Shown here: positions 1 through 64,000 of the stretch, piece after piece
Layout: every line of letters starts with the position of its first letter
Numbering within the stretch: position 1 is the stretch's first letter
Assembly (NCBI RefSeq): GCF_003852425.1
Contig: NZ_QAJN01000013.1
Coordinates: 1-64,000 of the forward strand
Origin: Paucibacter sp. KBW04
GTDB lineage: Bacteria > Pseudomonadota > Gammaproteobacteria > Burkholderiales > Burkholderiaceae_C
Length of the DNA stretch: 64,000 bases
Reading direction: 5' to 3'
Made by a program: the position numbers and the translations under genes
Notes under the pieces: model-generated
Told to the model about the DNA's origin: nothing
Database searches by the model: none
The model's input: the letters and a program-made list of their open reading frames with translations, nothing else

Positions 1-44
1 ACGTTGACGTGCGGCTTGGTACGTTCAAACTTGCTCTTTGCCAT
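1..44 (-). CDS. tuf: Elongation factor Tu, N-terminal fragment
   Basis: Only the first 14 codons are inside the window, reading MAKSKFERTKPHVNV, which is the standard bacterial EF-Tu start. EF-Tu is the GTPase that delivers aminoacyl-tRNA to the ribosome. A good ribosome-binding site (caggagcg) lies just upstream of the ATG. The gene runs off the left edge. The tRNA-Tyr/Gly/Thr block directly upstream on the same strand is the conserved proteobacterial tRNA-tufB arrangement, so tuf is probably co-transcribed with the tRNAs. Confidence 0.93.
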   Translation of the reverse strand, partial: MAKSKFERTKPHVN

Positions 45-113
45 TTCTGCGCTCCTGCGAGGGACTCTGATCAGACCAGAAGAAAAAAAAGAAAGCGAAA
101 GACTGGGAAATTG

Positions 114-188
<75 letters not shown>

Positions 189-276
189 ATCGACACGGGT
201 CTGCAGACTCAAGCAAACCAACAAACCGGTATCGACGACTTCTTCCGGCACTTGCTAACGACACCAACTCTGACGC

Positions 277-350
277 TGGAGCGGGAAACGGGAATCGAAC
301 CCGTGTCATTAGCTTGGAAGGCTAAGGTTCTACCATTGAACTACTCCCGC
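277..350 (-). tRNA. glyT: tRNA-Gly (anticodon TCC)
   Basis: The minus strand shows a GCGGGAG acceptor stem, an anticodon stem TTAGC/GCTAA around loop CTTCCAA (anticodon TCC), a T-arm GTTCGATT and an encoded CCA. It is the middle gene of the Tyr-Gly-Thr-tuf operon. Confidence 0.97.
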
Positions 351-432
351 CCGGGAGTCTTACCTTTCATCAACCCTTGATGATCGAGTCGCTGGAACAC
401 CCAGCGACTCGAGTCAAGCGATTGGTTTGCCT

Positions 433-518
433 TGGTGGAGGAGGCTGGATTCGAACCAGCGTACGCGTTAGCGGGCAGATTTACAGTCTGCTGCCTTTAA
501 CCACTCGGCCACCCCTCC
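433..518 (-). tRNA. tyrU: tRNA-Tyr (anticodon GTA)
   Basis: An 86-base class II tRNA with a long variable arm. The anticodon stem is GCAGA/TCTGC around loop CTGTAAA (anticodon GTA), the T-arm reads GTTCGAAT, and the CCA end is encoded. It is the promoter-proximal gene of the tRNA-tuf operon. Confidence 0.97.
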
Positions 519-532
519 GAGGCAAGCCCGCA

Positions 533-562
533 ACTATAGCAGAGCTTTTCAGACTCCGCCAA
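533..562 (-). promoter_or_regulatory. Promoter of the tRNA-tuf operon
   Basis: On the minus strand a -35-like TTGGCG (557-562) and a -10-like TATAGT (533-538) are 18 bases apart, about 15 bases before mature tRNA-Tyr. A GC-rich stretch follows the -10, as in many stable-RNA promoters. The prediction rests on consensus match only. Confidence 0.55.
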
Positions 563-815
563 GGATTTTTGAAAAAAGATCATGGAGCCGCCTCTGCCTC
601 CTTCCCAAATTCAGGCTCAAAGCGCCTAGCCGCGGGGCCTCCAAGCCTTTGACACCCCTCCAAAGATCCTCTAAAAAAATTTCGCCGCCCGCGAGCAGCC
701 GCCCCACTCACCCATCCATCGCCATGAAATTGAGGCGCAATCCGCACGCCTCAGAACAAACCCTGGCATACCCAAGCACCACAGACCAGCAGCCAGCCAC
801 TTGGCCAACAAGGCG

Positions 816-836
816 CTAATACCAATTCCCTACCAA
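816..836 (-). promoter_or_regulatory. Candidate NagQ/GntR operator upstream of TonB receptor
   Basis: On the minus strand this reads TTGGTA-N6-TGGTATTAG. The same half-site pair with the same 6-base gap recurs at 13457-13477 and 13561-13581, upstream of the GlcNAc operon that encodes a GntR/UTRA regulator. Shared sequence and spacing across the two divergently arranged units point to one regulator. Confidence 0.6.
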
Positions 837-941
837 GTTTGGATTGCTTCTATTAGTGGTCTTGCGCCGCTGTAGCAGGCCAGTGAGCGGATTTCAAGGG
901 GGTGGCGGCGCTACGACAGCAGGGAAAACACGCCCTCGAAA

Positions 942-959
942 TTGGTAGCAAAGTGGCAC
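942..959 (+). promoter_or_regulatory. Degenerate operator-like repeat
   Basis: TTGGTA-N6-TGGCAC on the plus strand keeps the first half-site and the spacing of the candidate operator but diverges in the second half. It may be an auxiliary weak site or chance similarity. Confidence 0.25.
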
Positions 960-1037
960 TACTGGACCGTATAGTGGCATGGCATTGGTTGCATTCGTAT
1001 GACAATTGGGGGCATCAGGAACACACCATCCGTCAGA

Positions 1038-1055
1038 TTGGTATGAACCTGGTTC
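1038..1055 (+). promoter_or_regulatory. Operator-like repeat close to the receptor start
   Basis: TTGGTA-N6-TGGTTC on the plus strand, about 50 bases before the receptor ATG, matches the candidate GntR operator with one degenerate half. Its position would suit repression of the receptor. Confidence 0.35.
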
Positions 1056-1105
1056 CGTTAGAAACTGGCCGGTTGCAAGAGTCAAGGCCACATCGAGGAG
1101 CATTT

Positions 1106-3745
1106 ATGAAGATCAAACAAAGTCCGATCGCTGCCGCGGTCACCATGACGCTGCTGAGCGTCGCATTTGCCGCTCAGGCACAGCAGGCTGAACAAGCACC
1201 GGCTGCCAAGTCCGAAGCAACTCAACTCGAAGCCGTGGTGGTGACGGGTATTCGCGCTTCGCTGCAGTCGGCTGCCAATATCAAGAAAAACGCCACCGCG
1301 GTGGTGGACGCCGTGTCTGCTGAAGACATTGGCAAGCTGCCCGATACCGATGTGGGCCAATCGCTGGGTCGCATCCCCGGCATTTCCGTTGGCCGCGCAT
1401 TCGGCCAAGGCGCTTCGGTGTCAATTCGCGGTACCGACCCGCAAATGACCTACACCACGCTGAACGGTCAGACGGTTGCCTCCACCGGTTGGTACGACCA
1501 GCAGGACATCGACCGCTCGTTCAACTACTCCCTGCTGCCCTCCGAAATGGTCGGCGGCATGGAGGTCTACAAGTCCTCGCAAGCGGATCTGACCGAAGGC
1601 GGCATTGGCGGCACGGTGATCGTGAAGACTCGCAAGCCTCTGGACATGAAGGCCAACTCGGCATTCGTCAGCGCCAAGTACGGCAAGGGCACCATCAGCG
1701 ACGCTGACAAGGAAGTCTCGGGTCTGTACAGCTGGAAGAACGCTTCCAGCACCTTCGGCGCCCTGGTCGCTGCGGGTTACTCGGAAGGCACTTACATCCG
1801 TCGTGGTATCGAGGCCGACAGCCGTTGGTCTTCGGACGTTGCACCGACCGCCTTTGTGCAAGACCGTAAGCGCACCGCCCTGAACGTCACCCTGCAAGCC
1901 AAGCCCGTCCAAGGCCTGGAGTTGGGCTTGAATGTTCTGCGCCTGAAGCTGGATGCCAACAACTCCAACAGCAGCGACTACATCTTCCACGACGCCAACT
2001 GCGACAAGCGCAATACCGACGTGACGTCGAGCTTCAACCCCAGTGGCATGTGCTTGCACAGCACCACCACGGCAAGCAATCCCTTGATGAACCAGTTCTA
2101 CCAGAACTGGGCTCGCGCGGCTGAAATGACGTCGGACAGCGTCACCTTTGACGCCCACTACAAGCTGGACAGCGCCAAGTTTGACTTCGTCGCCGGCAGC
2201 ACCAAGGCCGACGGTGGCACCACCCTGACCACCAACTATGCCTACGGCTGGTGGGACAAGCCCGCCAAGTGGCAAGGCACCATTGACGCCACCGGCAAGC
2301 AGATTTCGGTGAACCCGACTTCCAACCAATCCTTCGGCGTCGCGGACTTGCCCAAGCAAAGCTCGCCCGAGACCTGGGCGACCTCGCAAGGCCCGAACAA
2401 GGACCAGGAGAAGTTCCTGCAACTGGACGGCACTTTTGACCTGAACTGGGGTGCCATCGTCGCCTTCAAGACTGGCCTGCGCTACGCCGACCACACCTTT
2501 GAAAAGCGCGCCATCCGCCCGGTGTGGAACAAGACCATCACCCCTGTTGACACCTCGACCCTGTTCAACGGTTCTGTGGATGTGGCCAGCTGGTCCATCC
2601 CGCGTCCGAACATCGACGCCATGATTGCCAACACCAAGGCAAACATCGGCGGCTGGATCGAAGACCGCTCGGCCTACAGCGAACTGAACGAGAAGAACAA
2701 GTCGGCCTACGGCATGTTTGAGTTCGACACCAAGGACATCCGCGGTAACTTCGGCCTGCGTTACGTCTCCACCGACGTGCGCAGCACCGGCTATGTGTTC
2801 GACGGCACGCCTCTGGCCGCTGGCGACTACTCGGGCAACGCCAACTGGAGCAAGAACACCGCCTCCAAGAAGGACAGCTACAACGAGATCCTGCCCAGCG
2901 TCAACATTGCCTTCGACTTGCAACGCAATGTGATCCTGCGCGTCGCTGCCTCGCAGACCATCACCCGACCCAACTTCGCCAATATGTTTGGCGTGACGGT
3001 GTCGGGCTACAACGATGACCGCAAGGGCAACGAAACCTGGACCACCGGCAGTGTCTCGCTCAAGCCCATGAAGTCCAGCAACGCCGATATCGGTGTTGAG
3101 TACTACTACGGCAAGGGCAATATGCTGGCTGCCACCTTCTTCACCAAGGACATCTCCAACTTCATCACCGCTGAAATCAAGGAGAACCAAAAGGTTGGCC
3201 TGGTCGATCCCCTGACCGGCCAAGACAACTGGACCTTGCAGAACTTTGTGAACGCCGGTGGCGGTCGCATCCGCGGTATCGAGTTGCAAGTCAATCACGG
3301 CTTCAACAACGGCTTCGGCACCGCCGCGAGCTACACCTTCACCGACGGCACAGCACCCGCTGCCAGCTATATCGACAATCTGGGCATCTTCACCCAAGCG
3401 TCGAAGCACAACCTGAACTTGGTCGGTTACTACGAGCAAGAGGCCTACTCTGCCCGTCTGGCCTACAACTGGCGCTCGAAGTACATGATCCGCGAAGGCG
3501 CTTTCTGGTACGGCAACCGCATGCATGACGCATTCGGCACGCTGGACGCAAGCCTGGGCTGGAACATCAACAAGACCCTGCGCCTGTCCTTCGACGCCGT
3601 CAACCTGCTCAAGCAAGACGATGTGCAGTACGGCGCAGCCGATGCCAGCAACGCGGCCGTCAAAGACCCGCTGCGCGCTGGTTTCCCGGCCTGGTCCTTC
3701 AAGGGCGAAACGACCTTCAAGCTGGGTCTGAGCGCCAAGTTCTGA
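1106..3745 (+). CDS. TonB-dependent receptor (TonB-Xanth-Caul type), probable GlcNAc/chitooligosaccharide uptake
   Basis: An 879-residue outer-membrane receptor. The ATG at 1106 follows a cgaggag ribosome-binding site and starts a clear signal peptide (MKIKQSPIAAAVTMTLLSVAFA). After it come a TonB-box-like EAVVVTG, the plug (IRASLQSAANIKKNATAVVDAV; DVGQSLGRIPGISVGRA) and a 22-strand-type barrel ending in F. The plug wording is typical of the TonB-Xanth-Caul subfamily, which takes up sugars rather than siderophores and often sits with carbohydrate genes. Here it faces an amino-sugar operon and shares operator-like motifs with it. Substrate specificity is inferred from context, not seen in the sequence. 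Confidence 0.88.
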   Translation: MKIKQSPIAAAVTMTLLSVAFAAQAQQAEQAPAAKSEATQLEAVVVTGIRASLQSAANIKKNATAVVDAVSAEDIGKLPDTDVGQSLGRIPGISVGRAFGQGASVSIRGTDPQMTYTTLNGQTVASTGWYDQQDIDRSFNYSLLPSEMVGGMEVYKSSQADLTEGGIGGTVIVKTRKPLDMKANSAFVSAKYGKGTISDADKEVSGLYSWKNASSTFGALVAAGYSEGTYIRRGIEADSRWSSDVAPTAFVQDRKRTALNVTLQAKPVQGLELGLNVLRLKLDANNSNSSDYIFHDANCDKRNTDVTSSFNPSGMCLHSTTTASNPLMNQFYQNWARAAEMTSDSVTFDAHYKLDSAKFDFVAGSTKADGGTTLTTNYAYGWWDKPAKWQGTIDATGKQISVNPTSNQSFGVADLPKQSSPETWATSQGPNKDQEKFLQLDGTFDLNWGAIVAFKTGLRYADHTFEKRAIRPVWNKTITPVDTSTLFNGSVDVASWSIPRPNIDAMIANTKANIGGWIEDRSAYSELNEKNKSAYGMFEFDTKDIRGNFGLRYVSTDVRSTGYVFDGTPLAAGDYSGNANWSKNTASKKDSYNEILPSVNIAFDLQRNVILRVAASQTITRPNFANMFGVTVSGYNDDRKGNETWTTGSVSLKPMKSSNADIGVEYYYGKGNMLAATFFTKDISNFITAEIKENQKVGLVDPLTGQDNWTLQNFVNAGGGRIRGIELQVNHGFNNGFGTAASYTFTDGTAPAASYIDNLGIFTQASKHNLNLVGYYEQEAYSARLAYNWRSKYMIREGAFWYGNRMHDAFGTLDASLGWNINKTLRLSFDAVNLLKQDDVQYGAADASNAAVKDPLRAGFPAWSFKGETTFKLGLSAKF

Positions 3746-3770
3746 TGCACTCTTTGATTGCATAAGCGCA

Positions 3771-3799
3771 AATGCCCGGCCTTGGCCGGGCATTTTTTC
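3771..3799 (+). terminator. Rho-independent terminator after the TonB receptor
   Basis: An 11-base perfect inverted repeat (AATGCCCGGCC / GGCCGGGCATT) with a 2-base centre, followed by a T-run, 25 bases after the receptor stop. Confidence 0.9.
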
Positions 3800-3854
3800 T
3801 TGTTGCCTGACAATTCAGTCGCCGCCCCAATCCAAAGCCAAACACACAGCCGCC

Positions 3855-4574
3855 ATGCCCGAACCCTTTGCCCTGCGCATGCCTCCCAATATCCAATCGG
3901 TCGCTATTGGCGAGCACCAGGTCGTCTTCATTGATGACTTTCTTGAGCAGCCCGAAGCCCTGCTCGAAGCGGCCTGCCGCAGCAGCTACTCGCCCTACCC
4001 CGGCGTGGCCGAGAAAAAGGGCTATCCCGGCATTCGCGCCGAGGCGCCAGCGGACTACTCGGCCAATCTCACCGAACTGCTGGAACCCCTGATCAAGCTG
4101 AACTTCGGTGTGCCAGAGGATCTGCCCCTGCGCAAAAGCATGTGCGCCTTCTCGCTCACGACCACAGCAGCCTCAGAGTTAGGCCCGCTACAGCGCACCC
4201 CACATTTCGACGCCAGCACGCCCTATCACATGGCGGTCTTGCTCTATCTTTGCGGCCCTGAACATGGCGGCACGGGCTTCTATCGCCACAAAGCCACCGG
4301 CCTGCAGCAAATCACGGCTGAAACGCGGGAGCAGTATCTCGACGAGTACTACGCCGAACTCAACCGGCATCACCCCCCGCCGCGCTATTTCGACGATGGT
4401 GATGCGCACTTCAGCTTTTTGGGCATGATGCCCGCCCGCTTCAATCGCCTGGTGGTCTACCCCGGCAGCTTGCTGCACAGCGCCTGCATCAATCCGGCCT
4501 TGAGCCTGAGCAGCAATCCACGCAGCGGTCGCTTGACCGTCAATACCTTTTACGATTTCGGCACGGTGGTGTGA
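3855..4574 (+). CDS. DUF6445-like putative Fe(II)/2-oxoglutarate-type oxygenase
   Basis: A 239-residue soluble protein. It shows an oxygenase-like metal triad: H117-x-D119 in RTPHFDAS, a distal H208 in SLLHSA and R226 in SGRLTVN, with the GGTGFYRH segment between them. I recognise it as resembling DUF6445, a family often found beside TonB-Xanth-Caul receptors with SapC-like and tryptophan-halogenase-like genes. Neither of those partners is present here. The product and substrate are unknown. A terminator separates it from the receptor, and no strong ribosome-binding site precedes the ATG. Met9 is a possible alternative start. Confidence 0.65.
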   Translation: MPEPFALRMPPNIQSVAIGEHQVVFIDDFLEQPEALLEAACRSSYSPYPGVAEKKGYPGIRAEAPADYSANLTELLEPLIKLNFGVPEDLPLRKSMCAFSLTTTAASELGPLQRTPHFDASTPYHMAVLLYLCGPEHGGTGFYRHKATGLQQITAETREQYLDEYYAELNRHHPPPRYFDDGDAHFSFLGMMPARFNRLVVYPGSLLHSACINPALSLSSNPRSGRLTVNTFYDFGTVV

Positions 4575-4625
4575 GCGTGCCTGCTGAGGCGGGCCTCCCG
4601 GCCCTCCCCTCGCAGCCCACCCTGG

Positions 4626-5696
4626 TCAAACCTTGATGTAAACACCCCGTTTGTCCAAGACCTTGACGATCAAGGCCCAGACGGCGACAAAGGCCAGGGC
4701 GAAGGCCAGGGACTGGCCGTAAGGCCCGACCAAAGGTTTGAGCCAGCCAAAGCCGTGGGCGTAAAGCGGCCCCATCAGGCCCAGACCTTCAAGCAGCACG
4801 GTCGTCATCCAAGCACCGGCATAGGCTGCGATGGCATTGACGCCAAAGGCACGACCCAGAGGCGGCAGGCCGCGACGGTCGATCAGCCAATGCGCCAGGG
4901 CCAGGGCCAAGCAAGCCAGGCCACCGGTCCAAAACACAAAGGAGCCGGTCCACAACTGCTTGTTGAGCGGCAAGCCCAGCTGATCCAGCAGCAAGCCGGC
5001 CAGGGCCGCCGCCGCGCCAAAGGCCAACAAGGGGCGCAGCGACGCACGGCGCAGCCATTCACCCGCGCGCAGACCCAACAACGTCGTCGCCAAAGCCCCC
5101 AAGGTGCTGACCACGCCTTCAGGGTCATGGCCCAGACCGGTCTGGGCATTCCATTCGTAGCCAAAACGGCCCAGCAGCCAGGCATCGGTTTGCGAGGCGA
5201 TATTGCCCACCTTGTCCAGGCTGCCGCCCCAAAGCAAGAGGCCGGCGTAGCCCAGCAGCAAGGCCGCAATCAAGGCCCACTGAGCGCGCTCGCGCAGATA
5301 AATGGCCGCCAGGCCGGTCAAGGCGAAACAGATGCCGATGCGCTGCAGAACGCCGGGGATGCGCAACTCAGGTTTGCTCATGATCCACCAGGCCAGCAGA
5401 TGCAAGACCAGGCCCAGCACCAGGATGCGAGCAGCGCGCTTGAGCACCGTCGCGGCCAGAGGCCCTGCAGGTGCACCGGCCGCAATGCGCCCCCCCATGG
5501 CCAGGGCCAGGGAGACGCCGACGATGAAGAGGAAGAAGGGGAAGATCAGATCGGTGGGCGTGCAGCCATGCCAGGCGGCATGCTCCAGCGGATCCATCAC
5601 ATGGCCCCAGTCACCGGGATTGTTGACGAGCAGCATGCCCGCCACCGTCAAGCCCCGCAGCGCATCCACCGATGCATAGCGCTTTGTCGAGCTCAT
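4626..5696 (-). CDS. nagX: NagX-like membrane acyltransferase (HGSNAT/DUF5009 family)
   Basis: A 356-residue polytopic membrane protein with about ten hydrophobic segments. The N-terminus (RYASVDALRGLTVAGMLLVNN) and the segment AAWHGCTPTDLIFPFFLFIVG are signatures of the heparan-alpha-glucosaminide N-acetyltransferase/DUF5009 family. Bacterial members in GlcNAc clusters are called NagX. Their exact job is not settled, but a role in amino-sugar acetyl transfer or transport is inferred. It is the last gene of the minus-strand nag operon, 37 bases after the GH16 gene. Confidence 0.82.
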   Translation of the reverse strand: MSSTKRYASVDALRGLTVAGMLLVNNPGDWGHVMDPLEHAAWHGCTPTDLIFPFFLFIVGVSLALAMGGRIAAGAPAGPLAATVLKRAARILVLGLVLHLLAWWIMSKPELRIPGVLQRIGICFALTGLAAIYLRERAQWALIAALLLGYAGLLLWGGSLDKVGNIASQTDAWLLGRFGYEWNAQTGLGHDPEGVVSTLGALATTLLGLRAGEWLRRASLRPLLAFGAAAALAGLLLDQLGLPLNKQLWTGSFVFWTGGLACLALALAHWLIDRRGLPPLGRAFGVNAIAAYAGAWMTTVLLEGLGLMGPLYAHGFGWLKPLVGPYGQSLAFALAFVAVWALIVKVLDKRGVYIKV

Positions 5697-5733
5697 GGCC
5701 CCACCCCTCTAACAAACAAAAAAAATAGCAGAC

Positions 5734-6669
5734 TTAAAAATCGCAGAGGCTGGGCAAGGCCGGATTGGCCGGCGGCACCGTGTCGATGTGCTTGACGCCG
5801 CCAGCGCGCAGGCGCTTGACCTCGGCCATCACCTGCTTGGGGCTCAGGACTTGCTTGCGGGCATGGAAAACCCAGTCCACATCCTCCTGATAGACCCGCG
5901 CCTCCTCGCTCTTCTCAAGCAAGCCGCCGGGCGAGAACCAGAGGTTGAAGTTGATGGACATGGGCACGACCGGATAGTTGCGTCCGCCATGCTGGGCCAA
6001 CAAGCGGCCATCCAGATAGAGCCGGGTCTTGCCATCGGCGATCTGCATCATCAACACATGCCAGCCGTCCAGCGAGACCATTTCCTCATGGCTCTGGTTG
6101 TAGGCCTGCCATGGGTCCAGCTGCACCGTCTGCCAGGTAATGCCGTACAGCCGCGTCTTGTCGCTGCCCCATCCGCCATTGGGCAGGTACTCGAAGTCCA
6201 ACTCTGAGAAGTTGGGGTCGAAGTCGTGCTTGAGCGGGCTGACCACGTAAAAGGTCTGGATGACCGGGTCACCGTCCAGGCCGCGCAGCGGCTTGTCGTT
6301 GAAGCGCACCCGGGCGGCGTAAGTGCCTTCCAAATACTTGCGCGCATGGCAGAGTTGTGCCTGGCGGGTACCGGGCCCCGTGCCGTCGGTCTGCGCCGTC
6401 ATGCGCAACAGGCGATTGCCGGGCTGCAGCGGATCGGCCACCAAGCTGAACTGCTCGGCCGACCACAGCGCGCCGGGCACGCCGGGGTGGCCGGCCTTGC
6501 TGCGAGGCGTCCAGCCGCCGGCCGTCAACTCGGCCAAGTCTGCATAGGAGAAGTCGTCAAACAGCAAGCCGGCCGAGGCCGCGGTTCGCGGTCCGGCCGA
6601 AGCCAAGGTGGCGACTGCCAGCGTCAAACCGCTGGCCCAGCGCAAGGCAGCGCGCAAAGAGATCGGCAT
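5734..6669 (-). CDS. Secreted glycoside hydrolase family 16-like protein
   Basis: A 311-residue protein with an N-terminal signal peptide ending near ATLASAG and a concanavalin-like domain. The catalytic signature E-L-D-F-E (Glu156, Asp158, Glu160, counting from the ATG at 6669) is the GH16 nucleophile/assisting/acid-base triad. The surrounding residues (FYVVSPLKHDFDPNFSELDFEYLPNGG; WHVLMMQIADGKTRLYLDG; SINFNLWF) also fit GH16. The start nearly abuts the permease stop, implying translational coupling; a TTG two codons earlier is an alternative. GH16 enzymes cleave beta-glucans or beta-galactans, so presence inside a GlcNAc operon is unexpected. The substrate could be a GlcNAc-containing glycan. 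Confidence 0.72.
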   Translation of the reverse strand: MPISLRAALRWASGLTLAVATLASAGPRTAASAGLLFDDFSYADLAELTAGGWTPRSKAGHPGVPGALWSAEQFSLVADPLQPGNRLLRMTAQTDGTGPGTRQAQLCHARKYLEGTYAARVRFNDKPLRGLDGDPVIQTFYVVSPLKHDFDPNFSELDFEYLPNGGWGSDKTRLYGITWQTVQLDPWQAYNQSHEEMVSLDGWHVLMMQIADGKTRLYLDGRLLAQHGGRNYPVVPMSINFNLWFSPGGLLEKSEEARVYQEDVDWVFHARKQVLSPKQVMAEVKRLRAGGVKHIDTVPPANPALPSLCDF

Positions 6670-6671
6670 AT

Positions 6672-8030
6672 TCAACGCGAGGCAGCAGTCGGGGCAGATG
6701 GCGCAGCGGGCGACTCATTCGATGCAGCATCCGCCTGAGTGGCCTCCGCCGCGGCCGCCTCGGGCTTGGGCATCTTGACGAAGAAGAGCAGCACAAACAC
6801 CGGCAGGCCGCACAAAATCGTCCAGAGAAAGAACTTCTCATAGCCCATGGCCATCTGCACATCGCCGCTGATGGTCTTGGAGAAGATGAAGCCCAACTGC
6901 ATCACACCCGTACCGAGGGCATAGTGCGCGGTGGAGAATTTGCCCGGCGCCAAGACCTGCATGATGAACAAAATCATGCCCACAAAGCCGAAGCCATAAC
7001 CAAACATCTCAACCGTCACCGCCGCGCCGATGTGAAACAGATCCGGCGGCAAGGTCGCGCTGAGGTAGTAGAAGGTCAGGTTTGGCACCAGCATGGCGGC
7101 CAGCAAAATCGGCATGGCACGCTTCAAGCTCAGCCAAGAGGTGAAGTAGCCGCCCGCGATGCTGCCAATCAAAAAGGCTGCCGTGCCGAAAGTGCCGTAA
7201 ATGCCCCCGACCTGCTCCGTGGTCAAACCCAGGCCGCCATTGCTGCGCGGCTCGATCAGGAACAAGGGCCCAATCGTCTGCACCTGGCCCTCGGCAAAGC
7301 GGAACAACACGATGAACAAAATCATCAGCCAGATGCCAGGCTTGGTAAGCAAGTCAGCGATCACCTCCTTGAGCGTGGCGAGCACGCTGGCAGCGCTGAC
7401 CTTGCCGGCCTTGGCGTTCAGCACATCGGGCAAGGCACGGGCGTTGTAGGCCGCCAAGCCCGCCAGCAGCAGGGCCAGCATGGCGAAAATGACGCTCCAG
7501 GCATTGAACACGCCCATGCCCTTCTCCAGATGGCCAGCCAAAACAAGCAAGCCGCCCAGGGTCAGGAACTTGGAGGCGTTGAAGAACGCGCCTTGCCAGC
7601 CCGCGTAGGCCGCCTGTTGCTTGCTGTCCAGCGAGGCGAGGTAGAGGCCATCGCAAGCGATGTCATGGGTGGCGGCGGCGTAGGCGATCAGGAACAGCAC
7701 CGCGATGCTGGCCGCAAAATACATGGGCAGCTGCACCGCCAGAGCCATCAGGCCCAAGCCCACAGCGCCGGTGAACTGCATGCCCACGACCACACGCTTC
7801 TTGCTGCTGGCCAATTCCAGGAACGGGCTCCACAGCGGCTTGACGGCCCAGGCCAGGCCCAGCAAGCCGGTCCAGCGGGCGATCTGGTCGTTAGGAACGC
7901 CCATATTCTTGAACATCAGGCCGGCCAGCAGCATGACGACAAAGAACTGCATGCCTTGCACAAAGTACAGGCTAGGCACCCAGCTGATGGGTGAACGCAG
8001 GGCGGGCGTGGTCGGGGGGCTGCTGCTCAT
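6672..8030 (-). CDS. AmpG-like MFS permease for amino sugars or muropeptides
   Basis: A 452-residue major-facilitator permease with about twelve membrane segments and a hydrophilic Ala-rich C-terminal tail. The segment YAAATHDIACDGLYLASL matches the ATxDIAxDG loop of the AmpG/PAT branch, which imports GlcNAc-anhydro-muropeptides. A caggag ribosome-binding site precedes the ATG. Downstream it is coupled to the GH16 gene and upstream it follows the GH3 gene by 39 bases. In this operon it probably brings chitooligosaccharides or cell-wall disaccharides into the cytoplasm for the GH3 enzyme. Specificity is inferred. Confidence 0.78.
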   Translation of the reverse strand: MSSSPPTTPALRSPISWVPSLYFVQGMQFFVVMLLAGLMFKNMGVPNDQIARWTGLLGLAWAVKPLWSPFLELASSKKRVVVGMQFTGAVGLGLMALAVQLPMYFAASIAVLFLIAYAAATHDIACDGLYLASLDSKQQAAYAGWQGAFFNASKFLTLGGLLVLAGHLEKGMGVFNAWSVIFAMLALLLAGLAAYNARALPDVLNAKAGKVSAASVLATLKEVIADLLTKPGIWLMILFIVLFRFAEGQVQTIGPLFLIEPRSNGGLGLTTEQVGGIYGTFGTAAFLIGSIAGGYFTSWLSLKRAMPILLAAMLVPNLTFYYLSATLPPDLFHIGAAVTVEMFGYGFGFVGMILFIMQVLAPGKFSTAHYALGTGVMQLGFIFSKTISGDVQMAMGYEKFFLWTILCGLPVFVLLFFVKMPKPEAAAAEATQADAASNESPAAPSAPTAASR

Positions 8031-8069
8031 GCGGGTCTCCTGAATCTACTTTTTATCGGGGGCAAACCA

Positions 8070-9557
8070 TCAAGCCAAGGCGACCGGCGAGCGGGCCGAT
8101 GCTTGAGCCCGGCCCTCCAGCCAGGCCTGCAGACCTGCCAGCGCACCCTCGGCATAACCCCAGGTGACGACGGTCGGTGCCTTCACGTCCAGGGCCTGGA
8201 AGGGGTTCCACAGCACCAGATGCAAATCGGGTTGCCAGCCAGCCGCCGCTGCGTTGTAACGGGCGCGGTGGTTGGAGGCCAGCACGTTGATGCGACCGTC
8301 GGCCGGCACCTCGGCCCAGTTGAGCGCATCGATGCTGTCCAGGGCCACAAACTCCACGTCGGCAAAACCGGTGAACAGGCTGCGCACCAGCTGACCCGAG
8401 GGGCCGGCTTCGGAGACACCGTCGCTGTCCACGCTGGCTTGCGTGTAGACGCGCAGGGGCTGATTCAAAGCCGGCGCCTTGGCGCCGTGCAGGGCGGCCA
8501 GGCCAGCGGCCCAGGCGGCGCGCATCAGCTGGTCGTCCAGCTGGCGTTGCTCGAATTCGTAATCGTCGTGGCGCACCGGGTAGGCGTCGGCCAAAGCGTC
8601 CAGGCGAGCCCGGGCCTTCTGACCTTGGGCCAGGGTCAGCTCGCCCTTGTCAAAGGCTTCACGCAGGGCCTGGATGGAGGCAGCCTGCTCCTCCAGGCTG
8701 CCCTGGGCCAGGATCATGTCGGCACCGGCTTGAATGGCCATCACGGCAGCACGGGCGTAGCCATAGCGCTCGTAAATGGCTTTCATCATCAGCGCGTCGG
8801 TGATGACCACGCCCTCGTAGCCCCACTCGCGGCGCAGGATGTCGCCCAGGATCTTGGTCGACAGGGTGGCCGGATGCTCGGGGTCGATTTGCGGGTAGAC
8901 GATATGAGCCGTCATCACGGCCGGCGCTTCATCGCGCAAGGCCTTGAAGGGGCGCAACTCCAGCGCGTCCAGCTCGGCGCGGGACTTGTCCACCGTCGGC
9001 AGGGCCAGGTGCGAGTCCACATGGGTGTCGCCGTGACCGGGGAAATGCTTGACGCAGCAAGCCACGCCTTCGGCCAGGGAGCCGCGCATCCAGGCACCGG
9101 CCAAACGCGTGACCTCATCGGCGTCTTCGGAGAAGCTGCGCTCGGCGATCACCGGGTTGGCAGGGTTGTTATTGATGTCCAGCACCGGCGCAAAGTTCCA
9201 GTTGATGCCGATGGAACGCAGACCCCGCGCCACCGCTGCACCGACCTGCTCGGACAAAGCCGCATCACCCGCCGCACCCAAGGCCATGGCCGAAGGGGCT
9301 TGCGGCAAGAAGGTGGCACGCACCACCGAGCCGCCCTCTTGATCGAGGCCGATCAGGGCCTGCGGGCCCATCACATTGCGCAGATCGCTGGTGAGCTGCT
9401 TCACCTCGGCTTCAGTGCCCAGGTTTTTGCGGAACAGGCAGACCGCGCGCACCTTGTTGACGCGCAGGAACTCGGCCGTGGCCAGATCCAGGCTCTTGCC
9501 CTGGATGTCGACCATGACCAGCTGGCCCGGGTGAAAGCCGGAATGAAAATCGCTCAT
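8070..9557 (-). CDS. nagZ: Cytoplasmic beta-N-acetylhexosaminidase, GH3 family (NagZ-like)
   Basis: A 495-residue protein without signal peptide. The TIM-barrel half carries the NagZ signatures: LIGLDQEGGSVVR, NWNFAPVLDIN, the mobile loop KHFPGHGDTHVDSH (170-183) with its His-Asp acid/base, and the nucleophile Asp254 in GVVITDALMM. It is longer than minimal NagZ (about 340 residues), with an extra C-terminal domain as in two-domain GH3 enzymes. It should remove non-reducing GlcNAc from chitooligosaccharides or GlcNAc-anhMurNAc in the cytoplasm, matching the AmpG-like permease encoded next. The symbol is by homology; the genome may encode another housekeeping NagZ. Confidence 0.85.
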   Translation of the reverse strand: MSDFHSGFHPGQLVMVDIQGKSLDLATAEFLRVNKVRAVCLFRKNLGTEAEVKQLTSDLRNVMGPQALIGLDQEGGSVVRATFLPQAPSAMALGAAGDAALSEQVGAAVARGLRSIGINWNFAPVLDINNNPANPVIAERSFSEDADEVTRLAGAWMRGSLAEGVACCVKHFPGHGDTHVDSHLALPTVDKSRAELDALELRPFKALRDEAPAVMTAHIVYPQIDPEHPATLSTKILGDILRREWGYEGVVITDALMMKAIYERYGYARAAVMAIQAGADMILAQGSLEEQAASIQALREAFDKGELTLAQGQKARARLDALADAYPVRHDDYEFEQRQLDDQLMRAAWAAGLAALHGAKAPALNQPLRVYTQASVDSDGVSEAGPSGQLVRSLFTGFADVEFVALDSIDALNWAEVPADGRINVLASNHRARYNAAAAGWQPDLHLVLWNPFQALDVKAPTVVTWGYAEGALAGLQAWLEGRAQASARSPVALA

Positions 9558-9585
9558 GAAAAAATACTCAGGCTAACGGGCTAAA

Positions 9586-10638
9586 TCAATGGGTCTTGGT
9601 GACTTTGGCCAGATGCGGCGGTTGATCAGGATTGCGGCCGCGCGCGCGGGCCAAGGCTTCGACCATGGGGTAGAAGCTCTGCACCACGGCGATGGCGTCC
9701 AGATCTTCATTGCCGGTGCAGGCCAGGGGCAGTTCGGCACCCGGCGTGCCAGCAGGCGCAGCCAGCAACACACGAGCACCACGGCCACGCATTTCTTCGG
9801 CCAGGGCCAGCAGGCCGGCTTGGGCCGGGCCGCGCGGCGCGAACACCAGCATGGGGTAGCCTTCTTCGATCAAGGCCATGGGGCCATGCTTGACCTCGGC
9901 GCCCGAGAACGCCTCGGCCTGGATACCGCAAGTTTCCTTGAACTTCAAGGCGGCTTCCTGAGCAATCGCCAGGCCCGTGCCACGGCCGATCACGAACAGG
10001 CGGTTGGCGGGGGCCAGCACGTCCACGGCTACGTCCCAGCGCTGGGCAGCGGCTTGGGTCAGGGCCTCAGGCAATTGCTGCAAGGCGGCTTGCAGGTCTT
10101 CGTCCTCACCCCAGGCGGCCACCACACGGGCACCGGCCACCAGCTGGGCGATATAGCTCTTGGTCGCGGCCACGCTGGTCTCGGGGCCGGCATGCAGGGG
10201 GAACACATACTGCGCGGCATCGGCCAGGGGCGAGCCATCGGCGTTCACGAAAGCCACGGTGCGGGCGCCACCAGCGCGAAAGAATTTCGTCGGCGCCACC
10301 AGATCGGGGCTTTGGCCGGACTGCGAGAAGGCCAACGACACCAGGCCTTCGCAAGCGATCTTGCTTTGGTACAGGGTCACCAAGGACATGGGCAGGGAGG
10401 TGACCAGACGACCCATGCGGGCCATCATCAGATAAGCCATGTAGTGAGCGGCGTGGTCGGAGCTGCCACGGGCCACGGTCAGCAGCGAGGTGGGCGGCTT
10501 CTCGCGCAGGGCTGCGCCCAGATCGGCATAGGCCGATTGATCGGCAGCCAGCTGGCGCGCCACCACTTCGGGGGCGCTCAAGGCTTCGGCCAGCATGCGC
10601 GTCTTCAAGTTCGCCAACGAGGAATCAAGCGAGGTCAA
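9586..10638 (-). CDS. Glucosamine-6-phosphate deaminase, SIS type (NagB-II)
   Basis: A 350-residue protein with two SIS sugar-isomerase domains (TVARGSSDHAAHY; LAFSQSGQSPD; VIGRGTGLAIAQEAALKFKETCGIQAEAFSGAEVKHGPMALIE). It resembles the isomerase half of GlmS but lacks the glutamine amidotransferase domain, which is the hallmark of NagB-II, converting glucosamine-6-P to fructose-6-P and ammonia. I chose the TTG at 10636-10638 because an aaggag ribosome-binding site precedes it by six bases; it overlaps the end of nagA by 14 bases. The ATG at 10596 has no clear ribosome-binding site. Confidence 0.88.
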   Translation of the reverse strand: MTSLDSSLANLKTRMLAEALSAPEVVARQLAADQSAYADLGAALREKPPTSLLTVARGSSDHAAHYMAYLMMARMGRLVTSLPMSLVTLYQSKIACEGLVSLAFSQSGQSPDLVAPTKFFRAGGARTVAFVNADGSPLADAAQYVFPLHAGPETSVAATKSYIAQLVAGARVVAAWGEDEDLQAALQQLPEALTQAAAQRWDVAVDVLAPANRLFVIGRGTGLAIAQEAALKFKETCGIQAEAFSGAEVKHGPMALIEEGYPMLVFAPRGPAQAGLLALAEEMRGRGARVLLAAPAGTPGAELPLACTGNEDLDAIAVVQSFYPMVEALARARGRNPDQPPHLAKVTKTH

Positions 10639-11755
10639 TTTCTTCTCCTTCAACAACCACTCGCTGCAGCTGCAGCTCACGGTCCAACACCACCAAATCA
10701 GCCCAAGCACCGACCGTCAACTGACCTCGATCACTCAAACCCATGTATTCCGCCGCATGGCTGGAGACGCGCCGCGAGGCGTCTTCGATCTCAAGCCCGA
10801 TACCGACCAGATTGCGCAAGGCCTGGTCCATCGTCAAGGTGCTACCTGCCAGGGTGCCGTCAGGGAGACGTACGCCCCCCATGCACTTGGTGACGGTATG
10901 ACGTCCGAGCTTGTAGTCGCCGTCCGGCTGGCCGGCCGCGGCCGTCGAGTCCGTCACGCAGAACATGCAAGGAATCGAGCGCAAAGCCACGCGGATGGCG
11001 CCGGGATGCACATGCAAGAGATCGGGAATGATCTCGGCATAACGTGCATGGGCCAGGGCCGCGCCCACCATGCCGGGTTCGCGATGGTGCAAGCCGGTCA
11101 TGGCGTTGAACAGATGCGTGAAGCCTTGGGCGCCATGCTCCAGGGCGGCCACGCCGTCCTCGTAAGTGCCCAGGGTGTGGCCGATCTGCACCTGATAGCC
11201 GGCTGCGCGCAGCTCGGTGATCAGTTCCAGATTGCCGGGCAACTCGGGCGCCAGCGTGATCAGCTTGATGGGGGCCAGGGCATTGAGCTCGCTGACCTCC
11301 TGCATGGCCGCGGGCTTGGCGAAGTCAGGCTGCGCGCCCAGCTTGCCGGGGTTGATATAGGGGCCTTCCAGGTGCACGCCCAGCACGCGGGCGCCCTGCG
11401 GGTCGCGTTCGCGGCAGATCGGCCCCAAGGCGGCCAGGGCGCTGCGGATTTCCTCCATAGGCGCCGTCATCGTGGTGGCCAGCAGCGAAGTCGTGCCGTG
11501 GCGCACATGCAGCTTGGAGATCTCGCGGGCGGCCTCGCCGCCTTCCATGGTGTCGTGGCCGCCACCGCCGTGCACATGCACGTCGATAAAGCCCGGCAGC
11601 ACGATGGGCAGGGCCAGCTTGTCATGCCTGACCTGGGCTTCCGACACCGGCTCGCCGCTGATGGCCGTGATGCGCCCCGCGCTTTGGGTGAGGCGTCCGC
11701 GTACAAAGCCTTGCGGCGTCAGCACATAGCCATCAATGTGTTGGAAATCCCCCAT
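10625..11755 (-). CDS. nagA: N-acetylglucosamine-6-phosphate deacetylase
   Basis: A 376-residue amidohydrolase with all the NagA landmarks in order: HVHG (60-63), HLEGP (128-132), GHT (192-194), HLFNAM (214-219) and catalytic Asp269 in CVTDSTAAAG. It deacetylates GlcNAc-6-P to glucosamine-6-P in the cytoplasm, feeding the NagB-II encoded next. An agaggag ribosome-binding site sits ten bases before the ATG. Confidence 0.96.
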   Translation of the reverse strand: MGDFQHIDGYVLTPQGFVRGRLTQSAGRITAISGEPVSEAQVRHDKLALPIVLPGFIDVHVHGGGGHDTMEGGEAAREISKLHVRHGTTSLLATTMTAPMEEIRSALAALGPICRERDPQGARVLGVHLEGPYINPGKLGAQPDFAKPAAMQEVSELNALAPIKLITLAPELPGNLELITELRAAGYQVQIGHTLGTYEDGVAALEHGAQGFTHLFNAMTGLHHREPGMVGAALAHARYAEIIPDLLHVHPGAIRVALRSIPCMFCVTDSTAAAGQPDGDYKLGRHTVTKCMGGVRLPDGTLAGSTLTMDQALRNLVGIGLEIEDASRRVSSHAAEYMGLSDRGQLTVGAWADLVVLDRELQLQRVVVEGEEIDLA

Positions 11756-11779
11756 CCCTGCACTGCTCCTCTTTGTATT

Positions 11780-12511
11780 TCAGTCTTCGCGCCGCATCTC
11801 GGCCACGAAGTCGTAGTAATCGCTGCGGCAATAGGAATGGGTCAGCTCCACGGCATGACCCGATTCCAGATAACCCACCCGCGTGATGAATAGCACCGCT
11901 TGGCCCACCGGCACTTCCAGCAGGCCGGCCAATTTGGCGTCGGCATTGATGGCGCGGATGTGTTGCAGCGCGCGTACCGGCGCGCCACCCAGGGTCTGCA
12001 GATGTTCGTAAAGCGAGGCCTCGACGGCGGCAGGATCGGGCAGCACCGCCTCGGGCAGCACGCTGACCTCGTAAGCCATCACCACCGTATCGGCCAGGCG
12101 CAGACGCTCCAGGCGCGCCACGCGGCCGCCGGTGGAGAGGCCCAGGCTCAGTTGCTCATCGGGCGCGGCGGGCGTGAAGCTGCGGGTCAGCCAGCGCGAG
12201 CTGGGGCGAAAACCCCGCTGCTGCAGCTCTTCCGAGAAACTGGTCAGGCGCGACAGCGGCTGCTCCAGCTTGGGCGCGATGTAATTGCCCGAACCGCGCT
12301 TGCGCACGATCATGCCTTGTTCAACCAAGCGGTCGATGGCCTTGCGTGCGGTCACACGCGAGATTTCCAGCTGCTCCGACAAGACCCGCTCCGAAGGCAA
12401 GGCTTCATCGGCCAGGAACAGGCCTTCACGAATGGCCTGGGCCAGCTTTTGTGCCAGCTGCATATACAGCGGCGAGGCGGCTTGAGGATCCGGCTTGAAT
12501 TGAAATGGCAT
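11780..12511 (-). CDS. nagQ: GntR/HutC-family regulator of the nag genes (NagQ-like)
   Basis: A 243-residue regulator with an N-terminal GntR winged helix (PLYMQLAQKLAQAI; LPSERVLSEQLEISRVTARKAIDRLVEQGMIVRKRGSGNYIAP) and a C-terminal UTRA effector domain of the type that binds phosphorylated amino sugars. It is encoded between the kinase and nagA and is the natural candidate for the repeated TTGGTW-N6-TGGTATTR motif. The ATG at 12511 is chosen; an in-frame TTG at 12520 would overlap the kinase stop. Repression relieved by GlcNAc-6-P or GlcN-6-P is the family expectation. Confidence 0.86.
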   Translation of the reverse strand: MPFQFKPDPQAASPLYMQLAQKLAQAIREGLFLADEALPSERVLSEQLEISRVTARKAIDRLVEQGMIVRKRGSGNYIAPKLEQPLSRLTSFSEELQQRGFRPSSRWLTRSFTPAAPDEQLSLGLSTGGRVARLERLRLADTVVMAYEVSVLPEAVLPDPAAVEASLYEHLQTLGGAPVRALQHIRAINADAKLAGLLEVPVGQAVLFITRVGYLESGHAVELTHSYCRSDYYDFVAEMRRED

Positions 12512-12516
12512 GGCGG

Positions 12517-13455
12517 TCAATTTCCCAATTTTTGGAGGACCTGGCGAACCAGATGCAAGGCACCATCGGCGGAATCACCCTGGGGCGAAACGCAACGGCC
12601 GGCAATGGTGCCTGAGAAATTCGGTGCCAAGCGCAGGGCGATGCTGCCGCACAAGGCCAGGGGCAAGTCGGCCGCCGGGTCCAGCGCCAGCGCCAGACGC
12701 TCCAACTCGACCACGGCCTCTTGCACAAAGCCGACCGCCACCGGGTCGACGTTCGGCCCTTCGGCATGGTCAAACACCAGGCGAGCCAGGCTGGCATACG
12801 CATGCTGACCGGCTTGGGCGCACCAGGCCAGGATGGGCTCACGCTCATCGGAGCCCACGACGGCAAACACCGCGCGGGCCAGCGGGCCCACCGGCACCCG
12901 ACCGTCCTGCGCCTGGTGGGCATGGCGTATGGCCTTCAGGCCCAACCAAGCACCGCTGCCTTCGTCACCACAGATCCAGCCCCAGCCGCTGATGCAGGCG
13001 CGCGAGCCATCGCGGCGCAAAACCTCGCCCACCGTGCCGGTGCCGGCCGCCACCACGGCGCCGGGCTGGCCGCCATGGGCGCCCAGGACGGTGGTGAAAC
13101 CGTCGCCATCCAGCGCCAGCAAGGCGAAGCCGGGCTGCAAGGTCAGGAAGGCCTCGACTTGGGCCGGCACACTGGCGCCCGACAGCCCCAGGCCGATGGC
13201 GTAGTGAGACCAGTCCAACAAATCGCCACCCGCTTGCAGCTGCGCCTGGCGCGCCGCGAGCAAAATATTGGCCCAAGCCTGTTCGGCGCCCTGACCCAGG
13301 GCCGAGGGCCCAGCCTCACCCTGACCGAGGATGCGGCCATTCAAATCACTCAATCGCACCCGCGTCCCGGTGCCACCGCCGTCAACGCCCAAGAAAAAGC
13401 GCACCGAGGCCTTGGCGGATTCCGCACCGAGTGGACAAAGAGTGGTCGTATTCAT
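12517..13455 (-). CDS. nagK: N-acetylglucosamine kinase, BadF/BadG/BcrA/BcrD ATPase family
   Basis: A 312-residue ASKHA-fold kinase with the phosphate-1 motif FLGVDGGGTGTRVRL, the phosphate-2 region VVAAGTGTVGEV, the SGWGWICGDEGSGAWLG segment typical of GlcNAc kinases of this family, and a C-terminal LALCGSIA motif. It would phosphorylate imported GlcNAc. First gene of the operon. The annotated ATG at 13455 has no ribosome-binding site and begins one base after a candidate operator. An internal GTG at 13404, preceded by aagg, is a plausible alternative start that still keeps the whole kinase domain. Confidence 0.85.
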   Translation of the reverse strand: MNTTTLCPLGAESAKASVRFFLGVDGGGTGTRVRLSDLNGRILGQGEAGPSALGQGAEQAWANILLAARQAQLQAGGDLLDWSHYAIGLGLSGASVPAQVEAFLTLQPGFALLALDGDGFTTVLGAHGGQPGAVVAAGTGTVGEVLRRDGSRACISGWGWICGDEGSGAWLGLKAIRHAHQAQDGRVPVGPLARAVFAVVGSDEREPILAWCAQAGQHAYASLARLVFDHAEGPNVDPVAVGFVQEAVVELERLALALDPAADLPLALCGSIALRLAPNFSGTIAGRCVSPQGDSADGALHLVRQVLQKLGN

Positions 13456-13456
13456 A

Positions 13457-13477
13457 TTAATACCAGTCTAGTACCAA
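13457..13477 (-). promoter_or_regulatory. Candidate NagQ operator at the nag operon start
   Basis: On the minus strand this reads TTGGTA-N6-TGGTATTAA. It overlaps the predicted -10 (TAGACT, 13465-13470) and ends one base before the annotated kinase ATG, so a bound regulator would block RNA polymerase directly. Confidence 0.65.
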
Positions 13478-13494
13478 ATTAAAGCCGCCGTCAA
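13465..13494 (-). promoter_or_regulatory. Possible promoter of the nag operon
   Basis: A -35-like TTGACG (13489-13494) and a -10-like TAGACT (13465-13470) are 18 bases apart on the minus strand. Transcription would start around 13458, leaving almost no 5' leader before the ATG. Confidence 0.4.
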
Positions 13495-13560
13495 TCCGTG
13501 TTCTACCCTTGTTGCACATTCATTGCAGCTGGAATGTGTGACACGGTGACCGCCTTGCTG

Positions 13561-13581
13561 CCAATACCAATTTAGAACCAA
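13561..13581 (-). promoter_or_regulatory. Second NagQ-like operator in the same intergenic region
   Basis: On the minus strand this reads TTGGTT-N6-TGGTATTGG. Its centre is about 104 bases upstream of the first operator, close to ten helical turns, so both could be held on the same DNA face. Looping is an inference. Confidence 0.55.
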
Positions 13582-13724
13582 GAAGGCAATCCCAGGCCAA
13601 CCCTAGGCGGCTTAGATTCAGTCCTCTTTAAGACCGTTTCAAAGCCACGCACTAGCCACAAGACCCAAGCCGGGTCGGGGCGGCTATTCTTGAGCCCCTC
13701 CCCCGACCCTGGAGCCCCCATCCC

Positions 13725-14723
13725 GTGAACTTCCTCGCCGCAAACGACGCCGGCGCCGCGCTGCTGCGGCGCATCGCCCATCTGGCCGAGCGCCATCCGC
13801 AGATCGCCCTGCAGCGCCTGCAAACCCTGGAGGACCAGCGCCGGGCGGCCGGCGATGTTGCCGCCGCGCTGGACGCGCTTTATGCCTGCTTCTATCTGCT
13901 GGAGCATCGCGGGCGGGCGCTGGAGTTGCAGGCCCCTTTGCGGGCCGCCCTCATCGAGGCCGCCGGCCTGGCCCTGCAAGCGGCGCGCATCCACGAGGCC
14001 CTGGGCCGCCTGGCCTACCAGCAAGGCGAGTACGCCGAGGCCGCCGAGCGCTGGAGCCGGGCCATCGCCCTGAGCCAACAGACCGGAGACGTGTGGCTGA
14101 GCGTGGCGGCCCGCATCGGCAAGGGCCAGATCCACTACGCCATGGGTGCCTGGGAGCAGGGGCGCGAGGTGCACCGCGAGGCCGCCGATTTGCTAGGCCC
14201 GCTGCAAGACAGCTATCTGGCCGCCAAGCTGGCCCTGAATATCGGCGTGGGCTATTTTGAGACGCAGCAGAATGATGATGCCGAGCGCTATTTCAGCCAC
14301 GGCCTGGCCGCGGCGCGCAGCGGCAAACACCGTGAATACGAGGCCGAGGCGCATTGGCATCTGGCCCGCGCCGCCCTGGTGCGCGGCCGCCTGGATTGGG
14401 CCACGACGGACTGCCGCATTGCCCTGAACATCGCCGGCCGGCTGGGCCATAGCTGGCTGGAAAGCGTGGCCAGCCAGACTTGGACCGAGATCGCCCTGGC
14501 GCGCGGCGATGTGGCCGGCGCCATTCTCAGCAGCCAGCACAGCCTGGAGCTGGCCCGCCGCATTCACTCGCGCCCGCAGGAGGGCTTGGCCCATCTGCAG
14601 TTGGCACGCATGCTGGAACGCCAGGGCGATCTGGCCGGTGCCCTGAGCCATCTGTGGCAACACCTGGCCCTGCGCCAGGAGCTGGACAAGCTCAGCGAGA
14701 AAACTCAGGCAATCGCGGGGTAG
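13725..14723 (+). CDS. Tetratricopeptide-repeat protein
   Basis: A 332-residue, Ala/Leu-rich helical protein made of about seven TPR-like units (ALGRLAYQQGEYAEAAERWSRAIALSQQTGD; KLALNIGVGYFETQQNDDAERYFSHGL; GLAHLQLARMLERQGDLAGALSHLWQHL). No signal peptide or membrane segment is seen. It resembles the N-terminal sensor half of TPR-GGDEF or TPR-kinase proteins but ends where an output domain would start, so it is either a stand-alone scaffold or a truncated relative. The GTG start has ggag ten bases upstream. Its 3' end overlaps map by 19 bases in convergent orientation. Confidence 0.75.
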   Translation: MNFLAANDAGAALLRRIAHLAERHPQIALQRLQTLEDQRRAAGDVAAALDALYACFYLLEHRGRALELQAPLRAALIEAAGLALQAARIHEALGRLAYQQGEYAEAAERWSRAIALSQQTGDVWLSVAARIGKGQIHYAMGAWEQGREVHREAADLLGPLQDSYLAAKLALNIGVGYFETQQNDDAERYFSHGLAAARSGKHREYEAEAHWHLARAALVRGRLDWATTDCRIALNIAGRLGHSWLESVASQTWTEIALARGDVAGAILSSQHSLELARRIHSRPQEGLAHLQLARMLERQGDLAGALSHLWQHLALRQELDKLSEKTQAIAG

Positions 14724-15508
14724 TCGCCATAGCCATCGGGCCAGGGCGTTAGCACCTCGAAGCCCGTGGGCGTGACCAGCACCATATGCTCCCACTGAGC
14801 CGAGAGGGATCGGTCGCGCGTCACCACCGTCCAGCCATCGGCCATGTCCTTGATGTCGCGCTTGCCGGCATTGATCATCGGCTCGATGGTGAAGATCATG
14901 CCCGCCTCCAGGCGCAGGCCATCGCCCCGCTTGCCGAAGTGGAAGACATGGGGCTCATCGTGATAAATCGTGCCGATGCCGTGGCCGCCGTACTCGCGCA
15001 CCACGCTGAAGCCATCGCGGTGCGCCACGCTTTGAATCGCATGGCCCACATCGCCCAAGGTGGCGCCGGGCTTGACCTCGCGGATGCCCGCCACCATGGC
15101 CTCGTAGCAGTTGTTCACCAGGCGCCGCGCCTGGATGCTGGGCTCGCCGACAAAGTACATGCGGCTGGTGTCGCCAAACCAGCCGTCCTTGATGATGGCC
15201 ACATCCAGATTGACGATATCGCCCTTCTTCAGCACCTTGTCTGCCGAGGGGATGCCGTGGCAAACCACCTGATTGACCGAGGTGCACAAGGTCTTGGTAT
15301 AGCCGTGGTAGCCGATATTGGCCGGCGTCACGCCCAGGTCCTTGATGATGAACTCGCGGCAGATGTCGTCCAACTCGCCAGTGCTGACCCCGGGCTGGAC
15401 ATGGGGCTTGATCATCTCCAGCACACGCGCCGCCAAATGACCGGCCTCGCGGGCTTTGACGATCTCTTCGGGTGTACGGATGGCGACCTTGCGTTTGCTG
15501 CTATTCAT
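14705..15508 (-). CDS. map: Methionine aminopeptidase, type I
   Basis: A 267-residue enzyme that removes N-terminal methionine from nascent proteins. Dinuclear metal ligands are visible in VNLDVAIIKDGWFGDTSR (two Asp), GHGIGTIYHDEP (His), MIFTIEPM (Glu) and AQWEHM (Glu). Length and motifs fit the housekeeping type Ia enzyme. It is not beside rpsB/tsf here, so it may be a second copy. The ATG at 15508 was chosen because the family N-terminus (IRTPEEIVKAREAG) follows; upstream in-frame sequence lacks family similarity. Confidence 0.93.
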   Translation of the reverse strand: MNSSKRKVAIRTPEEIVKAREAGHLAARVLEMIKPHVQPGVSTGELDDICREFIIKDLGVTPANIGYHGYTKTLCTSVNQVVCHGIPSADKVLKKGDIVNLDVAIIKDGWFGDTSRMYFVGEPSIQARRLVNNCYEAMVAGIREVKPGATLGDVGHAIQSVAHRDGFSVVREYGGHGIGTIYHDEPHVFHFGKRGDGLRLEAGMIFTIEPMINAGKRDIKDMADGWTVVTRDRSLSAQWEHMVLVTPTGFEVLTPWPDGYGDYPAIA

Positions 15509-15537
15509 GGTGTGGAGATCTGTTAGGTGCCGTATTT

Positions 15538-17016
15538 TCACCCACGCCGAGGCCGCAGCCGCCGCCAGCCCATCCAGGCTCCGCTCAGGCACAGGGCCAA
15601 ACCAGCCCCGCCAAAGCCCAGCATCCAAGCGTCCCACAGCGGACGCAGGGCGAGGAATTGAGGCAGGTCGAAACTGTGCAAAAAGGCGAACAACCAGCGC
15701 TCCACCCTTTGGAGGCGGTTGCTGGTTTGCAGCAGGGCTCCGCTGGCCGGATCCACTTCCACCCAATGCGCTTGGGCGTCATCGAACACCAGGCGCAGCG
15801 CGGGTAGCGGGCGCTCGCGCTGGCCCGTCATGGTGTGAGGTTCACGGGCGTAGTAATAGGCGTCATAGGCATGCAGCCACTGGCGCTGTTCGACGCGAGC
15901 CTGCGGCAGCATAGGCGCGGCGGCCGCCAGCAAGGCAGCCTCATCCAGCGCCTGCACCGGCCGCGCCTGCGCGTCCAGCAACAAGCCGCCGCCCTGGCTT
16001 TGCGCCCACACAAACTGCTGGCCGCCCACCCGCCGCCATTCCAGCGTACGGGCTGCGATGCCCCGCTCGGCCAATGTCGCCAGCACGGCGCTGGGCTGCG
16101 GCCCTTGTTGCGCTTGCACAGGTCCGCCCGCGTAAGCCTGCCTATCCAGCTTGGGGCCGCTGGCATCAAACACCCGCCAGGGGTTGAGCGAGAGCAGGCC
16201 GCTCAGAACCCAGGTCAGCGCCAACAAACCACCACCCAAGCCCAGCAGATGATGCCAACGCGCCAGCGGCGCGCGATAGGGCGAGCGCGAGCCGCTCTTG
16301 TAGCGCCCCTTGAAACGCCAGCGCCAGATGCCCACCACCAGCCCGCTCAGACCCAGCACCGAGCCCGCCAGCGACAGGCCAATGACGATGTCCGTCCACC
16401 AAGGCCCCAGCGCCCCGCCGCGGAAGATGTAGAGCCAGTGCAACCAAGCCCCCGCCCAGCCCCAGGTCCGCTCGGTCAAGCTGGCATCACGCACCACCTC
16501 GCCGCTGACGGCGCTGACGTACAGCCAGCTGCGCGCCTCATCTTGCATGGCGACCCGGTGCAAAGGCCGATAGGCATCAAGCGCGCGGGAGTGCGTCCAG
16601 GCGTCCTCCTGCACCGGCCCCAGGCTCTGCCCCGCCACGCCGCCGGCGAAGTGGCGCGCGGCGGCCACCGCCTCCTCCTCGCTCACGGCCATGATGCGCT
16701 GACCCGTCAGCGCATCCACCGCCACCAGGGTCTTACGGCCGTCGCCGAAGAAGTAGCGCGGCTGGCCGGCCACGCTGGCCAGCCGCCAAAGCTTGGGCTC
16801 GCGCAGGCCGGAGGCCTGCAGAGCCTGCTCCAAAGGGATGCAGCAGCCCTGCGTTTGCAGCGGCGCCAGCCCACGCAATTGCTCGGCCGGGGTCAGCTTG
16901 GGGTAGCCCACATAAAGCATCACCAGGCCGGAAACAAACCACAGCGCCATCACCAGGCACAGGCCGATACCGGCCCAGCGATGCAAGAGATAAAGCCAGC
17001 GCCGCCACTGATGCAT
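15538..17016 (-). CDS. PepSY-associated transmembrane protein
   Basis: A 492-residue inner-membrane protein with an N-terminal anchor (WLYLLHRWAGIGLCLVMALWFVSGLVMLYVGYP), a middle membrane pair and C-terminal segments separated by large periplasmic PepSY-like stretches (LDAYRPLHRVAMQDEARSWLYVSAVSGEVV; LVFDDAQAHWVEVDPASGALL). Such proteins accompany TonB receptors in siderophore or metal uptake, sometimes as ferric reductases. Its ATG overlaps the receptor stop (TGATG), so the two are translationally coupled. Confidence 0.85.
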   Translation of the reverse strand: MHQWRRWLYLLHRWAGIGLCLVMALWFVSGLVMLYVGYPKLTPAEQLRGLAPLQTQGCCIPLEQALQASGLREPKLWRLASVAGQPRYFFGDGRKTLVAVDALTGQRIMAVSEEEAVAAARHFAGGVAGQSLGPVQEDAWTHSRALDAYRPLHRVAMQDEARSWLYVSAVSGEVVRDASLTERTWGWAGAWLHWLYIFRGGALGPWWTDIVIGLSLAGSVLGLSGLVVGIWRWRFKGRYKSGSRSPYRAPLARWHHLLGLGGGLLALTWVLSGLLSLNPWRVFDASGPKLDRQAYAGGPVQAQQGPQPSAVLATLAERGIAARTLEWRRVGGQQFVWAQSQGGGLLLDAQARPVQALDEAALLAAAAPMLPQARVEQRQWLHAYDAYYYAREPHTMTGQRERPLPALRLVFDDAQAHWVEVDPASGALLQTSNRLQRVERWLFAFLHSFDLPQFLALRPLWDAWMLGFGGAGLALCLSGAWMGWRRLRPRRG

Positions 17017-19199
17017 CAGAAGCTCCAGTCCAGCGCGGCCGTGGCGCTGCGCGGCGCGCCCAGATAGGGCAGGCTGCTGCTCAGATTGGCGACGTAACGA
17101 GTGTTCGTGAGGTTGTCCACCCGCAGGCGCAGGCTCAGGCGTGGGTCCAGCTGCAGGCGGGCGCCCAGGCCCAGCAGCTGGTAGCCGCCGTCCCACACAT
17201 CATTGGCCGTGTTGGCATAGCGCTGGCCCACGTACCGCCAATCCAGGCTCAGGCCGATGCTGCTCGTGGCCTGCCAGTCCAGCGCGGCACCCGCCACCCA
17301 GTCCGGCACATTGGCCGGGCGCTGGCCGGCGCGCGAGACAGGCTGGCCGTTCACCTGCTCCACAAAGTCCTCGTAGCGCGCCCGTGTGTGGCTCAGATGC
17401 CCGCTCAGGCCTAGCGCGCTGCTGGCCTGCCAACGGGCCGTCATCTCCAGGCCCAAGCTGCTTTGCTCGCCGACCGGGATTACCTTGGTCTTGTCATTAG
17501 GGTCGGTGATGGCGATATTGCGGCGGCGGATCTCATACACCGCGGCCGTGGCAAAGCCCTTGCCGCCGTCAAAGCTCAGCTTGCTGCCCAGCTCGAACTG
17601 GCGGCCCCGGGTCAGCTCAAAATCGCGCAGGGCGCTGAAGCCGGCCGTGGCCAGCAAGCCGGCCGGTGGATCGGCGGCGGTGCTGGCCTGGGCATAGACC
17701 TGCCAGTCGGCGCTCAAGTCCTTGACCAGGCCCAGGCGGCCGGTCAAGGGCTTGAAGGTGGTGGCGAATTGCGCCGGGTTGGTGGCGGTGGGCGTGCGCA
17801 GATTGCGCGCCAGCAGGCTGATGTGGTCAAAGCGCAGCGCGCTCACCAGCGCAAAGCCGCCGCCCAGCACCGTGCGGTTCTCGGCGAACAGGGCCAGGCT
17901 GTGCAGCTGGTTGCTGGCCCCCGGCAGATAGCCAGGCTGAATGCCCGAGGCCGGGTAGAACAAGGCCGGCGCCGGCGCATAGGGGTCGACCAGATCAAAA
18001 GGCTTTTGAATCGCTGAGACCGAGTTGGGGAAGCGGGTCTGGCGGTTATAGCTCCAGTCCAGACCCAGGGCCGAATCCGAAGTCAGGCCACCCAGCTTGC
18101 CGCTATGACTCAGCTCCGTGCGGCTGCCCCAGACCTGCTGGTCGTGGCGCTGCAACAAGGCGTTAGAGCGGGCCACCTGGCTGTTGCTGTTCTTGAAGGT
18201 ATAGGTTTCAACGTTCTCGTAATCACGCAAAGCGTCGTAGTGATAGAAGGTGTGGCGCAGCTGGCTGCGCTCGCTCAAGCGCCAGTCCAGCAAGGAGCGC
18301 AACCAGGTCACGTCCTGCTGGTAGCGCCCATCTTCCACGTTGTAATTGACGCCCAAGGTCGAGGGATCAAACGTCAGCTGCCCAGCCAAGGCTGCGCCAT
18401 TCAAAGGCTGGAGCTGGGGCGTGCCCCAATAGGGCTGGCTGACTTTTTCATGCTGACGCTCCACCGCCAAGGTGTGGCTCAGGTTTTGAGCCAGGGGCAG
18501 CAACCAGGAAGCCGCCACCTGCCAGGCCTGGCGATCACGCCCTTGCGTCCACAGCGCACCTTCGCTGCGATTGAGTTCCAGGCGCAAGACCTGCTCGCCC
18601 AGACCACGCTGCAGGCTCAGGGCCGCCTGACCCCGGCCGCTGTCCCCCAGGCCGATGCGCGCCTTGGCCTGGTCACCGCTGCGATCGGCGATCTTGGTGA
18701 TCACATTGAGCGTGCCGCCGACGGCGCCCGAACCGTTCAAAAAGCTGGAGGGGCCACCGATGGCCTCCACCCGCTCGACGATCCAGCTGTCCACCGGCCG
18801 GGCGGCAATCGCGTCGTACTGCACGCTGATGCCGTTGTAGAGCTGAGACAGCGAGCCCGAACCAAATCCACGGTAGAACACCGTGCCAGCCGAGCCCGGC
18901 GGGTCGGCAAAGATGACGCCGGGCACGCTTTTGAGAATCTCTTGGGTATTGCTGGCGCCGCGCAGCTCAATCTCTTCGCGGCTGACGACGCTGACGCTGG
19001 CCGGCGTCTCGCGCAGGCTCAAACCCAGGCGGGAGCTGCTGCCCGCGCTCTCGTTCAGGCCGCTGGCCGTGATGGCGCTTCCGGTCACGAGCACAGGCTG
19101 CAGTTTTTTGGGCGTCGTTTCTTGGGCTTGAACTTGGAAGGTGCAGGCGAACAGGGCCAGGCTCAGCGCCTGAGCCAGGGGAGAAATTTGGAACTTCAT
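17016..19199 (-). CDS. TonB-dependent siderophore/metal receptor
   Basis: A 727-residue outer-membrane receptor. A signal peptide (MKFQISPLAQALSLALFACTFQVQAQ) is followed by a TonB-box region (LQPVLVTGS), a siderophore-type plug (LSLRETPASVSVVSREEIELRGASNTQEILKSVPGV; ERVEAIGGPSSFLNGSGAVGGTLNVITK) and a barrel ending in DWSF. The plug belongs to the ferric-siderophore class, unlike the sugar-type receptor at 1106. The DUF2946 gene upstream and PepSY gene downstream make this a metal-acquisition module. No Fur box was recognised by eye. Confidence 0.9.
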   Translation of the reverse strand: MKFQISPLAQALSLALFACTFQVQAQETTPKKLQPVLVTGSAITASGLNESAGSSSRLGLSLRETPASVSVVSREEIELRGASNTQEILKSVPGVIFADPPGSAGTVFYRGFGSGSLSQLYNGISVQYDAIAARPVDSWIVERVEAIGGPSSFLNGSGAVGGTLNVITKIADRSGDQAKARIGLGDSGRGQAALSLQRGLGEQVLRLELNRSEGALWTQGRDRQAWQVAASWLLPLAQNLSHTLAVERQHEKVSQPYWGTPQLQPLNGAALAGQLTFDPSTLGVNYNVEDGRYQQDVTWLRSLLDWRLSERSQLRHTFYHYDALRDYENVETYTFKNSNSQVARSNALLQRHDQQVWGSRTELSHSGKLGGLTSDSALGLDWSYNRQTRFPNSVSAIQKPFDLVDPYAPAPALFYPASGIQPGYLPGASNQLHSLALFAENRTVLGGGFALVSALRFDHISLLARNLRTPTATNPAQFATTFKPLTGRLGLVKDLSADWQVYAQASTAADPPAGLLATAGFSALRDFELTRGRQFELGSKLSFDGGKGFATAAVYEIRRRNIAITDPNDKTKVIPVGEQSSLGLEMTARWQASSALGLSGHLSHTRARYEDFVEQVNGQPVSRAGQRPANVPDWVAGAALDWQATSSIGLSLDWRYVGQRYANTANDVWDGGYQLLGLGARLQLDPRLSLRLRVDNLTNTRYVANLSSSLPYLGAPRSATAALDWSF

Positions 19200-19351
19200 G
19201 ATCTGAGAAATGCAGAGACGATGCAGCGGCGCGGCGCGCCAAGCCTGCTGAGCCAAGTCAAGCAGGTGGGCGGCCAAAGCCGGGCATGGAATAAATAGGT
19301 TGAAGCCGCCGTCACTGGCGGTGCTTCAGGAATCGAACAGAGGCAGTCGAT

Positions 19352-19759
19352 TCAGCGCCGCGGGGGCGCGCGCGGCTGGGCGCTGACCCAGGCGTGAAGC
19401 CTGCGCGGCGCATGCAGGAACAAGGCCGGTACGGCCTGGCTCAGATGCGGCAGGAGGAGATTGGCCTGATCAGGCGGGGCGGGAGGCAGGCCCAGCTCTT
19501 GGCTGTGCAAGGAGCAATACGGGCAATGCTTGAGGGTCTGAATTTCGGAGGGCGACTTCGAGGATGAAGCCGCGTTGTCAGGCTCCAGAAGCACCAGCTT
19601 GGCACCGGTGACGGTACACACCTCCGTCCAACCCGAGCCCGGCCCCTGGTTCAGGCCGCTCTGCAAGGCATGAGAAATCGAAGGCGCAAGCGCGGCCCAC
19701 AGGATCGCAAAACAAGCGATCCAAGTGCTCAGCAGTTGACGACTTCGGCTCAGTCTCAT
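19352..19759 (-). CDS. DUF2946 family protein
   Basis: A 135-residue protein with an N-terminal hydrophobic segment (STWIACFAILWAALAPSISHAL) and the DUF2946 features VCTVTGAKLV and HCPYC-SLH, a Cys/His arrangement suited to metal binding. The family is found next to TonB receptors and copper genes, as here (152 bases before the receptor). The C-terminus is basic and proline-rich. Function unknown. Confidence 0.72.
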   Translation of the reverse strand: MRLSRSRQLLSTWIACFAILWAALAPSISHALQSGLNQGPGSGWTEVCTVTGAKLVLLEPDNAASSSKSPSEIQTLKHCPYCSLHSQELGLPPAPPDQANLLLPHLSQAVPALFLHAPRRLHAWVSAQPRAPPRR

Positions 19760-19950
19760 GGGCTCAGAATCTTAGGGGTGTTGGCGAGCAACAATGTCCG
19801 GACAGCGCACAGGAGCGATCGGCTCGCTGTGCGTCACCTCGATCGTGCCGCAGCTAACGCTGCATGCGCTTGGCGCATGCAGCCCCTCAAGCCGATGCGC
19901 AGCGAGGCGTGACGGTATTCAAATCCCGTTGAGACTGGGTGAGGAGCGCA

Positions 19951-20049
19951 AGCTTGCTTGGGCGTCGCGAAGCGACTTCGTGGACTGACTTCGCGCCCCT
20001 TGTTTGAACGGAGCGTAGCGCAGTGAGTTGGGCGCGGCCCAAGCAAGCT
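19951..20049. repeat. 13-bp inverted repeat pair
   Basis: AGCTTGCTTGGGC (19951-19963) is repeated as its exact reverse complement at 20037-20049, with 73 bases between. Smaller nested palindromes (GCGAAG/CTTCGC) lie inside. Confidence 0.75.
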
Positions 20050-20077
20050 GAGCACCGCAACGGACCCCGCAGGGGCC

Positions 20078-20139
20078 AGGCGTCGGGTCGCCTTTCTTTG
20101 CTTCCTTTCTTTGGCGAAGCAAAGAAAGGGAGTCGCCTG
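20078..20139. repeat. Strong hairpin with CTTTCTTT-rich arms
   Basis: A perfect 14-bp stem (CCTTTCTTTGCTTC at 20091-20104, GAAGCAAAGAAAGG at 20116-20129) around an 11-base loop, extended outward by CAGGCG (20078-20083) and CGCCTG (20134-20139). There is no T-run, so it is not a simple terminator. Confidence 0.8.
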
Positions 20140-20171
20140 CGGGGGCGAAATCCCCGCTGGGCCAAGGGAAA

Positions 20172-20185
20172 GGGTCAGGTCTTGC
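20172..20185 (+). repeat. gggtcaggtcttgc motif, copy 1
   Basis: The 14-mer GGGTCAGGTCTTGC recurs exactly at 40135-40148, and a one-base variant, GGGTCAAGTCTTG, lies at 20414-20426. I associate this word with REP sequences linked to Y1 (RAYT) transposases, from memory; no transposase is present. Confidence 0.55.
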
Positions 20186-20333
20186 CTATAGATTTGAGCC
20201 TTGACCCAAAACCGTACAAGTGAACCCGACAGCCCGTCCGTTGCACGTCCGGCAAGCCATTCCAACAACGACGAACGAATGGGGTCTTGCTGAGCGGTTC
20301 GTATCTGGGACAGCGGCATGATCCGCGGCAAGC

Positions 20334-20400
20334 CCATTTCTAGATGTTCAGTCTGTTCCCCGTTGCGTTGCCGCTGTTCAGAACACAGATCTAGAAATGG
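20334..20400. repeat. 12-bp inverted repeat pair flanking 43 bases
   Basis: CCATTTCTAGAT (20334-20345) and ATCTAGAAATGG (20389-20400) are perfect reverse complements. They could be termini of a very small mobile remnant or an extended RNA stem below the adjacent terminator. Confidence 0.7.
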
Positions 20401-20419
20401 AAAAGACCCCGAAGGGTCA
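20401..20419 (-). terminator. Rho-independent terminator with UUCG loop
   Basis: On the minus strand TGACCC-TTCG-GGGTC is followed by TTTT, about 50 bases downstream of the 112-residue periplasmic protein gene. The UUCG tetraloop stem plus T-run is textbook. Confidence 0.75.
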
Positions 20420-20466
20420 AGTCTTGATATTGGAGCTTGAAACGGTGGGAAGTCCTTGTCGTCTGG

Positions 20467-20805
20467 TTAGACCGCACCGAGCCGCCGCTTCGCACGGATT
20501 TCAAAGGCCTTGCCGATAAGCTTGCTCTGGAGCTCATCCGAAGCCTCGAAGAGGAATATCACCTCACCGTCATCCGCCACAGTATTGGCACCCGGCTCAG
20601 ACTTCTCAAGAAACACGATTTCAAGCGTGTTTGGATCTCCGTCCGATTTGAACTTCGAGATCGGAACTGAAATTCCCATCCGAGCATTGACCTTGGTTTC
20701 GGCCATAAGCTTCTGCTGCATCTTTGCAATTTCTTGCGTCGAGGGCTCGGCCGCGATTACCGAGAAAGGCATGGCAGCGATTGCAAGAGCTAGAACTATG
20801 CGCAT
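20467..20805 (-). CDS. Hypothetical periplasmic protein
   Basis: A 112-residue protein with a clean signal peptide (MRIVLALAIAAMPFSVIAAEP), an aaggaag ribosome-binding site and its own terminator, so I regard it as real. The mature part is small, mixed charged and ends in a basic stretch (EIRAKRRLGAV). I recognise no family. Base composition is lower in G+C than the neighbours, and it lies beside a repeat-rich stretch, which suggests later acquisition. Confidence 0.65.
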   Translation of the reverse strand: MRIVLALAIAAMPFSVIAAEPSTQEIAKMQQKLMAETKVNARMGISVPISKFKSDGDPNTLEIVFLEKSEPGANTVADDGEVIFLFEASDELQSKLIGKAFEIRAKRRLGAV

Positions 20806-21151
20806 GATCTTCCTTTGTTGTGCGGTCTAAATACTAACGATCACAGCCTGCTTCATTCTGGACAAAACATCAATATGCGGAGTCATGAGGCAACCAAAGG
20901 CTGCTAGCTTTTTATCGAGCAGCAACACCCTGCCGCCAATAACCAGCGGCCTGAATCGGCGACAAGTTCTTGTCCGGCTTGGATCTCTTTTTCAGGGACT
21001 GAATCTCTATCTATCCTGCACTAGCAAATCGACATTTGCAGCACGGATCGGCGGCACTATAGCTCGGCCGACAGCCCCCCCCCGAGCCTTGTGAATCTGA
21101 CGCAGGACCCTGGCGCGAACCCTGAGTTCTTGCACGCCATCTGTTCACGCT
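20806..21151. other. Intergenic region without recognised features
   Basis: About 345 bases of lower G+C sequence between the periplasmic protein gene and ung. I see no convincing gene, tRNA or terminator, only the ribosome-binding site of the upstream gene and a run of nine C residues near 21067. Confidence 0.5.
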
Positions 21152-21841
21152 TCACGACAGTTCCCAACTCAGCAACTCCCCCCGCTGCGCCAACCAGTGA
21201 GCCGCCTGCGAGAAATGCCCGCAGCCGATAAAGGGCTGAGGCGGCCGCAGCGCCGACAGGGGCGAGGGATGGTTCGCTTGCAGGATCAGGTGCGCGCCCT
21301 GCCCTGCGGCCTCGATCAAAGGCGCTTTGGCTTGCGCGTGAGCGCCCCAGAGCATGAAGACCTTGGGCGCGGCGTCTTCGGCCACGGCTTGGATCAAGGC
21401 ATCGGTGAAAGCCTCCCAACCCTTGCCCGCATGGCTGGCGGGCGCGCCGTCCTCCACCGTCAACACAGTGTTCAGCAAAAGTACGCCACGCTCGGCCCAG
21501 GGCTTGAGCGAACCTTCCATGGGCGACTGCTGACCCAGATCGCGCTGCAGCTCCTTGAAGATATTGCGCAAGCTGGGCGGGAATTTGCAGCCGGGCGCGA
21601 CCGAGAAGGCCAGGCCCTCGGCTTGGCCGGGGCCGTGATAAGGGTCTTGACCCAGGATCACGATGCGGCAAGTTGAAAGCGGGGTCAGCCGCAAGGCGGC
21701 CAGGGGATCGGGCGGGTAGATCAGCGCAGCAGCCTGGCGGCGTGCGTCCAGGTAATCGTTTAGCGCAAGACCTGCCGGGCTTTGCGCCCAGGCTTGCAGC
21801 AGCGGCTGCCAGCCCGCATCCAGCGGCGCGCCCCAGTCCAT
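21152..21841 (-). CDS. ung: Uracil-DNA glycosylase, family 1
   Basis: A 229-residue base-excision repair enzyme. The water-activating motif GQDPYHGPGQAEGLAFSV (catalytic Asp66) and the C-terminal NHPSPLSA loop are intact, as is the uracil-stacking region FPPSLRNIFKEL. Its ATG overlaps the trpC stop by one base, so it is the last gene of the trp transcription unit. Confidence 0.95.
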   Translation of the reverse strand: MDWGAPLDAGWQPLLQAWAQSPAGLALNDYLDARRQAAALIYPPDPLAALRLTPLSTCRIVILGQDPYHGPGQAEGLAFSVAPGCKFPPSLRNIFKELQRDLGQQSPMEGSLKPWAERGVLLLNTVLTVEDGAPASHAGKGWEAFTDALIQAVAEDAAPKVFMLWGAHAQAKAPLIEAAGQGAHLILQANHPSPLSALRPPQPFIGCGHFSQAAHWLAQRGELLSWELS

Positions 21842-22632
21842 CAGGCAGCGAAGAGTGCGGCCAAGGCCTCGCCGGGCTCGGGCGCGCGCATAAAGGCTTC
21901 ACCGACGAGGAAGGCGTGGACATTGGCGGCGCGCATCTTCTGCACATCGGCGCTGGCCAGAATGCCGCTCTCGGTCACCAGCAATTTGTCCTGCGGCACC
22001 TGCTTCAGCAGGCCCAGGGTCGTGTCCAGCGTGACCTCAAAGGTGCGCAGATTGCGGTTGTTGATGCCCAGCAGCGGCGTCTTCAATCGCAGGGCGCGGT
22101 CCAGCTCGGCACCATCGTGCACCTCGACCAGCACGTCCATCTGCAGGCTCAAAGCCAAGGCTTCCAGATCGGCCATCTGCGCATCGTCCAGGCAGGCGGC
22201 AATCAGCAAGATGCAGTCCGCGCCCATGGCTCGGGCTTCAAACACCTGGTACTCATCGACCATGAAGTCCTTGCGCAAAATCGGCAAGGCACAAGCCGCG
22301 CGGGCCTGTTCCAGAAAGGCTTGCGAGCCTTGGAAGAACTGCGCGTCGGTCAGCACGCTCAAGCAAGCCGCGCCGTGTTTGGCATAGCTTTGCGCGATCT
22401 GCGCCGGGCGGAAGTCCTCGCGCAGCACGCCTTTGCTGGGGCTGGCTTTTTTGATCTCGGCGATCACGGCGCTGTTGCCGGCTGCAATCTTGGCGCGCAG
22501 CGCGGCCTCGAAGCCTCGGGTGTCGCGACGCGCCTCGGCCTCTTCGCGCTGGCTGGCCAGGGAGCGAGCCTGGCGGGCCTGGGCCAGCTCTTGGTGTTTG
22601 ACGGCGACGATGCGCTTGAGGATGTCGGACAT
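21841..22632 (-). CDS. trpC: Indole-3-glycerol phosphate synthase
   Basis: A 263-residue TIM-barrel enzyme of tryptophan synthesis with no PRAI domain fused. Family motifs visible: [76 protein letters not shown] and [10 protein letters not shown]. It converts CdRP to indole-3-glycerol phosphate. Start ATG at 22632 chosen by family length. Follows trpD by 19 bases. Confidence 0.96.
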
Positions 22633-22651
22633 ATCAGTAGGACGAATCAAT

Positions 22652-23686
22652 TTAGGCGCCAAGGCGCTGGGTGGCGGCGACGAACTGGTCCAGCTTGGCG
22701 CGCGCCGCGCCGCTGGCAATCGCTGCACGGGCGCGTTCGATGCCATCGGCAATCGACTCGGCCACATTGGCGGCGTAGAGCGTGGCACCGGCATTCAGGA
22801 TGACGATGTCGCGGGCGGCGCCGGCTTGGTTGTCCAGGGCGCCCAGCAGCATCAGGCGCGATTGCTCGGGGTTGTCCACCCGCAGCGTGCGGTTGGAGAC
22901 CATGGCCAGGCCGAAGTCCTCGGGGTGGATTTCATACTCGCGCACCGCGCCGTTCTTCAACTCACCCACCAGGGTGGAGGCGCCCAGCGAGATCTCGTCC
23001 ATGCCGTCCTTGCCGTAGACCACGACCGCATGCTCGGCGCCCAGGCGCTGCATGACGCGCACCTGGATGCCGACCAGATCGGGGTGGAAGACGCCCATCA
23101 GAATATTCGGCGCACCGGCCGGGTTGGTCAGCGGGCCCAAGATGTTGAAGATGGTGCGCACGCCCAGCTCCTTGCGGACCGGGGCGATGTTCTTCATGGC
23201 CGGGTGGTGGTTGGGCGCGAACATGAAACCGATGCCGGTCTCTTGCACGCTTTGCGCCACCTGGGCCGGGCTCAACATGATGTTGGCGCCCAGGGCCTCC
23301 AGCACATCGGCGCTGCCGGTCTTGCTGCTGACACTGCGATTGCCATGCTTGGCCACTTGAGCCCCGGCGGCGGCGGCCACAAACATGGAGCAGGTGGAGA
23401 TATTGAAGGTGTGCGAGCCGTCGCCGCCCGTGCCCACCACATCGACCAGATGGGGCTTAAGCTGCTGCAGCGGCACCTTGTTGGACAGCTCGCGCATCAC
23501 TTGCGCGGCGGCGGCGATCTCGCCAATGGTTTCCTTCTTGACGCGCAGGCCCACCAAGAGGGCGGCGGCCATCACCGGCGGCATCTCGCCGGCCATGATG
23601 CGACGCATCAGCGCCAGCATCTCATCATGAAAAATCTCGCGGTGTTCGATGACGCGGGTCAGCGCTTCAGCATTGGTGATGGACAT
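22652..23686 (-). CDS. trpD: Anthranilate phosphoribosyltransferase
   Basis: A 344-residue enzyme joining anthranilate and PRPP. The PRPP-binding GTGGDG motif (85-90, followed by SHTFNIST), [21 protein letters not shown], and [34 protein letters not shown] are all present. ATG at 23686 chosen because ggag lies 11 bases upstream; a GTG four codons earlier would touch the ribosome-binding site. The gene is separated from trpG by ltaE. Confidence 0.96.
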
Positions 23687-23725
23687 GGTCTTGTTCACTC
23701 CAGAATTTCAGCGGCTCGGAATTTG

Positions 23726-24805
23726 TTAGTAAGGGCCAGCGGCAGCGGCCTGGGCCGCGCCGGTCTGGCCGGGCTCAGCGGCAAGGAACTCGCGCACGGC
23801 GGCCAGGGTGCGTTGGATGCCCTCGCTGTCCACATCCAGATGCGTGACAAAGCGCAGGCCTATCAGGCCGGTGGCCCAGATGCCACGCGCCTTCAGATGC
23901 GCCAGCAGATCGGCGCCGCGGCCATCGGCCACATCGACGAACACGATATTGGTGGCGGCCGAACGCACGCTCAAGCCAGGGATGGCTTGCAGCCCTGCGG
24001 CCAACTGCGCGGCCAGGGCATGGTCCTCATGCAGGCGCTGCACGTGGTGGTCCAAGGCATGCTCAGCTGCGGCGGCCAAAACACCGACCTGGCGCATTCC
24101 ACCGCCCACCATCTTGCGCACGCGTTTGGCGCGATGGATCAGTTCGGCAGAACCGCAGAGCACCGAGCCCACCGGCGCACCCAAGCCCTTGCTGAAGCAG
24201 ACCGAGACGCTGTCGAAGTAGGCGGTGATGCGCTTCAACGCGGCAAACACATCGCCGCCCGGCCCCGCATCGGCGGCAGCGGCGTTGAAGACGCGTGCAC
24301 CGTCCAGATGGCAAGCCAGGCCGTGCTGGCGCGCCAACGCCGTCGCCTCGGCCAGATAGCTGTGCGGCATGACCTGGCCGTTCCAGGTGTTCTCCAGGCA
24401 CAGCAATCGGCTGCGAGCGAAGTGCGGGTCGTCGGGCTTGATGGCGGCGGCGATATCGGCCAGAGACATCAGGCCCTGCGCATCTTGCGTCAGCGGTTGC
24501 GGCTGGATGCTGCCCAGCACGGCCGCACCGCCGCCCTCGTAACGGTAGGTATGGGCGAGCTGGCCGACGATGTACTCATCCCCGCGCTGGCAATGCGCCA
24601 GCATGGCGCAGAGATTGCTCTGCGTGCCGCTGGGCATGAAGAGCGCGGCCTCCATGCCGGTCAGCGCGGCCACGCGCTGCTGCAAGGCCAGCACGGTGGG
24701 GTCGTCACCGAACACATCGTCGCCCACCTCCGCTAGGCAAATAGCCTCGCGCATGGCGGCCGTGGGTCGGGTGACGGTATCGCTGCGGAGGTCGACGATT
24801 TTCAT
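23726..24805 (-). CDS. ltaE: Low-specificity L-threonine aldolase
   Basis: A 359-residue PLP enzyme that splits threonine or allo-threonine into glycine and acetaldehyde. Signatures: [66 protein letters not shown] and the PLP-lysine motif [16 protein letters not shown]. It sits between trpG (4-base gap) and trpD (39-base gap) on the same strand, so it is read as part of the trp transcript. The C-terminus carries an Ala-rich extension. A metabolic link to tryptophan (e.g. glycine/serine supply) is speculative. Confidence 0.92.
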
Positions 24806-24809
24806 GGGG

Positions 24810-25397
24810 TCACAGCGCCAGGTTGAGGAAGTTCTTCAACATGGCATGGCCATGCTCGGACAGTATGGACTCCGGATGGAACTGCACGCCCTCCATCGGC
24901 GTGGCCGTGCCGGCCAGCGCGCGGTGGCGCACGCCCATGATCTCGCCGTCTTCGCTGCGAGCCGTAATGTCGAATTCCTTGGGGCAGGAGGCTTCTTCGA
25001 TCACCAGGGAGTGGTAGCGGATGACGCTGAAATCGCGCGGCAGGCCCTTGAACACGCCCTTTTGATCGGTGGTGATGGTGCTGGCCTTGCCATGCATCTG
25101 CGTCTTGGCCCGGATGATCTTGCCGCCCAAGGCTGCGCCCATGCTTTGATGGCCCAGGCAGACGCCCAGAATCGGCAGCTTGCCCATAAAGGCCTGAATG
25201 GCGGGAATGCAGATGCCGGCCTCGGCGGGCGAACAGGGTCCGGGCGAGAGCACCAGATGGTCGGGCTTGAGCGCCGCGATTTCTTCCAGCGTGATCTCGT
25301 CATTGCGGGCCACCTGGACCTCGGCGCCGAGTTCACCGAAGTACTGCACCAGATTGAAGGTGAAGCTGTCGTAGTTATCGATCATCAGCAGGCGCAT
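24810..25397 (-). CDS. trpG: Anthranilate synthase component II (glutamine amidotransferase)
   Basis: A 195-residue class I glutamine amidotransferase supplying ammonia to TrpE. Shows [32 protein letters not shown], the nucleophile Cys in [10 protein letters not shown], and the His-Glu pair in [13 protein letters not shown]. Start codon directly abuts the trpE stop (TAAATG). In many bacteria this subunit also serves aminodeoxychorismate synthase. Confidence 0.96.
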
Positions 25398-26882
25398 TTA
25401 GAAGCCCTCCTCAACGAGTTCAGCGGCGCGAATCAAGGCGCGGGCCTTGTGTTCGGTCTCGGCCCATTCCAGCTCGGGCACCGAGTCGGCAACGACGCCG
25501 GCTGCGGCCTGCACATAAAGCACCTGGTCCTTGACGATGCCGGTACGGATGGCGATGGCCAGGTCCATATCGCCGGCAAAGCTGATGTAGCCGCAAGCAC
25601 CGCCGTAAAGCCCGCGCTTGACGGGCTCCAGCTCGTCGATGATTTCCATGGCGCGGATCTTGGGCGCGCCGCTCAGGGTGCCTGCGGGGAAGGTGGCGCG
25701 GAACACATCCATATTCGACAAGCCCTCGCGCAAGCCGCCCTCGACATTGCTGACGATGTGCATCACATGCGAGTAACGCTCCACCGCGAAGGCGTCGCTG
25801 ACCTTGACCGAGCCGGTCTTGGCGATGCGGCCGATGTCGTTGCGGGCCAGGTCGATCAGCATCAGATGCTCGGCCAGTTCCTTGGGGTCGGCGCGCAGCT
25901 CGGCTTCCAGGGCCTGGTCTTTCTCGACCGTGCCGCCGCGCGGGCGGGTACCGGCCAGGGGGCGAATCGTGACCTTCTGGCCTTCGGGCGTGGGCTCCTG
26001 GCGCACCAGAATCTCCGGCGAGGCGCCGACGATCTGGAAGTCCCCCATGTCATAGAAGTACATATAAGGGCTGGGGTTGAGCGAGCGCAGAGCGCGGTAC
26101 AGGCTCAGCGGCGACTCGGTATAGCGCTTGCGCAGGCGCTGACCGATCTGCACCTGCATCATGTCGCCGGCGGCGATGTATTCCTTGGCCTTGAGCACGG
26201 CGGCGATGTAGTCGGCCTTGGCAAACTCGCGCTCCACCGGATGGGCCTGGGCGCGCTTGACCTGGGGTGCGCTGACGCTATAGGTCAGCTGATCGCGCAA
26301 GGCCGTCAGGCGCTTTTGGGCGCGGAAGTAGGCCTCGGGCTGGGCCGGGTCGGCGTAGACGATGAGGTAGAGCCGGCCCGAGAGGTTGTCGATCACCGCC
26401 AGCTCCTCGCATTGCAAGAGCATCACATCGGGGGTGTCGATACCACCGGCCTTTTCCGTCTTGGCCAGTTTGGGCTCGATATAGCGCACGGCGTCGTAGC
26501 CGAAGTAGCCGGCCAGGCCGCCGCAGAAGCGCGGCATGCCGGGGCGCAAGGCCACCTTGAACTGCTTTTGATAGGCCTCGATAAAGGCCAGCGGGTCGCC
26601 CTCATGGCGCTCCACCAACTCGCCGTCGCGCAAGACCTCGGTCACCCGACCGTGGCTTTTCAAGACAGTGCGGGCCGGCAGGCCAATGAAGGAGTAGCGG
26701 CCGAAGCGCTCGCCGCCCACCACAGACTCCAGCAAAAAGCTGTTCTTGCCACCACCGGCACCGCCGGCGCAAAGCTTGAGGTAGAGGGAGAGCGGCGTTT
26801 CCAGATCGGCGAAGGCCTCGCTGATCAGGGGAATGCGGTTATAGCCTTGAGCGGCCAGGCTTTTGAATTCAAGTTCAGTCAT
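25398..26882 (-). CDS. trpE: Anthranilate synthase component I
   Basis: A 494-residue chorismate-using enzyme. The C-terminal catalytic half shows [92 protein letters not shown] and [23 protein letters not shown]. The N-terminal half carries the feedback-site region (SLYLKLC). First structural gene of the trp operon. The start has no strong ribosome-binding site; a 290-base leader separates it from the proposed promoter at 27179-27187. Confidence 0.95.
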
Positions 26883-27085
26883 CACGAAACCCAGTTCTTG
26901 GATTTGCGGCCGCCCCAAAAGATTTGGATACAGAGGCGCCGCTGGATTCAGGGCGCTTGGCTGACAGATTTTCACGCGCTCGTCACTGCAGGGGCAGGGA
27001 CTTTGAGCGCTCTGATTGTCGGGTGTTCAAGCCTTCAGGCTAAGCAACCCCGAGCAATCAGTCATGCATGCAGCATCAAGCGGCT

Positions 27086-27172
27086 TCAGCGTTTGAAGTC
27101 GAGCAGCGGACGACGCCAGGGCCAGGCTCCCCGGTCATGCGACCCTTTGATGTGCTTGCGCGTGATGAACAT
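27086..27172 (-). CDS. Candidate leaderless trp leader peptide (28 residues)
   Basis: [20 protein letters not shown] begins exactly seven bases after a TGC-TACACT extended -10 element, so the predicted transcript starts at the A of its ATG. The peptide contains a Trp-Pro-Trp tripeptide and lies 204 bases upstream of trpE on the same strand, as expected for a tryptophan-sensing leader. I could not identify a clear terminator/antiterminator pair between it and trpE. It may therefore act differently or be chance. Confidence 0.35.
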
Positions 27173-27178
27173 GCGGCC

Positions 27179-27187
27179 AGTGTAGCA
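27179..27187 (-). promoter_or_regulatory. Extended -10 promoter upstream of trpE
   Basis: Minus-strand TGC-TACACT matches the TGn extended -10 form, and no good -35 is visible at 16-18 bases. It is the best promoter candidate for the trp operon and would initiate at about 27172. Confidence 0.45.
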
Positions 27188-27339
27188 GCGCCCCTGTGTC
27201 TGAATGCGACAGCCTAATCGACAGGGATCTGTGGCGTGGCGGGCACGGCGTTCGCCCGAATTGCTCGATACTTTGCCCCGGTGGCAGGATGACAGGATCG
27301 CCTCATCAGAGGGCGGCACTGATTGGATGGAGACTTAGG

Positions 27340-27948
27340 ATGCGTGCTTTCTCTTGGATCGCGGTGATGGCCCTGGCCCTGGCCTTGCCTCTGGCGGCGC
27401 AACAAGCGCAGGCCGACACGGTCGATGTGGCCGGGGTCAAGTACGAGACCGAGGTCGAGATCGGCAAACAGCCGGCCCATCTCAATGGCGCGGGCATTCG
27501 CTACAAAGCCGTGTTCAAGGTCTATGCCGCCGCCCTCTATCTGGGCAGCAAAAGCAGCAACCCCGAGACGGTGCTGAGCAGCAATACCGTCAAGCGCCTG
27601 CACATCACCATGTTGCGCGAGGTCGATGGCAATGAGTTGGGCAAGCTCTTCACCAAGGGCATCGAGCAAAACGCCACCCGCGATGAATTCACCAAGGCCA
27701 TCAACGGGGTGCTGCGGGTGGGTGAAATCTTCTCCAGCCGCAAGAGCCTGACGCCGGGCGAGCATTTCTCGGTGGACTACATCCCCGGCACCGGCTCGGT
27801 GATCCAGCTCAACGGCAAGGTGATAGGCACGCCCATCAAGGAGCCCGAGTTCTACTCGGCCTTTTTGCGCGTCTGGCTGGGCAAAACACCGGCGGATGAT
27901 TTTCTGAAGGATGCGCTGCTGGGCGTGCAGCGCGGGCGCCAGCGCTGA
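27340..27948 (+). CDS. Secreted chalcone isomerase-like protein
   Basis: A 202-residue protein with a signal peptide (MRAFSWIAVMALALALPLAAQQAQA) followed by a chalcone-isomerase-like domain: GVKYETEVEIGKQPAHLNGAGIRYKAVFKVYAAALYL, then the helical middle and FSVDYIPGTGSVIQLNGKVIGTPI. Bacterial members are periplasmic, lack the plant catalytic role, and are of unknown function, possibly lipid binding. Ribosome-binding site tggaga lies upstream. It is divergent from the trp operon and convergent with gph. Confidence 0.85.
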   Translation: MRAFSWIAVMALALALPLAAQQAQADTVDVAGVKYETEVEIGKQPAHLNGAGIRYKAVFKVYAAALYLGSKSSNPETVLSSNTVKRLHITMLREVDGNELGKLFTKGIEQNATRDEFTKAINGVLRVGEIFSSRKSLTPGEHFSVDYIPGTGSVIQLNGKVIGTPIKEPEFYSAFLRVWLGKTPADDFLKDALLGVQRGRQR

Positions 27949-27955
27949 TCAACAG

Positions 27956-28636
27956 TCAGTCCAAGCGCAGCTGATCCAGGCGATCCAGATGCTGCAGGGC
28001 CGGCACGGCCCGAATCGGTTCGCCGTGGTTGTAGCCATAGCTCATCAAGACGACAGGACAGCCGGCCGCATGCGCGGCTTTGGCGTCGTTGCTGGAGTCG
28101 CCAATCATCCAGGTCTGATCGGGTCGCGTGCCCAGGGCCTCGCAGGTCTTGAGCAAGGGCATGGGGTCGGGCTTTTTGCGCTCGAAACTGTCGCCACCAA
28201 ACACCCGGTCAAAGTAGTCCAGCAAGCCCTTGCTGGCTAACAAGTCCTTGGCAAAGGCCGCCGGCTTGTTGGTCACACAGGCCATGGGCAGACCCAGCGC
28301 GCGCACCCGCTCCAGACCTTCGATCACGCCGGGGAAGACGGCCGAGAATTGGCCGTTGAGCTCGCTGTAATGCGCCTGGTAGGCGGCCCAAGCCTGCTCG
28401 TACAAATCGGGCGCGGCCCCGACATGGGCCAGGGTGCTACGGATCAGGTGTTCGCTGCCCTGCCCCACGGTCAACTCCACAAAACCGCGCGCCACCTCGG
28501 GCTGACCCAAGTCGTTCAAAACCCGGTTGAGCACTACAACAAAGTCGCCCAAGGTATCGACCAGGGTGCCGTCGAGATCGAAGATGGTGGCTTGCGGGCG
28601 GGCAAACGCGGTCGGGGCGACAGGAGCGGAGTTCAT
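27956..28636 (-). CDS. gph: Phosphoglycolate phosphatase (HAD family)
   Basis: A 226-residue HAD hydrolase. Motif I IFDLDGTLVDT (nucleophile Asp), motif II ACVTNKP, motif III lysine in FERKKPDP and motif IV TWMIGDSSNDAKAAHAAGCPVV are intact. It removes phosphate from 2-phosphoglycolate. gph near trpE is a familiar betaproteobacterial arrangement; here a plus-strand gene has inserted between them and rpe lies 13 kb away. Confidence 0.88.
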   Translation of the reverse strand: MNSAPVAPTAFARPQATIFDLDGTLVDTLGDFVVVLNRVLNDLGQPEVARGFVELTVGQGSEHLIRSTLAHVGAAPDLYEQAWAAYQAHYSELNGQFSAVFPGVIEGLERVRALGLPMACVTNKPAAFAKDLLASKGLLDYFDRVFGGDSFERKKPDPMPLLKTCEALGTRPDQTWMIGDSSNDAKAAHAAGCPVVLMSYGYNHGEPIRAVPALQHLDRLDQLRLD

Positions 28637-28731
28637 GGGCTGGGCAATGGGGCTGAGGACTTGGCCCGCATCCTAGCCGCAGACGCGCATGGGCCTCGCC
28701 AGAGCACCGAATGCCCCTGCGCCGCCCGGCC

Positions 28732-29310
28732 TCAATCCGGGCTTGAGCGGCGGCGCCGCAAAGCCAAAAGGGCCAGCCCCCCCAAGGACAGCATGGCCCA
28801 GGTGGCCGGCTCAGGCACCGCCTGCAGCTGGAAGCTGACCGTGGCCTCATGGCTATAGCCCTGAGCCGGGATGGTCATGAACTCCATATTTCCCGGCGGC
28901 GAGAGCCACTCCGCGAAGAACACATTGGCATAGCTGCCCGATTGGGTTTTGTAGCCGAAGCCCTCGCCCGTCAGCTGGCCATCGGCCTTGATCCAGTTGT
29001 CCACCACGAAGGGCTCGTTGCCGGGGATGGCCGTGCCGGCGGGTTGCAGGCCGGTGATGAGGTCACCATTGCGCTGGCCGCTGATGGATAGGATTTCGTA
29101 GAAGCCCAGTGGATTGCTGCTCAGGCCGGTCGTCAAGGTGCCGGCCGCCGAGATACCGGCGCCGCTATAGCTCCAGTTCCACAACTGCACAGGCGTTGCG
29201 GCCGAGGCCAGGCCTGCGGCCAGCAGCCCGCCCAGCAAAAACAGGGGGGCCGCAGCGCGGCGCAGGGCCTTGGATGAAGGACGGTCGGTGTGCGAAAGAA
29301 GAGTCGTCAT
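28732..29310 (-). CDS. PEP-CTERM sorted exported protein
   Basis: A 192-residue protein with a long N-terminal signal (ALRRAAAPLFLLGGLLAAGLASAA), a beta-rich mid-part and a C-terminal PEP-CTERM tripartite tail: VPEPATWAM, a hydrophobic helix (LSLGGLALLAL) and RRRR. Such tails are cut by exosortase for export, often with exopolysaccharide. aaggag ribosome-binding site present. The exosortase must be elsewhere in the genome. Function of the mature domain unknown. Confidence 0.85.
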   Translation of the reverse strand: MTTLLSHTDRPSSKALRRAAAPLFLLGGLLAAGLASAATPVQLWNWSYSGAGISAAGTLTTGLSSNPLGFYEILSISGQRNGDLITGLQPAGTAIPGNEPFVVDNWIKADGQLTGEGFGYKTQSGSYANVFFAEWLSPPGNMEFMTIPAQGYSHEATVSFQLQAVPEPATWAMLSLGGLALLALRRRRSSPD

Positions 29311-29477
29311 GACTTCGCTCCTTGAGTCTTGTGGTGAGGCCGAAAAGGCCGCATGAATATAGCCCGCCGTACTTGGCACTTTGTGATCAAGCTGTCCCCT
29401 GTTTGCGCTCGCCATGCCTGCCTCTGCAGGTCACAGCCCTCGCGCAAGCAAGGCTTTCAAGGCAGGCCGATATCAAT

Positions 29478-29498
29478 AGATGTATATTCAATACATCT
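29478..29498 (+). promoter_or_regulatory. NsrR operator
   Basis: AGATGTAT-N5-ATACATCT is a perfect 8-bp inverted repeat, agreeing with the known NsrR box (AAGATGYATTT-N-AAATRCATCTT). It lies 50 bases upstream of the nsrR start, indicating autoregulation by nitric oxide. Confidence 0.88.
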
Positions 29499-29548
29499 TT
29501 AAAGACCTGCCAGAAATTGCGCGACAAGACCGCCGAGCAAGGCCGCCC

Positions 29549-29998
29549 ATGAAACTCTCCAGCTTCACAGACTACGCCCTGCGTGTGCTCATTTATCTGG
29601 CCAGCGACAGCAGCCGCCGCGCCACCATCGCCGAGATCGCCCAGGCCTTTCAGATCTCCGAGAACCATTTGATTAAGGTCGTTCATCTGCTGGGTCAAAA
29701 AGGCTGGGTGAGCACGGTGCGAGGCAAGGGCGGCGGACTCTCGCTGGCATATGCCGCGCAAGACATCGTGGTGGGCCAGGTGGTGCGCGACACCGAGGGC
29801 GCGGCCCTGCCGGCCGAGTGCTTCAACAGCGACGGCGGCCAGTGCTGCATCGCCCCCATCTGCCAGCTGCGCGATGTGCTGGCCGAAGCGGTCCAGGCCT
29901 TCTACCAAGTGCTGGACGCCTACACCCTGGCCGATCTGGTGCAAAAGCCCCAAGCCTTTGCCCGCCTGCTGTTTCGCGAACGCGCTCACAAGGCCTGA
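29549..29998 (+). CDS. nsrR: Rrf2-family nitric-oxide-responsive regulator NsrR
   Basis: A 149-residue Rrf2 protein with an N-terminal winged helix (SSFTDYALRVLIYLASDSSRRATIAEIAQAFQISENHLIKVVHLLGQKGWVSTVRGKGGGLSLA) and a cluster-binding segment with Cys91, Cys99/Cys100 and Cys105. NsrR senses NO through its iron-sulfur cluster. The perfect operator just upstream and nnrS downstream support NsrR rather than IscR. Cys99-Cys100 doubling is slightly unusual. The ATG at 29549 is chosen because upstream in-frame codons would include the operator. Confidence 0.92.
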   Translation: MKLSSFTDYALRVLIYLASDSSRRATIAEIAQAFQISENHLIKVVHLLGQKGWVSTVRGKGGGLSLAYAAQDIVVGQVVRDTEGAALPAECFNSDGGQCCIAPICQLRDVLAEAVQAFYQVLDAYTLADLVQKPQAFARLLFRERAHKA

Positions 29999-30000
29999 CC

Positions 30001-31233
30001 ATGAGTCAATTCATCAAGATCGAAGAACCCCTGCGCCCAAGCCCCAGGGCAGCGCAAACGTCACAGCCGCTGCCCGCCACCGGCCTCTTCGGCGGCGCGC
30101 TCTGGCGCCTGGGCTTTCGCCCTTTCTACCTGCTGGCCAGCGGATTTGCCGCCCTGTCCATTGCACTCTGGGCTTTGCAGTTCATGGGCTGGCTGCACGG
30201 CGCCTATTTGCAGGGGCCGCTTTGGCATGCGCATGAGATGTTGTTCGGCTACACCCTGGCGGTACTCGTGGGCTTCTTGCTGACCGCGGGGCGCAACTGG
30301 AGCAATCGCCCCACGCTCGCTGGCCCTGCCCTGGCTGGCTTGGCCTTGCTCTGGCTGGCCGGCCGGGTGCTGGTGCTCACGCCCTATGCCTGGGCCGCGG
30401 CCTTGGTGAACACAGCCTTCCCTCTCTGTGCCGCAGTCGCGCTGGCCCTGCCATTTATCGCCGCGCGCAATCGGCGTAACTACTTCTTCATCGCCCTGCT
30501 GGGGCTCTTGGGCCTGGCCCAGCTGAGCCTGCATCTGGCCCAGCTGGGCGTGATTCAGATCCCGCCCTGGGCGGGGCTGCAGCTGGGCCTGGACGTCTTG
30601 CTCTTCATCCTGGCGGTGATGGCCGGACGCGTCATTCCCATGTTCACCAACAACGGCGTGCGCGGCGCCAAGGCGCAGAAGCTGCCCTGGCTGGAACGCC
30701 TGGCCCTGGGCTCGGTGCTGGCCTTGCTTGCGGCCGATTTGCTGCGTCTGCCCGCCAGCGTTCTCAGCGCCTTGCTGCTCCTGGCCGCCGGCGCCCACCT
30801 CGCGCGCTGGCTGCTGTGGCAACCCTGGGCCACCTGGCGCGCGCCCCTGGTTTGGGTACTGCATCTGGCCTATCTGTGGATCCCCATCCACCTCCTGCTG
30901 CGCGCCGGGGCCGAAATAGCGGGGTGGCCGGCCTCGGCCGCCACCCATGCGCTCACCGTGGGCGCCATCGGCAGCCTGACCCTGGGCATGATGAGCCGCA
31001 CCGCGCGCGGCCACACCGGCTTGAGCCTGCAAGCCGGGCGAGCCGAGCTGATCGCCTTTGTGCTGCTGGCCCTGGCCGCGCCGCTGCGGGTGTTCTTGCC
31101 CCTGTTCGCGCCGGCCCTGCTGCCGCTGTCGGTAGGCCTGGCTGCCGGCCTGTGGTCCACTGCGTTTGCGCTTTACTTCATCCGCTTCTGGCCGGTGCTG
31201 ACGCGGCCGCGCGTGGACGGCAAACCCGGCTGA
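30001..31233 (+). CDS. nnrS: NnrS family heme-copper membrane protein
   Basis: A 410-residue protein with twelve predicted membrane helices. Family landmarks include WRLGFRPFYLLASGFAALSIALW, WHAHEMLFGYTLAVLVGFLLTAGRNWSN, VMAGRVIPMFTNNGVRG and THALTVGAIGSLTLGMMSRTARGHTG, which supply conserved histidines. NnrS proteins protect against nitrosative stress. The start lies 2 bases after nsrR stop, so it is co-transcribed and should be induced by NO. Confidence 0.93.
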   Translation: MSQFIKIEEPLRPSPRAAQTSQPLPATGLFGGALWRLGFRPFYLLASGFAALSIALWALQFMGWLHGAYLQGPLWHAHEMLFGYTLAVLVGFLLTAGRNWSNRPTLAGPALAGLALLWLAGRVLVLTPYAWAAALVNTAFPLCAAVALALPFIAARNRRNYFFIALLGLLGLAQLSLHLAQLGVIQIPPWAGLQLGLDVLLFILAVMAGRVIPMFTNNGVRGAKAQKLPWLERLALGSVLALLAADLLRLPASVLSALLLLAAGAHLARWLLWQPWATWRAPLVWVLHLAYLWIPIHLLLRAGAEIAGWPASAATHALTVGAIGSLTLGMMSRTARGHTGLSLQAGRAELIAFVLLALAAPLRVFLPLFAPALLPLSVGLAAGLWSTAFALYFIRFWPVLTRPRVDGKPG

Positions 31234-31253
31234 GGCAGCAAGACTTCAATCGC

Positions 31254-31637
31254 ATGGATTACCTCGTTCTCAAAACCCTGCATCAAAGTCTGGTGGCCAT
31301 TTCTATCAGCGGCTTCGTGGCCCGCGGACTGGGCCAACTGAGCGGCGCAGCCTGGGTGCACCAGCCCCTGGCCAAACGGCTGCCGCATCTGATCGACAGC
31401 CTGCTGCTGCTCTCGGCCCTGGCACTCCTGTGGACGCTGCACCTCAACCCGCTGAGCAGCGCTTGGCTGACGGCCAAGCTCATCGGCCTGCTGCTTTACA
31501 TCGCGCTAGGCGTGCTGGCCTTGCAGGCCGGGCGACCACGATCGCAAAAAGCCCTGGCCTTTGTGGCGGCCCTGGTCACGGTGAGCTGGATGGTTTCGGT
31601 GGCGATCAGCAAAAGCCCCTGGGGTTTCCTGCACTGA
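31254..31637 (+). CDS. SirB2 family membrane protein
   Basis: A 127-residue protein with four hydrophobic segments and conserved histidines (LVLKTLHQSLVAISISGFVARG; RLPHLIDSLLLLSALALLWTL; WLTAKLIGLLLYIALGVLAL), the usual SirB2 layout. It follows nnrS by 20 bases and is probably the third gene of the NsrR-controlled operon. Function unknown. Confidence 0.82.
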   Translation: MDYLVLKTLHQSLVAISISGFVARGLGQLSGAAWVHQPLAKRLPHLIDSLLLLSALALLWTLHLNPLSSAWLTAKLIGLLLYIALGVLALQAGRPRSQKALAFVAALVTVSWMVSVAISKSPWGFLH

Positions 31638-31642
31638 ATACA

Positions 31643-31679
31643 GACAATTGTTTTCAGCAAAGGACAATTGTTTTATAGT
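31643..31679 (+). promoter_or_regulatory. psuK promoter with tandem ACAATTGT palindromes
   Basis: Two copies of GACAATTGTTTT start 20 bases apart (31643 and 31663), each containing the palindrome ACAATTGT. The second runs into a -10-like TATAGT (31674-31679). Two helical turns between copies suggests cooperative binding by a dimeric regulator overlapping the promoter. Confidence 0.65.
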
Positions 31680-31685
31680 CCCGCC

Positions 31686-32780
31686 ATGGACTCAAAGAAA
31701 GAACGCCTGCTGGCCCTGGTGCGCGCCAATCCCTTCATCGGTCAGCAGGAGCTGGCCGAGGCGCTGGGCCTGTCGCGCTCGGCCGTGGCCGGCCACATCG
31801 CGGCCCTGACCCGCGAGCGCCGCCTGCTGGGCCGGGCCTATGTGCTGCCCAAGGATCAGCCCATCGTCTGCCTAGGCGGCAGCAATATCGATCGCAAGCT
31901 GCGCGGCATCAAGCCTCTGTATCTGGGCAACTCCAACCCGGCAAGCCAGAGCGAAAGCTTTGGCGGCGTGGCCCGCAATGTGGCCGAGAACCTCGCCCGC
32001 CTGGGCCTGCCGGTGTGTTTGCTCACGGCCGTGGGGCAGGACGCGGCGGGCCTGGCCCTGCTGGCCCAGGCCAAGCAGCTAGGCATTGACACCAGCGGCA
32101 GCCTGAGCGCGCCCGACGCGCCCACTGGCAGCTACACCGCCGTCCTCAACCCCGACGGTGAGCTGCTGCTGGGCCTGGCACAGATGGATTTGTGCGAGCG
32201 CCTGAACCCCGATTTTTTGCGTCAATGCGCGGCCCAGCGCGCCCAGGCCGGCTTGCTCATGCTGGACCTGAACCTACCGCAGGACTCGGTGGCGGCCTTG
32301 CTGGCCGAGGCCCGTCTGAGCGGCACACCGCTGGTGGCCGTGGCCGTCTCCGGCCCCAAGATGGACCGCCTGCCCGAGGATTTGCAGGGCATGGATTTGC
32401 TGCTGCTCAACCGCGATGAGTTGTCGGCCTGCACCGGCATCAGCCTCAGCTCCGAGGCCGCCCTGGGCCGCGCGCGCAAGCAACTGAGCCAGCGCGGTCT
32501 CAAGCGGCTCTTGCTGACCGATGGCAGCGAGCCCCTGCGCTTTTGCGCGGACCTGGCCAACGCGGACTGGCAAACGCTGAAGCCGCCCAAGGTCAAGGTA
32601 CGCGATGTGACCGGCGCGGGCGATGCCTTTGCCGCCGGCGTCTGCGCCGGCCTGCACCAGGACCCCGCCGATCTGCTCAGCGCCTGCAAGCTGGGCCTGC
32701 GCCTGGCCGCCCTGACGCTGCAAAGCGAGCGCAGCGTTTGCGCCGAACTCAGCCCCACCCTTCTGCAAACCACTGCCTGA
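31686..32780 (+). CDS. psuK: Pseudouridine kinase with N-terminal HTH domain (PfkB family)
   Basis: A 364-residue two-domain protein. Residues 1-55 form a winged-helix (KKERLLALVRANPFIGQQELAEALGLSRSAVAGHIAALTRE). The rest is a PfkB sugar kinase with VCLGGSNIDRKLRGI, SFGGVARNVAENLARLG and the catalytic anion hole VRDVTGAGDAFAAGV. It phosphorylates pseudouridine for the PsuG encoded next. The HTH resembles E. coli YeiI and could let the protein regulate its own promoter. The ATG follows the -10 hexamer by six bases and has no ribosome-binding site. Confidence 0.9.
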   Translation: MDSKKERLLALVRANPFIGQQELAEALGLSRSAVAGHIAALTRERRLLGRAYVLPKDQPIVCLGGSNIDRKLRGIKPLYLGNSNPASQSESFGGVARNVAENLARLGLPVCLLTAVGQDAAGLALLAQAKQLGIDTSGSLSAPDAPTGSYTAVLNPDGELLLGLAQMDLCERLNPDFLRQCAAQRAQAGLLMLDLNLPQDSVAALLAEARLSGTPLVAVAVSGPKMDRLPEDLQGMDLLLLNRDELSACTGISLSSEAALGRARKQLSQRGLKRLLLTDGSEPLRFCADLANADWQTLKPPKVKVRDVTGAGDAFAAGVCAGLHQDPADLLSACKLGLRLAALTLQSERSVCAELSPTLLQTTA

Positions 32781-32788
32781 ACCGACCC

Positions 32789-33727
32789 ATGACTGCCATC
32801 GCCTCTTTCGAACAATTCCTGGCTTTCTCCGACGAAGTGGCCGCCGCGCGCGCCGCCGGGCTGCCCATCGTGGCCCTGGAGTCCACCATCATTTCGCACG
32901 GCATGCCTTACCCGCAAAATGTGCAGACCGCGCGCGAGGTCCAGGCCATCATCCGCGCCGCCGGCGCGGTGCCCGCCACCGTCGCGGTGCTGGCGGGCAA
33001 GATCCGCATCGGCTTGTCGGATGCGGAGCTGGAACTGCTGGGCCAATCCCCCGAGGCCATGAAGGTCAGCCGCCGTGACCTGCCCTATGCGCTGGCCAGC
33101 GGCAAGATCGGCGCCACCACCGTGGCCGCCACCATGATCTGTGCCGAGCTGGCCGGCATCCGCGTCTTCGTCACCGGCGGCATCGGCGGCGTGCATCGCG
33201 GTGCCGAGACTTCCTTCGACATCTCGGCCGATCTGCAAGAGTTGGCCAGAACCTCGGTGGCCGTGGTCTGCGCCGGGGCGAAGTCGATTCTGGACATCGC
33301 CCTCACCCTGGAGTATCTGGAAACCCACGGCGTGCCGGTGCTCAGTGTGGGCCAGGACAATTTCGCCGCCTTCTACACCCCGGACAGCGGTCACCGCGCC
33401 GACTTCCGGCTCGACAGCGCCGCCGAGCAAGCCCGCTTCTTGCAGACCAAATGGGCCTTAGGCCTGCAGGGCGGGGTGGTGATCAGCGTGCCCGTACCCG
33501 CCGCCGAGGCCATGCCCGGCAGCGAGATCGCGGCCATCACCGAACAAGCCCTGGCCGAGGCGGCAAGCCAAGGCATCCAGGGCAAGGCGGTCACGCCTTT
33601 TCTGCTGGCCCGCATCAAGGCCTTGACCAGTGGCCGTAGCCTGGCCAGCAATATCGCCTTGGTGAAAAACAATGCCCAGGCTGGCGCGGCCCTGGCCTTG
33701 GCCCTGACGGCGCAATCCCACGGCTGA
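32789..33727 (+). CDS. psuG: Pseudouridine-5'-phosphate glycosidase
   Basis: A 312-residue IndA/PsuG enzyme that splits pseudouridine 5'-phosphate to uracil and ribose-5-phosphate. Signatures: VALESTIISHGMPYPQN, VAVLAGKIRIGL, KVSRRDLPYALA, GATTVAATM, VFVTGGIGGVHRGAETSFDISADL, VVCAGAKSILDI and TPFLLARI. Starts 8 bases after psuK, forming a two-gene operon. No dedicated permease is adjacent. Confidence 0.96.
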   Translation: MTAIASFEQFLAFSDEVAAARAAGLPIVALESTIISHGMPYPQNVQTAREVQAIIRAAGAVPATVAVLAGKIRIGLSDAELELLGQSPEAMKVSRRDLPYALASGKIGATTVAATMICAELAGIRVFVTGGIGGVHRGAETSFDISADLQELARTSVAVVCAGAKSILDIALTLEYLETHGVPVLSVGQDNFAAFYTPDSGHRADFRLDSAAEQARFLQTKWALGLQGGVVISVPVPAAEAMPGSEIAAITEQALAEAASQGIQGKAVTPFLLARIKALTSGRSLASNIALVKNNAQAGAALALALTAQSHG

Positions 33728-33948
33728 TTTTTTGGCTTTTGTGCGCGGCAAGCCCCGGCTTTAACACGGCAGAAATACGCTGGCGCTAGCCCTCGCGTAA
33801 GCTCTTCTTCTTGGGCAAGGGACCAGGGTCTCCCCCTATCCCTGGATCGCCGGACCGCGGTCAGGTGCCTGTGGAATTCATGTCCAATGGATAGGATCGC
33901 CTCTGAGCGGCCAATCCCAAACGGACCCAGAAGAAGAAAGTTAGAAGC

Positions 33949-35235
33949 ATGCGCCGTCAGCCAATCGCTGTGTTCTTGACCCTGATTGCTCTCGCCATCG
34001 CCGCAGGCTGGTGGTGGAAGAAAACCGAGGCGGCAGCAAAGGCCGCCGCCGACCCCAGTCACAGCACGGCCAGCAAGGCCCCATCAAAGGACGGCAGGGC
34101 CGGCGCGGCGCCGGTGCAGATGGTCGGGGTGGTCAGCGCCCTGCAGATGGATGTGCCGGTAACGCTGGAGGCCTCGGGCACGGTGACGGCGCTCAAGACC
34201 GTGGACCTGCGGGCCCAGACCACCAGCACCATCAAGGAGGTGTTGATCAAGGAAGGCCAGGACGTCAGGCGCGGCGACTTGCTGTTCCGCTTTGACGAGC
34301 GGGCCGACCGCGCCAATCTGGACAAGGCGCGCGCCCAACTGGCCCGCGACCGCGCCACCTTGGCCGACCTGGACCGCCAGTACAAACGCGCCAAGGATCT
34401 GCTGGCACAGAACTTTGTGGCACAAGGTGCGGTGGACACCGCCCTGGCCAATCTGGAAGGGCAGCGCGCCCTGATCCAGTCCGACGAGGCCGCCGTGCAA
34501 TCGGCCCAGATTGCGCTCAGCTACAACGAAATCCGCGCCCCGATGAATGGCCGCAGCGGCATCATCAATGGGGTGCCGGGCAGCTTGGTGCAGGCCAACG
34601 CCAGCACCCTGCCCCTGGTCAGCATCACCCAGCTCGACCCCATCGCCGTGGGCTTTGCCCTGCCCGAGACCCAGCTGGCCCCGCTGCTGCGAGCCAGCAG
34701 CCCCAAGGACGCTGCCAAGTCCGCGCTACAAGCCCAGGTGCTGCTGCCAGGCGCCAAGCTCAAACCTGATGAGCCGCCGCTGCTGGGCCGGGTGAGCTTT
34801 GTGGACAATTTGGTGGACAGCACGACCGGCACCATCAAGGTCAAGGCCGAGTTCGAGAACAGTCAACACAAGCTCTGGCCAGGCCAGTATGTGCAGATCC
34901 GCATGACGCTGCGCACGCTCAAGGACGCGGTGGTGATCCCGCAAGCCGCCATCATCCAGCGCGGCAACGAGCGTTCGGTCTACATCGTCGAGACCCAGGG
35001 CGAGGCCAAGACGGCACAACTCAAACCCGTGCAGATCCGCCATGTGTTTGGCGAGATGGCGGCGGTGGACGGCATCTCGGCAGGCGCCCAGGTGGTGCTG
35101 GATGGCAAGCAAAACCTTAGACCCGGCGGCAGCGTCAAGACGCAAGCGGCGGCGGTGAACCCGGCGGCGGCTGCAGCGTTGGCCAAACGGGCCGCTTCAG
35201 CGGCATCGGCATCGGCATCGGCGGCTCAACCATGA
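33949..35235 (+). CDS. RND efflux periplasmic adaptor (membrane fusion protein)
   Basis: A 428-residue HlyD-type adaptor with an N-terminal anchor (PIAVFLTLIALAIAAGWWW), a barrel-sandwich lipoyl domain split by a coiled-coil hairpin (DRATLADLDRQYKRAKDLLAQNFVAQGAVDTALANLEGQRALIQSDEAAVQSAQ; LSYNEIRAPMNGRSG) and beta-barrel/membrane-proximal domains. The C-terminus is a low-complexity Ala/Ser tail. The stop overlaps the start of the pump gene by 4 bases. It links the pump to an outer-membrane channel not encoded here. Confidence 0.93.
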   Translation: MRRQPIAVFLTLIALAIAAGWWWKKTEAAAKAAADPSHSTASKAPSKDGRAGAAPVQMVGVVSALQMDVPVTLEASGTVTALKTVDLRAQTTSTIKEVLIKEGQDVRRGDLLFRFDERADRANLDKARAQLARDRATLADLDRQYKRAKDLLAQNFVAQGAVDTALANLEGQRALIQSDEAAVQSAQIALSYNEIRAPMNGRSGIINGVPGSLVQANASTLPLVSITQLDPIAVGFALPETQLAPLLRASSPKDAAKSALQAQVLLPGAKLKPDEPPLLGRVSFVDNLVDSTTGTIKVKAEFENSQHKLWPGQYVQIRMTLRTLKDAVVIPQAAIIQRGNERSVYIVETQGEAKTAQLKPVQIRHVFGEMAAVDGISAGAQVVLDGKQNLRPGGSVKTQAAAVNPAAAAALAKRAASAASASASAAQP

Positions 35236-38200
35236 ACTTGACGGAGCTGTTCATCCGGCGGCCGGTGATGACCGTGCTGCTGAACATTGCCTTGGTGATT
35301 GCCGGTCTGGCGGCCTGGGGCAAGATCCCGGTGGCGGCCCTGCCGTCCTACAACACCCCCATCATCAATGTGCAGGCCTCGCTGCCGGGGGCCTCGCCGG
35401 AGACCATGGCCTCCTCGGTGGCCTTGCCGCTGGAGAAGCAGTTCTCCACCATCGCCGGCCTGACCACCATCTCCAGCACCAACACCCTGGGCTCCACATC
35501 GCTGACCCTGGAGTTCGACCCCTCGCGCAATATCGACGCGGCGGCGGTCGATGTGCAGGCGGCACTGTTCCGCTCGCTGCGCGCCCTGCCCACCGAGATG
35601 AGCTCGCCGCCCTCTTATCGCAAGGTCAACCCGGCGGATGCGCCGGTGCTGATGGTGGCGCTGACCTCGCCCTCCATCAATCTCTCGGACCTGAATGACT
35701 TTGCCGAGAACCTGATCACCCCGGCCCTGTCCACCATTAACGGCGTGGCGCAAGTCGCCATCTACGGGCAGAAGCGCTTTGCCGTGCGTATCAAGGTCAA
35801 GAACGAGTTACTTCAGCAGCGCAATATCACGCTGGAAGAGCTGCAAGGCGCGATCAAGGGCGCCAATGCCAACACGCCTGTGGGCGTGCTGGACGGCACG
35901 CGCCAGACCCTGACCATCCAAGCCAATAAGCAGCTGCGCAATGCCGCCGAGTTCGGCGCCATCGTGGTGGCGGCGCGCAACGGCGCACCGGTCTATCTGC
36001 GCGATGTGGCCGAGGTGCAGGACAGCTTTGAGACTGTCAAGTCCTTCTCCAACTACAACGGCGAGCGATCCATCGTGCTGGCCGTGCAGCGCCAGCCCGA
36101 CGCCAACACTGTCAAGGTGGTGGACGCCGTCAAGGCCATGCTGCCGCGCTTTGCCGCTCAGCTGCCCGCCTCGGTGCAGATGGACACTTTGAACGACCGT
36201 TCCATCTCCATCCGCGAGTCTCTGCACGACGTCTACTTCACCCTGGCCCTGACCGTGGCCTTGGTGGTGCTGGTGATCTTCCTCTTTCTGCGCCGCATGG
36301 TGGCCACCGTCATCCCCACGCTCTCACTGCCCATCTCCCTGATCGGCGCCCTGACCCTGCTCTATGCCCTGGGTTACAGCCTGGACAATATTTCCCTGCT
36401 GGGCATCACCCTGGCCGTGGGCCTGGTGGTGGACGACGCCATCGTGATGCTGGAGAACATTCACCGCCATATCGAGGACGGCATGGCGCCTTTTGACGCA
36501 GCCATCCGTGGCGCGCGCGAGATGTCTTTCACCATCGTCTCCATCTCCATCTCCCTGGTGGCGGTGCTGATCCCCATCTTCTTCATGCCCGGCGTCATCG
36601 GCCTCTTGTTCCACGAGTTCGCCGTCGTCGTCTCGCTGGCCATCCTGGTTTCGGCCGGGGTCTCGCTGACCCTGGTGCCCATGTTGTGCAGCCGCTTCCT
36701 CAAACCCCATGCGCATACCGAGGAGAGCGCGCTGGGCCGGGTGTTCGAGCGCGGCTTCGATGCCGTGCTGTGCGCCTACACCCGCTCGCTGGACAGCGCA
36801 CTGCGCCACCGCGGCTGGGTGCTGGGCGTGGCCCTGCTGAGTTTTGTGACCACGGCCTGGTTCTACATCGTCATCCCCAAGGGCTTTTTCCCGGAGGAAG
36901 ACATCGGCCAGATCCGCGCCAGCACCGAGGCTTCGGAGGACATCTCCTTCGCCGCCATGACGGTGCTGCAAGAGCGCGTCGCTGAAGTGGTGAAGAACGA
37001 CCCGGCGGTCGCCGCTGTCTCCGCGGCCGTGGGCGGCGGCGGCGGGGGTGGCAATGTCAACACCGGCCGGCTCTTCATCAATCTCAAGCCACGAGGCGAG
37101 CGCCCGCCCATGCCCCAGGTGCTGGAAGGTCTGCGCAAAAAGCTGCGTGCCGTGCCCGGCATCGCCGTCTATCTGCAGCCGGTGCAGAACCTGCAGCTGG
37201 GGGGCAAGCAAAGCAAGAGCCGCTACCAGTACATCTTGCAATCGGTCAGCGCGGGCGAGCTCAATACCTGGGCCGTCAAGCTGCAAGACAAGCTGCGCAA
37301 TGACCCCGTGTTCCGCGACGTCACCAGCGACTCCCAGCTGCGCGGCCTGCAGGCCAATCTGCTCATTGACCGCGAACGCGCCACCATTCTGGGCGTGCAG
37401 ATGCAAGACCTGCGCAGCGCGCTCTACGACGCTTTTGGCGAGCGCCAGGTTTCCAGCATCTACGCCGAGAGCAATACCTACCAGGTCATCATGGAAGCCA
37501 GTGATGGCGACCGCCTCAGCGAAGACGCCTTCAACAAAATCTATCTGCGCGGCCGCAATGGCGCCCTGGTGCCGCTCACGGCGTTCGCCAGCGTCAAGCG
37601 CGAGTTGGGCCCGACGGCGGTCAATCACCAAGGTCAATTGCAGGCCATCACCCTGAGCTTTAATCTGGCGCCCGATGTGCCCCTGGGCGTGGCCACAGCC
37701 AAGCTGGACGGCTATGCCAAGGAGATCCAGCTGCCCTCCACCATCATCACCAGCTACGGCGGGGATGCGGCGGTGTTCCAGGACTCGCAAGGCGGGCAGC
37801 TGCTCTTGATTGGCCTCGCCATCGCGGTGATCTATGTGCTGCTGGGTGTGCTGTATGAAAGCTATATCCACCCGCTGACGATTCTGGCCGGCCTGCCCTC
37901 GGCGGCGGTGGGCGCGCTGATCACCTTGCAGCTCTTTGGCATGGAGTTGACCCTGATCGCCACCATCGGCATCTTGATGCTGATCGGCATCGTCAAGAAG
38001 AACGCCATCATGATGATCGACTTCGCGCTGGACGCGCAGCGCAGTGGCGGCATGAGCCCGCCCGAGGCCATACGGCAAGCCTGCATCCTGCGCTTCCGCC
38101 CCATCATGATGACGACGCTGGCGGCCTTGATGGGCGCTCTGCCCATCGCCCTGGGCCTGGGCGCGGGGGCCGAGCTGCGCCAGCCCCTGGGCCTGGCCGT

Positions 38201-38351
38201 GGTGGGCGGCCTGATCTTGTCGCAGGCGGTGACGCTTTACATCACCCCGGTGATTTACCTGGCCCTGGACCGCTTCAGCGGCAAGGGGCCGGATATGCGC
38301 GAGGTGGCGCCGGCGCCAATGACGGTCGCGGCGGTGAGACCGCAGCACTGA
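35232..38351 (+). CDS. RND efflux pump, HAE1/MdtB-MdtC-like
   Basis: A 1039-residue twelve-helix proton/drug antiporter. Start MNLTELFIRRPVMTVLLNIALVIAGLAAW, the TM4 proton-relay VGLVVDDAIVMLENIHRH (Asp-Asp), porter-domain FDPSRNIDAAAVDVQAAL, and GIVKKNAIMMIDFAL near TM10-11 place it with the MdtB/MdtC branch. Around residue 601 it carries a run of seven glycines in the second periplasmic porter loop. No tolC-like gene and no local regulator follow. Confidence 0.93.
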   Translation: MNLTELFIRRPVMTVLLNIALVIAGLAAWGKIPVAALPSYNTPIINVQASLPGASPETMASSVALPLEKQFSTIAGLTTISSTNTLGSTSLTLEFDPSRNIDAAAVDVQAALFRSLRALPTEMSSPPSYRKVNPADAPVLMVALTSPSINLSDLNDFAENLITPALSTINGVAQVAIYGQKRFAVRIKVKNELLQQRNITLEELQGAIKGANANTPVGVLDGTRQTLTIQANKQLRNAAEFGAIVVAARNGAPVYLRDVAEVQDSFETVKSFSNYNGERSIVLAVQRQPDANTVKVVDAVKAMLPRFAAQLPASVQMDTLNDRSISIRESLHDVYFTLALTVALVVLVIFLFLRRMVATVIPTLSLPISLIGALTLLYALGYSLDNISLLGITLAVGLVVDDAIVMLENIHRHIEDGMAPFDAAIRGAREMSFTIVSISISLVAVLIPIFFMPGVIGLLFHEFAVVVSLAILVSAGVSLTLVPMLCSRFLKPHAHTEESALGRVFERGFDAVLCAYTRSLDSALRHRGWVLGVALLSFVTTAWFYIVIPKGFFPEEDIGQIRASTEASEDISFAAMTVLQERVAEVVKNDPAVAAVSAAVGGGGGGGNVNTGRLFINLKPRGERPPMPQVLEGLRKKLRAVPGIAVYLQPVQNLQLGGKQSKSRYQYILQSVSAGELNTWAVKLQDKLRNDPVFRDVTSDSQLRGLQANLLIDRERATILGVQMQDLRSALYDAFGERQVSSIYAESNTYQVIMEASDGDRLSEDAFNKIYLRGRNGALVPLTAFASVKRELGPTAVNHQGQLQAITLSFNLAPDVPLGVATAKLDGYAKEIQLPSTIITSYGGDAAVFQDSQGGQLLLIGLAIAVIYVLLGVLYESYIHPLTILAGLPSAAVGALITLQLFGMELTLIATIGILMLIGIVKKNAIMMIDFALDAQRSGGMSPPEAIRQACILRFRPIMMTTLAALMGALPIALGLGAGAELRQPLGLAVVGGLILSQAVTLYITPVIYLALDRFSGKGPDMREVAPAPMTVAAVRPQH

Positions 38352-38381
38352 GCGGAGGCGGCGAGCGCAGGCCCGCCCCGT

Positions 38382-39368
38382 TCACTCCCCAGCGCCGGAT
38401 GCCGGCGTCGCGGGCTGAGCCGCGGGCAGAGCTTGAGTCGGCGCGTTCTTCAGCGCCTCCAGCTGATCGGCCAAGGCCTTGGCCCGCGCTTCGGCGGCAC
38501 GGGCCGACGCGAGGGCTTCGTTACGAGCCTTCTCGGCCGTCGCGGCGCGCTCGATCAGGCTGTCCTCCTTGGCCTTTTGCGCCCTCGCCACTTGCTGGCT
38601 GGACTCCCGCGCCGCCGCCAATTCCTTGGCCCCCGGCGTGGGGCCGACCTCCAGATTGCCATCCGTGCCTATCGAGACCTTGGCCTGATCCAGCGAGGTG
38701 CTGACGATCTCGCGCGCCATCGTGTGGGTGCAGATATCGGCATAGCGCTCCAGACGCCGGTAGATGCCCAAGACCGTGGCGCCGGTCTTGGCCGCCTCGG
38801 TGCTCAAGGCCTGCTCCTGATCGTCCAGCAGCTGCATGATTTTTTGCTTGACCTTTTTGCCATTGGGCGCGCCTAGAAAGGAGGACTCCAAATTGTTGGA
38901 GATGCCCTCGTAAGCGGTATTGCCCGCGCCGTACACCGCCACAAACGCGGGTGCGGCCTTGCCAATGCCTAGCAAGGCGGTACCGAGCTGACGGATCACG
39001 TTGTAGTTGGCATCCTGAAAGTCTTTGGACAGCTGGCTATTGGCCAGGGTATTGAACCAGCGCAGGCACTGCACCTGCACCACCGCCACCCCGGCATTGG
39101 CATAACTCTGTAGTTGCTCGGGCGTCACCGCCTTGCCTGCCCGGTCCGCCTCGGCGAAAGCCTGCAGATAACGGTCCAGCGGCAGGGTGAAGGTATTGAT
39201 CTCGCTGCCCTGGGCGGCGACGGCCGGCACGGCCATCTTCAGATCGGCATGCAAGGGCGTGGGATTGATGGGCAGCTTGGGCATGGCGCCGCAGGCGGCC
39301 AGACTGGCAAGCAAGACCCAAGAAAGACGGCGCAGCAGCACGGTCTTGGCAGTTTGAGAGTTGTCCAT
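38382..39368 (-). CDS. Hypothetical lipoprotein with C-terminal coiled coil
   Basis: A 328-residue protein with a lipoprotein signal (RRLSWVLLASLAAC), a helical middle (ANAGVAVVQVQCLRWFNTLANSQLSKDFQDANYNVIRQLGTALLGIGKAAPAFVAVYGAGNTAYEG) and an Ala/Glu/Lys-rich coiled coil near 235-305, ending in a proline-rich tail. I recognise no family. A gaggag ribosome-binding site supports the start. It follows the GH25 gene by 59 bases on the same strand, so they may share a transcript. Confidence 0.75.
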   Translation of the reverse strand: MDNSQTAKTVLLRRLSWVLLASLAACGAMPKLPINPTPLHADLKMAVPAVAAQGSEINTFTLPLDRYLQAFAEADRAGKAVTPEQLQSYANAGVAVVQVQCLRWFNTLANSQLSKDFQDANYNVIRQLGTALLGIGKAAPAFVAVYGAGNTAYEGISNNLESSFLGAPNGKKVKQKIMQLLDDQEQALSTEAAKTGATVLGIYRRLERYADICTHTMAREIVSTSLDQAKVSIGTDGNLEVGPTPGAKELAAARESSQQVARAQKAKEDSLIERAATAEKARNEALASARAAEARAKALADQLEALKNAPTQALPAAQPATPASGAGE

Positions 39369-39427
39369 GCAGCACTCCTCACAAGGATCAAGCTTTCGAC
39401 AAACCAGGCGGCAAGCCGGGAGGCGAG

Positions 39428-40063
39428 CTATTGAAAGCGCTCGGCCTGCCAGAAGGCCTGCAGCTGGGCTGCCGTGCCATTGAACTGGTCGCGATCGCAG
39501 CGGCCGATGCCGGGCAGCTCATGCGGGGGCGGGCCAAAGCCACCATCGGTGTACTGCCACAACGTCCACTTACTCCAGATCTTGGGCACCAGGGGCGCTG
39601 GCCCATACTGAGCCAGCCATAGCCAGCATTGCGACAACTCGGTCTGCGCTGGCTTGCTGATGCCGGCTTGCTGCAAGGCTTCTTTGATGGTGTGGCCGGA
39701 GTAAAGCCCCGGATAACGTCCGGTGGCCTGTTTGACCTGATGCACAAACTGCTCGGCCTCCAGCAAGCTCATATCGTGACCTTGCGGATTGGGTTCGAAG
39801 TCCAGCACCAGGACCGCCCCTGTTTTGACGGTGGACAAAAAGAACTCGGCCTGTGCCTGGGCATCCCCTGCGACGCCAAAGTGATAGGCGCCAAACAAGA
39901 GCCCTGCGGCCTCGATACGCTGGCGGTGGTCATGCAGGGTCGGGTCGCGGTACAGCGTGCCCTGCGTGGCCTTGTGGAACACCGCCAGCAGGCCGGCGGC
40001 CTTGGCCTGCTCGAAGCTGCTGATCTGGTTGTGATGCGAGATGTCGACGACGGCATTCAACAT
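39428..40063 (-). CDS. Glycoside hydrolase family 25 muramidase-like protein
   Basis: A 211-residue GH25 (lysozyme-type) domain occupying the whole protein. It opens with AVVDISHHNQIS (catalytic-site Asp) and has FHKATQGTLYRDP, FGAYHFG, VLVLDFEPNPQG (catalytic Asp-x-Glu), GLYSGHTIKEAL and KWTLWQYTDGG. No signal peptide is visible, so export would need a holin, a secretion system or lysis. ATG at 40063 is preferred over a GTG four codons upstream, which would touch the taggag ribosome-binding site. Downstream lies the lipoprotein gene. Confidence 0.86.
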   Translation of the reverse strand: MLNAVVDISHHNQISSFEQAKAAGLLAVFHKATQGTLYRDPTLHDHRQRIEAAGLLFGAYHFGVAGDAQAQAEFFLSTVKTGAVLVLDFEPNPQGHDMSLLEAEQFVHQVKQATGRYPGLYSGHTIKEALQQAGISKPAQTELSQCWLWLAQYGPAPLVPKIWSKWTLWQYTDGGFGPPPHELPGIGRCDRDQFNGTAAQLQAFWQAERFQ

Positions 40064-40134
40064 GATGGCGTTCACTCCTACAAAGCTTGCGGCGGGTGGG
40101 CCCCGTTGGGGACAGACCTTGGCGACTTAGCTTG

Positions 40135-40148
40135 GGGTCAGGTCTTGC
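40135..40148 (+). repeat. gggtcaggtcttgc motif, copy 2
   Basis: Exact second copy of the 14-mer at 20172-20185, in the 222-base gap between GH25 and the SnoaL-like gene. No gene is seen in that gap. Confidence 0.5.
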
Positions 40149-40285
40149 TCGGGCTTGCAGCGCACCGGCGGCAGCGCCTAGCCCAGCGGTCCGCGTTGGC
40201 GCATTGTGGAGACGCGAGGATGGCTGCGCCAGCGCTGGCGACGCGGCGGATACTCAGCTTTGATGAGCTGGCGGGGCAGCCCGGC

Positions 40286-40621
40286 TCAGGGGCGGCCCAA
40301 ATACGCCCGTATTGCGCAGATCCGGCCGGCGGCGTCGAAGTCGATCACATCGACCACGCGCAGATCGATGCGCCCGTTGACGAGGATCTTCAGCTCGGCG
40401 GCCAGGCTGGGGCCCTTGCCGTGCAGGGCCAGGATGTCGATGGCCAGGCTGTCGGCGCCGGCAAAATTCTTGCGGGTTTCATCCAGCGCAGCGGCCTTGC
40501 CGCTGACGCTGATATTCCAGTCGCGCAGCTGGATGTCCTCAGCGAACAAATCGGCCACGGCCGCCAGGTCCTTGCTGGCATAGGCTTGCAGATAGGCCCG
40601 CACAAGGGCTTGGTAATCCAT
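40286..40621 (-). CDS. SnoaL-like/NTF2-fold protein
   Basis: A 111-residue single-domain protein: MDYQALVRAYLQAYASKDLA, LFAEDIQLRDWN and a beta-rich remainder ending FDAAGRICAIRAYLGRP, the classic NTF2/SnoaL layout. Members act as isomerases, hydrolases or binding proteins, so no reaction can be assigned. It follows the phosphatase gene by 17 bases in the rpe operon. Confidence 0.78.
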   Translation of the reverse strand: MDYQALVRAYLQAYASKDLAAVADLFAEDIQLRDWNISVSGKAAALDETRKNFAGADSLAIDILALHGKGPSLAAELKILVNGRIDLRVVDVIDFDAAGRICAIRAYLGRP

Positions 40622-40638
40622 GGCGGGCAGCGCCAGGC

Positions 40639-41151
40639 TCAGGCCGCGTTTTGCGCCTCGGCGGCGCGGATTTGGCTGTCGATCAGGCCTTGCAAGCCCT
40701 GGCCCAGCAGGCCCAGCACCCGGTCGAAGGCGACGACGGGGCTGAAATAGGGGTCGGGGATTTCATGCCCGGCCAGGCCAGGCGCGAAGTCCAGCAGCAA
40801 CTTCACGCGCGACTGCAGATGCTGCGGGCACAGGCGGCGCAGATCGTCCAGATTTTCCAGGTCCATGGCCAGGACCAGATCGAAGCGCTCGAAGTCCTCG
40901 GGCACGACACGACGGGAGCGGAACTTGCGATCCGCCTTGAGCCCGGTTCTTTGCAAGGCGGCGGCGGCGCGCGCATCCACGGTCTGCGGGCGCGGTGCGG
41001 CACGGGTGCCGGCCGACTCGACCCGGTTGGGATCCAGCGGCGCGGCCGGCCCCATGGCGATCAACAAGGCCTTGAGCACCGTCTCGGCCATGGGCGAGCG
41101 GCACAGATTGGCGGTGCAGACCAGCAGAACCGAGGGCGTCGCCACGATCAA
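40639..41151 (-). CDS. Low-molecular-weight protein-tyrosine phosphatase
   Basis: A 170-residue phosphatase. The P-loop [10 protein letters not shown] supplies nucleophile Cys12 and Arg18, and the general acid lies in EIPDPYF. The length is family-typical. Such enzymes often control tyrosine kinases of exopolysaccharide export, but none is adjacent. The start is uncertain: TTG at 41151 overlaps the rpe stop (TTGA), and GTG at 41145 is equally possible; neither has a strong ribosome-binding site. Confidence 0.9.
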
Positions 41152-41831
41152 CGCGCCAGTTCTTGACGCATGGCGTCGATCACGGCCTTGTAGTCGGGCT
41201 TGCCGAAGATGGCCGAACCGGCCACAAAGGTGTCGGCACCGGCATCAGCGATCTGGCGAATATTGTCGACCTTGACGCCGCCGTCGATCTCCAGACGGAT
41301 GTCGCGGCCGCTCTTCTCGATGATCTTGCGGGCCGCTTCCAGCTTCTTCAGGGCGCTGGGGATGAAGCTCTGGCCACCAAAGCCGGGGTTGACGCTCATG
41401 ATCAGCACCAGGTCGACCTTGTCGATCACCCACTCCAGCACGTCCAGCGACTCGGCCGGGTTGAACACCAGACCGGCCTGCTTGCCCTCGGCCTTGATCA
41501 GCTGCAAGGTGCGATCCACATGCTTGGAGGCATCGGGGTGGAAGCTGACCAGATCGGCACCGGCCTTGGCGAAGGCCACGGCCAGGCTGTCCACTGGCTC
41601 CACCATCAGGTGCACATCGATGGGGGCAGGTGTGCCATCTGGCTTGACCGAATGCTTGCGCAAGGCCTCGCAGACCATGGGCCCGAAGGTCAGATTGGGG
41701 ACGTAATGGTTGTCCATCACGTCGAAGTGAATCCAGTCGGCCCCGGCCGCCAAGACATTGCGCACTTCTTCGCCCAGGCGGGCAAAGTCGGCCGAAAGAA
41801 TGCTGGGGGCGATACGGAAAGTCTTGTTCAT
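41148..41831 (-). CDS. rpe: Ribulose-phosphate 3-epimerase
   Basis: A 227-residue TIM-barrel enzyme interconverting ribulose-5-P and xylulose-5-P. Motifs: [73 protein letters not shown] and [12 protein letters not shown], with the metal-binding His/Asp residues intact. It heads a small minus-strand operon with the tyrosine phosphatase and SnoaL-like genes. Confidence 0.96.
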
Positions 41832-41921
41832 GGGAAAGGGCGGACCAGGAAATATGTGCCCGAATTCTAGGGCCTGCGTCCGGGCCCACCATCCCTCATG
41901 TGCAAGGGGGCCAACGCAGGC

Positions 41922-42632
41922 TCAGGCCGGGATCTTCAGCCCGCTTTGCACGGCGGGCCTGGCCAAGAAGGCGGACAGCACCCGCTGCACTTCGGGGAAA
42001 TCCACAAATCCCACCAAATCGCCTGCGGCGTAGAAGTCGATCAGATTGTTCACCCAGGGGAAGATGGCGATGTCGGCAATGCTGTAGTCCGCCCCCATCA
42101 TCCAGGCGCGGCCGGCCAGATGTTGATTCAGCACCGAAAGCAGGCGGCGCGATTCGGCCGCGTAGCGATCACGCGGGCGCTTGTCCTCAAAGTCCTTGCC
42201 CGCGAATTTGTGGAAAAAGCCCAGCTGACCAAACATGGGGCCCACGCCGCCCATCTGGAACATCAGCCACTGCAGCGTCTGATAGCGCGCGGCTGCATCG
42301 CGGGGCAGGAACTGGCCGGTCTTCTCGGCCAGGTAGATCAGGATGGCGCCGGACTCGAACAAGGCCAGGGGCTGGCCGCCGGGGCCATCGGGATCGACGA
42401 TGGCGGGGATCTTGTTGTTCGGGTTGAGCGACAGGAACTCCGGCGAGAGCTGATCATTGCTGGCAAAGCTGACCAGATGCGGTTCATAGGCCAGGCCCGT
42501 CTCCTCCAACATGATGGAGACCTTGACCCCGTTGGGCGTGGGCAGGGAGTAGAGCTGCAGACGCTCGGGGTGGCGGGCCGGCCATTTATCGCTGATGCGG
42601 GGCCGGGCGGGGTGGTCTGGCGAGGCGGGCAT
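41922..42632 (-). CDS. Glutathione S-transferase, YfcG/Nu-like
   Basis: A 236-residue protein with an N-terminal thioredoxin-fold GST domain (LQLYSLPTPNGVKVSIMLEETGLAYEPHLVSF; LNPNNKIPAIVDPDGPGG; LFESGAILIYLAEKTGQFLP) and an all-helical C-terminal domain (YSIADIAIFPWVN). The T-PNG-K motif and missing catalytic Ser/Tyr fit the Ure2p/YfcG disulfide-reductase subgroup. A ggag ribosome-binding site precedes the ATG. Confidence 0.9.
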   Translation of the reverse strand: MPASPDHPARPRISDKWPARHPERLQLYSLPTPNGVKVSIMLEETGLAYEPHLVSFASNDQLSPEFLSLNPNNKIPAIVDPDGPGGQPLALFESGAILIYLAEKTGQFLPRDAAARYQTLQWLMFQMGGVGPMFGQLGFFHKFAGKDFEDKRPRDRYAAESRRLLSVLNQHLAGRAWMMGADYSIADIAIFPWVNNLIDFYAAGDLVGFVDFPEVQRVLSAFLARPAVQSGLKIPA

Positions 42633-42729
42633 GGGTTCTCCGAGTCAATCGTTCAAGTTCGATCGATTGTCAGGGCCAACACAAAGCCCTTGCCCGGGCC
42701 AAGGCTGTCCAGCAGCCCTGGACCCCGGT

Positions 42730-44097
42730 TCAGCGCCCCATTTCTTTCAGATAGCGCTTGCGCGCGTCAAAGGCGGTGCCGGCGAAGTCGCTGAACACAC
42801 CGTCCACGCCTGCCCGGTAATAGGCCAGGTACTCGGCCACCGGATCGCCCTGGTAGACGCCAGCCAGGCGGCTGGCCTCGCTGCGGAAGGTGTAGACGTG
42901 GACGAACAAACCGGCCTTGTGCGCGTCGGCGATCACGCTGCTGGGCGTGACCTTGTTGACGGCCTTCAGCCCACCCGTGCCATCGGGCGAGGTGTGCAGC
43001 ATGACTTGCGGCTTCCAGGGGCCGATGCCGTCGGCATAGCTTTTGATCTCGGCCAAACCCGCCGGGGTCAGCAGAACGCCGAAGTAACGCGGGTCACCGG
43101 CGACCGTCCAGCTGTAGGGGCGGCCGGAGATGAAGTTCCATTCATCGGGCTGCTGATAAATCATCTCGCCGGTTTTGTAATTGACGTCATTGCCGTCGAT
43201 CAGCTGCACAGCGCGCGCCTGCATGCCCGCGGCGCGCAGGTATTTGAGCGTCGGCGGGTCAAAGCTCTGCACAAAAATGGGCGCATCGCGGCTGTCCAGC
43301 TTGTTGTCGCGAATGGCTTTGAGGAAGATGTCTTCAAACGGGCGCTCGCCCGTGCCGCAGCCATTGGCCTTGGCCTGGGCGTTGTTCCAGACCGGGTTCT
43401 TCAGCTCGGGGTAGACGCTCAGCGTGCGGCCGCTGGCCTTGCTCTTGGCCACGGCAATATCGATGACTTCCTGGAAGGTGATCACCGGGTATTTGCCGTT
43501 CTGGGCCGTGGCCTGCACCCGGTCCTTGGCGTTGTCGTAGCTGGTGCCACCCAGCCACTTCTTCAGCTCGGCGGCAGTGAAGTCGCTGACCGACCAGTCG
43601 CCGGTATGGTCTTCACCATCGACCACCAGGGACTTGAGCACCGACTTGGGGTCCTTTGGGTCGGTCAGATCGCTCAGATAGGTCGCCGGGCCGCCGTAGA
43701 GCGCCACATCGTATTTGACCGGCACCTTGACGCCCGGCACCGTGCGCTTGCGGGCGGCCAGCTCGGCATTGGTCTTGGCGACCTCGGCGATATTGGTGTT
43801 ATCGCTGAGCCAGGGGTTGTGGCGGGCGATCAGCTGGCAGTCCTTGCTGAGGTGCAGGTCCAGCTCCAGCGAATCGGCACCAGCATCGGCCGCGCCTTCG
43901 TAGGATGGGCCGGTTTCCTCGGGGAACAGGCCCGGCAGGCCGCGATGGCCGATCACCAGCGGGTCCGCGCCGCCCAGAGTAGGCAGGGGCGTGAGCACCT
44001 CTCCGCCGCCGCAGGCCACCAAAGTGAAGCTGGTGGCCAGGGAGGCCAAGACCAGGGCGGTCGGGGCGAACTTATTGTTCTTGGACGGGGTGTTCAT
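42730..44097 (-). CDS. Glycerophosphodiester phosphodiesterase lipoprotein
   Basis: A 455-residue protein with a lipoprotein signal (LVLASLATSFTLVACGGG, Cys29) and a GDPD TIM barrel. Catalytic features: VIGHRGLPGLFPEET (His51-Arg52, Glu60), LELDLHLSKDCQLIARHNP, and a C-terminal VFSDFAGTA. It is larger than minimal GDPD, resembling periplasmic GlpQ-type enzymes, and would release glycerol-3-phosphate from phosphodiesters in the periplasm. No glp transport gene is adjacent. Confidence 0.9.
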   Translation of the reverse strand: MNTPSKNNKFAPTALVLASLATSFTLVACGGGEVLTPLPTLGGADPLVIGHRGLPGLFPEETGPSYEGAADAGADSLELDLHLSKDCQLIARHNPWLSDNTNIAEVAKTNAELAARKRTVPGVKVPVKYDVALYGGPATYLSDLTDPKDPKSVLKSLVVDGEDHTGDWSVSDFTAAELKKWLGGTSYDNAKDRVQATAQNGKYPVITFQEVIDIAVAKSKASGRTLSVYPELKNPVWNNAQAKANGCGTGERPFEDIFLKAIRDNKLDSRDAPIFVQSFDPPTLKYLRAAGMQARAVQLIDGNDVNYKTGEMIYQQPDEWNFISGRPYSWTVAGDPRYFGVLLTPAGLAEIKSYADGIGPWKPQVMLHTSPDGTGGLKAVNKVTPSSVIADAHKAGLFVHVYTFRSEASRLAGVYQGDPVAEYLAYYRAGVDGVFSDFAGTAFDARKRYLKEMGR

Positions 44098-44188
44098 GCG
44101 CTTTTTTTGAGGAAGTTGGGAGATGGGCGCAGTGTGCCCAGCCCAAGTGTCCAGCGCATGACAGAGCCAGGACCTTGACTTCAAGCTG

Positions 44189-44818
44189 TCAGCGCGGTCG
44201 CTTGAAGGCCGCGCGGGCCTTGGCCGTTTGCTCGCGGGTCACGCAGCCATGGGCATGGTCATTGATCAGACCCATGGATTGGATGAAGGCATACATGGTG
44301 GTGGGGCCGACAAACTTCCAGCCGCGCTTTTTCAAGTCTTTGGACAAGGCGCGTGAGGCCTCGGACTCGGTCAGCATTTGCGGCTCGGGCTCATCGCCGC
44401 CCTCCTGCTGCGGCTCAAAGCGCCAGATATAGCGGGCCAAGGAGCCCTGCTCGGCCACCAACTCCAGGCAGCGCTGGGCATTGTTGATGGCCGCCTCGAT
44501 CTTGCCGCGATGGCGCACGATGCCGGCGTCCTGCAGCAGGCGCTCCACATCGGCCGGGCCGAAGCGTGCGACCTGCGCAAAATCAAAACCAGCGAAGGCG
44601 GCGCGAAAGCCCTCGCGCTTGTTCAAAATCGTGCGCCAGGACAGGCCGGACTGAAAGCCCTCCAGACACAGCTTCTCAAACAGGCGCTTGTCATCTGCGA
44701 CCGGAAAGCCCCATTCGGTGTCGTGATAGCGCAGATAGGCCTCGTCCCCGGCCGCAGCCGCACACCAGCGGCAACGTGGCCAACCATCGGGAGGCAGATA
44801 AAGCGTTTCAAGACTCAT
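44189..44818 (-). CDS. tag: DNA-3-methyladenine glycosylase I
   Basis: A 209-residue HhH repair glycosylase. Zinc-site residues are in RCRWCAAAAGDEAYLRYHDTEWG (Cys, His) and near the C-terminus HAHGCVTRE. Recognition motifs include LFEKLCLEGFQSGLSWRTILNKREGFRAAFAGFD and GWKFVGPTTMYAFIQSMGLINDH. Start ATG at 44818 by family N-terminus. Confidence 0.95.
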   Translation of the reverse strand: MSLETLYLPPDGWPRCRWCAAAAGDEAYLRYHDTEWGFPVADDKRLFEKLCLEGFQSGLSWRTILNKREGFRAAFAGFDFAQVARFGPADVERLLQDAGIVRHRGKIEAAINNAQRCLELVAEQGSLARYIWRFEPQQEGGDEPEPQMLTESEASRALSKDLKKRGWKFVGPTTMYAFIQSMGLINDHAHGCVTREQTAKARAAFKRPR

Positions 44819-44897
44819 GGGCGACTCGCGGTAGCTAGAAGGTAAAGACCCGGGGCGCCAGCATAGCCCCGACACACAGGTTTACAGAGCGTCGACC

Positions 44898-44903
44898 TAG
44901 AAT
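44898..44903 (+). promoter_or_regulatory. -10 element of apaG
   Basis: TAGAAT lies exactly six bases before the apaG ATG, and no Shine-Dalgarno sequence intervenes. Transcription would start at or next to the A of ATG, giving a leaderless mRNA. No good -35 was seen. Confidence 0.4.
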
Positions 44904-44909
44904 CACGCC

Positions 44910-45284
44910 ATGGCAAATCCTCAATTCAAATGCAGCGTCCAGGTCGAAGTCTTGGCCGAACAGACGCAAGTCGAGCAAGGCATTCATGCCTATAGCTACA
45001 CCATCACGATTGAGAACACGGGCGATATCACCGCCCAGCTGATCGCCCGCCACTGGACCATCGTGGATGCACGCGGCCACGAGCAGACGGTGGACGGCTT
45101 GGCCGTCGTCGGCCACCAGCCCTTGCTGGCGCCGGGCCAGTCCTTCAAGTACAGCTCCTGGGCGCAGATCGCCACCCCGCAGGGCAGCATGCGCGGCCGC
45201 TTTCTGTGCGTGACCGAAGATGCCGAGGTCTTCTACACCGAAGTGCCTGAGTTCATGCTGGCCGATAGCGGCGCCCTGCATTGA
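44910..45284 (+). CDS. apaG: ApaG (CorD) family protein
   Basis: A 124-residue single DUF525 domain: VLAEQTQVEQGIHAYSYTITIENTGD, QLIARHWTIVDARGHEQTVDGLAVVGHQPLLAPGQSFKYSSW and GSMRGRFLCVTEDAEVFYTEVPEF. The fold is fibronectin-like; the family is associated with cobalt/magnesium resistance and Ap4A metabolism, without a firm activity. Unlike in E. coli it is not with apaH/rsmA. The next gene begins in an overlap with its stop. Confidence 0.94.
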   Translation: MANPQFKCSVQVEVLAEQTQVEQGIHAYSYTITIENTGDITAQLIARHWTIVDARGHEQTVDGLAVVGHQPLLAPGQSFKYSSWAQIATPQGSMRGRFLCVTEDAEVFYTEVPEFMLADSGALH

Positions 45285-47311
45285 GCCTGCTCTCGCCCAT
45301 GCTGATCCGCCCCGCCAAGACCTGGGATCTGACGGCCCTGCTCAATGCCGCCGATCCCCGCGCCCAACTGGCCGCTCGCAATCTGTGGCTGGCCCGCTTG
45401 CTCGAATGGCTGCGCCACCCGGCCAGCCGCGAGGAAAGCGCCAGCCAGACGCCGCTGCCCCTGCTGCGCCTCAAGCACCTGCTCAATGTGCTGGACCGCC
45501 ACCCCGAACATGCCAAGCCCATCGCCGAGTTGCTGAACAGCATCTGGCGCGATGTGGAGGCCGTCGGCCTGTTTGCCGATGTGGGCTTCGCGCCGCGCGT
45601 GGCCTTGTGGAGCGAGTGCTTCCATCGCCTGCGCCTGCACCTGCTGCCGCGCACCGCCGACACCGATGACCTGGCCGAGCTCTTCGACCTGCTCTTCCCC
45701 GAAGAGTCGGACGAGCAATGGCTCTTGGCCATGGACGAGGACTTGATCCAACGCCTGAGCGACCTGCTGGCCCTGGGCCAGGCCGCCCCCCAGGCCGGCA
45801 CGCCCAAGCCCTGGATAGAACCCATGCTCAGCGGCCTGACGGCCTTGGTCAGCGCCGTGCGCTCCTCCGGCCTGAACGGCACTCTGCGCCGCCGCATGAG
45901 CGTGGAGCTGCTAGGCACTCGCCCTTTTGAACAACTGGCCAGCGCCTGCGAATCCCTGATCCAAGCCTTGCACGGCCAGGATCAGGCCGCCATCCAGCAA
46001 AGCCTGCAATACCTGCGCGCCCTGCTGGAGGCCTGCCACCGCGCCGCCGCTAGCGTGCCCGAGCATCTGGAGCAGTACGGCGTGTCGGTGGACATCATGT
46101 TTGCCGTCGAGCAATTGCTGGCCCGCATTCAACGCATCGAGGCCTTGCTGGACTGCCTGTCCGGCGAGCATCCCCAGCAGGAGCTGGTGCGCCTGCTGGC
46201 CACCCTGGTGCGGGTCGGCCACGAGCGGCGCAGCATTCGCACCCTGTTTGCCAGCCACTACTCCCTGCTGGCCCGCAAGGTGGCCGAGCGCAGCGCCGAA
46301 ACCGGCGAGCACTACATCACCCGCGACCGTGCCGACTACCGCCTGATGCTGCGCCACGCGGCGGGTGGCGGCGCCATCATCGCCGGCACCACCTTCGTCA
46401 AATTCCTGGTCATGGCCCTAGGGCTGAGCGCCTTGTGGAGCGGCTTCTGGGCCGGCGCCAATTACGCCGCCAGCTTTGTCATCATCCATCTGCTGCACTG
46501 GACGGTGGCGACCAAACAACCGGCCATGACGGCGCCGGCGATGGCGCAGAAGCTGGAGCACATCGAGACCGAAGAAGGTCTGCAGAGCTTTGTCGACGAG
46601 GTGGCCAATCTGCTGCGCTCACAGATGGCCGGCATCCTCGGCAATTTGGCCGTGGTGGCGCCGGTGGTGCTGGGCGTGCAAGTGCTCTGCCAGCTGATCT
46701 TCGGCGCGCCCCTGGTCGGGCCGCAACAGGCAAATTACGTCTTGCACAGCCTCACCTTGCTGGGGCCCTCGCTGATCTTCGCCGCCTTCACCGGGGTGCT
46801 GCTGTTCAGCAGCAGCTTGATCGCGGGCTGGGTGGAGAACTGGTTCGTCTTCCGCCGCCTGGATGCTGCCATCGCCTGGAACCCCGGCCTGATCGCCCGC
46901 CTGGGCGCCGCCCGCGCCCAGCGCTGGGCGCATTGGTGGCGGGCCAATATCAGCGGCGTGGCCGCCAATGTCTCACTGGGTCTGATGCTGGGCCTGGTGC
47001 CGCCGGTGCTGGGCTTTATCGGCCTGCCGCTGGACGTGCGCCACGTCACCTTGTCCACCGGCCAATTGGCCGCGGCGGCCGGCGCCCTGGGACCTGACAT
47101 TCTCAAGCTGAGCGCCTTCTGGTGGTGTGTGGCCGGCATCGCCTGCACAGGCGTGCTGAATCTGGGCGTTAGCTTTTATCTGGCGATGAAGGTGGCGCTG
47201 CGCTCGCGCGGCATTCGCCTGAGCGACCGTGCGCGGGTGACGAGCGCCATCTGGCAGCGTCTGCGCGAGCAGCCCCGCAGCTTCTTTCTCCCGCCCAAGC
47301 AAAGCCAGTAA
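45281..47311 (+). CDS. SpecificRecomb (Gcr) family membrane protein
   Basis: A 676-residue protein usually labelled 'site-specific recombinase' after gonococcal Gcr. The N-terminal 330 residues are helical and soluble; the rest contains about six membrane segments (GGGAIIAGTTFVKFLVMALGLSALWSGFWAGANYAASFVIIHLLHW; NLAVVAPVVLGVQVLCQLIFG; SLIFAAFTGVLLFSSSLIAGWVENWF; VSLGLMLGLVPPVLGFIGLPLDVRH). I see no integrase catalytic residues and expect a membrane role. The TTG start overlaps apaG stop (TTGA); ATG at 45299 is an alternative. Confidence 0.85.
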   Translation: MSLLSPMLIRPAKTWDLTALLNAADPRAQLAARNLWLARLLEWLRHPASREESASQTPLPLLRLKHLLNVLDRHPEHAKPIAELLNSIWRDVEAVGLFADVGFAPRVALWSECFHRLRLHLLPRTADTDDLAELFDLLFPEESDEQWLLAMDEDLIQRLSDLLALGQAAPQAGTPKPWIEPMLSGLTALVSAVRSSGLNGTLRRRMSVELLGTRPFEQLASACESLIQALHGQDQAAIQQSLQYLRALLEACHRAAASVPEHLEQYGVSVDIMFAVEQLLARIQRIEALLDCLSGEHPQQELVRLLATLVRVGHERRSIRTLFASHYSLLARKVAERSAETGEHYITRDRADYRLMLRHAAGGGAIIAGTTFVKFLVMALGLSALWSGFWAGANYAASFVIIHLLHWTVATKQPAMTAPAMAQKLEHIETEEGLQSFVDEVANLLRSQMAGILGNLAVVAPVVLGVQVLCQLIFGAPLVGPQQANYVLHSLTLLGPSLIFAAFTGVLLFSSSLIAGWVENWFVFRRLDAAIAWNPGLIARLGAARAQRWAHWWRANISGVAANVSLGLMLGLVPPVLGFIGLPLDVRHVTLSTGQLAAAAGALGPDILKLSAFWWCVAGIACTGVLNLGVSFYLAMKVALRSRGIRLSDRARVTSAIWQRLREQPRSFFLPPKQSQ

Positions 47312-47331
47312 ACAAAGTCAACACGGGACGA

Positions 47332-47460
47332 TCAGCGCGGCGGATCGTCCTGAGAATCAACGCGCCGCTCCCCGCTCTTGCGACCCGAAAACATGGTCCA
47401 CCACACAATAAAAATGAGCAGCGCCAAGGCGGCCAAGGCCTCCAGCAAAATCACAAGCAT
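47332..47460 (-). CDS. Small single-pass membrane protein (42 residues)
   Basis: The product is a 42-residue peptide with an N-terminal membrane helix (MLVILLEALAALALLIFIVW, then WTMFSGRK) and a charged tail. A gaggccgat ribosome-binding site sits eight bases before the ATG, stronger evidence than for most small frames. Its ATG shares the sequence CATG with a possible mltA start on the other strand. I recognise no family. A W-W-x-x-FSGRK ending is seen in other short membrane proteins. Confidence 0.5.
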   Translation of the reverse strand: MLVILLEALAALALLIFIVWWTMFSGRKSGERRVDSQDDPPR

Positions 47461-47482
47461 GTCATCGGCCTCGGTTTCTGGA

Positions 47483-48658
47483 ATGCTGCGCTCCGTGGCA
47501 GCGCTGGCGATTCTAGGGCTGCTGGCCGCCTGCTCCACGCCGCCGACAGCGCTGACCCCGCCCAATGCCACAGCGGGCAAATCCACGCCCAGCCTCGGCG
47601 AGCCTCGCAGCAGCGAGACTGAAAGCCCGCCGCAACGCAATCGCCAGGTGCTGCTGCGCGAGCGCTCGCGTTGGGTCGCCGCCGACTGGAGTGAATTGCC
47701 CGGCTGGGGCGAGGACCGCGCCAGCGAGCTCTGGCCCGCCCTGCTGCAAGGCTGTGTGCGCCCCGCGCCCGGCTGGGCTGAGGTCTGCGCCCAGGCCCGC
47801 ATGGAAGCGCCGCAAAACGATGCCGAGGCCAGCCTGTGGCTGATGCAACATCTGCGCCCCTACCGGGTGGAAAGCCTGGAGGGCGAGGGCCAAGGCCTCT
47901 TGACCGGCTACTTCGAGCCTCAGCTGGAGGCCAAACGCCGACCGCAAGGCAGCTTCCAGGTGCCGGTGCATGCAGCGCCGGCTGATCTGCAACAGCGCCG
48001 GCCCTACTTCACCCGCCAGCAGATCGAGAGCGAGCCGCAGCTGCGGGCGCGCCTGCGCAAGCATGAGCTGGCCTTCCTGGACGACCCCTTGGATTTGCTG
48101 GTGCTGCAGATCCAGGGCTCGGGCCGCCTGCGCATCAGCGCGCCGGACGGCAGCGAGCAATGGGTGCGCATGGCCTTTTCCGGCCATAACGACCAGCCTT
48201 ATCAATCGGTGGGCAAGGCCTTGATCGAGCGCGGCGAACTGCGCCCCGGCGAGGCCTCCTGGCCGCAGATCCGCGACTGGCTGCGCCGCAACCCCCTGCG
48301 TGCCAGCGAGGTCTTGTGGAGCAATCCGCGCTACGTCTTCTTCCGCGAGGAACCTTTGGGCGACCCCAACAAAGGCCCGCGCGGCGCCCAGGGCGTGCCT
48401 TTGACTCCGGGCCGTTCGGTGGCAGTGGACCGGGCCAGCATCCCCTACGGCACCCCTTTGTGGCTGGACAGCCTGGACCCCTTGAGCCTGCAGCCCCTGC
48501 GCCGCCTGGCCATGGCCCAGGACACCGGCAGCGCCATCACCGGCGCCGTGCGGGCCGACTACTTCTGGGGCTGGGGCCGCGAAGCCGAGGCCCAAGCCGG
48601 CCGCATGAAGAATCCGCTACGGCTATGGGCTTTGTGGCCCATGGGCAATGCCCCCTGA
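47483..48658 (+). CDS. mltA: Membrane-bound lytic murein transglycosylase A
   Basis: A 391-residue lipoprotein (MLRSVAALAILGLLAAC, lipobox LAAC). The MltA double-psi barrel and 3D domain are visible: GLLTGYFEPQLEAKRRPQGSFQVPVHAAP, LDLLVLQIQGSGRL, FSGHNDQPYQSVGKALIERGEL, NPRYVFFRE, PLTPGRSVAVDRASIPYGTPLWL and MAQDTGSAITGAVRADYFWGWG with the catalytic Asp. It cleaves peptidoglycan to 1,6-anhydromuropeptides, substrates of AmpG/NagZ-type recycling. ATG at 47459 would add eight residues; I prefer 47483 for signal-peptide length. Confidence 0.93.
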   Translation: MLRSVAALAILGLLAACSTPPTALTPPNATAGKSTPSLGEPRSSETESPPQRNRQVLLRERSRWVAADWSELPGWGEDRASELWPALLQGCVRPAPGWAEVCAQARMEAPQNDAEASLWLMQHLRPYRVESLEGEGQGLLTGYFEPQLEAKRRPQGSFQVPVHAAPADLQQRRPYFTRQQIESEPQLRARLRKHELAFLDDPLDLLVLQIQGSGRLRISAPDGSEQWVRMAFSGHNDQPYQSVGKALIERGELRPGEASWPQIRDWLRRNPLRASEVLWSNPRYVFFREEPLGDPNKGPRGAQGVPLTPGRSVAVDRASIPYGTPLWLDSLDPLSLQPLRRLAMAQDTGSAITGAVRADYFWGWGREAEAQAGRMKNPLRLWALWPMGNAP

Positions 48659-48744
48659 GGAAGGAATGGCATTCCCCTAGCCTCGGCGCGTGCACTCCGT
48701 CGATACACTCTCGCGGTCAAAACACGCCCGGAGCGAGGATCTCT

Positions 48745-49722
48745 ATGTCTTTACTTTTCCGCCCCCTGCGCATCGCCGCGCTCATCTCCCTGACCGTATT
48801 GGTCAGCGCCTGTGCCCCCAAGAGCTATCTGGTCAAGACGCCCAGCCCCTCGGGCCTGAATGGCACGACTGCAAACTCGGTGCCGGCCAAGCTGAGCGTC
48901 GTGGATCAACGCAAGGGTGCCGAGCGCGACTTCAGCACCGGCATTCTGCCCGCGGGCCTGTCGACCAGCAGCGGCCCCATCCAGCCCGCCAGCTTTCTGG
49001 CCGAGACCCTGCAGGCCGAGCTGAACTCCCGCGGTCTCGCGGTCAAGGTGTCTAGCGAAGCCGCAGATCAAAGCCTGCAGTTGCAGACCTTCCGGATGGT
49101 GAACCATCGCACCAGCGGCTTCTCACCCTTCATCACCTTCACCTATCTATCGGCCGATGTGGACACCCCGTCTGGCAAGAAGCGCGTGGCCGCCTTCGTC
49201 AAGCGCGGCAAGGTGCCGGTCTGGTCTTTTGATGAGGTGATCGAACCCACGCTCAATGAACCGCTGAGCTTGGCCGTCAAGGAACTCGCCAGCAAGATTG
49301 CGGCCAAGAGCTATGGCTGGCGCGCCAGCGACAAGCAACTGGACGCCTTGCTGGCCAAGCTGGACAAGCCCAAGCTGGAAGGCCCTGACTATCTGGACGT
49401 CTATGCCCTGGGTTTCAGCAACCACCCACGTGCCATCGAGCGTGTGACACAACTCAGCCAACACGCCGATGAATACGTCCGCTTGGCGGCCATTTCCTCT
49501 CTGGGCACCCTGGGCGCCAACCAACAGTTCAACTTCCTGAAGGGCCTGTACGAGCGCCGCGAAGGCAGCTGGCAGGATAGGGCCATGGCCATCAAGGCGA
49601 TTGGCGATCTGGACACGGCGGAGTCTCGCGAGTTCCTCGCCGCCCAGGCCAAGCGCTGGGAAAGCGCAGGCAGCGACAAAGAATCGCTGTGGACCTTGCA
49701 GATCATTCGCCTGTACTTGTAA
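48745..49722 (+). CDS. HEAT-repeat-containing lipoprotein
   Basis: A 325-residue lipoprotein (LRIAALISLTVLVSAC). The first half resembles outer-membrane assembly-type lipoproteins (KLSVVDQRKGAERDFSTGILP; ASFLAETLQAELNSRGLAVKV), and the C-terminal 110 residues form HEAT-like helices (HPRAIERVTQLSQHADEYVRLAAISSLGTLGANQQFNFLKGLYE; WQDRAMAIKAIGDLDTAESREFLAAQAKRWE). gagg ribosome-binding site present. Function unknown. Confidence 0.82.
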   Translation: MSLLFRPLRIAALISLTVLVSACAPKSYLVKTPSPSGLNGTTANSVPAKLSVVDQRKGAERDFSTGILPAGLSTSSGPIQPASFLAETLQAELNSRGLAVKVSSEAADQSLQLQTFRMVNHRTSGFSPFITFTYLSADVDTPSGKKRVAAFVKRGKVPVWSFDEVIEPTLNEPLSLAVKELASKIAAKSYGWRASDKQLDALLAKLDKPKLEGPDYLDVYALGFSNHPRAIERVTQLSQHADEYVRLAAISSLGTLGANQQFNFLKGLYERREGSWQDRAMAIKAIGDLDTAESREFLAAQAKRWESAGSDKESLWTLQIIRLYL

Positions 49723-49747
49723 GTCGGGTGAACGAGGGCTGACCGGT

Positions 49748-50035
49748 TCAGTCCTCAATAATCTGCACACCCTTCCAGAAGGCAAAGCGGCCCTTGATCT
49801 CGGCCGCGGCCTCGGTCGGCTCCGGGTAGAACCAAACCGCGTCGGGGTTCATCTCGCCATTGACGAACAGGCTCAGGTAATGCGCCTGGCCCTTCCAGGC
49901 GCAGCCTGTGCGATGGTTGCTGAAGCTGGTGTACTCGCGCTTGAGCGACTCGGCCGGGAAGTAGTGATTGCCTTCCACCAAGACCGTGTCATCGCTCTCG
50001 GCGATCACGACGCCGTTCCATACCGCTTTTTTCAT
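49748..50035 (-). CDS. DUF427 family protein
   Basis: A 95-residue protein covering the whole DUF427 domain: AVWNGVVIAESDDTVLVEGNHYFPAESLKREYTSFSNHRTGCAWKGQAHYLSLFVNGE and AVWFYPEPTEAAAEIKGRFAFWKGVQIIE. The family is small, beta-rich and of unknown function. A ggag ribosome-binding site lies seven bases before the ATG. Confidence 0.93.
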   Translation of the reverse strand: MKKAVWNGVVIAESDDTVLVEGNHYFPAESLKREYTSFSNHRTGCAWKGQAHYLSLFVNGEMNPDAVWFYPEPTEAAAEIKGRFAFWKGVQIIED

Positions 50036-50106
50036 GCTGCGCTCCGTTTTCTGGCTTGAATGCGCGGGACTATAGCGAGCAGCGCCCCTTGCCCGACAAT
50101 GCGGGG

Positions 50107-50343
50107 GTGAAACGCTATTACTCTCATCTCGGCAAAGACATCTTCATCACCGCCGGCTCGGCCAAGGAATTGGCACCCGGCAGCTTCGGCATCTGCGCCA
50201 TCGGCGGCGGCGCCGAAGGCTGGTCCATCGTCCACATAGGTCCTGAAGGCGATGTAGCCGATCTGGGGGGCGAGTACTACTTCGCAACGCCCGAGGAAGC
50301 ACTGGAGTTCGTCAAGGAATTGATCCAGATCATGCCGGCTTGA
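50107..50343 (+). CDS. Small conserved-looking hypothetical protein
   Basis: A 78-residue acidic protein (MKRYYSHLGKDIFITAGSAK; GGGAEGWSIVHIGPEGDVADLGGEYYFATPEEALEFVKELIQ). I recognise no family. The frame is open from an ATG at 50056, but that upstream part contains a promoter-like GACAAT whose position would place transcription at the GTG at 50107, so I prefer the shorter form. Divergent from the DUF427 gene. Confidence 0.6.
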   Translation: MKRYYSHLGKDIFITAGSAKELAPGSFGICAIGGGAEGWSIVHIGPEGDVADLGGEYYFATPEEALEFVKELIQIMPA

Positions 50344-50510
50344 AGCACCCAGGGTGCTTTCGCAACAGCCGGGGCGTGTAAATTTCCATTTCTCCAGAGA
50401 CCGCACATCGAAAGAAAAACGCAAGTTAGACCCCACTAAGATGCGCCACCCGAGGTGCTAGCAAAAGGCTGCTGTTTCGGGCGCATGCCTCTTTCACTTG
50501 CCACCTTTCG

Positions 50511-50699
50511 ATGACCCCTTCACTTCTCTACGTACTCATTGCCCTGAACGGTCCCGGCTGGCATGGCGCCCTCACATTGAAAGAGTTCAAGGAGGCCGGG
50601 CGCTGCGAGGCTGTGTTGCAGCAGTTGGAAAAGGTCGAGCAAGGCGAACGCCGCTACCGCTGCATGACCCTGGTCGTCAACGGAGCCAAGGCCAAGTAA
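50511..50699 (+). CDS. Small hypothetical protein (62 residues)
   Basis: MTPSLLYVLIALNGPGWHGA starts a 62-residue protein with codon use like its neighbours, a short hydrophobic N-terminus, two cysteines (GRCEAVLQ, YRCMTL) that could form a disulfide, and a basic end. No convincing ribosome-binding site. Family unknown. Confidence 0.5.
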   Translation: MTPSLLYVLIALNGPGWHGALTLKEFKEAGRCEAVLQQLEKVEQGERRYRCMTLVVNGAKAK

Positions 50700-50794
50700 A
50701 CCACCCGTGCCGCGCCGACATGCCTCTAGCTCGGGCGCTCCGAGCGACGCAGCCTAAACTGCGAGCCTGGACGTCCAGCCCCAAGACCGACCTC

Positions 50795-51688
50795 ATGAAC
50801 TTGCCTTTGCAGTTAACGGTGTTCCTGGGCCTTGCCGCCGTGCAAGTCACGGCCTGGGCCTATCCTGGCGCAGGGGCGCAGGCCTCGGAGGCTGCCGAGG
50901 TCGAGGTGAAGCACATCCTTTGGCTGCATGCCGATGCCAGCAAGGAAAACGGTGTGACGGCCTACATCAGCGCCCGCCTGCCCAAGATCAAGCACGAGCG
51001 CCTGTCGGTCAATGCCTTGCGCAGCTGGCAGATGATCGAACGCGGCGAGCATGTCTGCCGCCCCAACACCATACGCACGCCTCAGCGCGAGCGCCAAGCC
51101 TATTTCACCGACACCATGCTGGCACCCCCGGTCGAGTTGCTGGTGCGCCGCGACAAGCTGAACCAGCTGCCACGCAATGCGGAGGGCGAAGTCGATCTCA
51201 AGCGCTTGCTGGAACAGGGGCGACTGCGCGGAGCTGCCGCCAAGGGTCGCAGCTACGGCGAGTATGTGGACGGCTTGCTGAGCAGCGCCAGCGCCAGCGC
51301 CGGCAGCAGCAAGTCTTTCACCCTGTACGCCACCGAAGGCGTTGGCCTGCGCTTGCTGGATATGTTGGCGCGCGACCGTGCCGACTATTTGATCGAGCAC
51401 GATGGCGGCCTGCAGCAGATGCGACAGAGGAATCTGGGCGCCGAAGAATTCACCAGCCTGCCCATCCAGGGCGCTAGTGAGGCGCCCGTGGCGGGCATCG
51501 CCTGCCCCCGCACGCCCTGGGGTCTGGCGGCGATACGGGCCATAGACCAGGTGATAGGCACGCCCGCCGGCGCGGCCGAGCTGCGCCGCAGCACCAAAGA
51601 GTGGCTGAGCCCCGAGGCTCAGCAACGCATGGCCACCCAGATCAAGCAGTTCTACCAGCGTCGGGCCCAGCCCAGCGACCCGCGCTGA
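50795..51688 (+). CDS. Periplasmic solute-binding-like protein (TIGR02285-like)
   Basis: A 297-residue exported protein with signal peptide (LQLTVFLGLAAVQVTAWA). The body resembles type II periplasmic binding folds seen in the TIGR02285 hypothetical family: ILWLHADASKENGVTAYISARLP, the Cys-containing EHVCRPNTIRTPQRERQAYFTDTMLAPPVELLVRR, LLDMLARDRADYLIEHDG and a helical C-terminus. No transporter is adjacent, so it may be a sensor or orphan. The start was chosen at the signal peptide. Confidence 0.72.
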   Translation: MNLPLQLTVFLGLAAVQVTAWAYPGAGAQASEAAEVEVKHILWLHADASKENGVTAYISARLPKIKHERLSVNALRSWQMIERGEHVCRPNTIRTPQRERQAYFTDTMLAPPVELLVRRDKLNQLPRNAEGEVDLKRLLEQGRLRGAAAKGRSYGEYVDGLLSSASASAGSSKSFTLYATEGVGLRLLDMLARDRADYLIEHDGGLQQMRQRNLGAEEFTSLPIQGASEAPVAGIACPRTPWGLAAIRAIDQVIGTPAGAAELRRSTKEWLSPEAQQRMATQIKQFYQRRAQPSDPR

Positions 51689-51706
51689 AGACCCGAGCGG
51701 CGCCGC

Positions 51707-53371
51707 TCAGTCCGCCTGCGCCAGCAGGGCCGCGCCCAGGGCCTCGGCCACCTCGATGCCGTCCACACCGGCCGACATGATGCCGCCGGCATAACCCGCG
51801 CCTTCACCGGCGGGATAGAGGCCCTTCACATTGAGGCTTTGATAGTCGCGGCCACGGGTGATACGCAGGGGCGAGGAGGTGCGGGTCTCCACACCCGTCA
51901 GCACCGCATCGGCCATGGAGAAGCCGCGGATCTGGCGCTCAAACGCGGGCAAGGCCTCGCGGATCGCATCCAGGCAGTAGCCGGGCAGGCTGCCATTACC
52001 TTTTTGCTGCAAATCGGTCAGCGTGACGCCGGGCTTGTAGCTCGGTTCCACATTGCCCAGCACGCGGCTGCGCTGGCGCTTGATGAAGTCACCCACCAGG
52101 GCGCCGGGTGCCTTGTAGCCGCCCTCGCCCAGCTCGTAGGCACGCGATTCCCAGATGCGCTGGAAGGCCATGCCGTCCAGCGGGCTGACCGGGCCTTCCG
52201 TCTTGCCGTCCTGGCGATAGTCCTGCGGGCTGATGCCCACGACGATGCCGGCATTGGCATTGCGTTCATTGCGCGAATACTGGCTCATGCCATTGGTGAC
52301 CACGCGCAGGGGCTCAGATGTAGCCGCCACCACCGTGCCACCGGGGCACATGCAAAAGCTGTAGACCGAGCGGCCATTCTTGGCGTGGTGCACCAGCTTG
52401 TAGTCGGCCGCGCCGAGGATCTCGTTGCCGGCATTGGGCCCGAAGCGGGCCGCGTCGATGATGCTTTGCGGATGCTCGATGCGATAGCCGATGGAGAAAG
52501 GCTTGGCCTCCATGAACACGCCGCGCTCGTGCAGCATGGTGAAGGTGTCGCGGGCGCTGTGGCCCAGGGCCAGCACGACGTGATCCGTGCGAATCTGCTC
52601 GCCCGACTCTAGAACCACGCCGCGGATGTGATCTTGTTCGATCAAGACATCCGTCACCTTCTGCTCGAAGCGGATCTCGCCGCCCAGAGCTTCGATCTCG
52701 GCGCGCATCTTGATCACCATGGACACCAGGCGGAAGGTGCCGATATGGGGCTTGCTGACGAACAGGATTTCTTCCGGCGCGCCGGCCTTGACGAACTCGG
52801 TCAAGACCTTGCGGGTCAGGTGGCGCGGGTCGGAGATCTGGCTCCACAGCTTGCCGTCGGAGAAGGTGCCGGCACCGCCCTCGCCGAACTGCACATTCGA
52901 TTCGGGGTTCAGCTCGCTCTGGCGCCACAGGCCCCAGGTGTCCTTGGTGCGCTCTCGCACCTGCTTGCCGCGCTCCAGCACGATGGGCCGTAAGCCCATC
53001 TGGGCCAGGATCAGGGCCGCAAAAATGCCGCAGGGGCCGAAGCCGATCACCACCGGCCGGGGTCGCTGCTGGGCATAAAAGTCTGCCGGCGCATGGCCGA
53101 CAAATTTGTAATTCGTATCGGGCGAGGGCTTGATGTGGGCATCCGCCGCAAAGCGCTGCAAAAGCTCGGCTTCCAGCGCGGCTGGCAACTCGCAGTCGAT
53201 GGTGTAGATCAGCTGGATGGCCGACTTCTTGCGCGCGTCGTAGCTGCGCTTGAAGACGGTGAAGCCCAGCAGCTGCGTCGCATCCGTGAGACCCAGGCGT
53301 TGTTCAATGGCGGGCCGCAGAGCGTCCTCGGCATGATCCAGCGGCAGGCGAAGTTCGGTGATGCGAAGCAT
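51707..53371 (-). CDS. Uncharacterised FAD-dependent dehydrogenase (COG2509-like)
   Basis: A 554-residue flavoprotein. An N-terminal 90-residue alpha/beta domain (ITELRLPLDHAEDALRPAIEQRL; KKSAIQLIYTIDCELP) precedes a Rossmann FAD site (VVIGFGPCGIFAALILAQMGLRPIVLERG), the FGEGGAGTFSDGKLWSQI loop and a C-terminal LYPAGEGAGYAGGIMSAGVDGIEVAEAL FAD motif. The family is widespread and cytosolic, with no proven substrate. Confidence 0.9.
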   Translation of the reverse strand: MLRITELRLPLDHAEDALRPAIEQRLGLTDATQLLGFTVFKRSYDARKKSAIQLIYTIDCELPAALEAELLQRFAADAHIKPSPDTNYKFVGHAPADFYAQQRPRPVVIGFGPCGIFAALILAQMGLRPIVLERGKQVRERTKDTWGLWRQSELNPESNVQFGEGGAGTFSDGKLWSQISDPRHLTRKVLTEFVKAGAPEEILFVSKPHIGTFRLVSMVIKMRAEIEALGGEIRFEQKVTDVLIEQDHIRGVVLESGEQIRTDHVVLALGHSARDTFTMLHERGVFMEAKPFSIGYRIEHPQSIIDAARFGPNAGNEILGAADYKLVHHAKNGRSVYSFCMCPGGTVVAATSEPLRVVTNGMSQYSRNERNANAGIVVGISPQDYRQDGKTEGPVSPLDGMAFQRIWESRAYELGEGGYKAPGALVGDFIKRQRSRVLGNVEPSYKPGVTLTDLQQKGNGSLPGYCLDAIREALPAFERQIRGFSMADAVLTGVETRTSSPLRITRGRDYQSLNVKGLYPAGEGAGYAGGIMSAGVDGIEVAEALGAALLAQAD

Positions 53372-53435
53372 GGCGGTGATTCAGTGTTCAGCAAGAAAGG
53401 AGCGCAGATCCGTCCAGCACAGGATTGGATCGCTC

Positions 53436-53470
53436 AAAAAAACACAGGCCCTGCCGAATGGTAGGGCCTG
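53436..53470 (-). terminator. Rho-independent terminator of the small basic protein gene
   Basis: On the minus strand CAGGCCCT pairs with AGGGCCTG across a ten-base loop, followed by GTG and seven T residues, about 60 bases after the stop of the 55-residue gene. Confidence 0.88.
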
Positions 53471-53529
53471 TTGTTCTCAGCACGGGCACCCGATTCAGCC
53501 AAGAACCGGGACCACAAGCTGGCAAGGGC

Positions 53530-53697
53530 TTAGCCGCCGTTGCTGCAACGCTTGCCGGGGTTCTTCTTGCTGCGGGTGTGCGAGCCGCGCTCCAGGCTGA
53601 CCTTTTGGCCGCGGGGAGCAGTGAAGGTCACGCCATTAGGAGCGGCGGGACGGGGGGTAGCGCGACGTGCGGCTTCGGTAACGATTTTGTTGCCCAT
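53530..53697 (-). CDS. Small basic hypothetical protein (55 residues)
   Basis: A 55-residue, strongly basic, glycine/proline-rich protein (MGNKIVTEAARRATPRPAAP; PRGQKVSLERGSHTRSKK) with one Cys and no membrane segment. A ggag ribosome-binding site six bases before the ATG and a dedicated strong terminator make it very likely expressed. The charge suggests nucleic-acid or ribosome binding. Family not recognised. Confidence 0.68.
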   Translation of the reverse strand: MGNKIVTEAARRATPRPAAPNGVTFTAPRGQKVSLERGSHTRSKKNPGKRCSNGG

Positions 53698-53990
53698 GAA
53701 TGGCTCCGGTACAAGGAATTGGATGCTGATAAAAGCAGACGATCTCCAACCCGCTGCCGCGGCCCTGCCCTCCGCAACCCTGGGCAACAAGCGCCCGGGG
53801 ACCGAAATACAAAGCCAAACCCGGCGCGCCAAAGTTGGAATGAACCGCGCATTTTACGGTGTTCTGAGGCGGAACGGCTCACAGGCCTCAATTCGGGCCT
53901 GTTTTGCCACGTTTGGGCCCAGAAAAACCGTGGGGAAACGGCTGCTGAAGCGGCATCGGCCGCGGTCGAAGGTCCGACAGACTCCTGGGC

Positions 53991-54362
53991 TCAGGCCGCC
54001 AAGCTCAGCTGGCGCAGCAGCAAATAAGCGCCGGCACGGTTGGTGGCGCAGGGAATGTTGTGCACATCACAGGCCCGCACCAGGGCGTTGATATCGGGTT
54101 CATGCGGCTGGGGCGTCATCGGGTCGCGCAGGAACACGACCGCATCGACCTCGCCCACCGCCAGGCGGGCGCCGATCTGCAAATCACCGCCATGCGGGCC
54201 GCTGAGCAGGCATTCCACCCTCAGGCCGCATTCGCGCTGCAAGCGCCCGCCGGTCGTGCCGGTGGCCATCAGCTGACAGCGCTGCAAAAAGGGGCTGAAC
54301 TCGGCCGCCAGGGCCACCATCTCGTTTTTCTTGCCGTCGTGGGCGATGAGCGCAATCTTCAT
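53991..54362 (-). CDS. mgsA: Methylglyoxal synthase
   Basis: A 123-residue enzyme converting dihydroxyacetone phosphate to methylglyoxal. Motifs: [17 protein letters not shown] (phosphate-site His/Lys), [60 protein letters not shown], all diagnostic. ATG at 54362 chosen; a GTG two codons earlier is possible. A TAAGAT -10-like hexamer lies seven bases upstream, with no Shine-Dalgarno sequence. Confidence 0.95.
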
Positions 54363-54399
54363 GCTCACAATCTTAGGCCGCAGGAGTTACCGGCCAGCG

Positions 54400-55857
54400 T
54401 CAACTTGCGCGGACTGAAAGCGCCCCAAGCGGCAGGCTCAAACGCAGGCGACAGCCTACTTTGCCGGTTTGCACCCGCGCCGGCAGCAACTCGACCCGCC
54501 CGCCGTGTTGCAGCGCCACCGTGTGCACGATGGCCAGGCCCAAGCCCGTGCCCGCACTGCCCTCCCCGCGCTGAAAGCGTTCAAACAAGTGCTGCTGCTG
54601 GGCCTGACTCATGCCGACGCCATCGTCCTCAAGTTCCAGAAAGGCCTCGGCGCCGTCGCGGCCGCAGCGTATCCACAGCTGCTGCGCCCCGGCGTGCATC
54701 AAGGCGTTGTCCAGCAGATTGCTCAGCAAGTCTTGCAAGTCGTTCTGCCGCCCCTGCACCAGTACCGAGTCCAGCTCAAACTGCAGGCTCACCCCCTGGC
54801 GGCTCGCCGCGTCGAAGAAATCATTGGCTCCTTGCTCCGCCAGCTCACGCAAATCCAGCCGCTGCAAAGGCTCTTGCAAAGCCAGCTCGGCCTTGCTGCG
54901 GGCTTGGCTCAGCAGCTTGTCCACCAGGCGGCGCATGCGGGCCAGGGCGGCGTCGATGCGCTCCTGGCGCTGGGCGCCCGTGGCCTGGCCCGAGTCCTGC
55001 CGAGCCAATTCCAGCTGCAAGGACAAACCCGCCAACGGCGTGCGCATCTGATGCGCCACATCGTTGACGAAGCTGCGCTGCGCTTGGGCCAGGCGCTGCA
55101 AGCGCAGTAACCAGGCATTCATGGCCCGCAACAAGGTGCGCAACTCCTGTGCCTGGCCCTCCTCGGGCAGGGCTTGCAAATCAGCCGGTGCGCGTTGCTC
55201 AATCTGTCGGGCCAGGTGCTCCAAGGGCCGCAAGGCCTGGCGGGTCACCAGATAAACCGTCAACAAAGCCGCCGCCCACAAGGCCAAGCCCAGCGCGGCG
55301 GAGTGCTTCAGAATCTGGCGTGCGGCGGCCTCCCGCTTGCGCAAGGTCTCGGCCACGATCACCAGGGCCCGGGAGTCCGGGCCCTGAGCATCCAGACGCA
55401 AGAGACGCAGATTGTTCCCCTCGCAGCTCAGATTCAGCAGCACGGGGGTCGAGGGCCGGCCTGGGCTTCTCAGAACCGCCGGACTCGATGCCGGGGCGCT
55501 GGCCGCCAGGCAATGCAACAGACCCTCATCGCCCCAGATCAGTCGGTCTGGCCCCGCGCTCGCTTGCTGGGCGACGACAAAGTGCATCTGGTCCTGCGTG
55601 TCGGTCTGCAGAATGGCTTGCGCCGACCAGGGCAGGTCCACGTCCAGATCGTTGTCGCTGTCCAGCTCGATGCGCGCCGCCAAAGCCACGGCCGAATTCA
55701 GCAAACCCTGATCAAAAGCCTGGTCGGCGACATTCAAGGCCTGCTCATAGTTGATCAGCAGGGCCAGCCCCAAGACCAGGCTGAGCGCCAGGGCCAGACC
55801 CAGCATCAGGCGCCGCCGAATTGAATCGGGCCAGGCCCGCAGCGAGGCCATCATCAT
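54400..55857 (-). CDS. Two-component sensor histidine kinase
   Basis: A 485-residue inner-membrane kinase of the TctE/QseC-like class. Membrane helices near residues 15-35 and 170-190 bracket a 130-residue periplasmic sensor; then HAMP, the H-box VNDVAHQMRTPLAGL (phospho-His), N-box LLSNLLDNALMHA and G-boxes DDGVGMS and GTGLGLAIVHTV. It overlaps the response-regulator stop (ATGA). The ligand is unknown. Confidence 0.93.
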   Translation of the reverse strand: MMMASLRAWPDSIRRRLMLGLALALSLVLGLALLINYEQALNVADQAFDQGLLNSAVALAARIELDSDNDLDVDLPWSAQAILQTDTQDQMHFVVAQQASAGPDRLIWGDEGLLHCLAASAPASSPAVLRSPGRPSTPVLLNLSCEGNNLRLLRLDAQGPDSRALVIVAETLRKREAAARQILKHSAALGLALWAAALLTVYLVTRQALRPLEHLARQIEQRAPADLQALPEEGQAQELRTLLRAMNAWLLRLQRLAQAQRSFVNDVAHQMRTPLAGLSLQLELARQDSGQATGAQRQERIDAALARMRRLVDKLLSQARSKAELALQEPLQRLDLRELAEQGANDFFDAASRQGVSLQFELDSVLVQGRQNDLQDLLSNLLDNALMHAGAQQLWIRCGRDGAEAFLELEDDGVGMSQAQQQHLFERFQRGEGSAGTGLGLAIVHTVALQHGGRVELLPARVQTGKVGCRLRLSLPLGALSVRAS

Positions 55858-56522
55858 TCCCTCGCCACCAAGCGATAGCCCACACCGCGTACGGTGTCCA
55901 GCTGCAGGCCAGCATTCACCAGCTTGCCGCGCAGGCGGGAAATATGGGACTCCAAGGCGTTGGCAGAGACATCGCGGTCCCACTGGCTCAAGCCCTGAGC
56001 CAGCTTGCGCTTGGGCACGATCTTGGGGCTGCTGAGGCACAGATCCAGCAGCAACGCCCATTCCTTGGGCGTCAGGGCCAGGGGCTCGGCCCCCAAGCTC
56101 GCCACTTGCTGGGCGGTGTCCAAGCTCAGACGGCCCAGCTGGATCAAGGCATGCTGGGCGGCGGCATGGCGGCGGCACAGGGCGCGCAAGCGGGCCAGCA
56201 GCTCGGGCAGCACAAAGGGTTTGACCAGATAGTCATCGGCACCGAGGTCCAGGCCACGCACCCGGTCTTGCCAGTCGCTGCGCGCCGTCAGCAAGAGCAC
56301 GGGCAGGCCGTGACCGCGGGCACGCAATCGGCGCAGAACCTGCAGCCCATCCAGATCGGGCAGGCCCAGATCCAAGATCAAGGCGTCATAGGCCACCGCC
56401 TCCAAGGCCGCCAAACCCAGCTCGCCACGCGCGAAAACATCCACCGCATAAGTTTGGGCGGCCAAGGCTTCGCTCAGGCCCGCTTGCAAAGCTTCGTCGT
56501 CTTCAATCAAGAGCACACGCAT
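55854..56522 (-). CDS. OmpR-family response regulator
   Basis: A 222-residue regulator with receiver domain (acidic pocket EDD, phospho-acceptor Asp51 in LILDLGLPDLDG, Lys in LVKPF) and a winged-helix effector (LTPKEWALLLDLCLSSPKIVPKRKLAQGL; NALESHISRLRGKL; VRGVGYRL). Partner of the sensor kinase encoded next. Confidence 0.94.
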   Translation of the reverse strand: MRVLLIEDDEALQAGLSEALAAQTYAVDVFARGELGLAALEAVAYDALILDLGLPDLDGLQVLRRLRARGHGLPVLLLTARSDWQDRVRGLDLGADDYLVKPFVLPELLARLRALCRRHAAAQHALIQLGRLSLDTAQQVASLGAEPLALTPKEWALLLDLCLSSPKIVPKRKLAQGLSQWDRDVSANALESHISRLRGKLVNAGLQLDTVRGVGYRLVARE

Positions 56523-56714
56523 GGGCCATCCTTCTCGATCTTGTTCTCGCTTTCACTCTCAGCTTCAGCTGCAGCTTCAGGCCTGAAGCGAGGCCCTGCC
56601 CGGCCCTCAAACACAAGCTAGGGGGGACACAACAGCGGCCAGGCTGCCGACAGCTTTCTGACAGGCACACAAAGCTAGGCTTCCACTCGCCCCCTCTTTT
56701 GTGCTGGATTCATC

Positions 56715-57785
56715 ATGCAGAGAAAAGCTTTCGCCCCGCTTGCCGCCGCGCTATCACTCGCCGCTCTGCCCTTGCTGGCGCAGGCCACCGCCACCTACGG
56801 CTCCCTGGCCAACTTCGATTCGGTCAATGACACGGGGCATACCGCCCATGGCTTTGAGATCGAGTTGGAGGGGATTCATCGGTCTGAGATCACCGATGTG
56901 TTCGGGCTCAACCGCAATTTCGGCACCGCCTCGCCAGGCGATGTCGAGCGCTACGGCCTGCCCACGATCAGCGATCTGCTGGACGCCAACGGCAATGTGA
57001 TCGGCTCACGCATCACCTACAAGGCCAGCTACAACAACGGCCAGTGGAGCGCGGGCACGGACTCGGGCGTGTTCAACACGCCGGGTGAGAGCTGCTGGGC
57101 CTTTGGCAATGTGGGCTATCCCAATGTGCCTTGCGACCACTTCGGCGTCAGCACCGTCGGCCAGGCCACCGCCACCCGGTATAGCTGGTTGGTCGAGTCG
57201 GGCACGCCCGGTACCTTGGTCGCGGCCAATGTGGCAATTCCTTCGGTGACCTTCACGCCGCCAGTCGCAGCAGCCCCGGTGGTGGCGGTGATTCAGGCGC
57301 AAAGAGTCGACCCGGTGGTGCCGCAAAACAATGCCTTCTGGGTCAAGATCGTTCAAACCACCTTGCCAGAGAACGTGGACCTGAACGATCTGCTGGGCGG
57401 CCACCATGCCCATGAGAACCCCGGTGTGGCCGGTCTGGGCGATGTGGGTGAGACCGAGATCGAGTGGCAGGTCTTGCAACCCGGCTTTGTCGACGAGGTC
57501 AGCAAGGCGGTGGACCTGAAGGGCAACCCATCCATGGCCGTGCGCTTCGAGTTCTTCAAGTATCTGGGCCGCTTCGACGACGAGGGCCTGGTCGACCCGC
57601 TGGCTTCGCAGACCCCGCACGGCAATGTACTCAATGAGTTCGTCGGCAACTATGTGGGCGAGCAGATCGCCGGCTTCAATGCAGTGCAAGCGGTGCCCGA
57701 ACCAGCCCCCGCCAGCCTTTTGCTGAGCGGCCTGAGCGCCTTGCTCTTGGTCCGGCGGCGCCGCTCGGTCAAGGGTTTGAGCTAG
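56715..57785 (+). CDS. PEP-CTERM sorted exported protein
   Basis: A 356-residue protein with signal peptide (FAPLAAALSLAALPLLAQATA) and a C-terminal VPEPAPASLLLSGLSALLLV-RRRR sorting signal. The mature part is beta-rich with paired Cys (ESCWAFGN, VPCDHFG) and a His-rich GGHHAHENP segment that could bind metal. It lies 192 bases from, and divergent to, the response regulator gene, so it is a plausible target. No exosortase in the window. Confidence 0.85.
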   Translation: MQRKAFAPLAAALSLAALPLLAQATATYGSLANFDSVNDTGHTAHGFEIELEGIHRSEITDVFGLNRNFGTASPGDVERYGLPTISDLLDANGNVIGSRITYKASYNNGQWSAGTDSGVFNTPGESCWAFGNVGYPNVPCDHFGVSTVGQATATRYSWLVESGTPGTLVAANVAIPSVTFTPPVAAAPVVAVIQAQRVDPVVPQNNAFWVKIVQTTLPENVDLNDLLGGHHAHENPGVAGLGDVGETEIEWQVLQPGFVDEVSKAVDLKGNPSMAVRFEFFKYLGRFDDEGLVDPLASQTPHGNVLNEFVGNYVGEQIAGFNAVQAVPEPAPASLLLSGLSALLLVRRRRSVKGLS

Positions 57786-57914
57786 CCCAACAAGCCCTTC
57801 CGGCTGCGCTACTAATGGAAACATTGAGCGCATTGCCGCTTTAAAAGCGGGCGCGCACAATCGCCAGCGCTTCGCGCCAAGTCCGTCAACCCTGCTTATT
57901 TCAGGAGTCCCGAC

Positions 57915-58355
57915 ATGCCGTCCTACACCCTTAATGTCAATGGCAAAGATCATGTGGTGAGCGTCAGCAGCAGTTCCATGCCCCTGCTGTGGGTGCTGCG
58001 CGATGTGATCGGACTGACCGGCACCAAATACGGTTGCGGCATCGAAATCTGCGGGGCCTGCACCGTCTGGCTCAATGGCCAGCCCGAGAAATCCTGCGAT
58101 GTGGATGTGTCTTCGGCCGCAGGCAAGCGCATCACCACCATCGAAGGCCTGTCCGCCGACCGCAGTCACCCGGCGCAAAAGGCTTGGATCCTGCATCAGG
58201 TGCCGCAATGCGGCTACTGTCAGTCCGGCATGTTGATGCGGGTGGCCGGGGCCATGGCCGCTGGCCATCACGGCAGCAGCATCGCCAGCGAGGTGAACAA
58301 CGTCTGTGTGTGCGGTACCTATCCGCGCATCAAGACCGCCGTCAGCGGCCTTTGA
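57915..58355 (+). CDS. Molybdenum hydroxylase small subunit, 2[2Fe-2S] (IorA-like)
   Basis: A 146-residue iron-sulfur subunit of the xanthine-oxidase family. N-terminal plant-ferredoxin cluster ligands lie in KYGCGIEICGACTVWLNGQPEKSC; the second cluster in QCGYCQSGM and CVCGTYPRI. Similar to the alpha subunit of isoquinoline 1-oxidoreductase. It passes electrons from the Mo centre. aggag ribosome-binding site; co-transcribed with the large subunit 25 bases on. Confidence 0.93.
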   Translation: MPSYTLNVNGKDHVVSVSSSSMPLLWVLRDVIGLTGTKYGCGIEICGACTVWLNGQPEKSCDVDVSSAAGKRITTIEGLSADRSHPAQKAWILHQVPQCGYCQSGMLMRVAGAMAAGHHGSSIASEVNNVCVCGTYPRIKTAVSGL

Positions 58356-58380
58356 GCGATCTGCACAGGAGGCTTGCGCC

Positions 58381-60648
58381 ATGAACACCACCCCGACTTC
58401 ATCCATCCCCTGCAACGCAGCTGAAGGCCTGGACCGACGCCAGTTCCTCGCCACCAGCAGCGGCCTGACCCTGGGCTTTTTCTTGTCCAGCAAGACGGAG
58501 GAGGCGCAGGCGGCCGGCTCCACGCTCTCACGCCCCACGGTGATCAACACCTGGCTGAGCATCAATGTCGACAACAGCATCAACCTCACGGTAGGCGCCT
58601 CCGATATGGGTCAGGGCTCGCCCTCGGGCCTGGCTCAGGTGCTGTGCGAAGACCTGATGGTGGACCCCAGCCGCATCACCGTCTTGCAAGGTGCCCCCAC
58701 CGTGGCCGCACCGGCGCCGATTGGAACGGCCATCAACACGGTGGGCAGCGGGGTGACGCGTGGCAACTTCTGGAAGTTGCGGGACGCCGCGGCCATCGCA
58801 CGCGAGACCCTGGTGAACGCCGCCATGCTGCGCTTGGGTGACAACAATCGCGATCACTACACGGTGGAGAACGGCCGCATCCGCCACATCAACGGCAAGT
58901 CCGTCAGCTATGGCGATGTGGCCAGAGCGGCCTCCCAGCTCAGCCCCCCGGCCAGCGCGCCCCTGGTGCCGGATGCGCAGCTGCGCTACATCGGCAAGAC
59001 CATCCCGCGAGTCGACATCCCGGCCAAGGTGGACGGCAGCGCCGTCTACGGCCTCGATGTGCGGGTGCCGGGCATGCTTTACGCCGTCATCAAACATTGC
59101 CCCAGCTTTGGCGGCACCCTCGCCGCTGTGCCGCCCACGCCCGCAGGCATGACGGCCGTCGTGCCCACCAAGGTCGCAGCCGGCACGGCGCGCGGCAGCG
59201 AGCTGGTGGGCGCCATCAATGCCCTGGCCGTTGTCGGCCCCACCACCTGGGACGCTTGGCAAGCCGCCCGCCGCCTCAACCCGCAATGGACCCTGCCCGC
59301 CAATGCGGCCTCGCTCAACAGCGCCCAATTCATGAGCGACGCCCAGGCCTTGTTGAGCAGCGCGCCCGCTTACGTGGCGGGCGCGGCCAACCCGCCGGGC
59401 ACGGCCTACATCGTGGAGCGCAGCACCGCCGATGTCGACTTGGCCCTGAGTAACTCGGCCCAGCAAATCGAGGCCAGCTACAGCCTGCCTTATGTGGCCC
59501 ATGCCTGCCTGGAAGTGCTCAACTGCACGGTGGACTATGTGGCCGGCCAGCGCTGCGAGGTCTGGGCGCCGACCCAATCCGCCAAGAGCGCGCTGACGGT
59601 AGTGATGGCCCTCACCGGCATGGCCGCCAATCAAATCATCTTCCACACCACCTCACTGGGCGGTGGCCTGGGCCGCAAGGCCGAGGTGGACTTCATCAGC
59701 CAGGCCGTGCAGGTCGCCATGGCCGTGGGCCGGCCGGTCAAGCTGATGTGGCCGCGCGAGGAAGACTTCACCCGCGACGTCTATCGCCCCATGGCCCTGG
59801 TGCGAGTGCGTGCCGGCCTGGATGCCAACAAGGCCATCACCGGCTGGCGCTATCGCAATGTCTCGCCCTCCATCCTCGGTCAGCGCGGAGCGGTCCTGGG
59901 CGCCACCGGCGACAGCCAGGGCTCGGAGGGCTCTAACGCCCTGCCCTATAGCTTTGGCGCCAACCTGGTCGAATGGGTCAGCCATACCTCGCCCATCCCG
60001 GTGGGTTTCTGGCGCTCGGTGGGCGCTTCCATCAATACCTTTGCGGTCGAGTCCATGATGGACGAGCTGGCCGCCGCCGCCGGCCAAGACCCCTATCAAT
60101 TCCGCCGCGCTCGCCTCACCAACCCGCGTTGGATCGCCGTGTTGGAAGCGGCGGCCAATGCCGCCAGCTGGGGCAGCCCCGGCCCCGCCGGCACGGCCAA
60201 GGGCATCGCCATTGGCACGGCCTTCAACACCATCGTGGCCCAGGTGGTCGAGGTCAGCCAGGGCACGGGTGGCCCCAAGGTGACGCGAGTCTGGGTGGCG
60301 GTTGACCCCTATCTGGTCGTCAACCCCGGCTCGGTGGAAGCACAAATCATGGGTGGCGTCGTGCACGCCTTGAACGCCACGCTTTACGGCCGCCAGACCT
60401 TTGTGAACGCTGCGGCCCAGGTCAAGAACTTCAACAACAGCCGCATGATCCGCCTGCGCGAGATGCCCACGGTGCAGGTGATTCTGATGCCTCAGCCCAC
60501 GGCCATGAACCGGGCCAACACCATTGGCGGCATCGGCGAGCTGGGCGTGCCCACCTTCGCGCCGGCCCTGGCCAACGCCTGGTTCAAGCTGACTGGAGCG
60601 AGGGTGCGCAGCCTGCCCTTCTTCCCCACGGCCACGATGTCAGATTGA
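58381..60648 (+). CDS. Molybdopterin-binding large subunit (IorB-like), Tat-exported
   Basis: A 755-residue aldehyde-oxidase/xanthine-dehydrogenase family subunit. A twin-arginine signal (LDRRQFLATSSGLTLGFFLS) implies folded export to the periplasm. Cofactor regions include TLTVGASDMGQG-like NLTVGASDMGQGSPSGLAQVL, TSLGGGLGRKAEVDF, PIPVGFWRSVGASINTFAVES and IGGIGELGVPT. Resembles the beta subunit of isoquinoline 1-oxidoreductase; the substrate here is unknown. aggagg ribosome-binding site. No cytochrome subunit or Mo-chaperone gene is adjacent. Its 3' end overlaps the convergent kinase gene by 9 bases. Confidence 0.92.
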   Translation: MNTTPTSSIPCNAAEGLDRRQFLATSSGLTLGFFLSSKTEEAQAAGSTLSRPTVINTWLSINVDNSINLTVGASDMGQGSPSGLAQVLCEDLMVDPSRITVLQGAPTVAAPAPIGTAINTVGSGVTRGNFWKLRDAAAIARETLVNAAMLRLGDNNRDHYTVENGRIRHINGKSVSYGDVARAASQLSPPASAPLVPDAQLRYIGKTIPRVDIPAKVDGSAVYGLDVRVPGMLYAVIKHCPSFGGTLAAVPPTPAGMTAVVPTKVAAGTARGSELVGAINALAVVGPTTWDAWQAARRLNPQWTLPANAASLNSAQFMSDAQALLSSAPAYVAGAANPPGTAYIVERSTADVDLALSNSAQQIEASYSLPYVAHACLEVLNCTVDYVAGQRCEVWAPTQSAKSALTVVMALTGMAANQIIFHTTSLGGGLGRKAEVDFISQAVQVAMAVGRPVKLMWPREEDFTRDVYRPMALVRVRAGLDANKAITGWRYRNVSPSILGQRGAVLGATGDSQGSEGSNALPYSFGANLVEWVSHTSPIPVGFWRSVGASINTFAVESMMDELAAAAGQDPYQFRRARLTNPRWIAVLEAAANAASWGSPGPAGTAKGIAIGTAFNTIVAQVVEVSQGTGGPKVTRVWVAVDPYLVVNPGSVEAQIMGGVVHALNATLYGRQTFVNAAAQVKNFNNSRMIRLREMPTVQVILMPQPTAMNRANTIGGIGELGVPTFAPALANAWFKLTGARVRSLPFFPTATMSD

Positions 60649-61995
60649 GGCCCCAGGCCAATCGATCTGCACCGCCAAGCCCCCCAGCTCGGCCGAGCGC
60701 GAAAGCTGCACCCGCCCGCCATGCGCCGCCACGATGCGGCGCACGATGGACCAGCCCAGGCCACTGCCGGGCTGCTCATGGCCCAGCACGCGGAAAAAAC
60801 GTTCGCCCAGGCGCTGCAGATCTGACTCGCTCATGCCTGGGCCACTGTCCGCCACGGTGAGCCGCACGCGGTCTGCGGCGCGCTCAAGCCTCAAGCGAAT
60901 CTGCGCCCCGTTCGGGCTGTAGCGAATCGCGTTGTCCAGCAGATTGCGCAGCAGGGCCGCGAGCAAGCTGGCATTGCCCGCGAGCATGAACAAGCCTGGC
61001 GCATCGACCGCCACGGTCTGCCCCTTCTGTACCGCCTGCACGGCCTGCTGAGCCACTTGCTCGCGCAGCAAGGGCGCCAGATCCAAGGCCTGCAAAGGCG
61101 GCGCTTCGCCGGACTCCAGCCGCGACAAGGTCAGCAGTTGGTCGACCAGATGGCTGGCACGATCGCAGCCCGCCAAGGTCGCTTGCAGGGCATGCTCGCG
61201 CAGGCCAGCCTCGGGCTCGGCCAGGGCCACCTGGGCCTGGGTGCGGATGGCGGCAATGGGCGTGCGCAACTCATGGGCGGCATCGGCGGTAAACCGGCGC
61301 TCGGCCGCCATCAGCTCGGCGATGCGCTGGAACAAGCCGTTCAAGGCCGTCAGCATGGGCTGCATCTCGCGCGGCGCTTGGCTCGCGTCGAGTGCATGCA
61401 AATCACCCGCCGGGCGCTGGGCCAGCTCCTGCCCCATGCGCCGCATGGGCGCAAAGCCGCGCCTCACCCCCCACCACAAGCCGACTGCCAGCAGCGGCAG
61501 GGCCAAGAGCATGGGCCACAAGGTGCTGCGCAAAACGGCCCAGAGAATCGAGTCGCGCGAGGCGATTTGCTCGCCCACCAAGACCTGCACATCGCGCTCC
61601 TGGCCGCGCGTAGCGAAGACTCGCCAGCTGAGCCCGTCCAACACCACCGTTTGAAAGCCCTGCTTGCGCGCCTCACGCAAATCCAGCATAGGCGCCACCG
61701 GCGCATTGGCCGAGCGCAAGGCCAGCTCGCCCTCGTGAAAGACCTGAAACGCCACCTTGGGCGCGTAGTGATGCAGGCTGGGCGTGTCCAGCTCATGCGC
61801 GTCCTCGGCCAGGTCGTGGGACTGCTGCACCACCAGCAAGGCGGCGGCCTGGGCCAGATGGCTGTCCAGCAACTCTGTCAACTCGTGCCGGGCATCAAAC
61901 CAGGTCAGCAGCGCCGTGCTGAGCCACACCGCCCCCACCAGGGCCAGCACCCAGGCCAAGAGCCGGCCTTGCAAGGAATGGGCATGACGCGACAT
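60640..61995 (-). CDS. Sensor histidine kinase (QseC-like)
   Basis: A 451-residue kinase with helices near 12-32 and 160-180, a periplasmic sensor between them, HAMP (FAPMRRMGQELAQRP), H-box FTADAAHELRTPIAAIRTQ, N-box LLRNLLDNAIRYSP, and G-boxes DSGPGMS and GSGLGWSIVRRIV. The start overlaps the regulator stop (TGATG). It is in line with the cytochrome genes upstream and likely controls them. Confidence 0.93.
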   Translation of the reverse strand: MSRHAHSLQGRLLAWVLALVGAVWLSTALLTWFDARHELTELLDSHLAQAAALLVVQQSHDLAEDAHELDTPSLHHYAPKVAFQVFHEGELALRSANAPVAPMLDLREARKQGFQTVVLDGLSWRVFATRGQERDVQVLVGEQIASRDSILWAVLRSTLWPMLLALPLLAVGLWWGVRRGFAPMRRMGQELAQRPAGDLHALDASQAPREMQPMLTALNGLFQRIAELMAAERRFTADAAHELRTPIAAIRTQAQVALAEPEAGLREHALQATLAGCDRASHLVDQLLTLSRLESGEAPPLQALDLAPLLREQVAQQAVQAVQKGQTVAVDAPGLFMLAGNASLLAALLRNLLDNAIRYSPNGAQIRLRLERAADRVRLTVADSGPGMSESDLQRLGERFFRVLGHEQPGSGLGWSIVRRIVAAHGGRVQLSRSAELGGLAVQIDWPGASI

Positions 61996-62663
61996 CAGGG
62001 CGCCCGCTGGCGGGTCAGCAGATAACCCACACCTCGCACGGTCTGAATCAGGCCGGCACCCAGCTTCTTGCGCAGATGGTGCACATGCACCTCCACCGCA
62101 TTGCTGTCCACCTCTGAGCCCCAGCTGTAGAGATGCTGCTCCAGCTGCTCGCGCGACAAGACCCGGTCGGCGTTCAACATCAAGGCATGCAGCAAATCGA
62201 ACTCGCGTATCGACAGGCTCAGCTCCTGGCCGTTTTGCCTCACGCTGCGGCCGGCGGGGTCCAGCTGCACGTCTTGCACGCTAAGCGTTTCCTGCGGCTG
62301 GCCGTGGGCACGGCGCACCAGGGCGCGCAGGCGGGCGGCCAACTCCTGCAGATCGACCGGCTTGATGACGTAGTCGTCCGCCCCGGCGTCCAGGCCGCGC
62401 ACCCGCTCGGGCAGGGCGTCACGGGCCGTCAGCACCAAGACCGGCAGCGTGAGGCCCGCGCGACGCAAGGCCATCAACACCTCCATGCCGTCCAGCTTGG
62501 GCAGGCCCAGGTCCAGCACCAGGGCGGCGTAGTCCTGGGCGCGGGCCTCGCGCTCGGCCGCCAGGCCGTCGCGCACCCAATCGACTTGAAAACCCAGCTG
62601 GCGCAGGCCGGCGCGCAGGCCATCGCCCAACAGGGGGTCATCTTCGGCAAGCAGGATTCGCAT
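61995..62663 (-). CDS. OmpR-family response regulator (QseB-like)
   Basis: A 222-residue regulator: receiver with Asp51 in LVLDLGLPKLDG and Lys in VIKPVDLQEL, then winged helix (LSIREFDLLHALMLNADRVLSREQLEQHLYSWGSEVDSNAVEVHVHHLRKKLGAGLIQTVRGVGYLL). Starts 14 bases after the cytochrome b561 stop; same operon. Confidence 0.94.
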   Translation of the reverse strand: MRILLAEDDPLLGDGLRAGLRQLGFQVDWVRDGLAAEREARAQDYAALVLDLGLPKLDGMEVLMALRRAGLTLPVLVLTARDALPERVRGLDAGADDYVIKPVDLQELAARLRALVRRAHGQPQETLSVQDVQLDPAGRSVRQNGQELSLSIREFDLLHALMLNADRVLSREQLEQHLYSWGSEVDSNAVEVHVHHLRKKLGAGLIQTVRGVGYLLTRQRAP

Positions 62664-62677
62664 GGCTGGATTCTGGC

Positions 62678-63373
62678 TCAGTCATCGTCGTCATGGCTTT
62701 GAGTCTGGCTGGCCGTCGGCAACAAGCTGCCTGCCTGCGTCCACTGCCAGCTCCAGAAGCCCAGCACCGCCACCAGAATGAGCGCGGCCACGCTGGCCCA
62801 GGCGCTGCGTATGCCTTGCTCGGGCGCGGCGTTCTTGCGGCCGGTGAGCATGGACTTGGGCAGGTTTTCGCGATGCAGGCGGCTGGAGACGATCACGCCC
62901 AGCACATGGACGGCGATCACGGCGATCAGGCCGCTTGCCAGCAGCTCATGCGCTTCTTCCAGCCAATCGCCACCCAGCTCGTTGTAGTTGGCCCAGCCAC
63001 TCAAGACCAAGCCCAAGCCCAGGCCCAGCATCGCGACGATGGCCAGGGCACCGGCCGGGTTGTGGCCCACATGGTGCTCGGGGCTGCCGCTGAGCAAGGA
63101 GCGCAGATAGCGCAGCACCGCCTGCGGCCCTTTGACGAAGTTGGCAAAGCGCGCATAGCGGCTACCGATCAAGCCCCAGAGCAGGCGGAACACCAGCAGG
63201 CCACCAAAGGTATAGCCCAGGCTGACGTGGACCAGGCGCCAGGTCTCGCTCTCGGCCGTCAGGTAAGCGCCGGCAAAGCTCAAGACCATCAACCAATGCA
63301 CCAGGCGCTGCGGCAGATCCCAGACCAGACGCGGCGCGAGGGCATTAGCGGGGGATGCGGATGTGGCGTTCAT
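62678..63373 (-). CDS. Cytochrome b561-type membrane protein
   Basis: A 231-residue di-heme cytochrome b with four main helices: VWDLPQRLVHWLMVLSFAGAYLT, LVHVSLGYTFGGLLVFRLLWGLIGSRYARF, NPAGALAIVAMLGLGLGLVLSGW and HELLASGLIAVIAVHVLGVIVSSRLHREN, with paired histidines for heme. A fifth helix and acidic tail (HDDDD) end it. It probably links the quinone pool to the diheme cytochrome c encoded immediately upstream. Confidence 0.9.
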   Translation of the reverse strand: MNATSASPANALAPRLVWDLPQRLVHWLMVLSFAGAYLTAESETWRLVHVSLGYTFGGLLVFRLLWGLIGSRYARFANFVKGPQAVLRYLRSLLSGSPEHHVGHNPAGALAIVAMLGLGLGLVLSGWANYNELGGDWLEEAHELLASGLIAVIAVHVLGVIVSSRLHRENLPKSMLTGRKNAAPEQGIRSAWASVAALILVAVLGFWSWQWTQAGSLLPTASQTQSHDDDD

Positions 63374-63818
63374 GGAATGTTCCTTGGGATTCGGCTTGGG
63401 TATGGCAGGCGGCGCAGTTGGCGGCGCTCTTCACCGCGGGCAGCTTCCAGGTCGCGGCGGAGACCTCCTCGTGCTCGCGCACAAACCAGGCGCTCTGCGT
63501 GATGCGGTCTTGCGGCGGCTCCTGGCGAGCGCGCTTGCCACTGCCGGCATTGGCGTTCAGCCAAAGGCTGAGCTCCCTCACGGTGGCCGCGTCCAGCGAG
63601 GCATCGCTGCCGTAGTGCTTGCTCAGGTTTTGCATCTGCCGCTGCCAGGAGGCGGCGGGCAGAAACTGCGGTGGGTAGGCCAGATGGCAGGCCGAGCATT
63701 CCTGCTTGTACTTGGGCAGCAAGGGCGTGCTGGCCTGCTTGTCGCCGTCGGCCTGGGCCGCGCTGCACAACAAAGCCAGCGCGCTCAGCCAGGCCGCTTG
63801 GAGGTGAGTTCTTTTCAT
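63345..63818 (-). CDS. Periplasmic diheme cytochrome c (DHC type)
   Basis: A 157-residue exported protein with signal peptide (AAWLSALALLCSAAQA) and two heme-binding CxxCH motifs, CSACH (41-45) and CAACH (135-139). The spacing and AYPPQFLPAASWQRQMQNLSKHYG-DASLD segment match the DHC partner of sphaeroides heme protein. Its 3' end overlaps the b561 gene by 29 bases. Confidence 0.9.
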   Translation of the reverse strand: MKRTHLQAAWLSALALLCSAAQADGDKQASTPLLPKYKQECSACHLAYPPQFLPAASWQRQMQNLSKHYGSDASLDAATVRELSLWLNANAGSGKRARQEPPQDRITQSAWFVREHEEVSAATWKLPAVKSAANCAACHTQAESQGTFHERHIRIPR

Positions 63819-63830
63819 TTCCGAATTCCT

Positions 63831-64000
63831 TCAAGGTTTGAGCGTCATCAACCAGCTCAGCACATCGGCTTTTTCGCCGGGCGTGCATTCGCGGCTCAGC
63901 ACGTCTTTGCAGTTGCGGCGAAACCATTTCTCGCTCTTGGCCGCATCGACAAAGCGCTGTGGGTTGAAGGCCGGCGCCAGCGGGGCGATGGTCTTGGCCG
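63831..64000 (-). CDS. DUF1924 / sphaeroides-heme-protein-like cytochrome, C-terminal fragment
   Basis: The last 55 residues of a protein entering from the right edge. WFRRNCKDVLSRECTPGEKA is the diagnostic C-terminal segment of DUF1924 (SHP) cytochromes, which bind O2/NO at a high-spin heme. The heme motif itself lies outside the window. Gene order SHP-DHC-b561 with a two-component system is a known arrangement. Confidence 0.85.
   Translation of the reverse strand, partial: AKTIAPLAPAFNPQRFVDAAKSEKWFRRNCKDVLSRECTPGEKADVLSWLMTLKP

Follow-up and report, generated by a model that had tools for sequence, protein, structure and literature searches.

Closest described systems

Bacterial GH16 enzymes are known for their action on glucans and galactans. 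The β-bulge forms a main divide within the family, and the subfamilies linked to chitin, GH16_18 and GH16_19, are fungal (PMC6827312; this and the other papers cited are drawn on in excerpt). The same excerpt assigns the licheninase 1gbg to GH16_21. In the fungal Crh5, a GH16 enzyme with an EXDXE motif, chitooligosaccharides serve as donors, the predicted nucleophile is a Glu and the chitinase activity on NAG5 is poor; a GH16 enzyme with a Glu nucleophile can therefore act on chitin (excerpt of PMC6458159). On the catabolic side, NagQ is a GntR regulator of GlcNAc use with tandem-repeat sites (PMC5343134), and fitness data have led to the proposal that NagX acetylates glucosamine outside the cytoplasm (PMC9007349).

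We analysed a window of 64,000 nucleotides from Paucibacter sp. KBW04 (contig NZ_QAJN01000013.1), in which a GH16-fold protein, here called GHX, is encoded close to the end of a nag operon of eight genes. The GH16_21 licheninases (1gbg and 1mac) have the same fold (VIA Z 22.4-22.8) and, like GHX, carry EXDXE without a bulge. The identity over the aligned part is 16-18%, and GHX differs in context, being encoded within nag operons and, in some relatives, adjacent to chitinase genes. The fungal Crh enzymes (GH16_18/19) are EXDXE members of GH16 with chitin as a substrate and Glu as the nucleophile (PMC6458159). However, they are cell-wall transglycosylases, whereas GHX comes from bacteria and has a catabolic context, and the two are likened by description, not by sequence. 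Crh5 is absent from the VIA-align matches listed for the GHX model, which excludes nothing. GH16_3 and other laminarinases have the GH16 fold in common with GHX. The best solved relative by sequence profile was κ-carrageenase (GH16_17, 1dyp; E = 0.001), a galactan enzyme whose similarity to GHX is marginal. As for the operon, the window has homologues of the Shewanella nag/chitin genes SO_3504, SO3506 and SO3507 (NCBIfam), all under the equivalog cut-offs; it differs from the Shewanella layout in the AmpG-like permease, the GH3, the GntR-type regulator and the added GHX.

Operon and gene product

The eight genes of the operon are as follows.

12517-13455, minus strand: NagK-like GlcNAc kinase (BcrAD_BadFG); NF046058, 157.5 bits, cut-off 370
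11780-12520, minus strand: GntR-UTRA regulator, possibly NagQ; Pfam, NCBIfam
10625-11755, minus strand: NagA GlcNAc-6-phosphate deacetylase; TIGR00221, 256.3 bits, cut-off 225.65
9586-10710, minus strand: NagB-II-like glucosamine-6-phosphate deaminase (SIS); NF046059, 275 bits, cut-off 430
8070-9557, minus strand: GH3 β-N-acetylhexosaminidase; PF00933, and NF003740, 220.8 bits, cut-off 207
6672-8030, minus strand: AmpG-like MFS permease; TIGR00901, 116.4 bits, cut-off 350
5734-6669, minus strand: GHX, GH16-fold protein, apparently exported, 311 aa, E156-x-D158-x-E160; open reading frame, predicted fold, alignment
4626-5696, minus strand: NagX-like transmembrane glucosamine N-acetyltransferase (HGSNAT_cat, PF07786); Pfam, NCBIfam

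The open reading frame of GHX spans 5734-6675 on the minus strand, with an in-frame ATG at 6669 and the stop at 5734-5736. The ATG begins only 2 bases past the TGA (6672-6674) of the permease gene, so the two genes abut, and 37 bases separate the GHX stop from the start of nagX. The NagX-like protein passed PF07786 (48.3 bits, cut-off 22) and scored 113.1 bits over nearly the full NF046061 model, whose cut-off is 480. The GH3 passed only the hexosaminidase model of NCBIfam, NF003740, which covers NagZ.

Judged by eye, GHX is the operon glycosidase with a signal-like N-terminus; none was evident on the GH3, which is likely cytosolic. The first-pass annotation had called GHX exported, and the signal-like N-terminus is in line with this. 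C107 and C309 form an invariant Cys pair in the family and, from the alignment, may be joined in a disulfide, which would be compatible with export. A simple, rough pattern found a lipobox-like N-terminus in 19 of 52 relatives.

GHX as a remote member of GH16

The GHX protein alone gave no Pfam or NCBIfam match at 0.01, and its score against PF00722 was 11.8 bits (E = 0.16) for a curated cut-off of 22. Because of these weak scores, the GH16 call based on the motif required independent support. Four relatives passed the PF00722 cut-off (L075 with 26.6, L107 with 26.0, L104 with 24.0 and L105 with 25.7 bits), and a fifth scanned with the model (L109) had no match. At E up to 1, 38 of the 53 aligned family members matched PF00722, the window protein included, with a best value of 5.6e-8. 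The AF2 model of GHX (pLDDT 90.6, pTM 0.86) has the predicted β-jelly-roll fold of clan GH-B. Its top solved matches in both Foldseek and VIA-align were GH16 licheninases, 1gbg by Foldseek (E 2.0e-10) and 1mac by VIA-align (Z 22.8, 200 aligned residues, rmsd 2.5). The GH16 assignment is thus owed to the relatives that match PF00722 and to the predicted fold, not to the protein's own Pfam score.

The catalytic motif lies within SELDFEY, and E156, D158 and E160 were invariant in all 53 aligned sequences. The loci in this alignment were found partly by the motif itself; EXDXE also agreed in the window protein and 15 relatives chosen independently of it. By comparison, the β-bulge form EXDXXE was carried by all 20 ordinary GH16 genes from a 200-genome sample of the order, which were found at E up to 1e-8 and are thus strong PF00722 members without subfamily assignment. 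The bulge is also carried by GH16_3, and GHX, which has none, is accordingly not laminarinase-like. The profile of GHX recovered the 20 ordinary genes as remote kin only (probability 76.7, E 2.1e-5), and its sequence alone gave nothing meaningful in the PDB (best E 0.45). With no bulge and weak similarity, the laminarinase reading was rejected. The first-pass annotation was therefore right about the intact E-L-D-F-E motif and about GH16, and the closeness to laminarinases that it had set against its own reading was absent. As judged from the alignments and the predicted model, GHX is a remote GH16 member, in a branch of EXDXE type without the β-bulge.

Genomic context of the relatives

A scan of genome contigs returned 349 GHX relatives, and the best 80 of these were retained (73 Pseudomonadota, 4 Chloroflexota and 3 Acidobacteriota, by titles and tree). 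The synteny counts come from tblastn, HMM and Pfam results only, and one locus with less than 1.5 kb of upstream sequence (L048) is counted among the 80. At least four of five nag genes lay upstream on the same strand in 53 of the 80 loci, an AmpG-like gene was adjacent to GHX in 53, and NagX was adjacent downstream in 50. The synteny is strong, and the lack of conservation that the first-pass annotation had named as a refuting result did not occur either. Two of its proposals are supported: the coupling of GHX to the permease, and a GlcNAc-linked substrate, which is unusual for a bacterial GH16 enzyme.

In 15 of the 80 loci, from three lineages, a GH18 gene was directly adjacent to GHX. It lay upstream in nine Microbulbifer loci (in L087 only the gene end falls within the stretch) and downstream in six, namely four Collimonas loci (L065, L066, L067, L080) and two Burkholderiales MAGs (L037, L040). 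Pfam confirmed the GH18 in the three loci scanned (L065, L037, L075), and in L065 the gene starts at 10870, 23 bases past the GHX match. The nine Microbulbifer loci form a cluster of chitinase, GHX and NagX, the last 28-34% identical, and tblastn found no other nag genes in the stretch covered. The three GH18-paired groups occupy separate places in the tree (L037 representing its pair) and have different arrangements; the pairing therefore probably arose more than once. In one relative (L107, genome G038), and only in that one, a 514-aa open frame has two CBM5/12 modules N-terminal to the GHX domain. Such modules also occur outside chitinases. Fourteen of the 80 loci had no AmpG-like gene, NagX or GH18 nearby, as seen by tblastn with few queries and, in some, with little upstream sequence; they comprise 4 Chitinibacteraceae, 4 Chloroflexota, 3 Acidobacteriota and 3 other Gammaproteobacteria.

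Several further loci showed features of their own. A distant homologue in genome G454 (L141, 7213-8274) has lost the three catalytic positions in the alignment, and an LPMO10/GbpA_2 gene (8977-10431) follows some 700 bases downstream; by its sequence, the homologue is perhaps a binding protein derived from the enzyme. An AraC-type regulator gene upstream of GHX replaces the nag operon in L073 (8834-9781) and L139 (4452-5336), with one open reading frame in between in L139, and L069 and L082 have genes similar in appearance to AraC-type regulator genes. In the Microbulbifer locus L075, a large protein rich in RTX calcium-binding repeats is encoded at 15869-20857, about 5 kb from GHX.

Co-occurrence with chitinase genes

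In the 200-genome sample of the order, GHX occurred in 8 genomes (7 with an intact catalytic site), GH18 in 22, PF00722 in 15 and NagX in 10. All seven intact carriers, the window's own genome included, had GH18, against 22 of 200 overall (hypergeometric 7.5e-8, uncorrected for kinship), and so did six of six when the own genome was left out (6.8e-7, likewise uncorrected). G454 (E 8e-14), which keeps none of the three catalytic positions, was excluded from the intact count; with it added, the figure was 8 of 8 (5.8e-9). These small values overstate the case because five of the seven carriers belong to one family (f5). Ordinary GH16 was present in 4 of the 7 intact carriers versus 15 of 200 (p 6e-4). 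NagX was present in 2 of the 7 (p 0.04), and its role as an obligate partner of GHX is unsupported in this sample.

Among 37 named carrier genomes, chosen from the 80 to cover all 14 loci of the context-less group and hence not random, 27 had GH18. It was not found in the other ten (L072, L085, L088, L090, L095, L048, L045, L055, L074 and L025), eight of which are MAGs by title; the ten include all 3 Acidobacteriota checked and two isolates, Glaciimonas soli and Paucibacter oligotrophus CHU3. An obligate partnership with GH18 is thereby ruled out, and the chitinase is a usual but not a necessary companion of GHX. A class-wide sample of 370 genomes contained GHX only in the own genome. In that genome, C31:371590-371685 matches a GH18 end (30.2 bits) within a 51-residue open frame and, from this match, is perhaps a chitinase fragment.

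Putative operators and the TonB-dependent receptor

A genome motif search placed a putative operator both where the nag operon begins and in front of a convergent receptor gene.

818-836, plus strand: same putative operator, ahead of the gene for the TonB-dependent receptor
902-3745, plus strand: TonB-dependent receptor; PF00593, PF07715
3855-4574, plus strand: DUF6445 protein, downstream of the receptor; PF20043
13459-13477, plus strand: putative operator AATACCA-N6-TACCAA, nag operon start
13563-13581, plus strand: second operator-like site, one mismatch, in front of the nag operon

With at most one mismatch, AATACCA-N6-TACCAA has these three copies, two before the nag operon and one before the receptor, in the 5.6-Mb genome, and the reversed pattern has one. 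Of the 49 relatives with enough sequence ahead of NagK, 41 had the shorter pattern TACCA-N6-TACCA there, versus 22 of 980 random stretches from the same loci; with one mismatch allowed, the counts were 46 of 49 and 38 of 980. Upstream of the convergent receptor it was exact in 8 of 21 and present with one mismatch in 16 of 21, figures that have no control of their own.

The GntR gene and the putative tandem-repeat operator upstream of the nag genes are features of a NagQ regulon, and on sequence grounds the window regulator is possibly NagQ. Since the putative nag operator stands in front of them, the receptor and the DUF6445 gene (902-4574) probably share the regulon of the operon to which they are convergent, the receptor as its probable outer-membrane uptake part. 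The own GH18 gene lies at C5:66878-67936, just outside the window and not near the three sites, and has no operator copy with up to one mismatch. The site at 13563-13581 stands between nagK and a TPR-repeat gene (13725-14723, plus strand). Beyond it, at 14705-19277, an M24 peptidase, a PepSY-TM protein and a second TonB receptor follow in a row, probably an unrelated uptake cluster.

Proposed role in chitin and GlcNAc use

GHX probably helps to break down chitin, which is unusual for bacterial GH16, because it is apparently exported, lies in a GlcNAc operon and has several relatives that adjoin chitin-digesting genes. The relatives beside GH18 and the single CBM5/12 fusion point towards chitin-type chains. 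We hold, with somewhat better than even confidence, that GHX represents an exported, motif-intact, uncharacterised GH16 branch serving chitin or chitooligosaccharide use. Among the matches listed from the open-licence literature, no bacterial GH16 in chitin use was described.

The computations show the gene order, a predicted fold, a conserved motif, operator-like sites in common, adjacent chitinase genes and one CBM fusion; from these we infer, for the following pathway, the substrate, where the chain is cut, the location in the periplasm, what the permease carries and that the regulator binds the sites. The TonB receptor (902-3745) would bring chitin oligosaccharides through the outer membrane. 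Working in the periplasm, or membrane-bound where relatives have a lipobox, GHX would cut β-1,4-linked GlcNAc-containing chains by the double displacement of GH16, with E156 as nucleophile, D158 as helper and E160 as acid/base. The AmpG-like permease would import the short products, the cytosolic GH3 would free GlcNAc, and NagK, NagA and NagB would pass it to glycolysis. NagX would re-acetylate glucosamine in the periplasm, and a NagQ-type GntR regulator would control the receptor and the operon via the shared tandem operators.

GH18 requires the N-acetyl group of the -1 sugar, and a GH16 Glu nucleophile does not. GHX might thus cut the partly deacetylated chitin or chitosan parts beyond GH18, with NagX acetylating the freed glucosamine, which we consider unlikely as its specific task. 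Chitosanase activity is known in GH7, the sister family in clan GH-B, and counts for such a task, as do the 50 loci in which NagX adjoins GHX and the Microbulbifer loci where NagX and GH18 occur apart from other nag genes. However, NagX was present in only two of the seven intact-GHX genomes of the order sample, and it was not found beside GHX in any of the four Collimonas loci. The fitness data on NagX, from five bacteria, concern glucosamine use, but NagX is frequent in chitin operons anyway (excerpt of PMC9007349).

It is less probable still that GHX is a β-glucanase for opening the walls of fungi or algae, linked to the chitin genes by shared regulation only. Its top structural neighbours are licheninases and other GH16 enzymes, ordinary GH16 co-occurs with GHX, and Chitinophaga pinensis has a mixed chitin and glucan locus with GH16 (excerpts of PMC10449523 and PMC11497827). 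Nevertheless, the remaining operon handles GlcNAc, the one NCBIfam model passed by its GH3 being that for hexosaminidases, the genome carries two further GH16 genes, both of the bulge type, and the CBM5/12 fusion and GH18 pairing speak for chitin. A role on chitin-glucan is possible.

The AmpG-family similarity and the NagZ-like GH3 (NF003740) could suggest peptidoglycan fragments as the substrate; this is very improbable in view of the GH18 pairing, the TonB receptor under the same putative operator and the permease score, which is far below its family cut-off. Keratan, poly-LacNAc or milk-type glycans, of which the first two had been suggested by the first-pass annotation, are hardly credible substrates and find no support, for although GH16 endo-β-galactosidases and O-glycanases exist (the latter with structures among the GHX fold matches; PMC7419316, in excerpt), the Pfam and NCBIfam scans of the operon proteins detected neither a galactosidase nor a sulfatase, and the GH18 neighbours and the CBM5/12 fusion indicate chitin-type chains.

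Implications for GH16

We therefore return to chitin or chitooligosaccharide use as the preferred role. A bolder form of it, which we offer tentatively and with considerable doubt, is that the GHX clade is the first bacterial GH16 group for chitin-type polymers. Its Glu nucleophile would accept glucosamine or GlcNAc at -1 without acetyl help, and it would work on the partly deacetylated chitin left by GH18, as a set with GH18 and NagX.

The GHX branch spans three phyla (Pseudomonadota, Acidobacteriota and Chloroflexota), with the GlcNAc/chitin clusters in Pseudomonadota. Five GH16 genes of a chitin-degrading Roseateles are described by xyloglucan transferase activity (PMC12473003). If our reading is true, the branch would be a chitin-active group with chemistry unlike that of GH18 and GH20, and its recognition might correct labels such as 'beta-glucanase' or 'xyloglucan transferase'.
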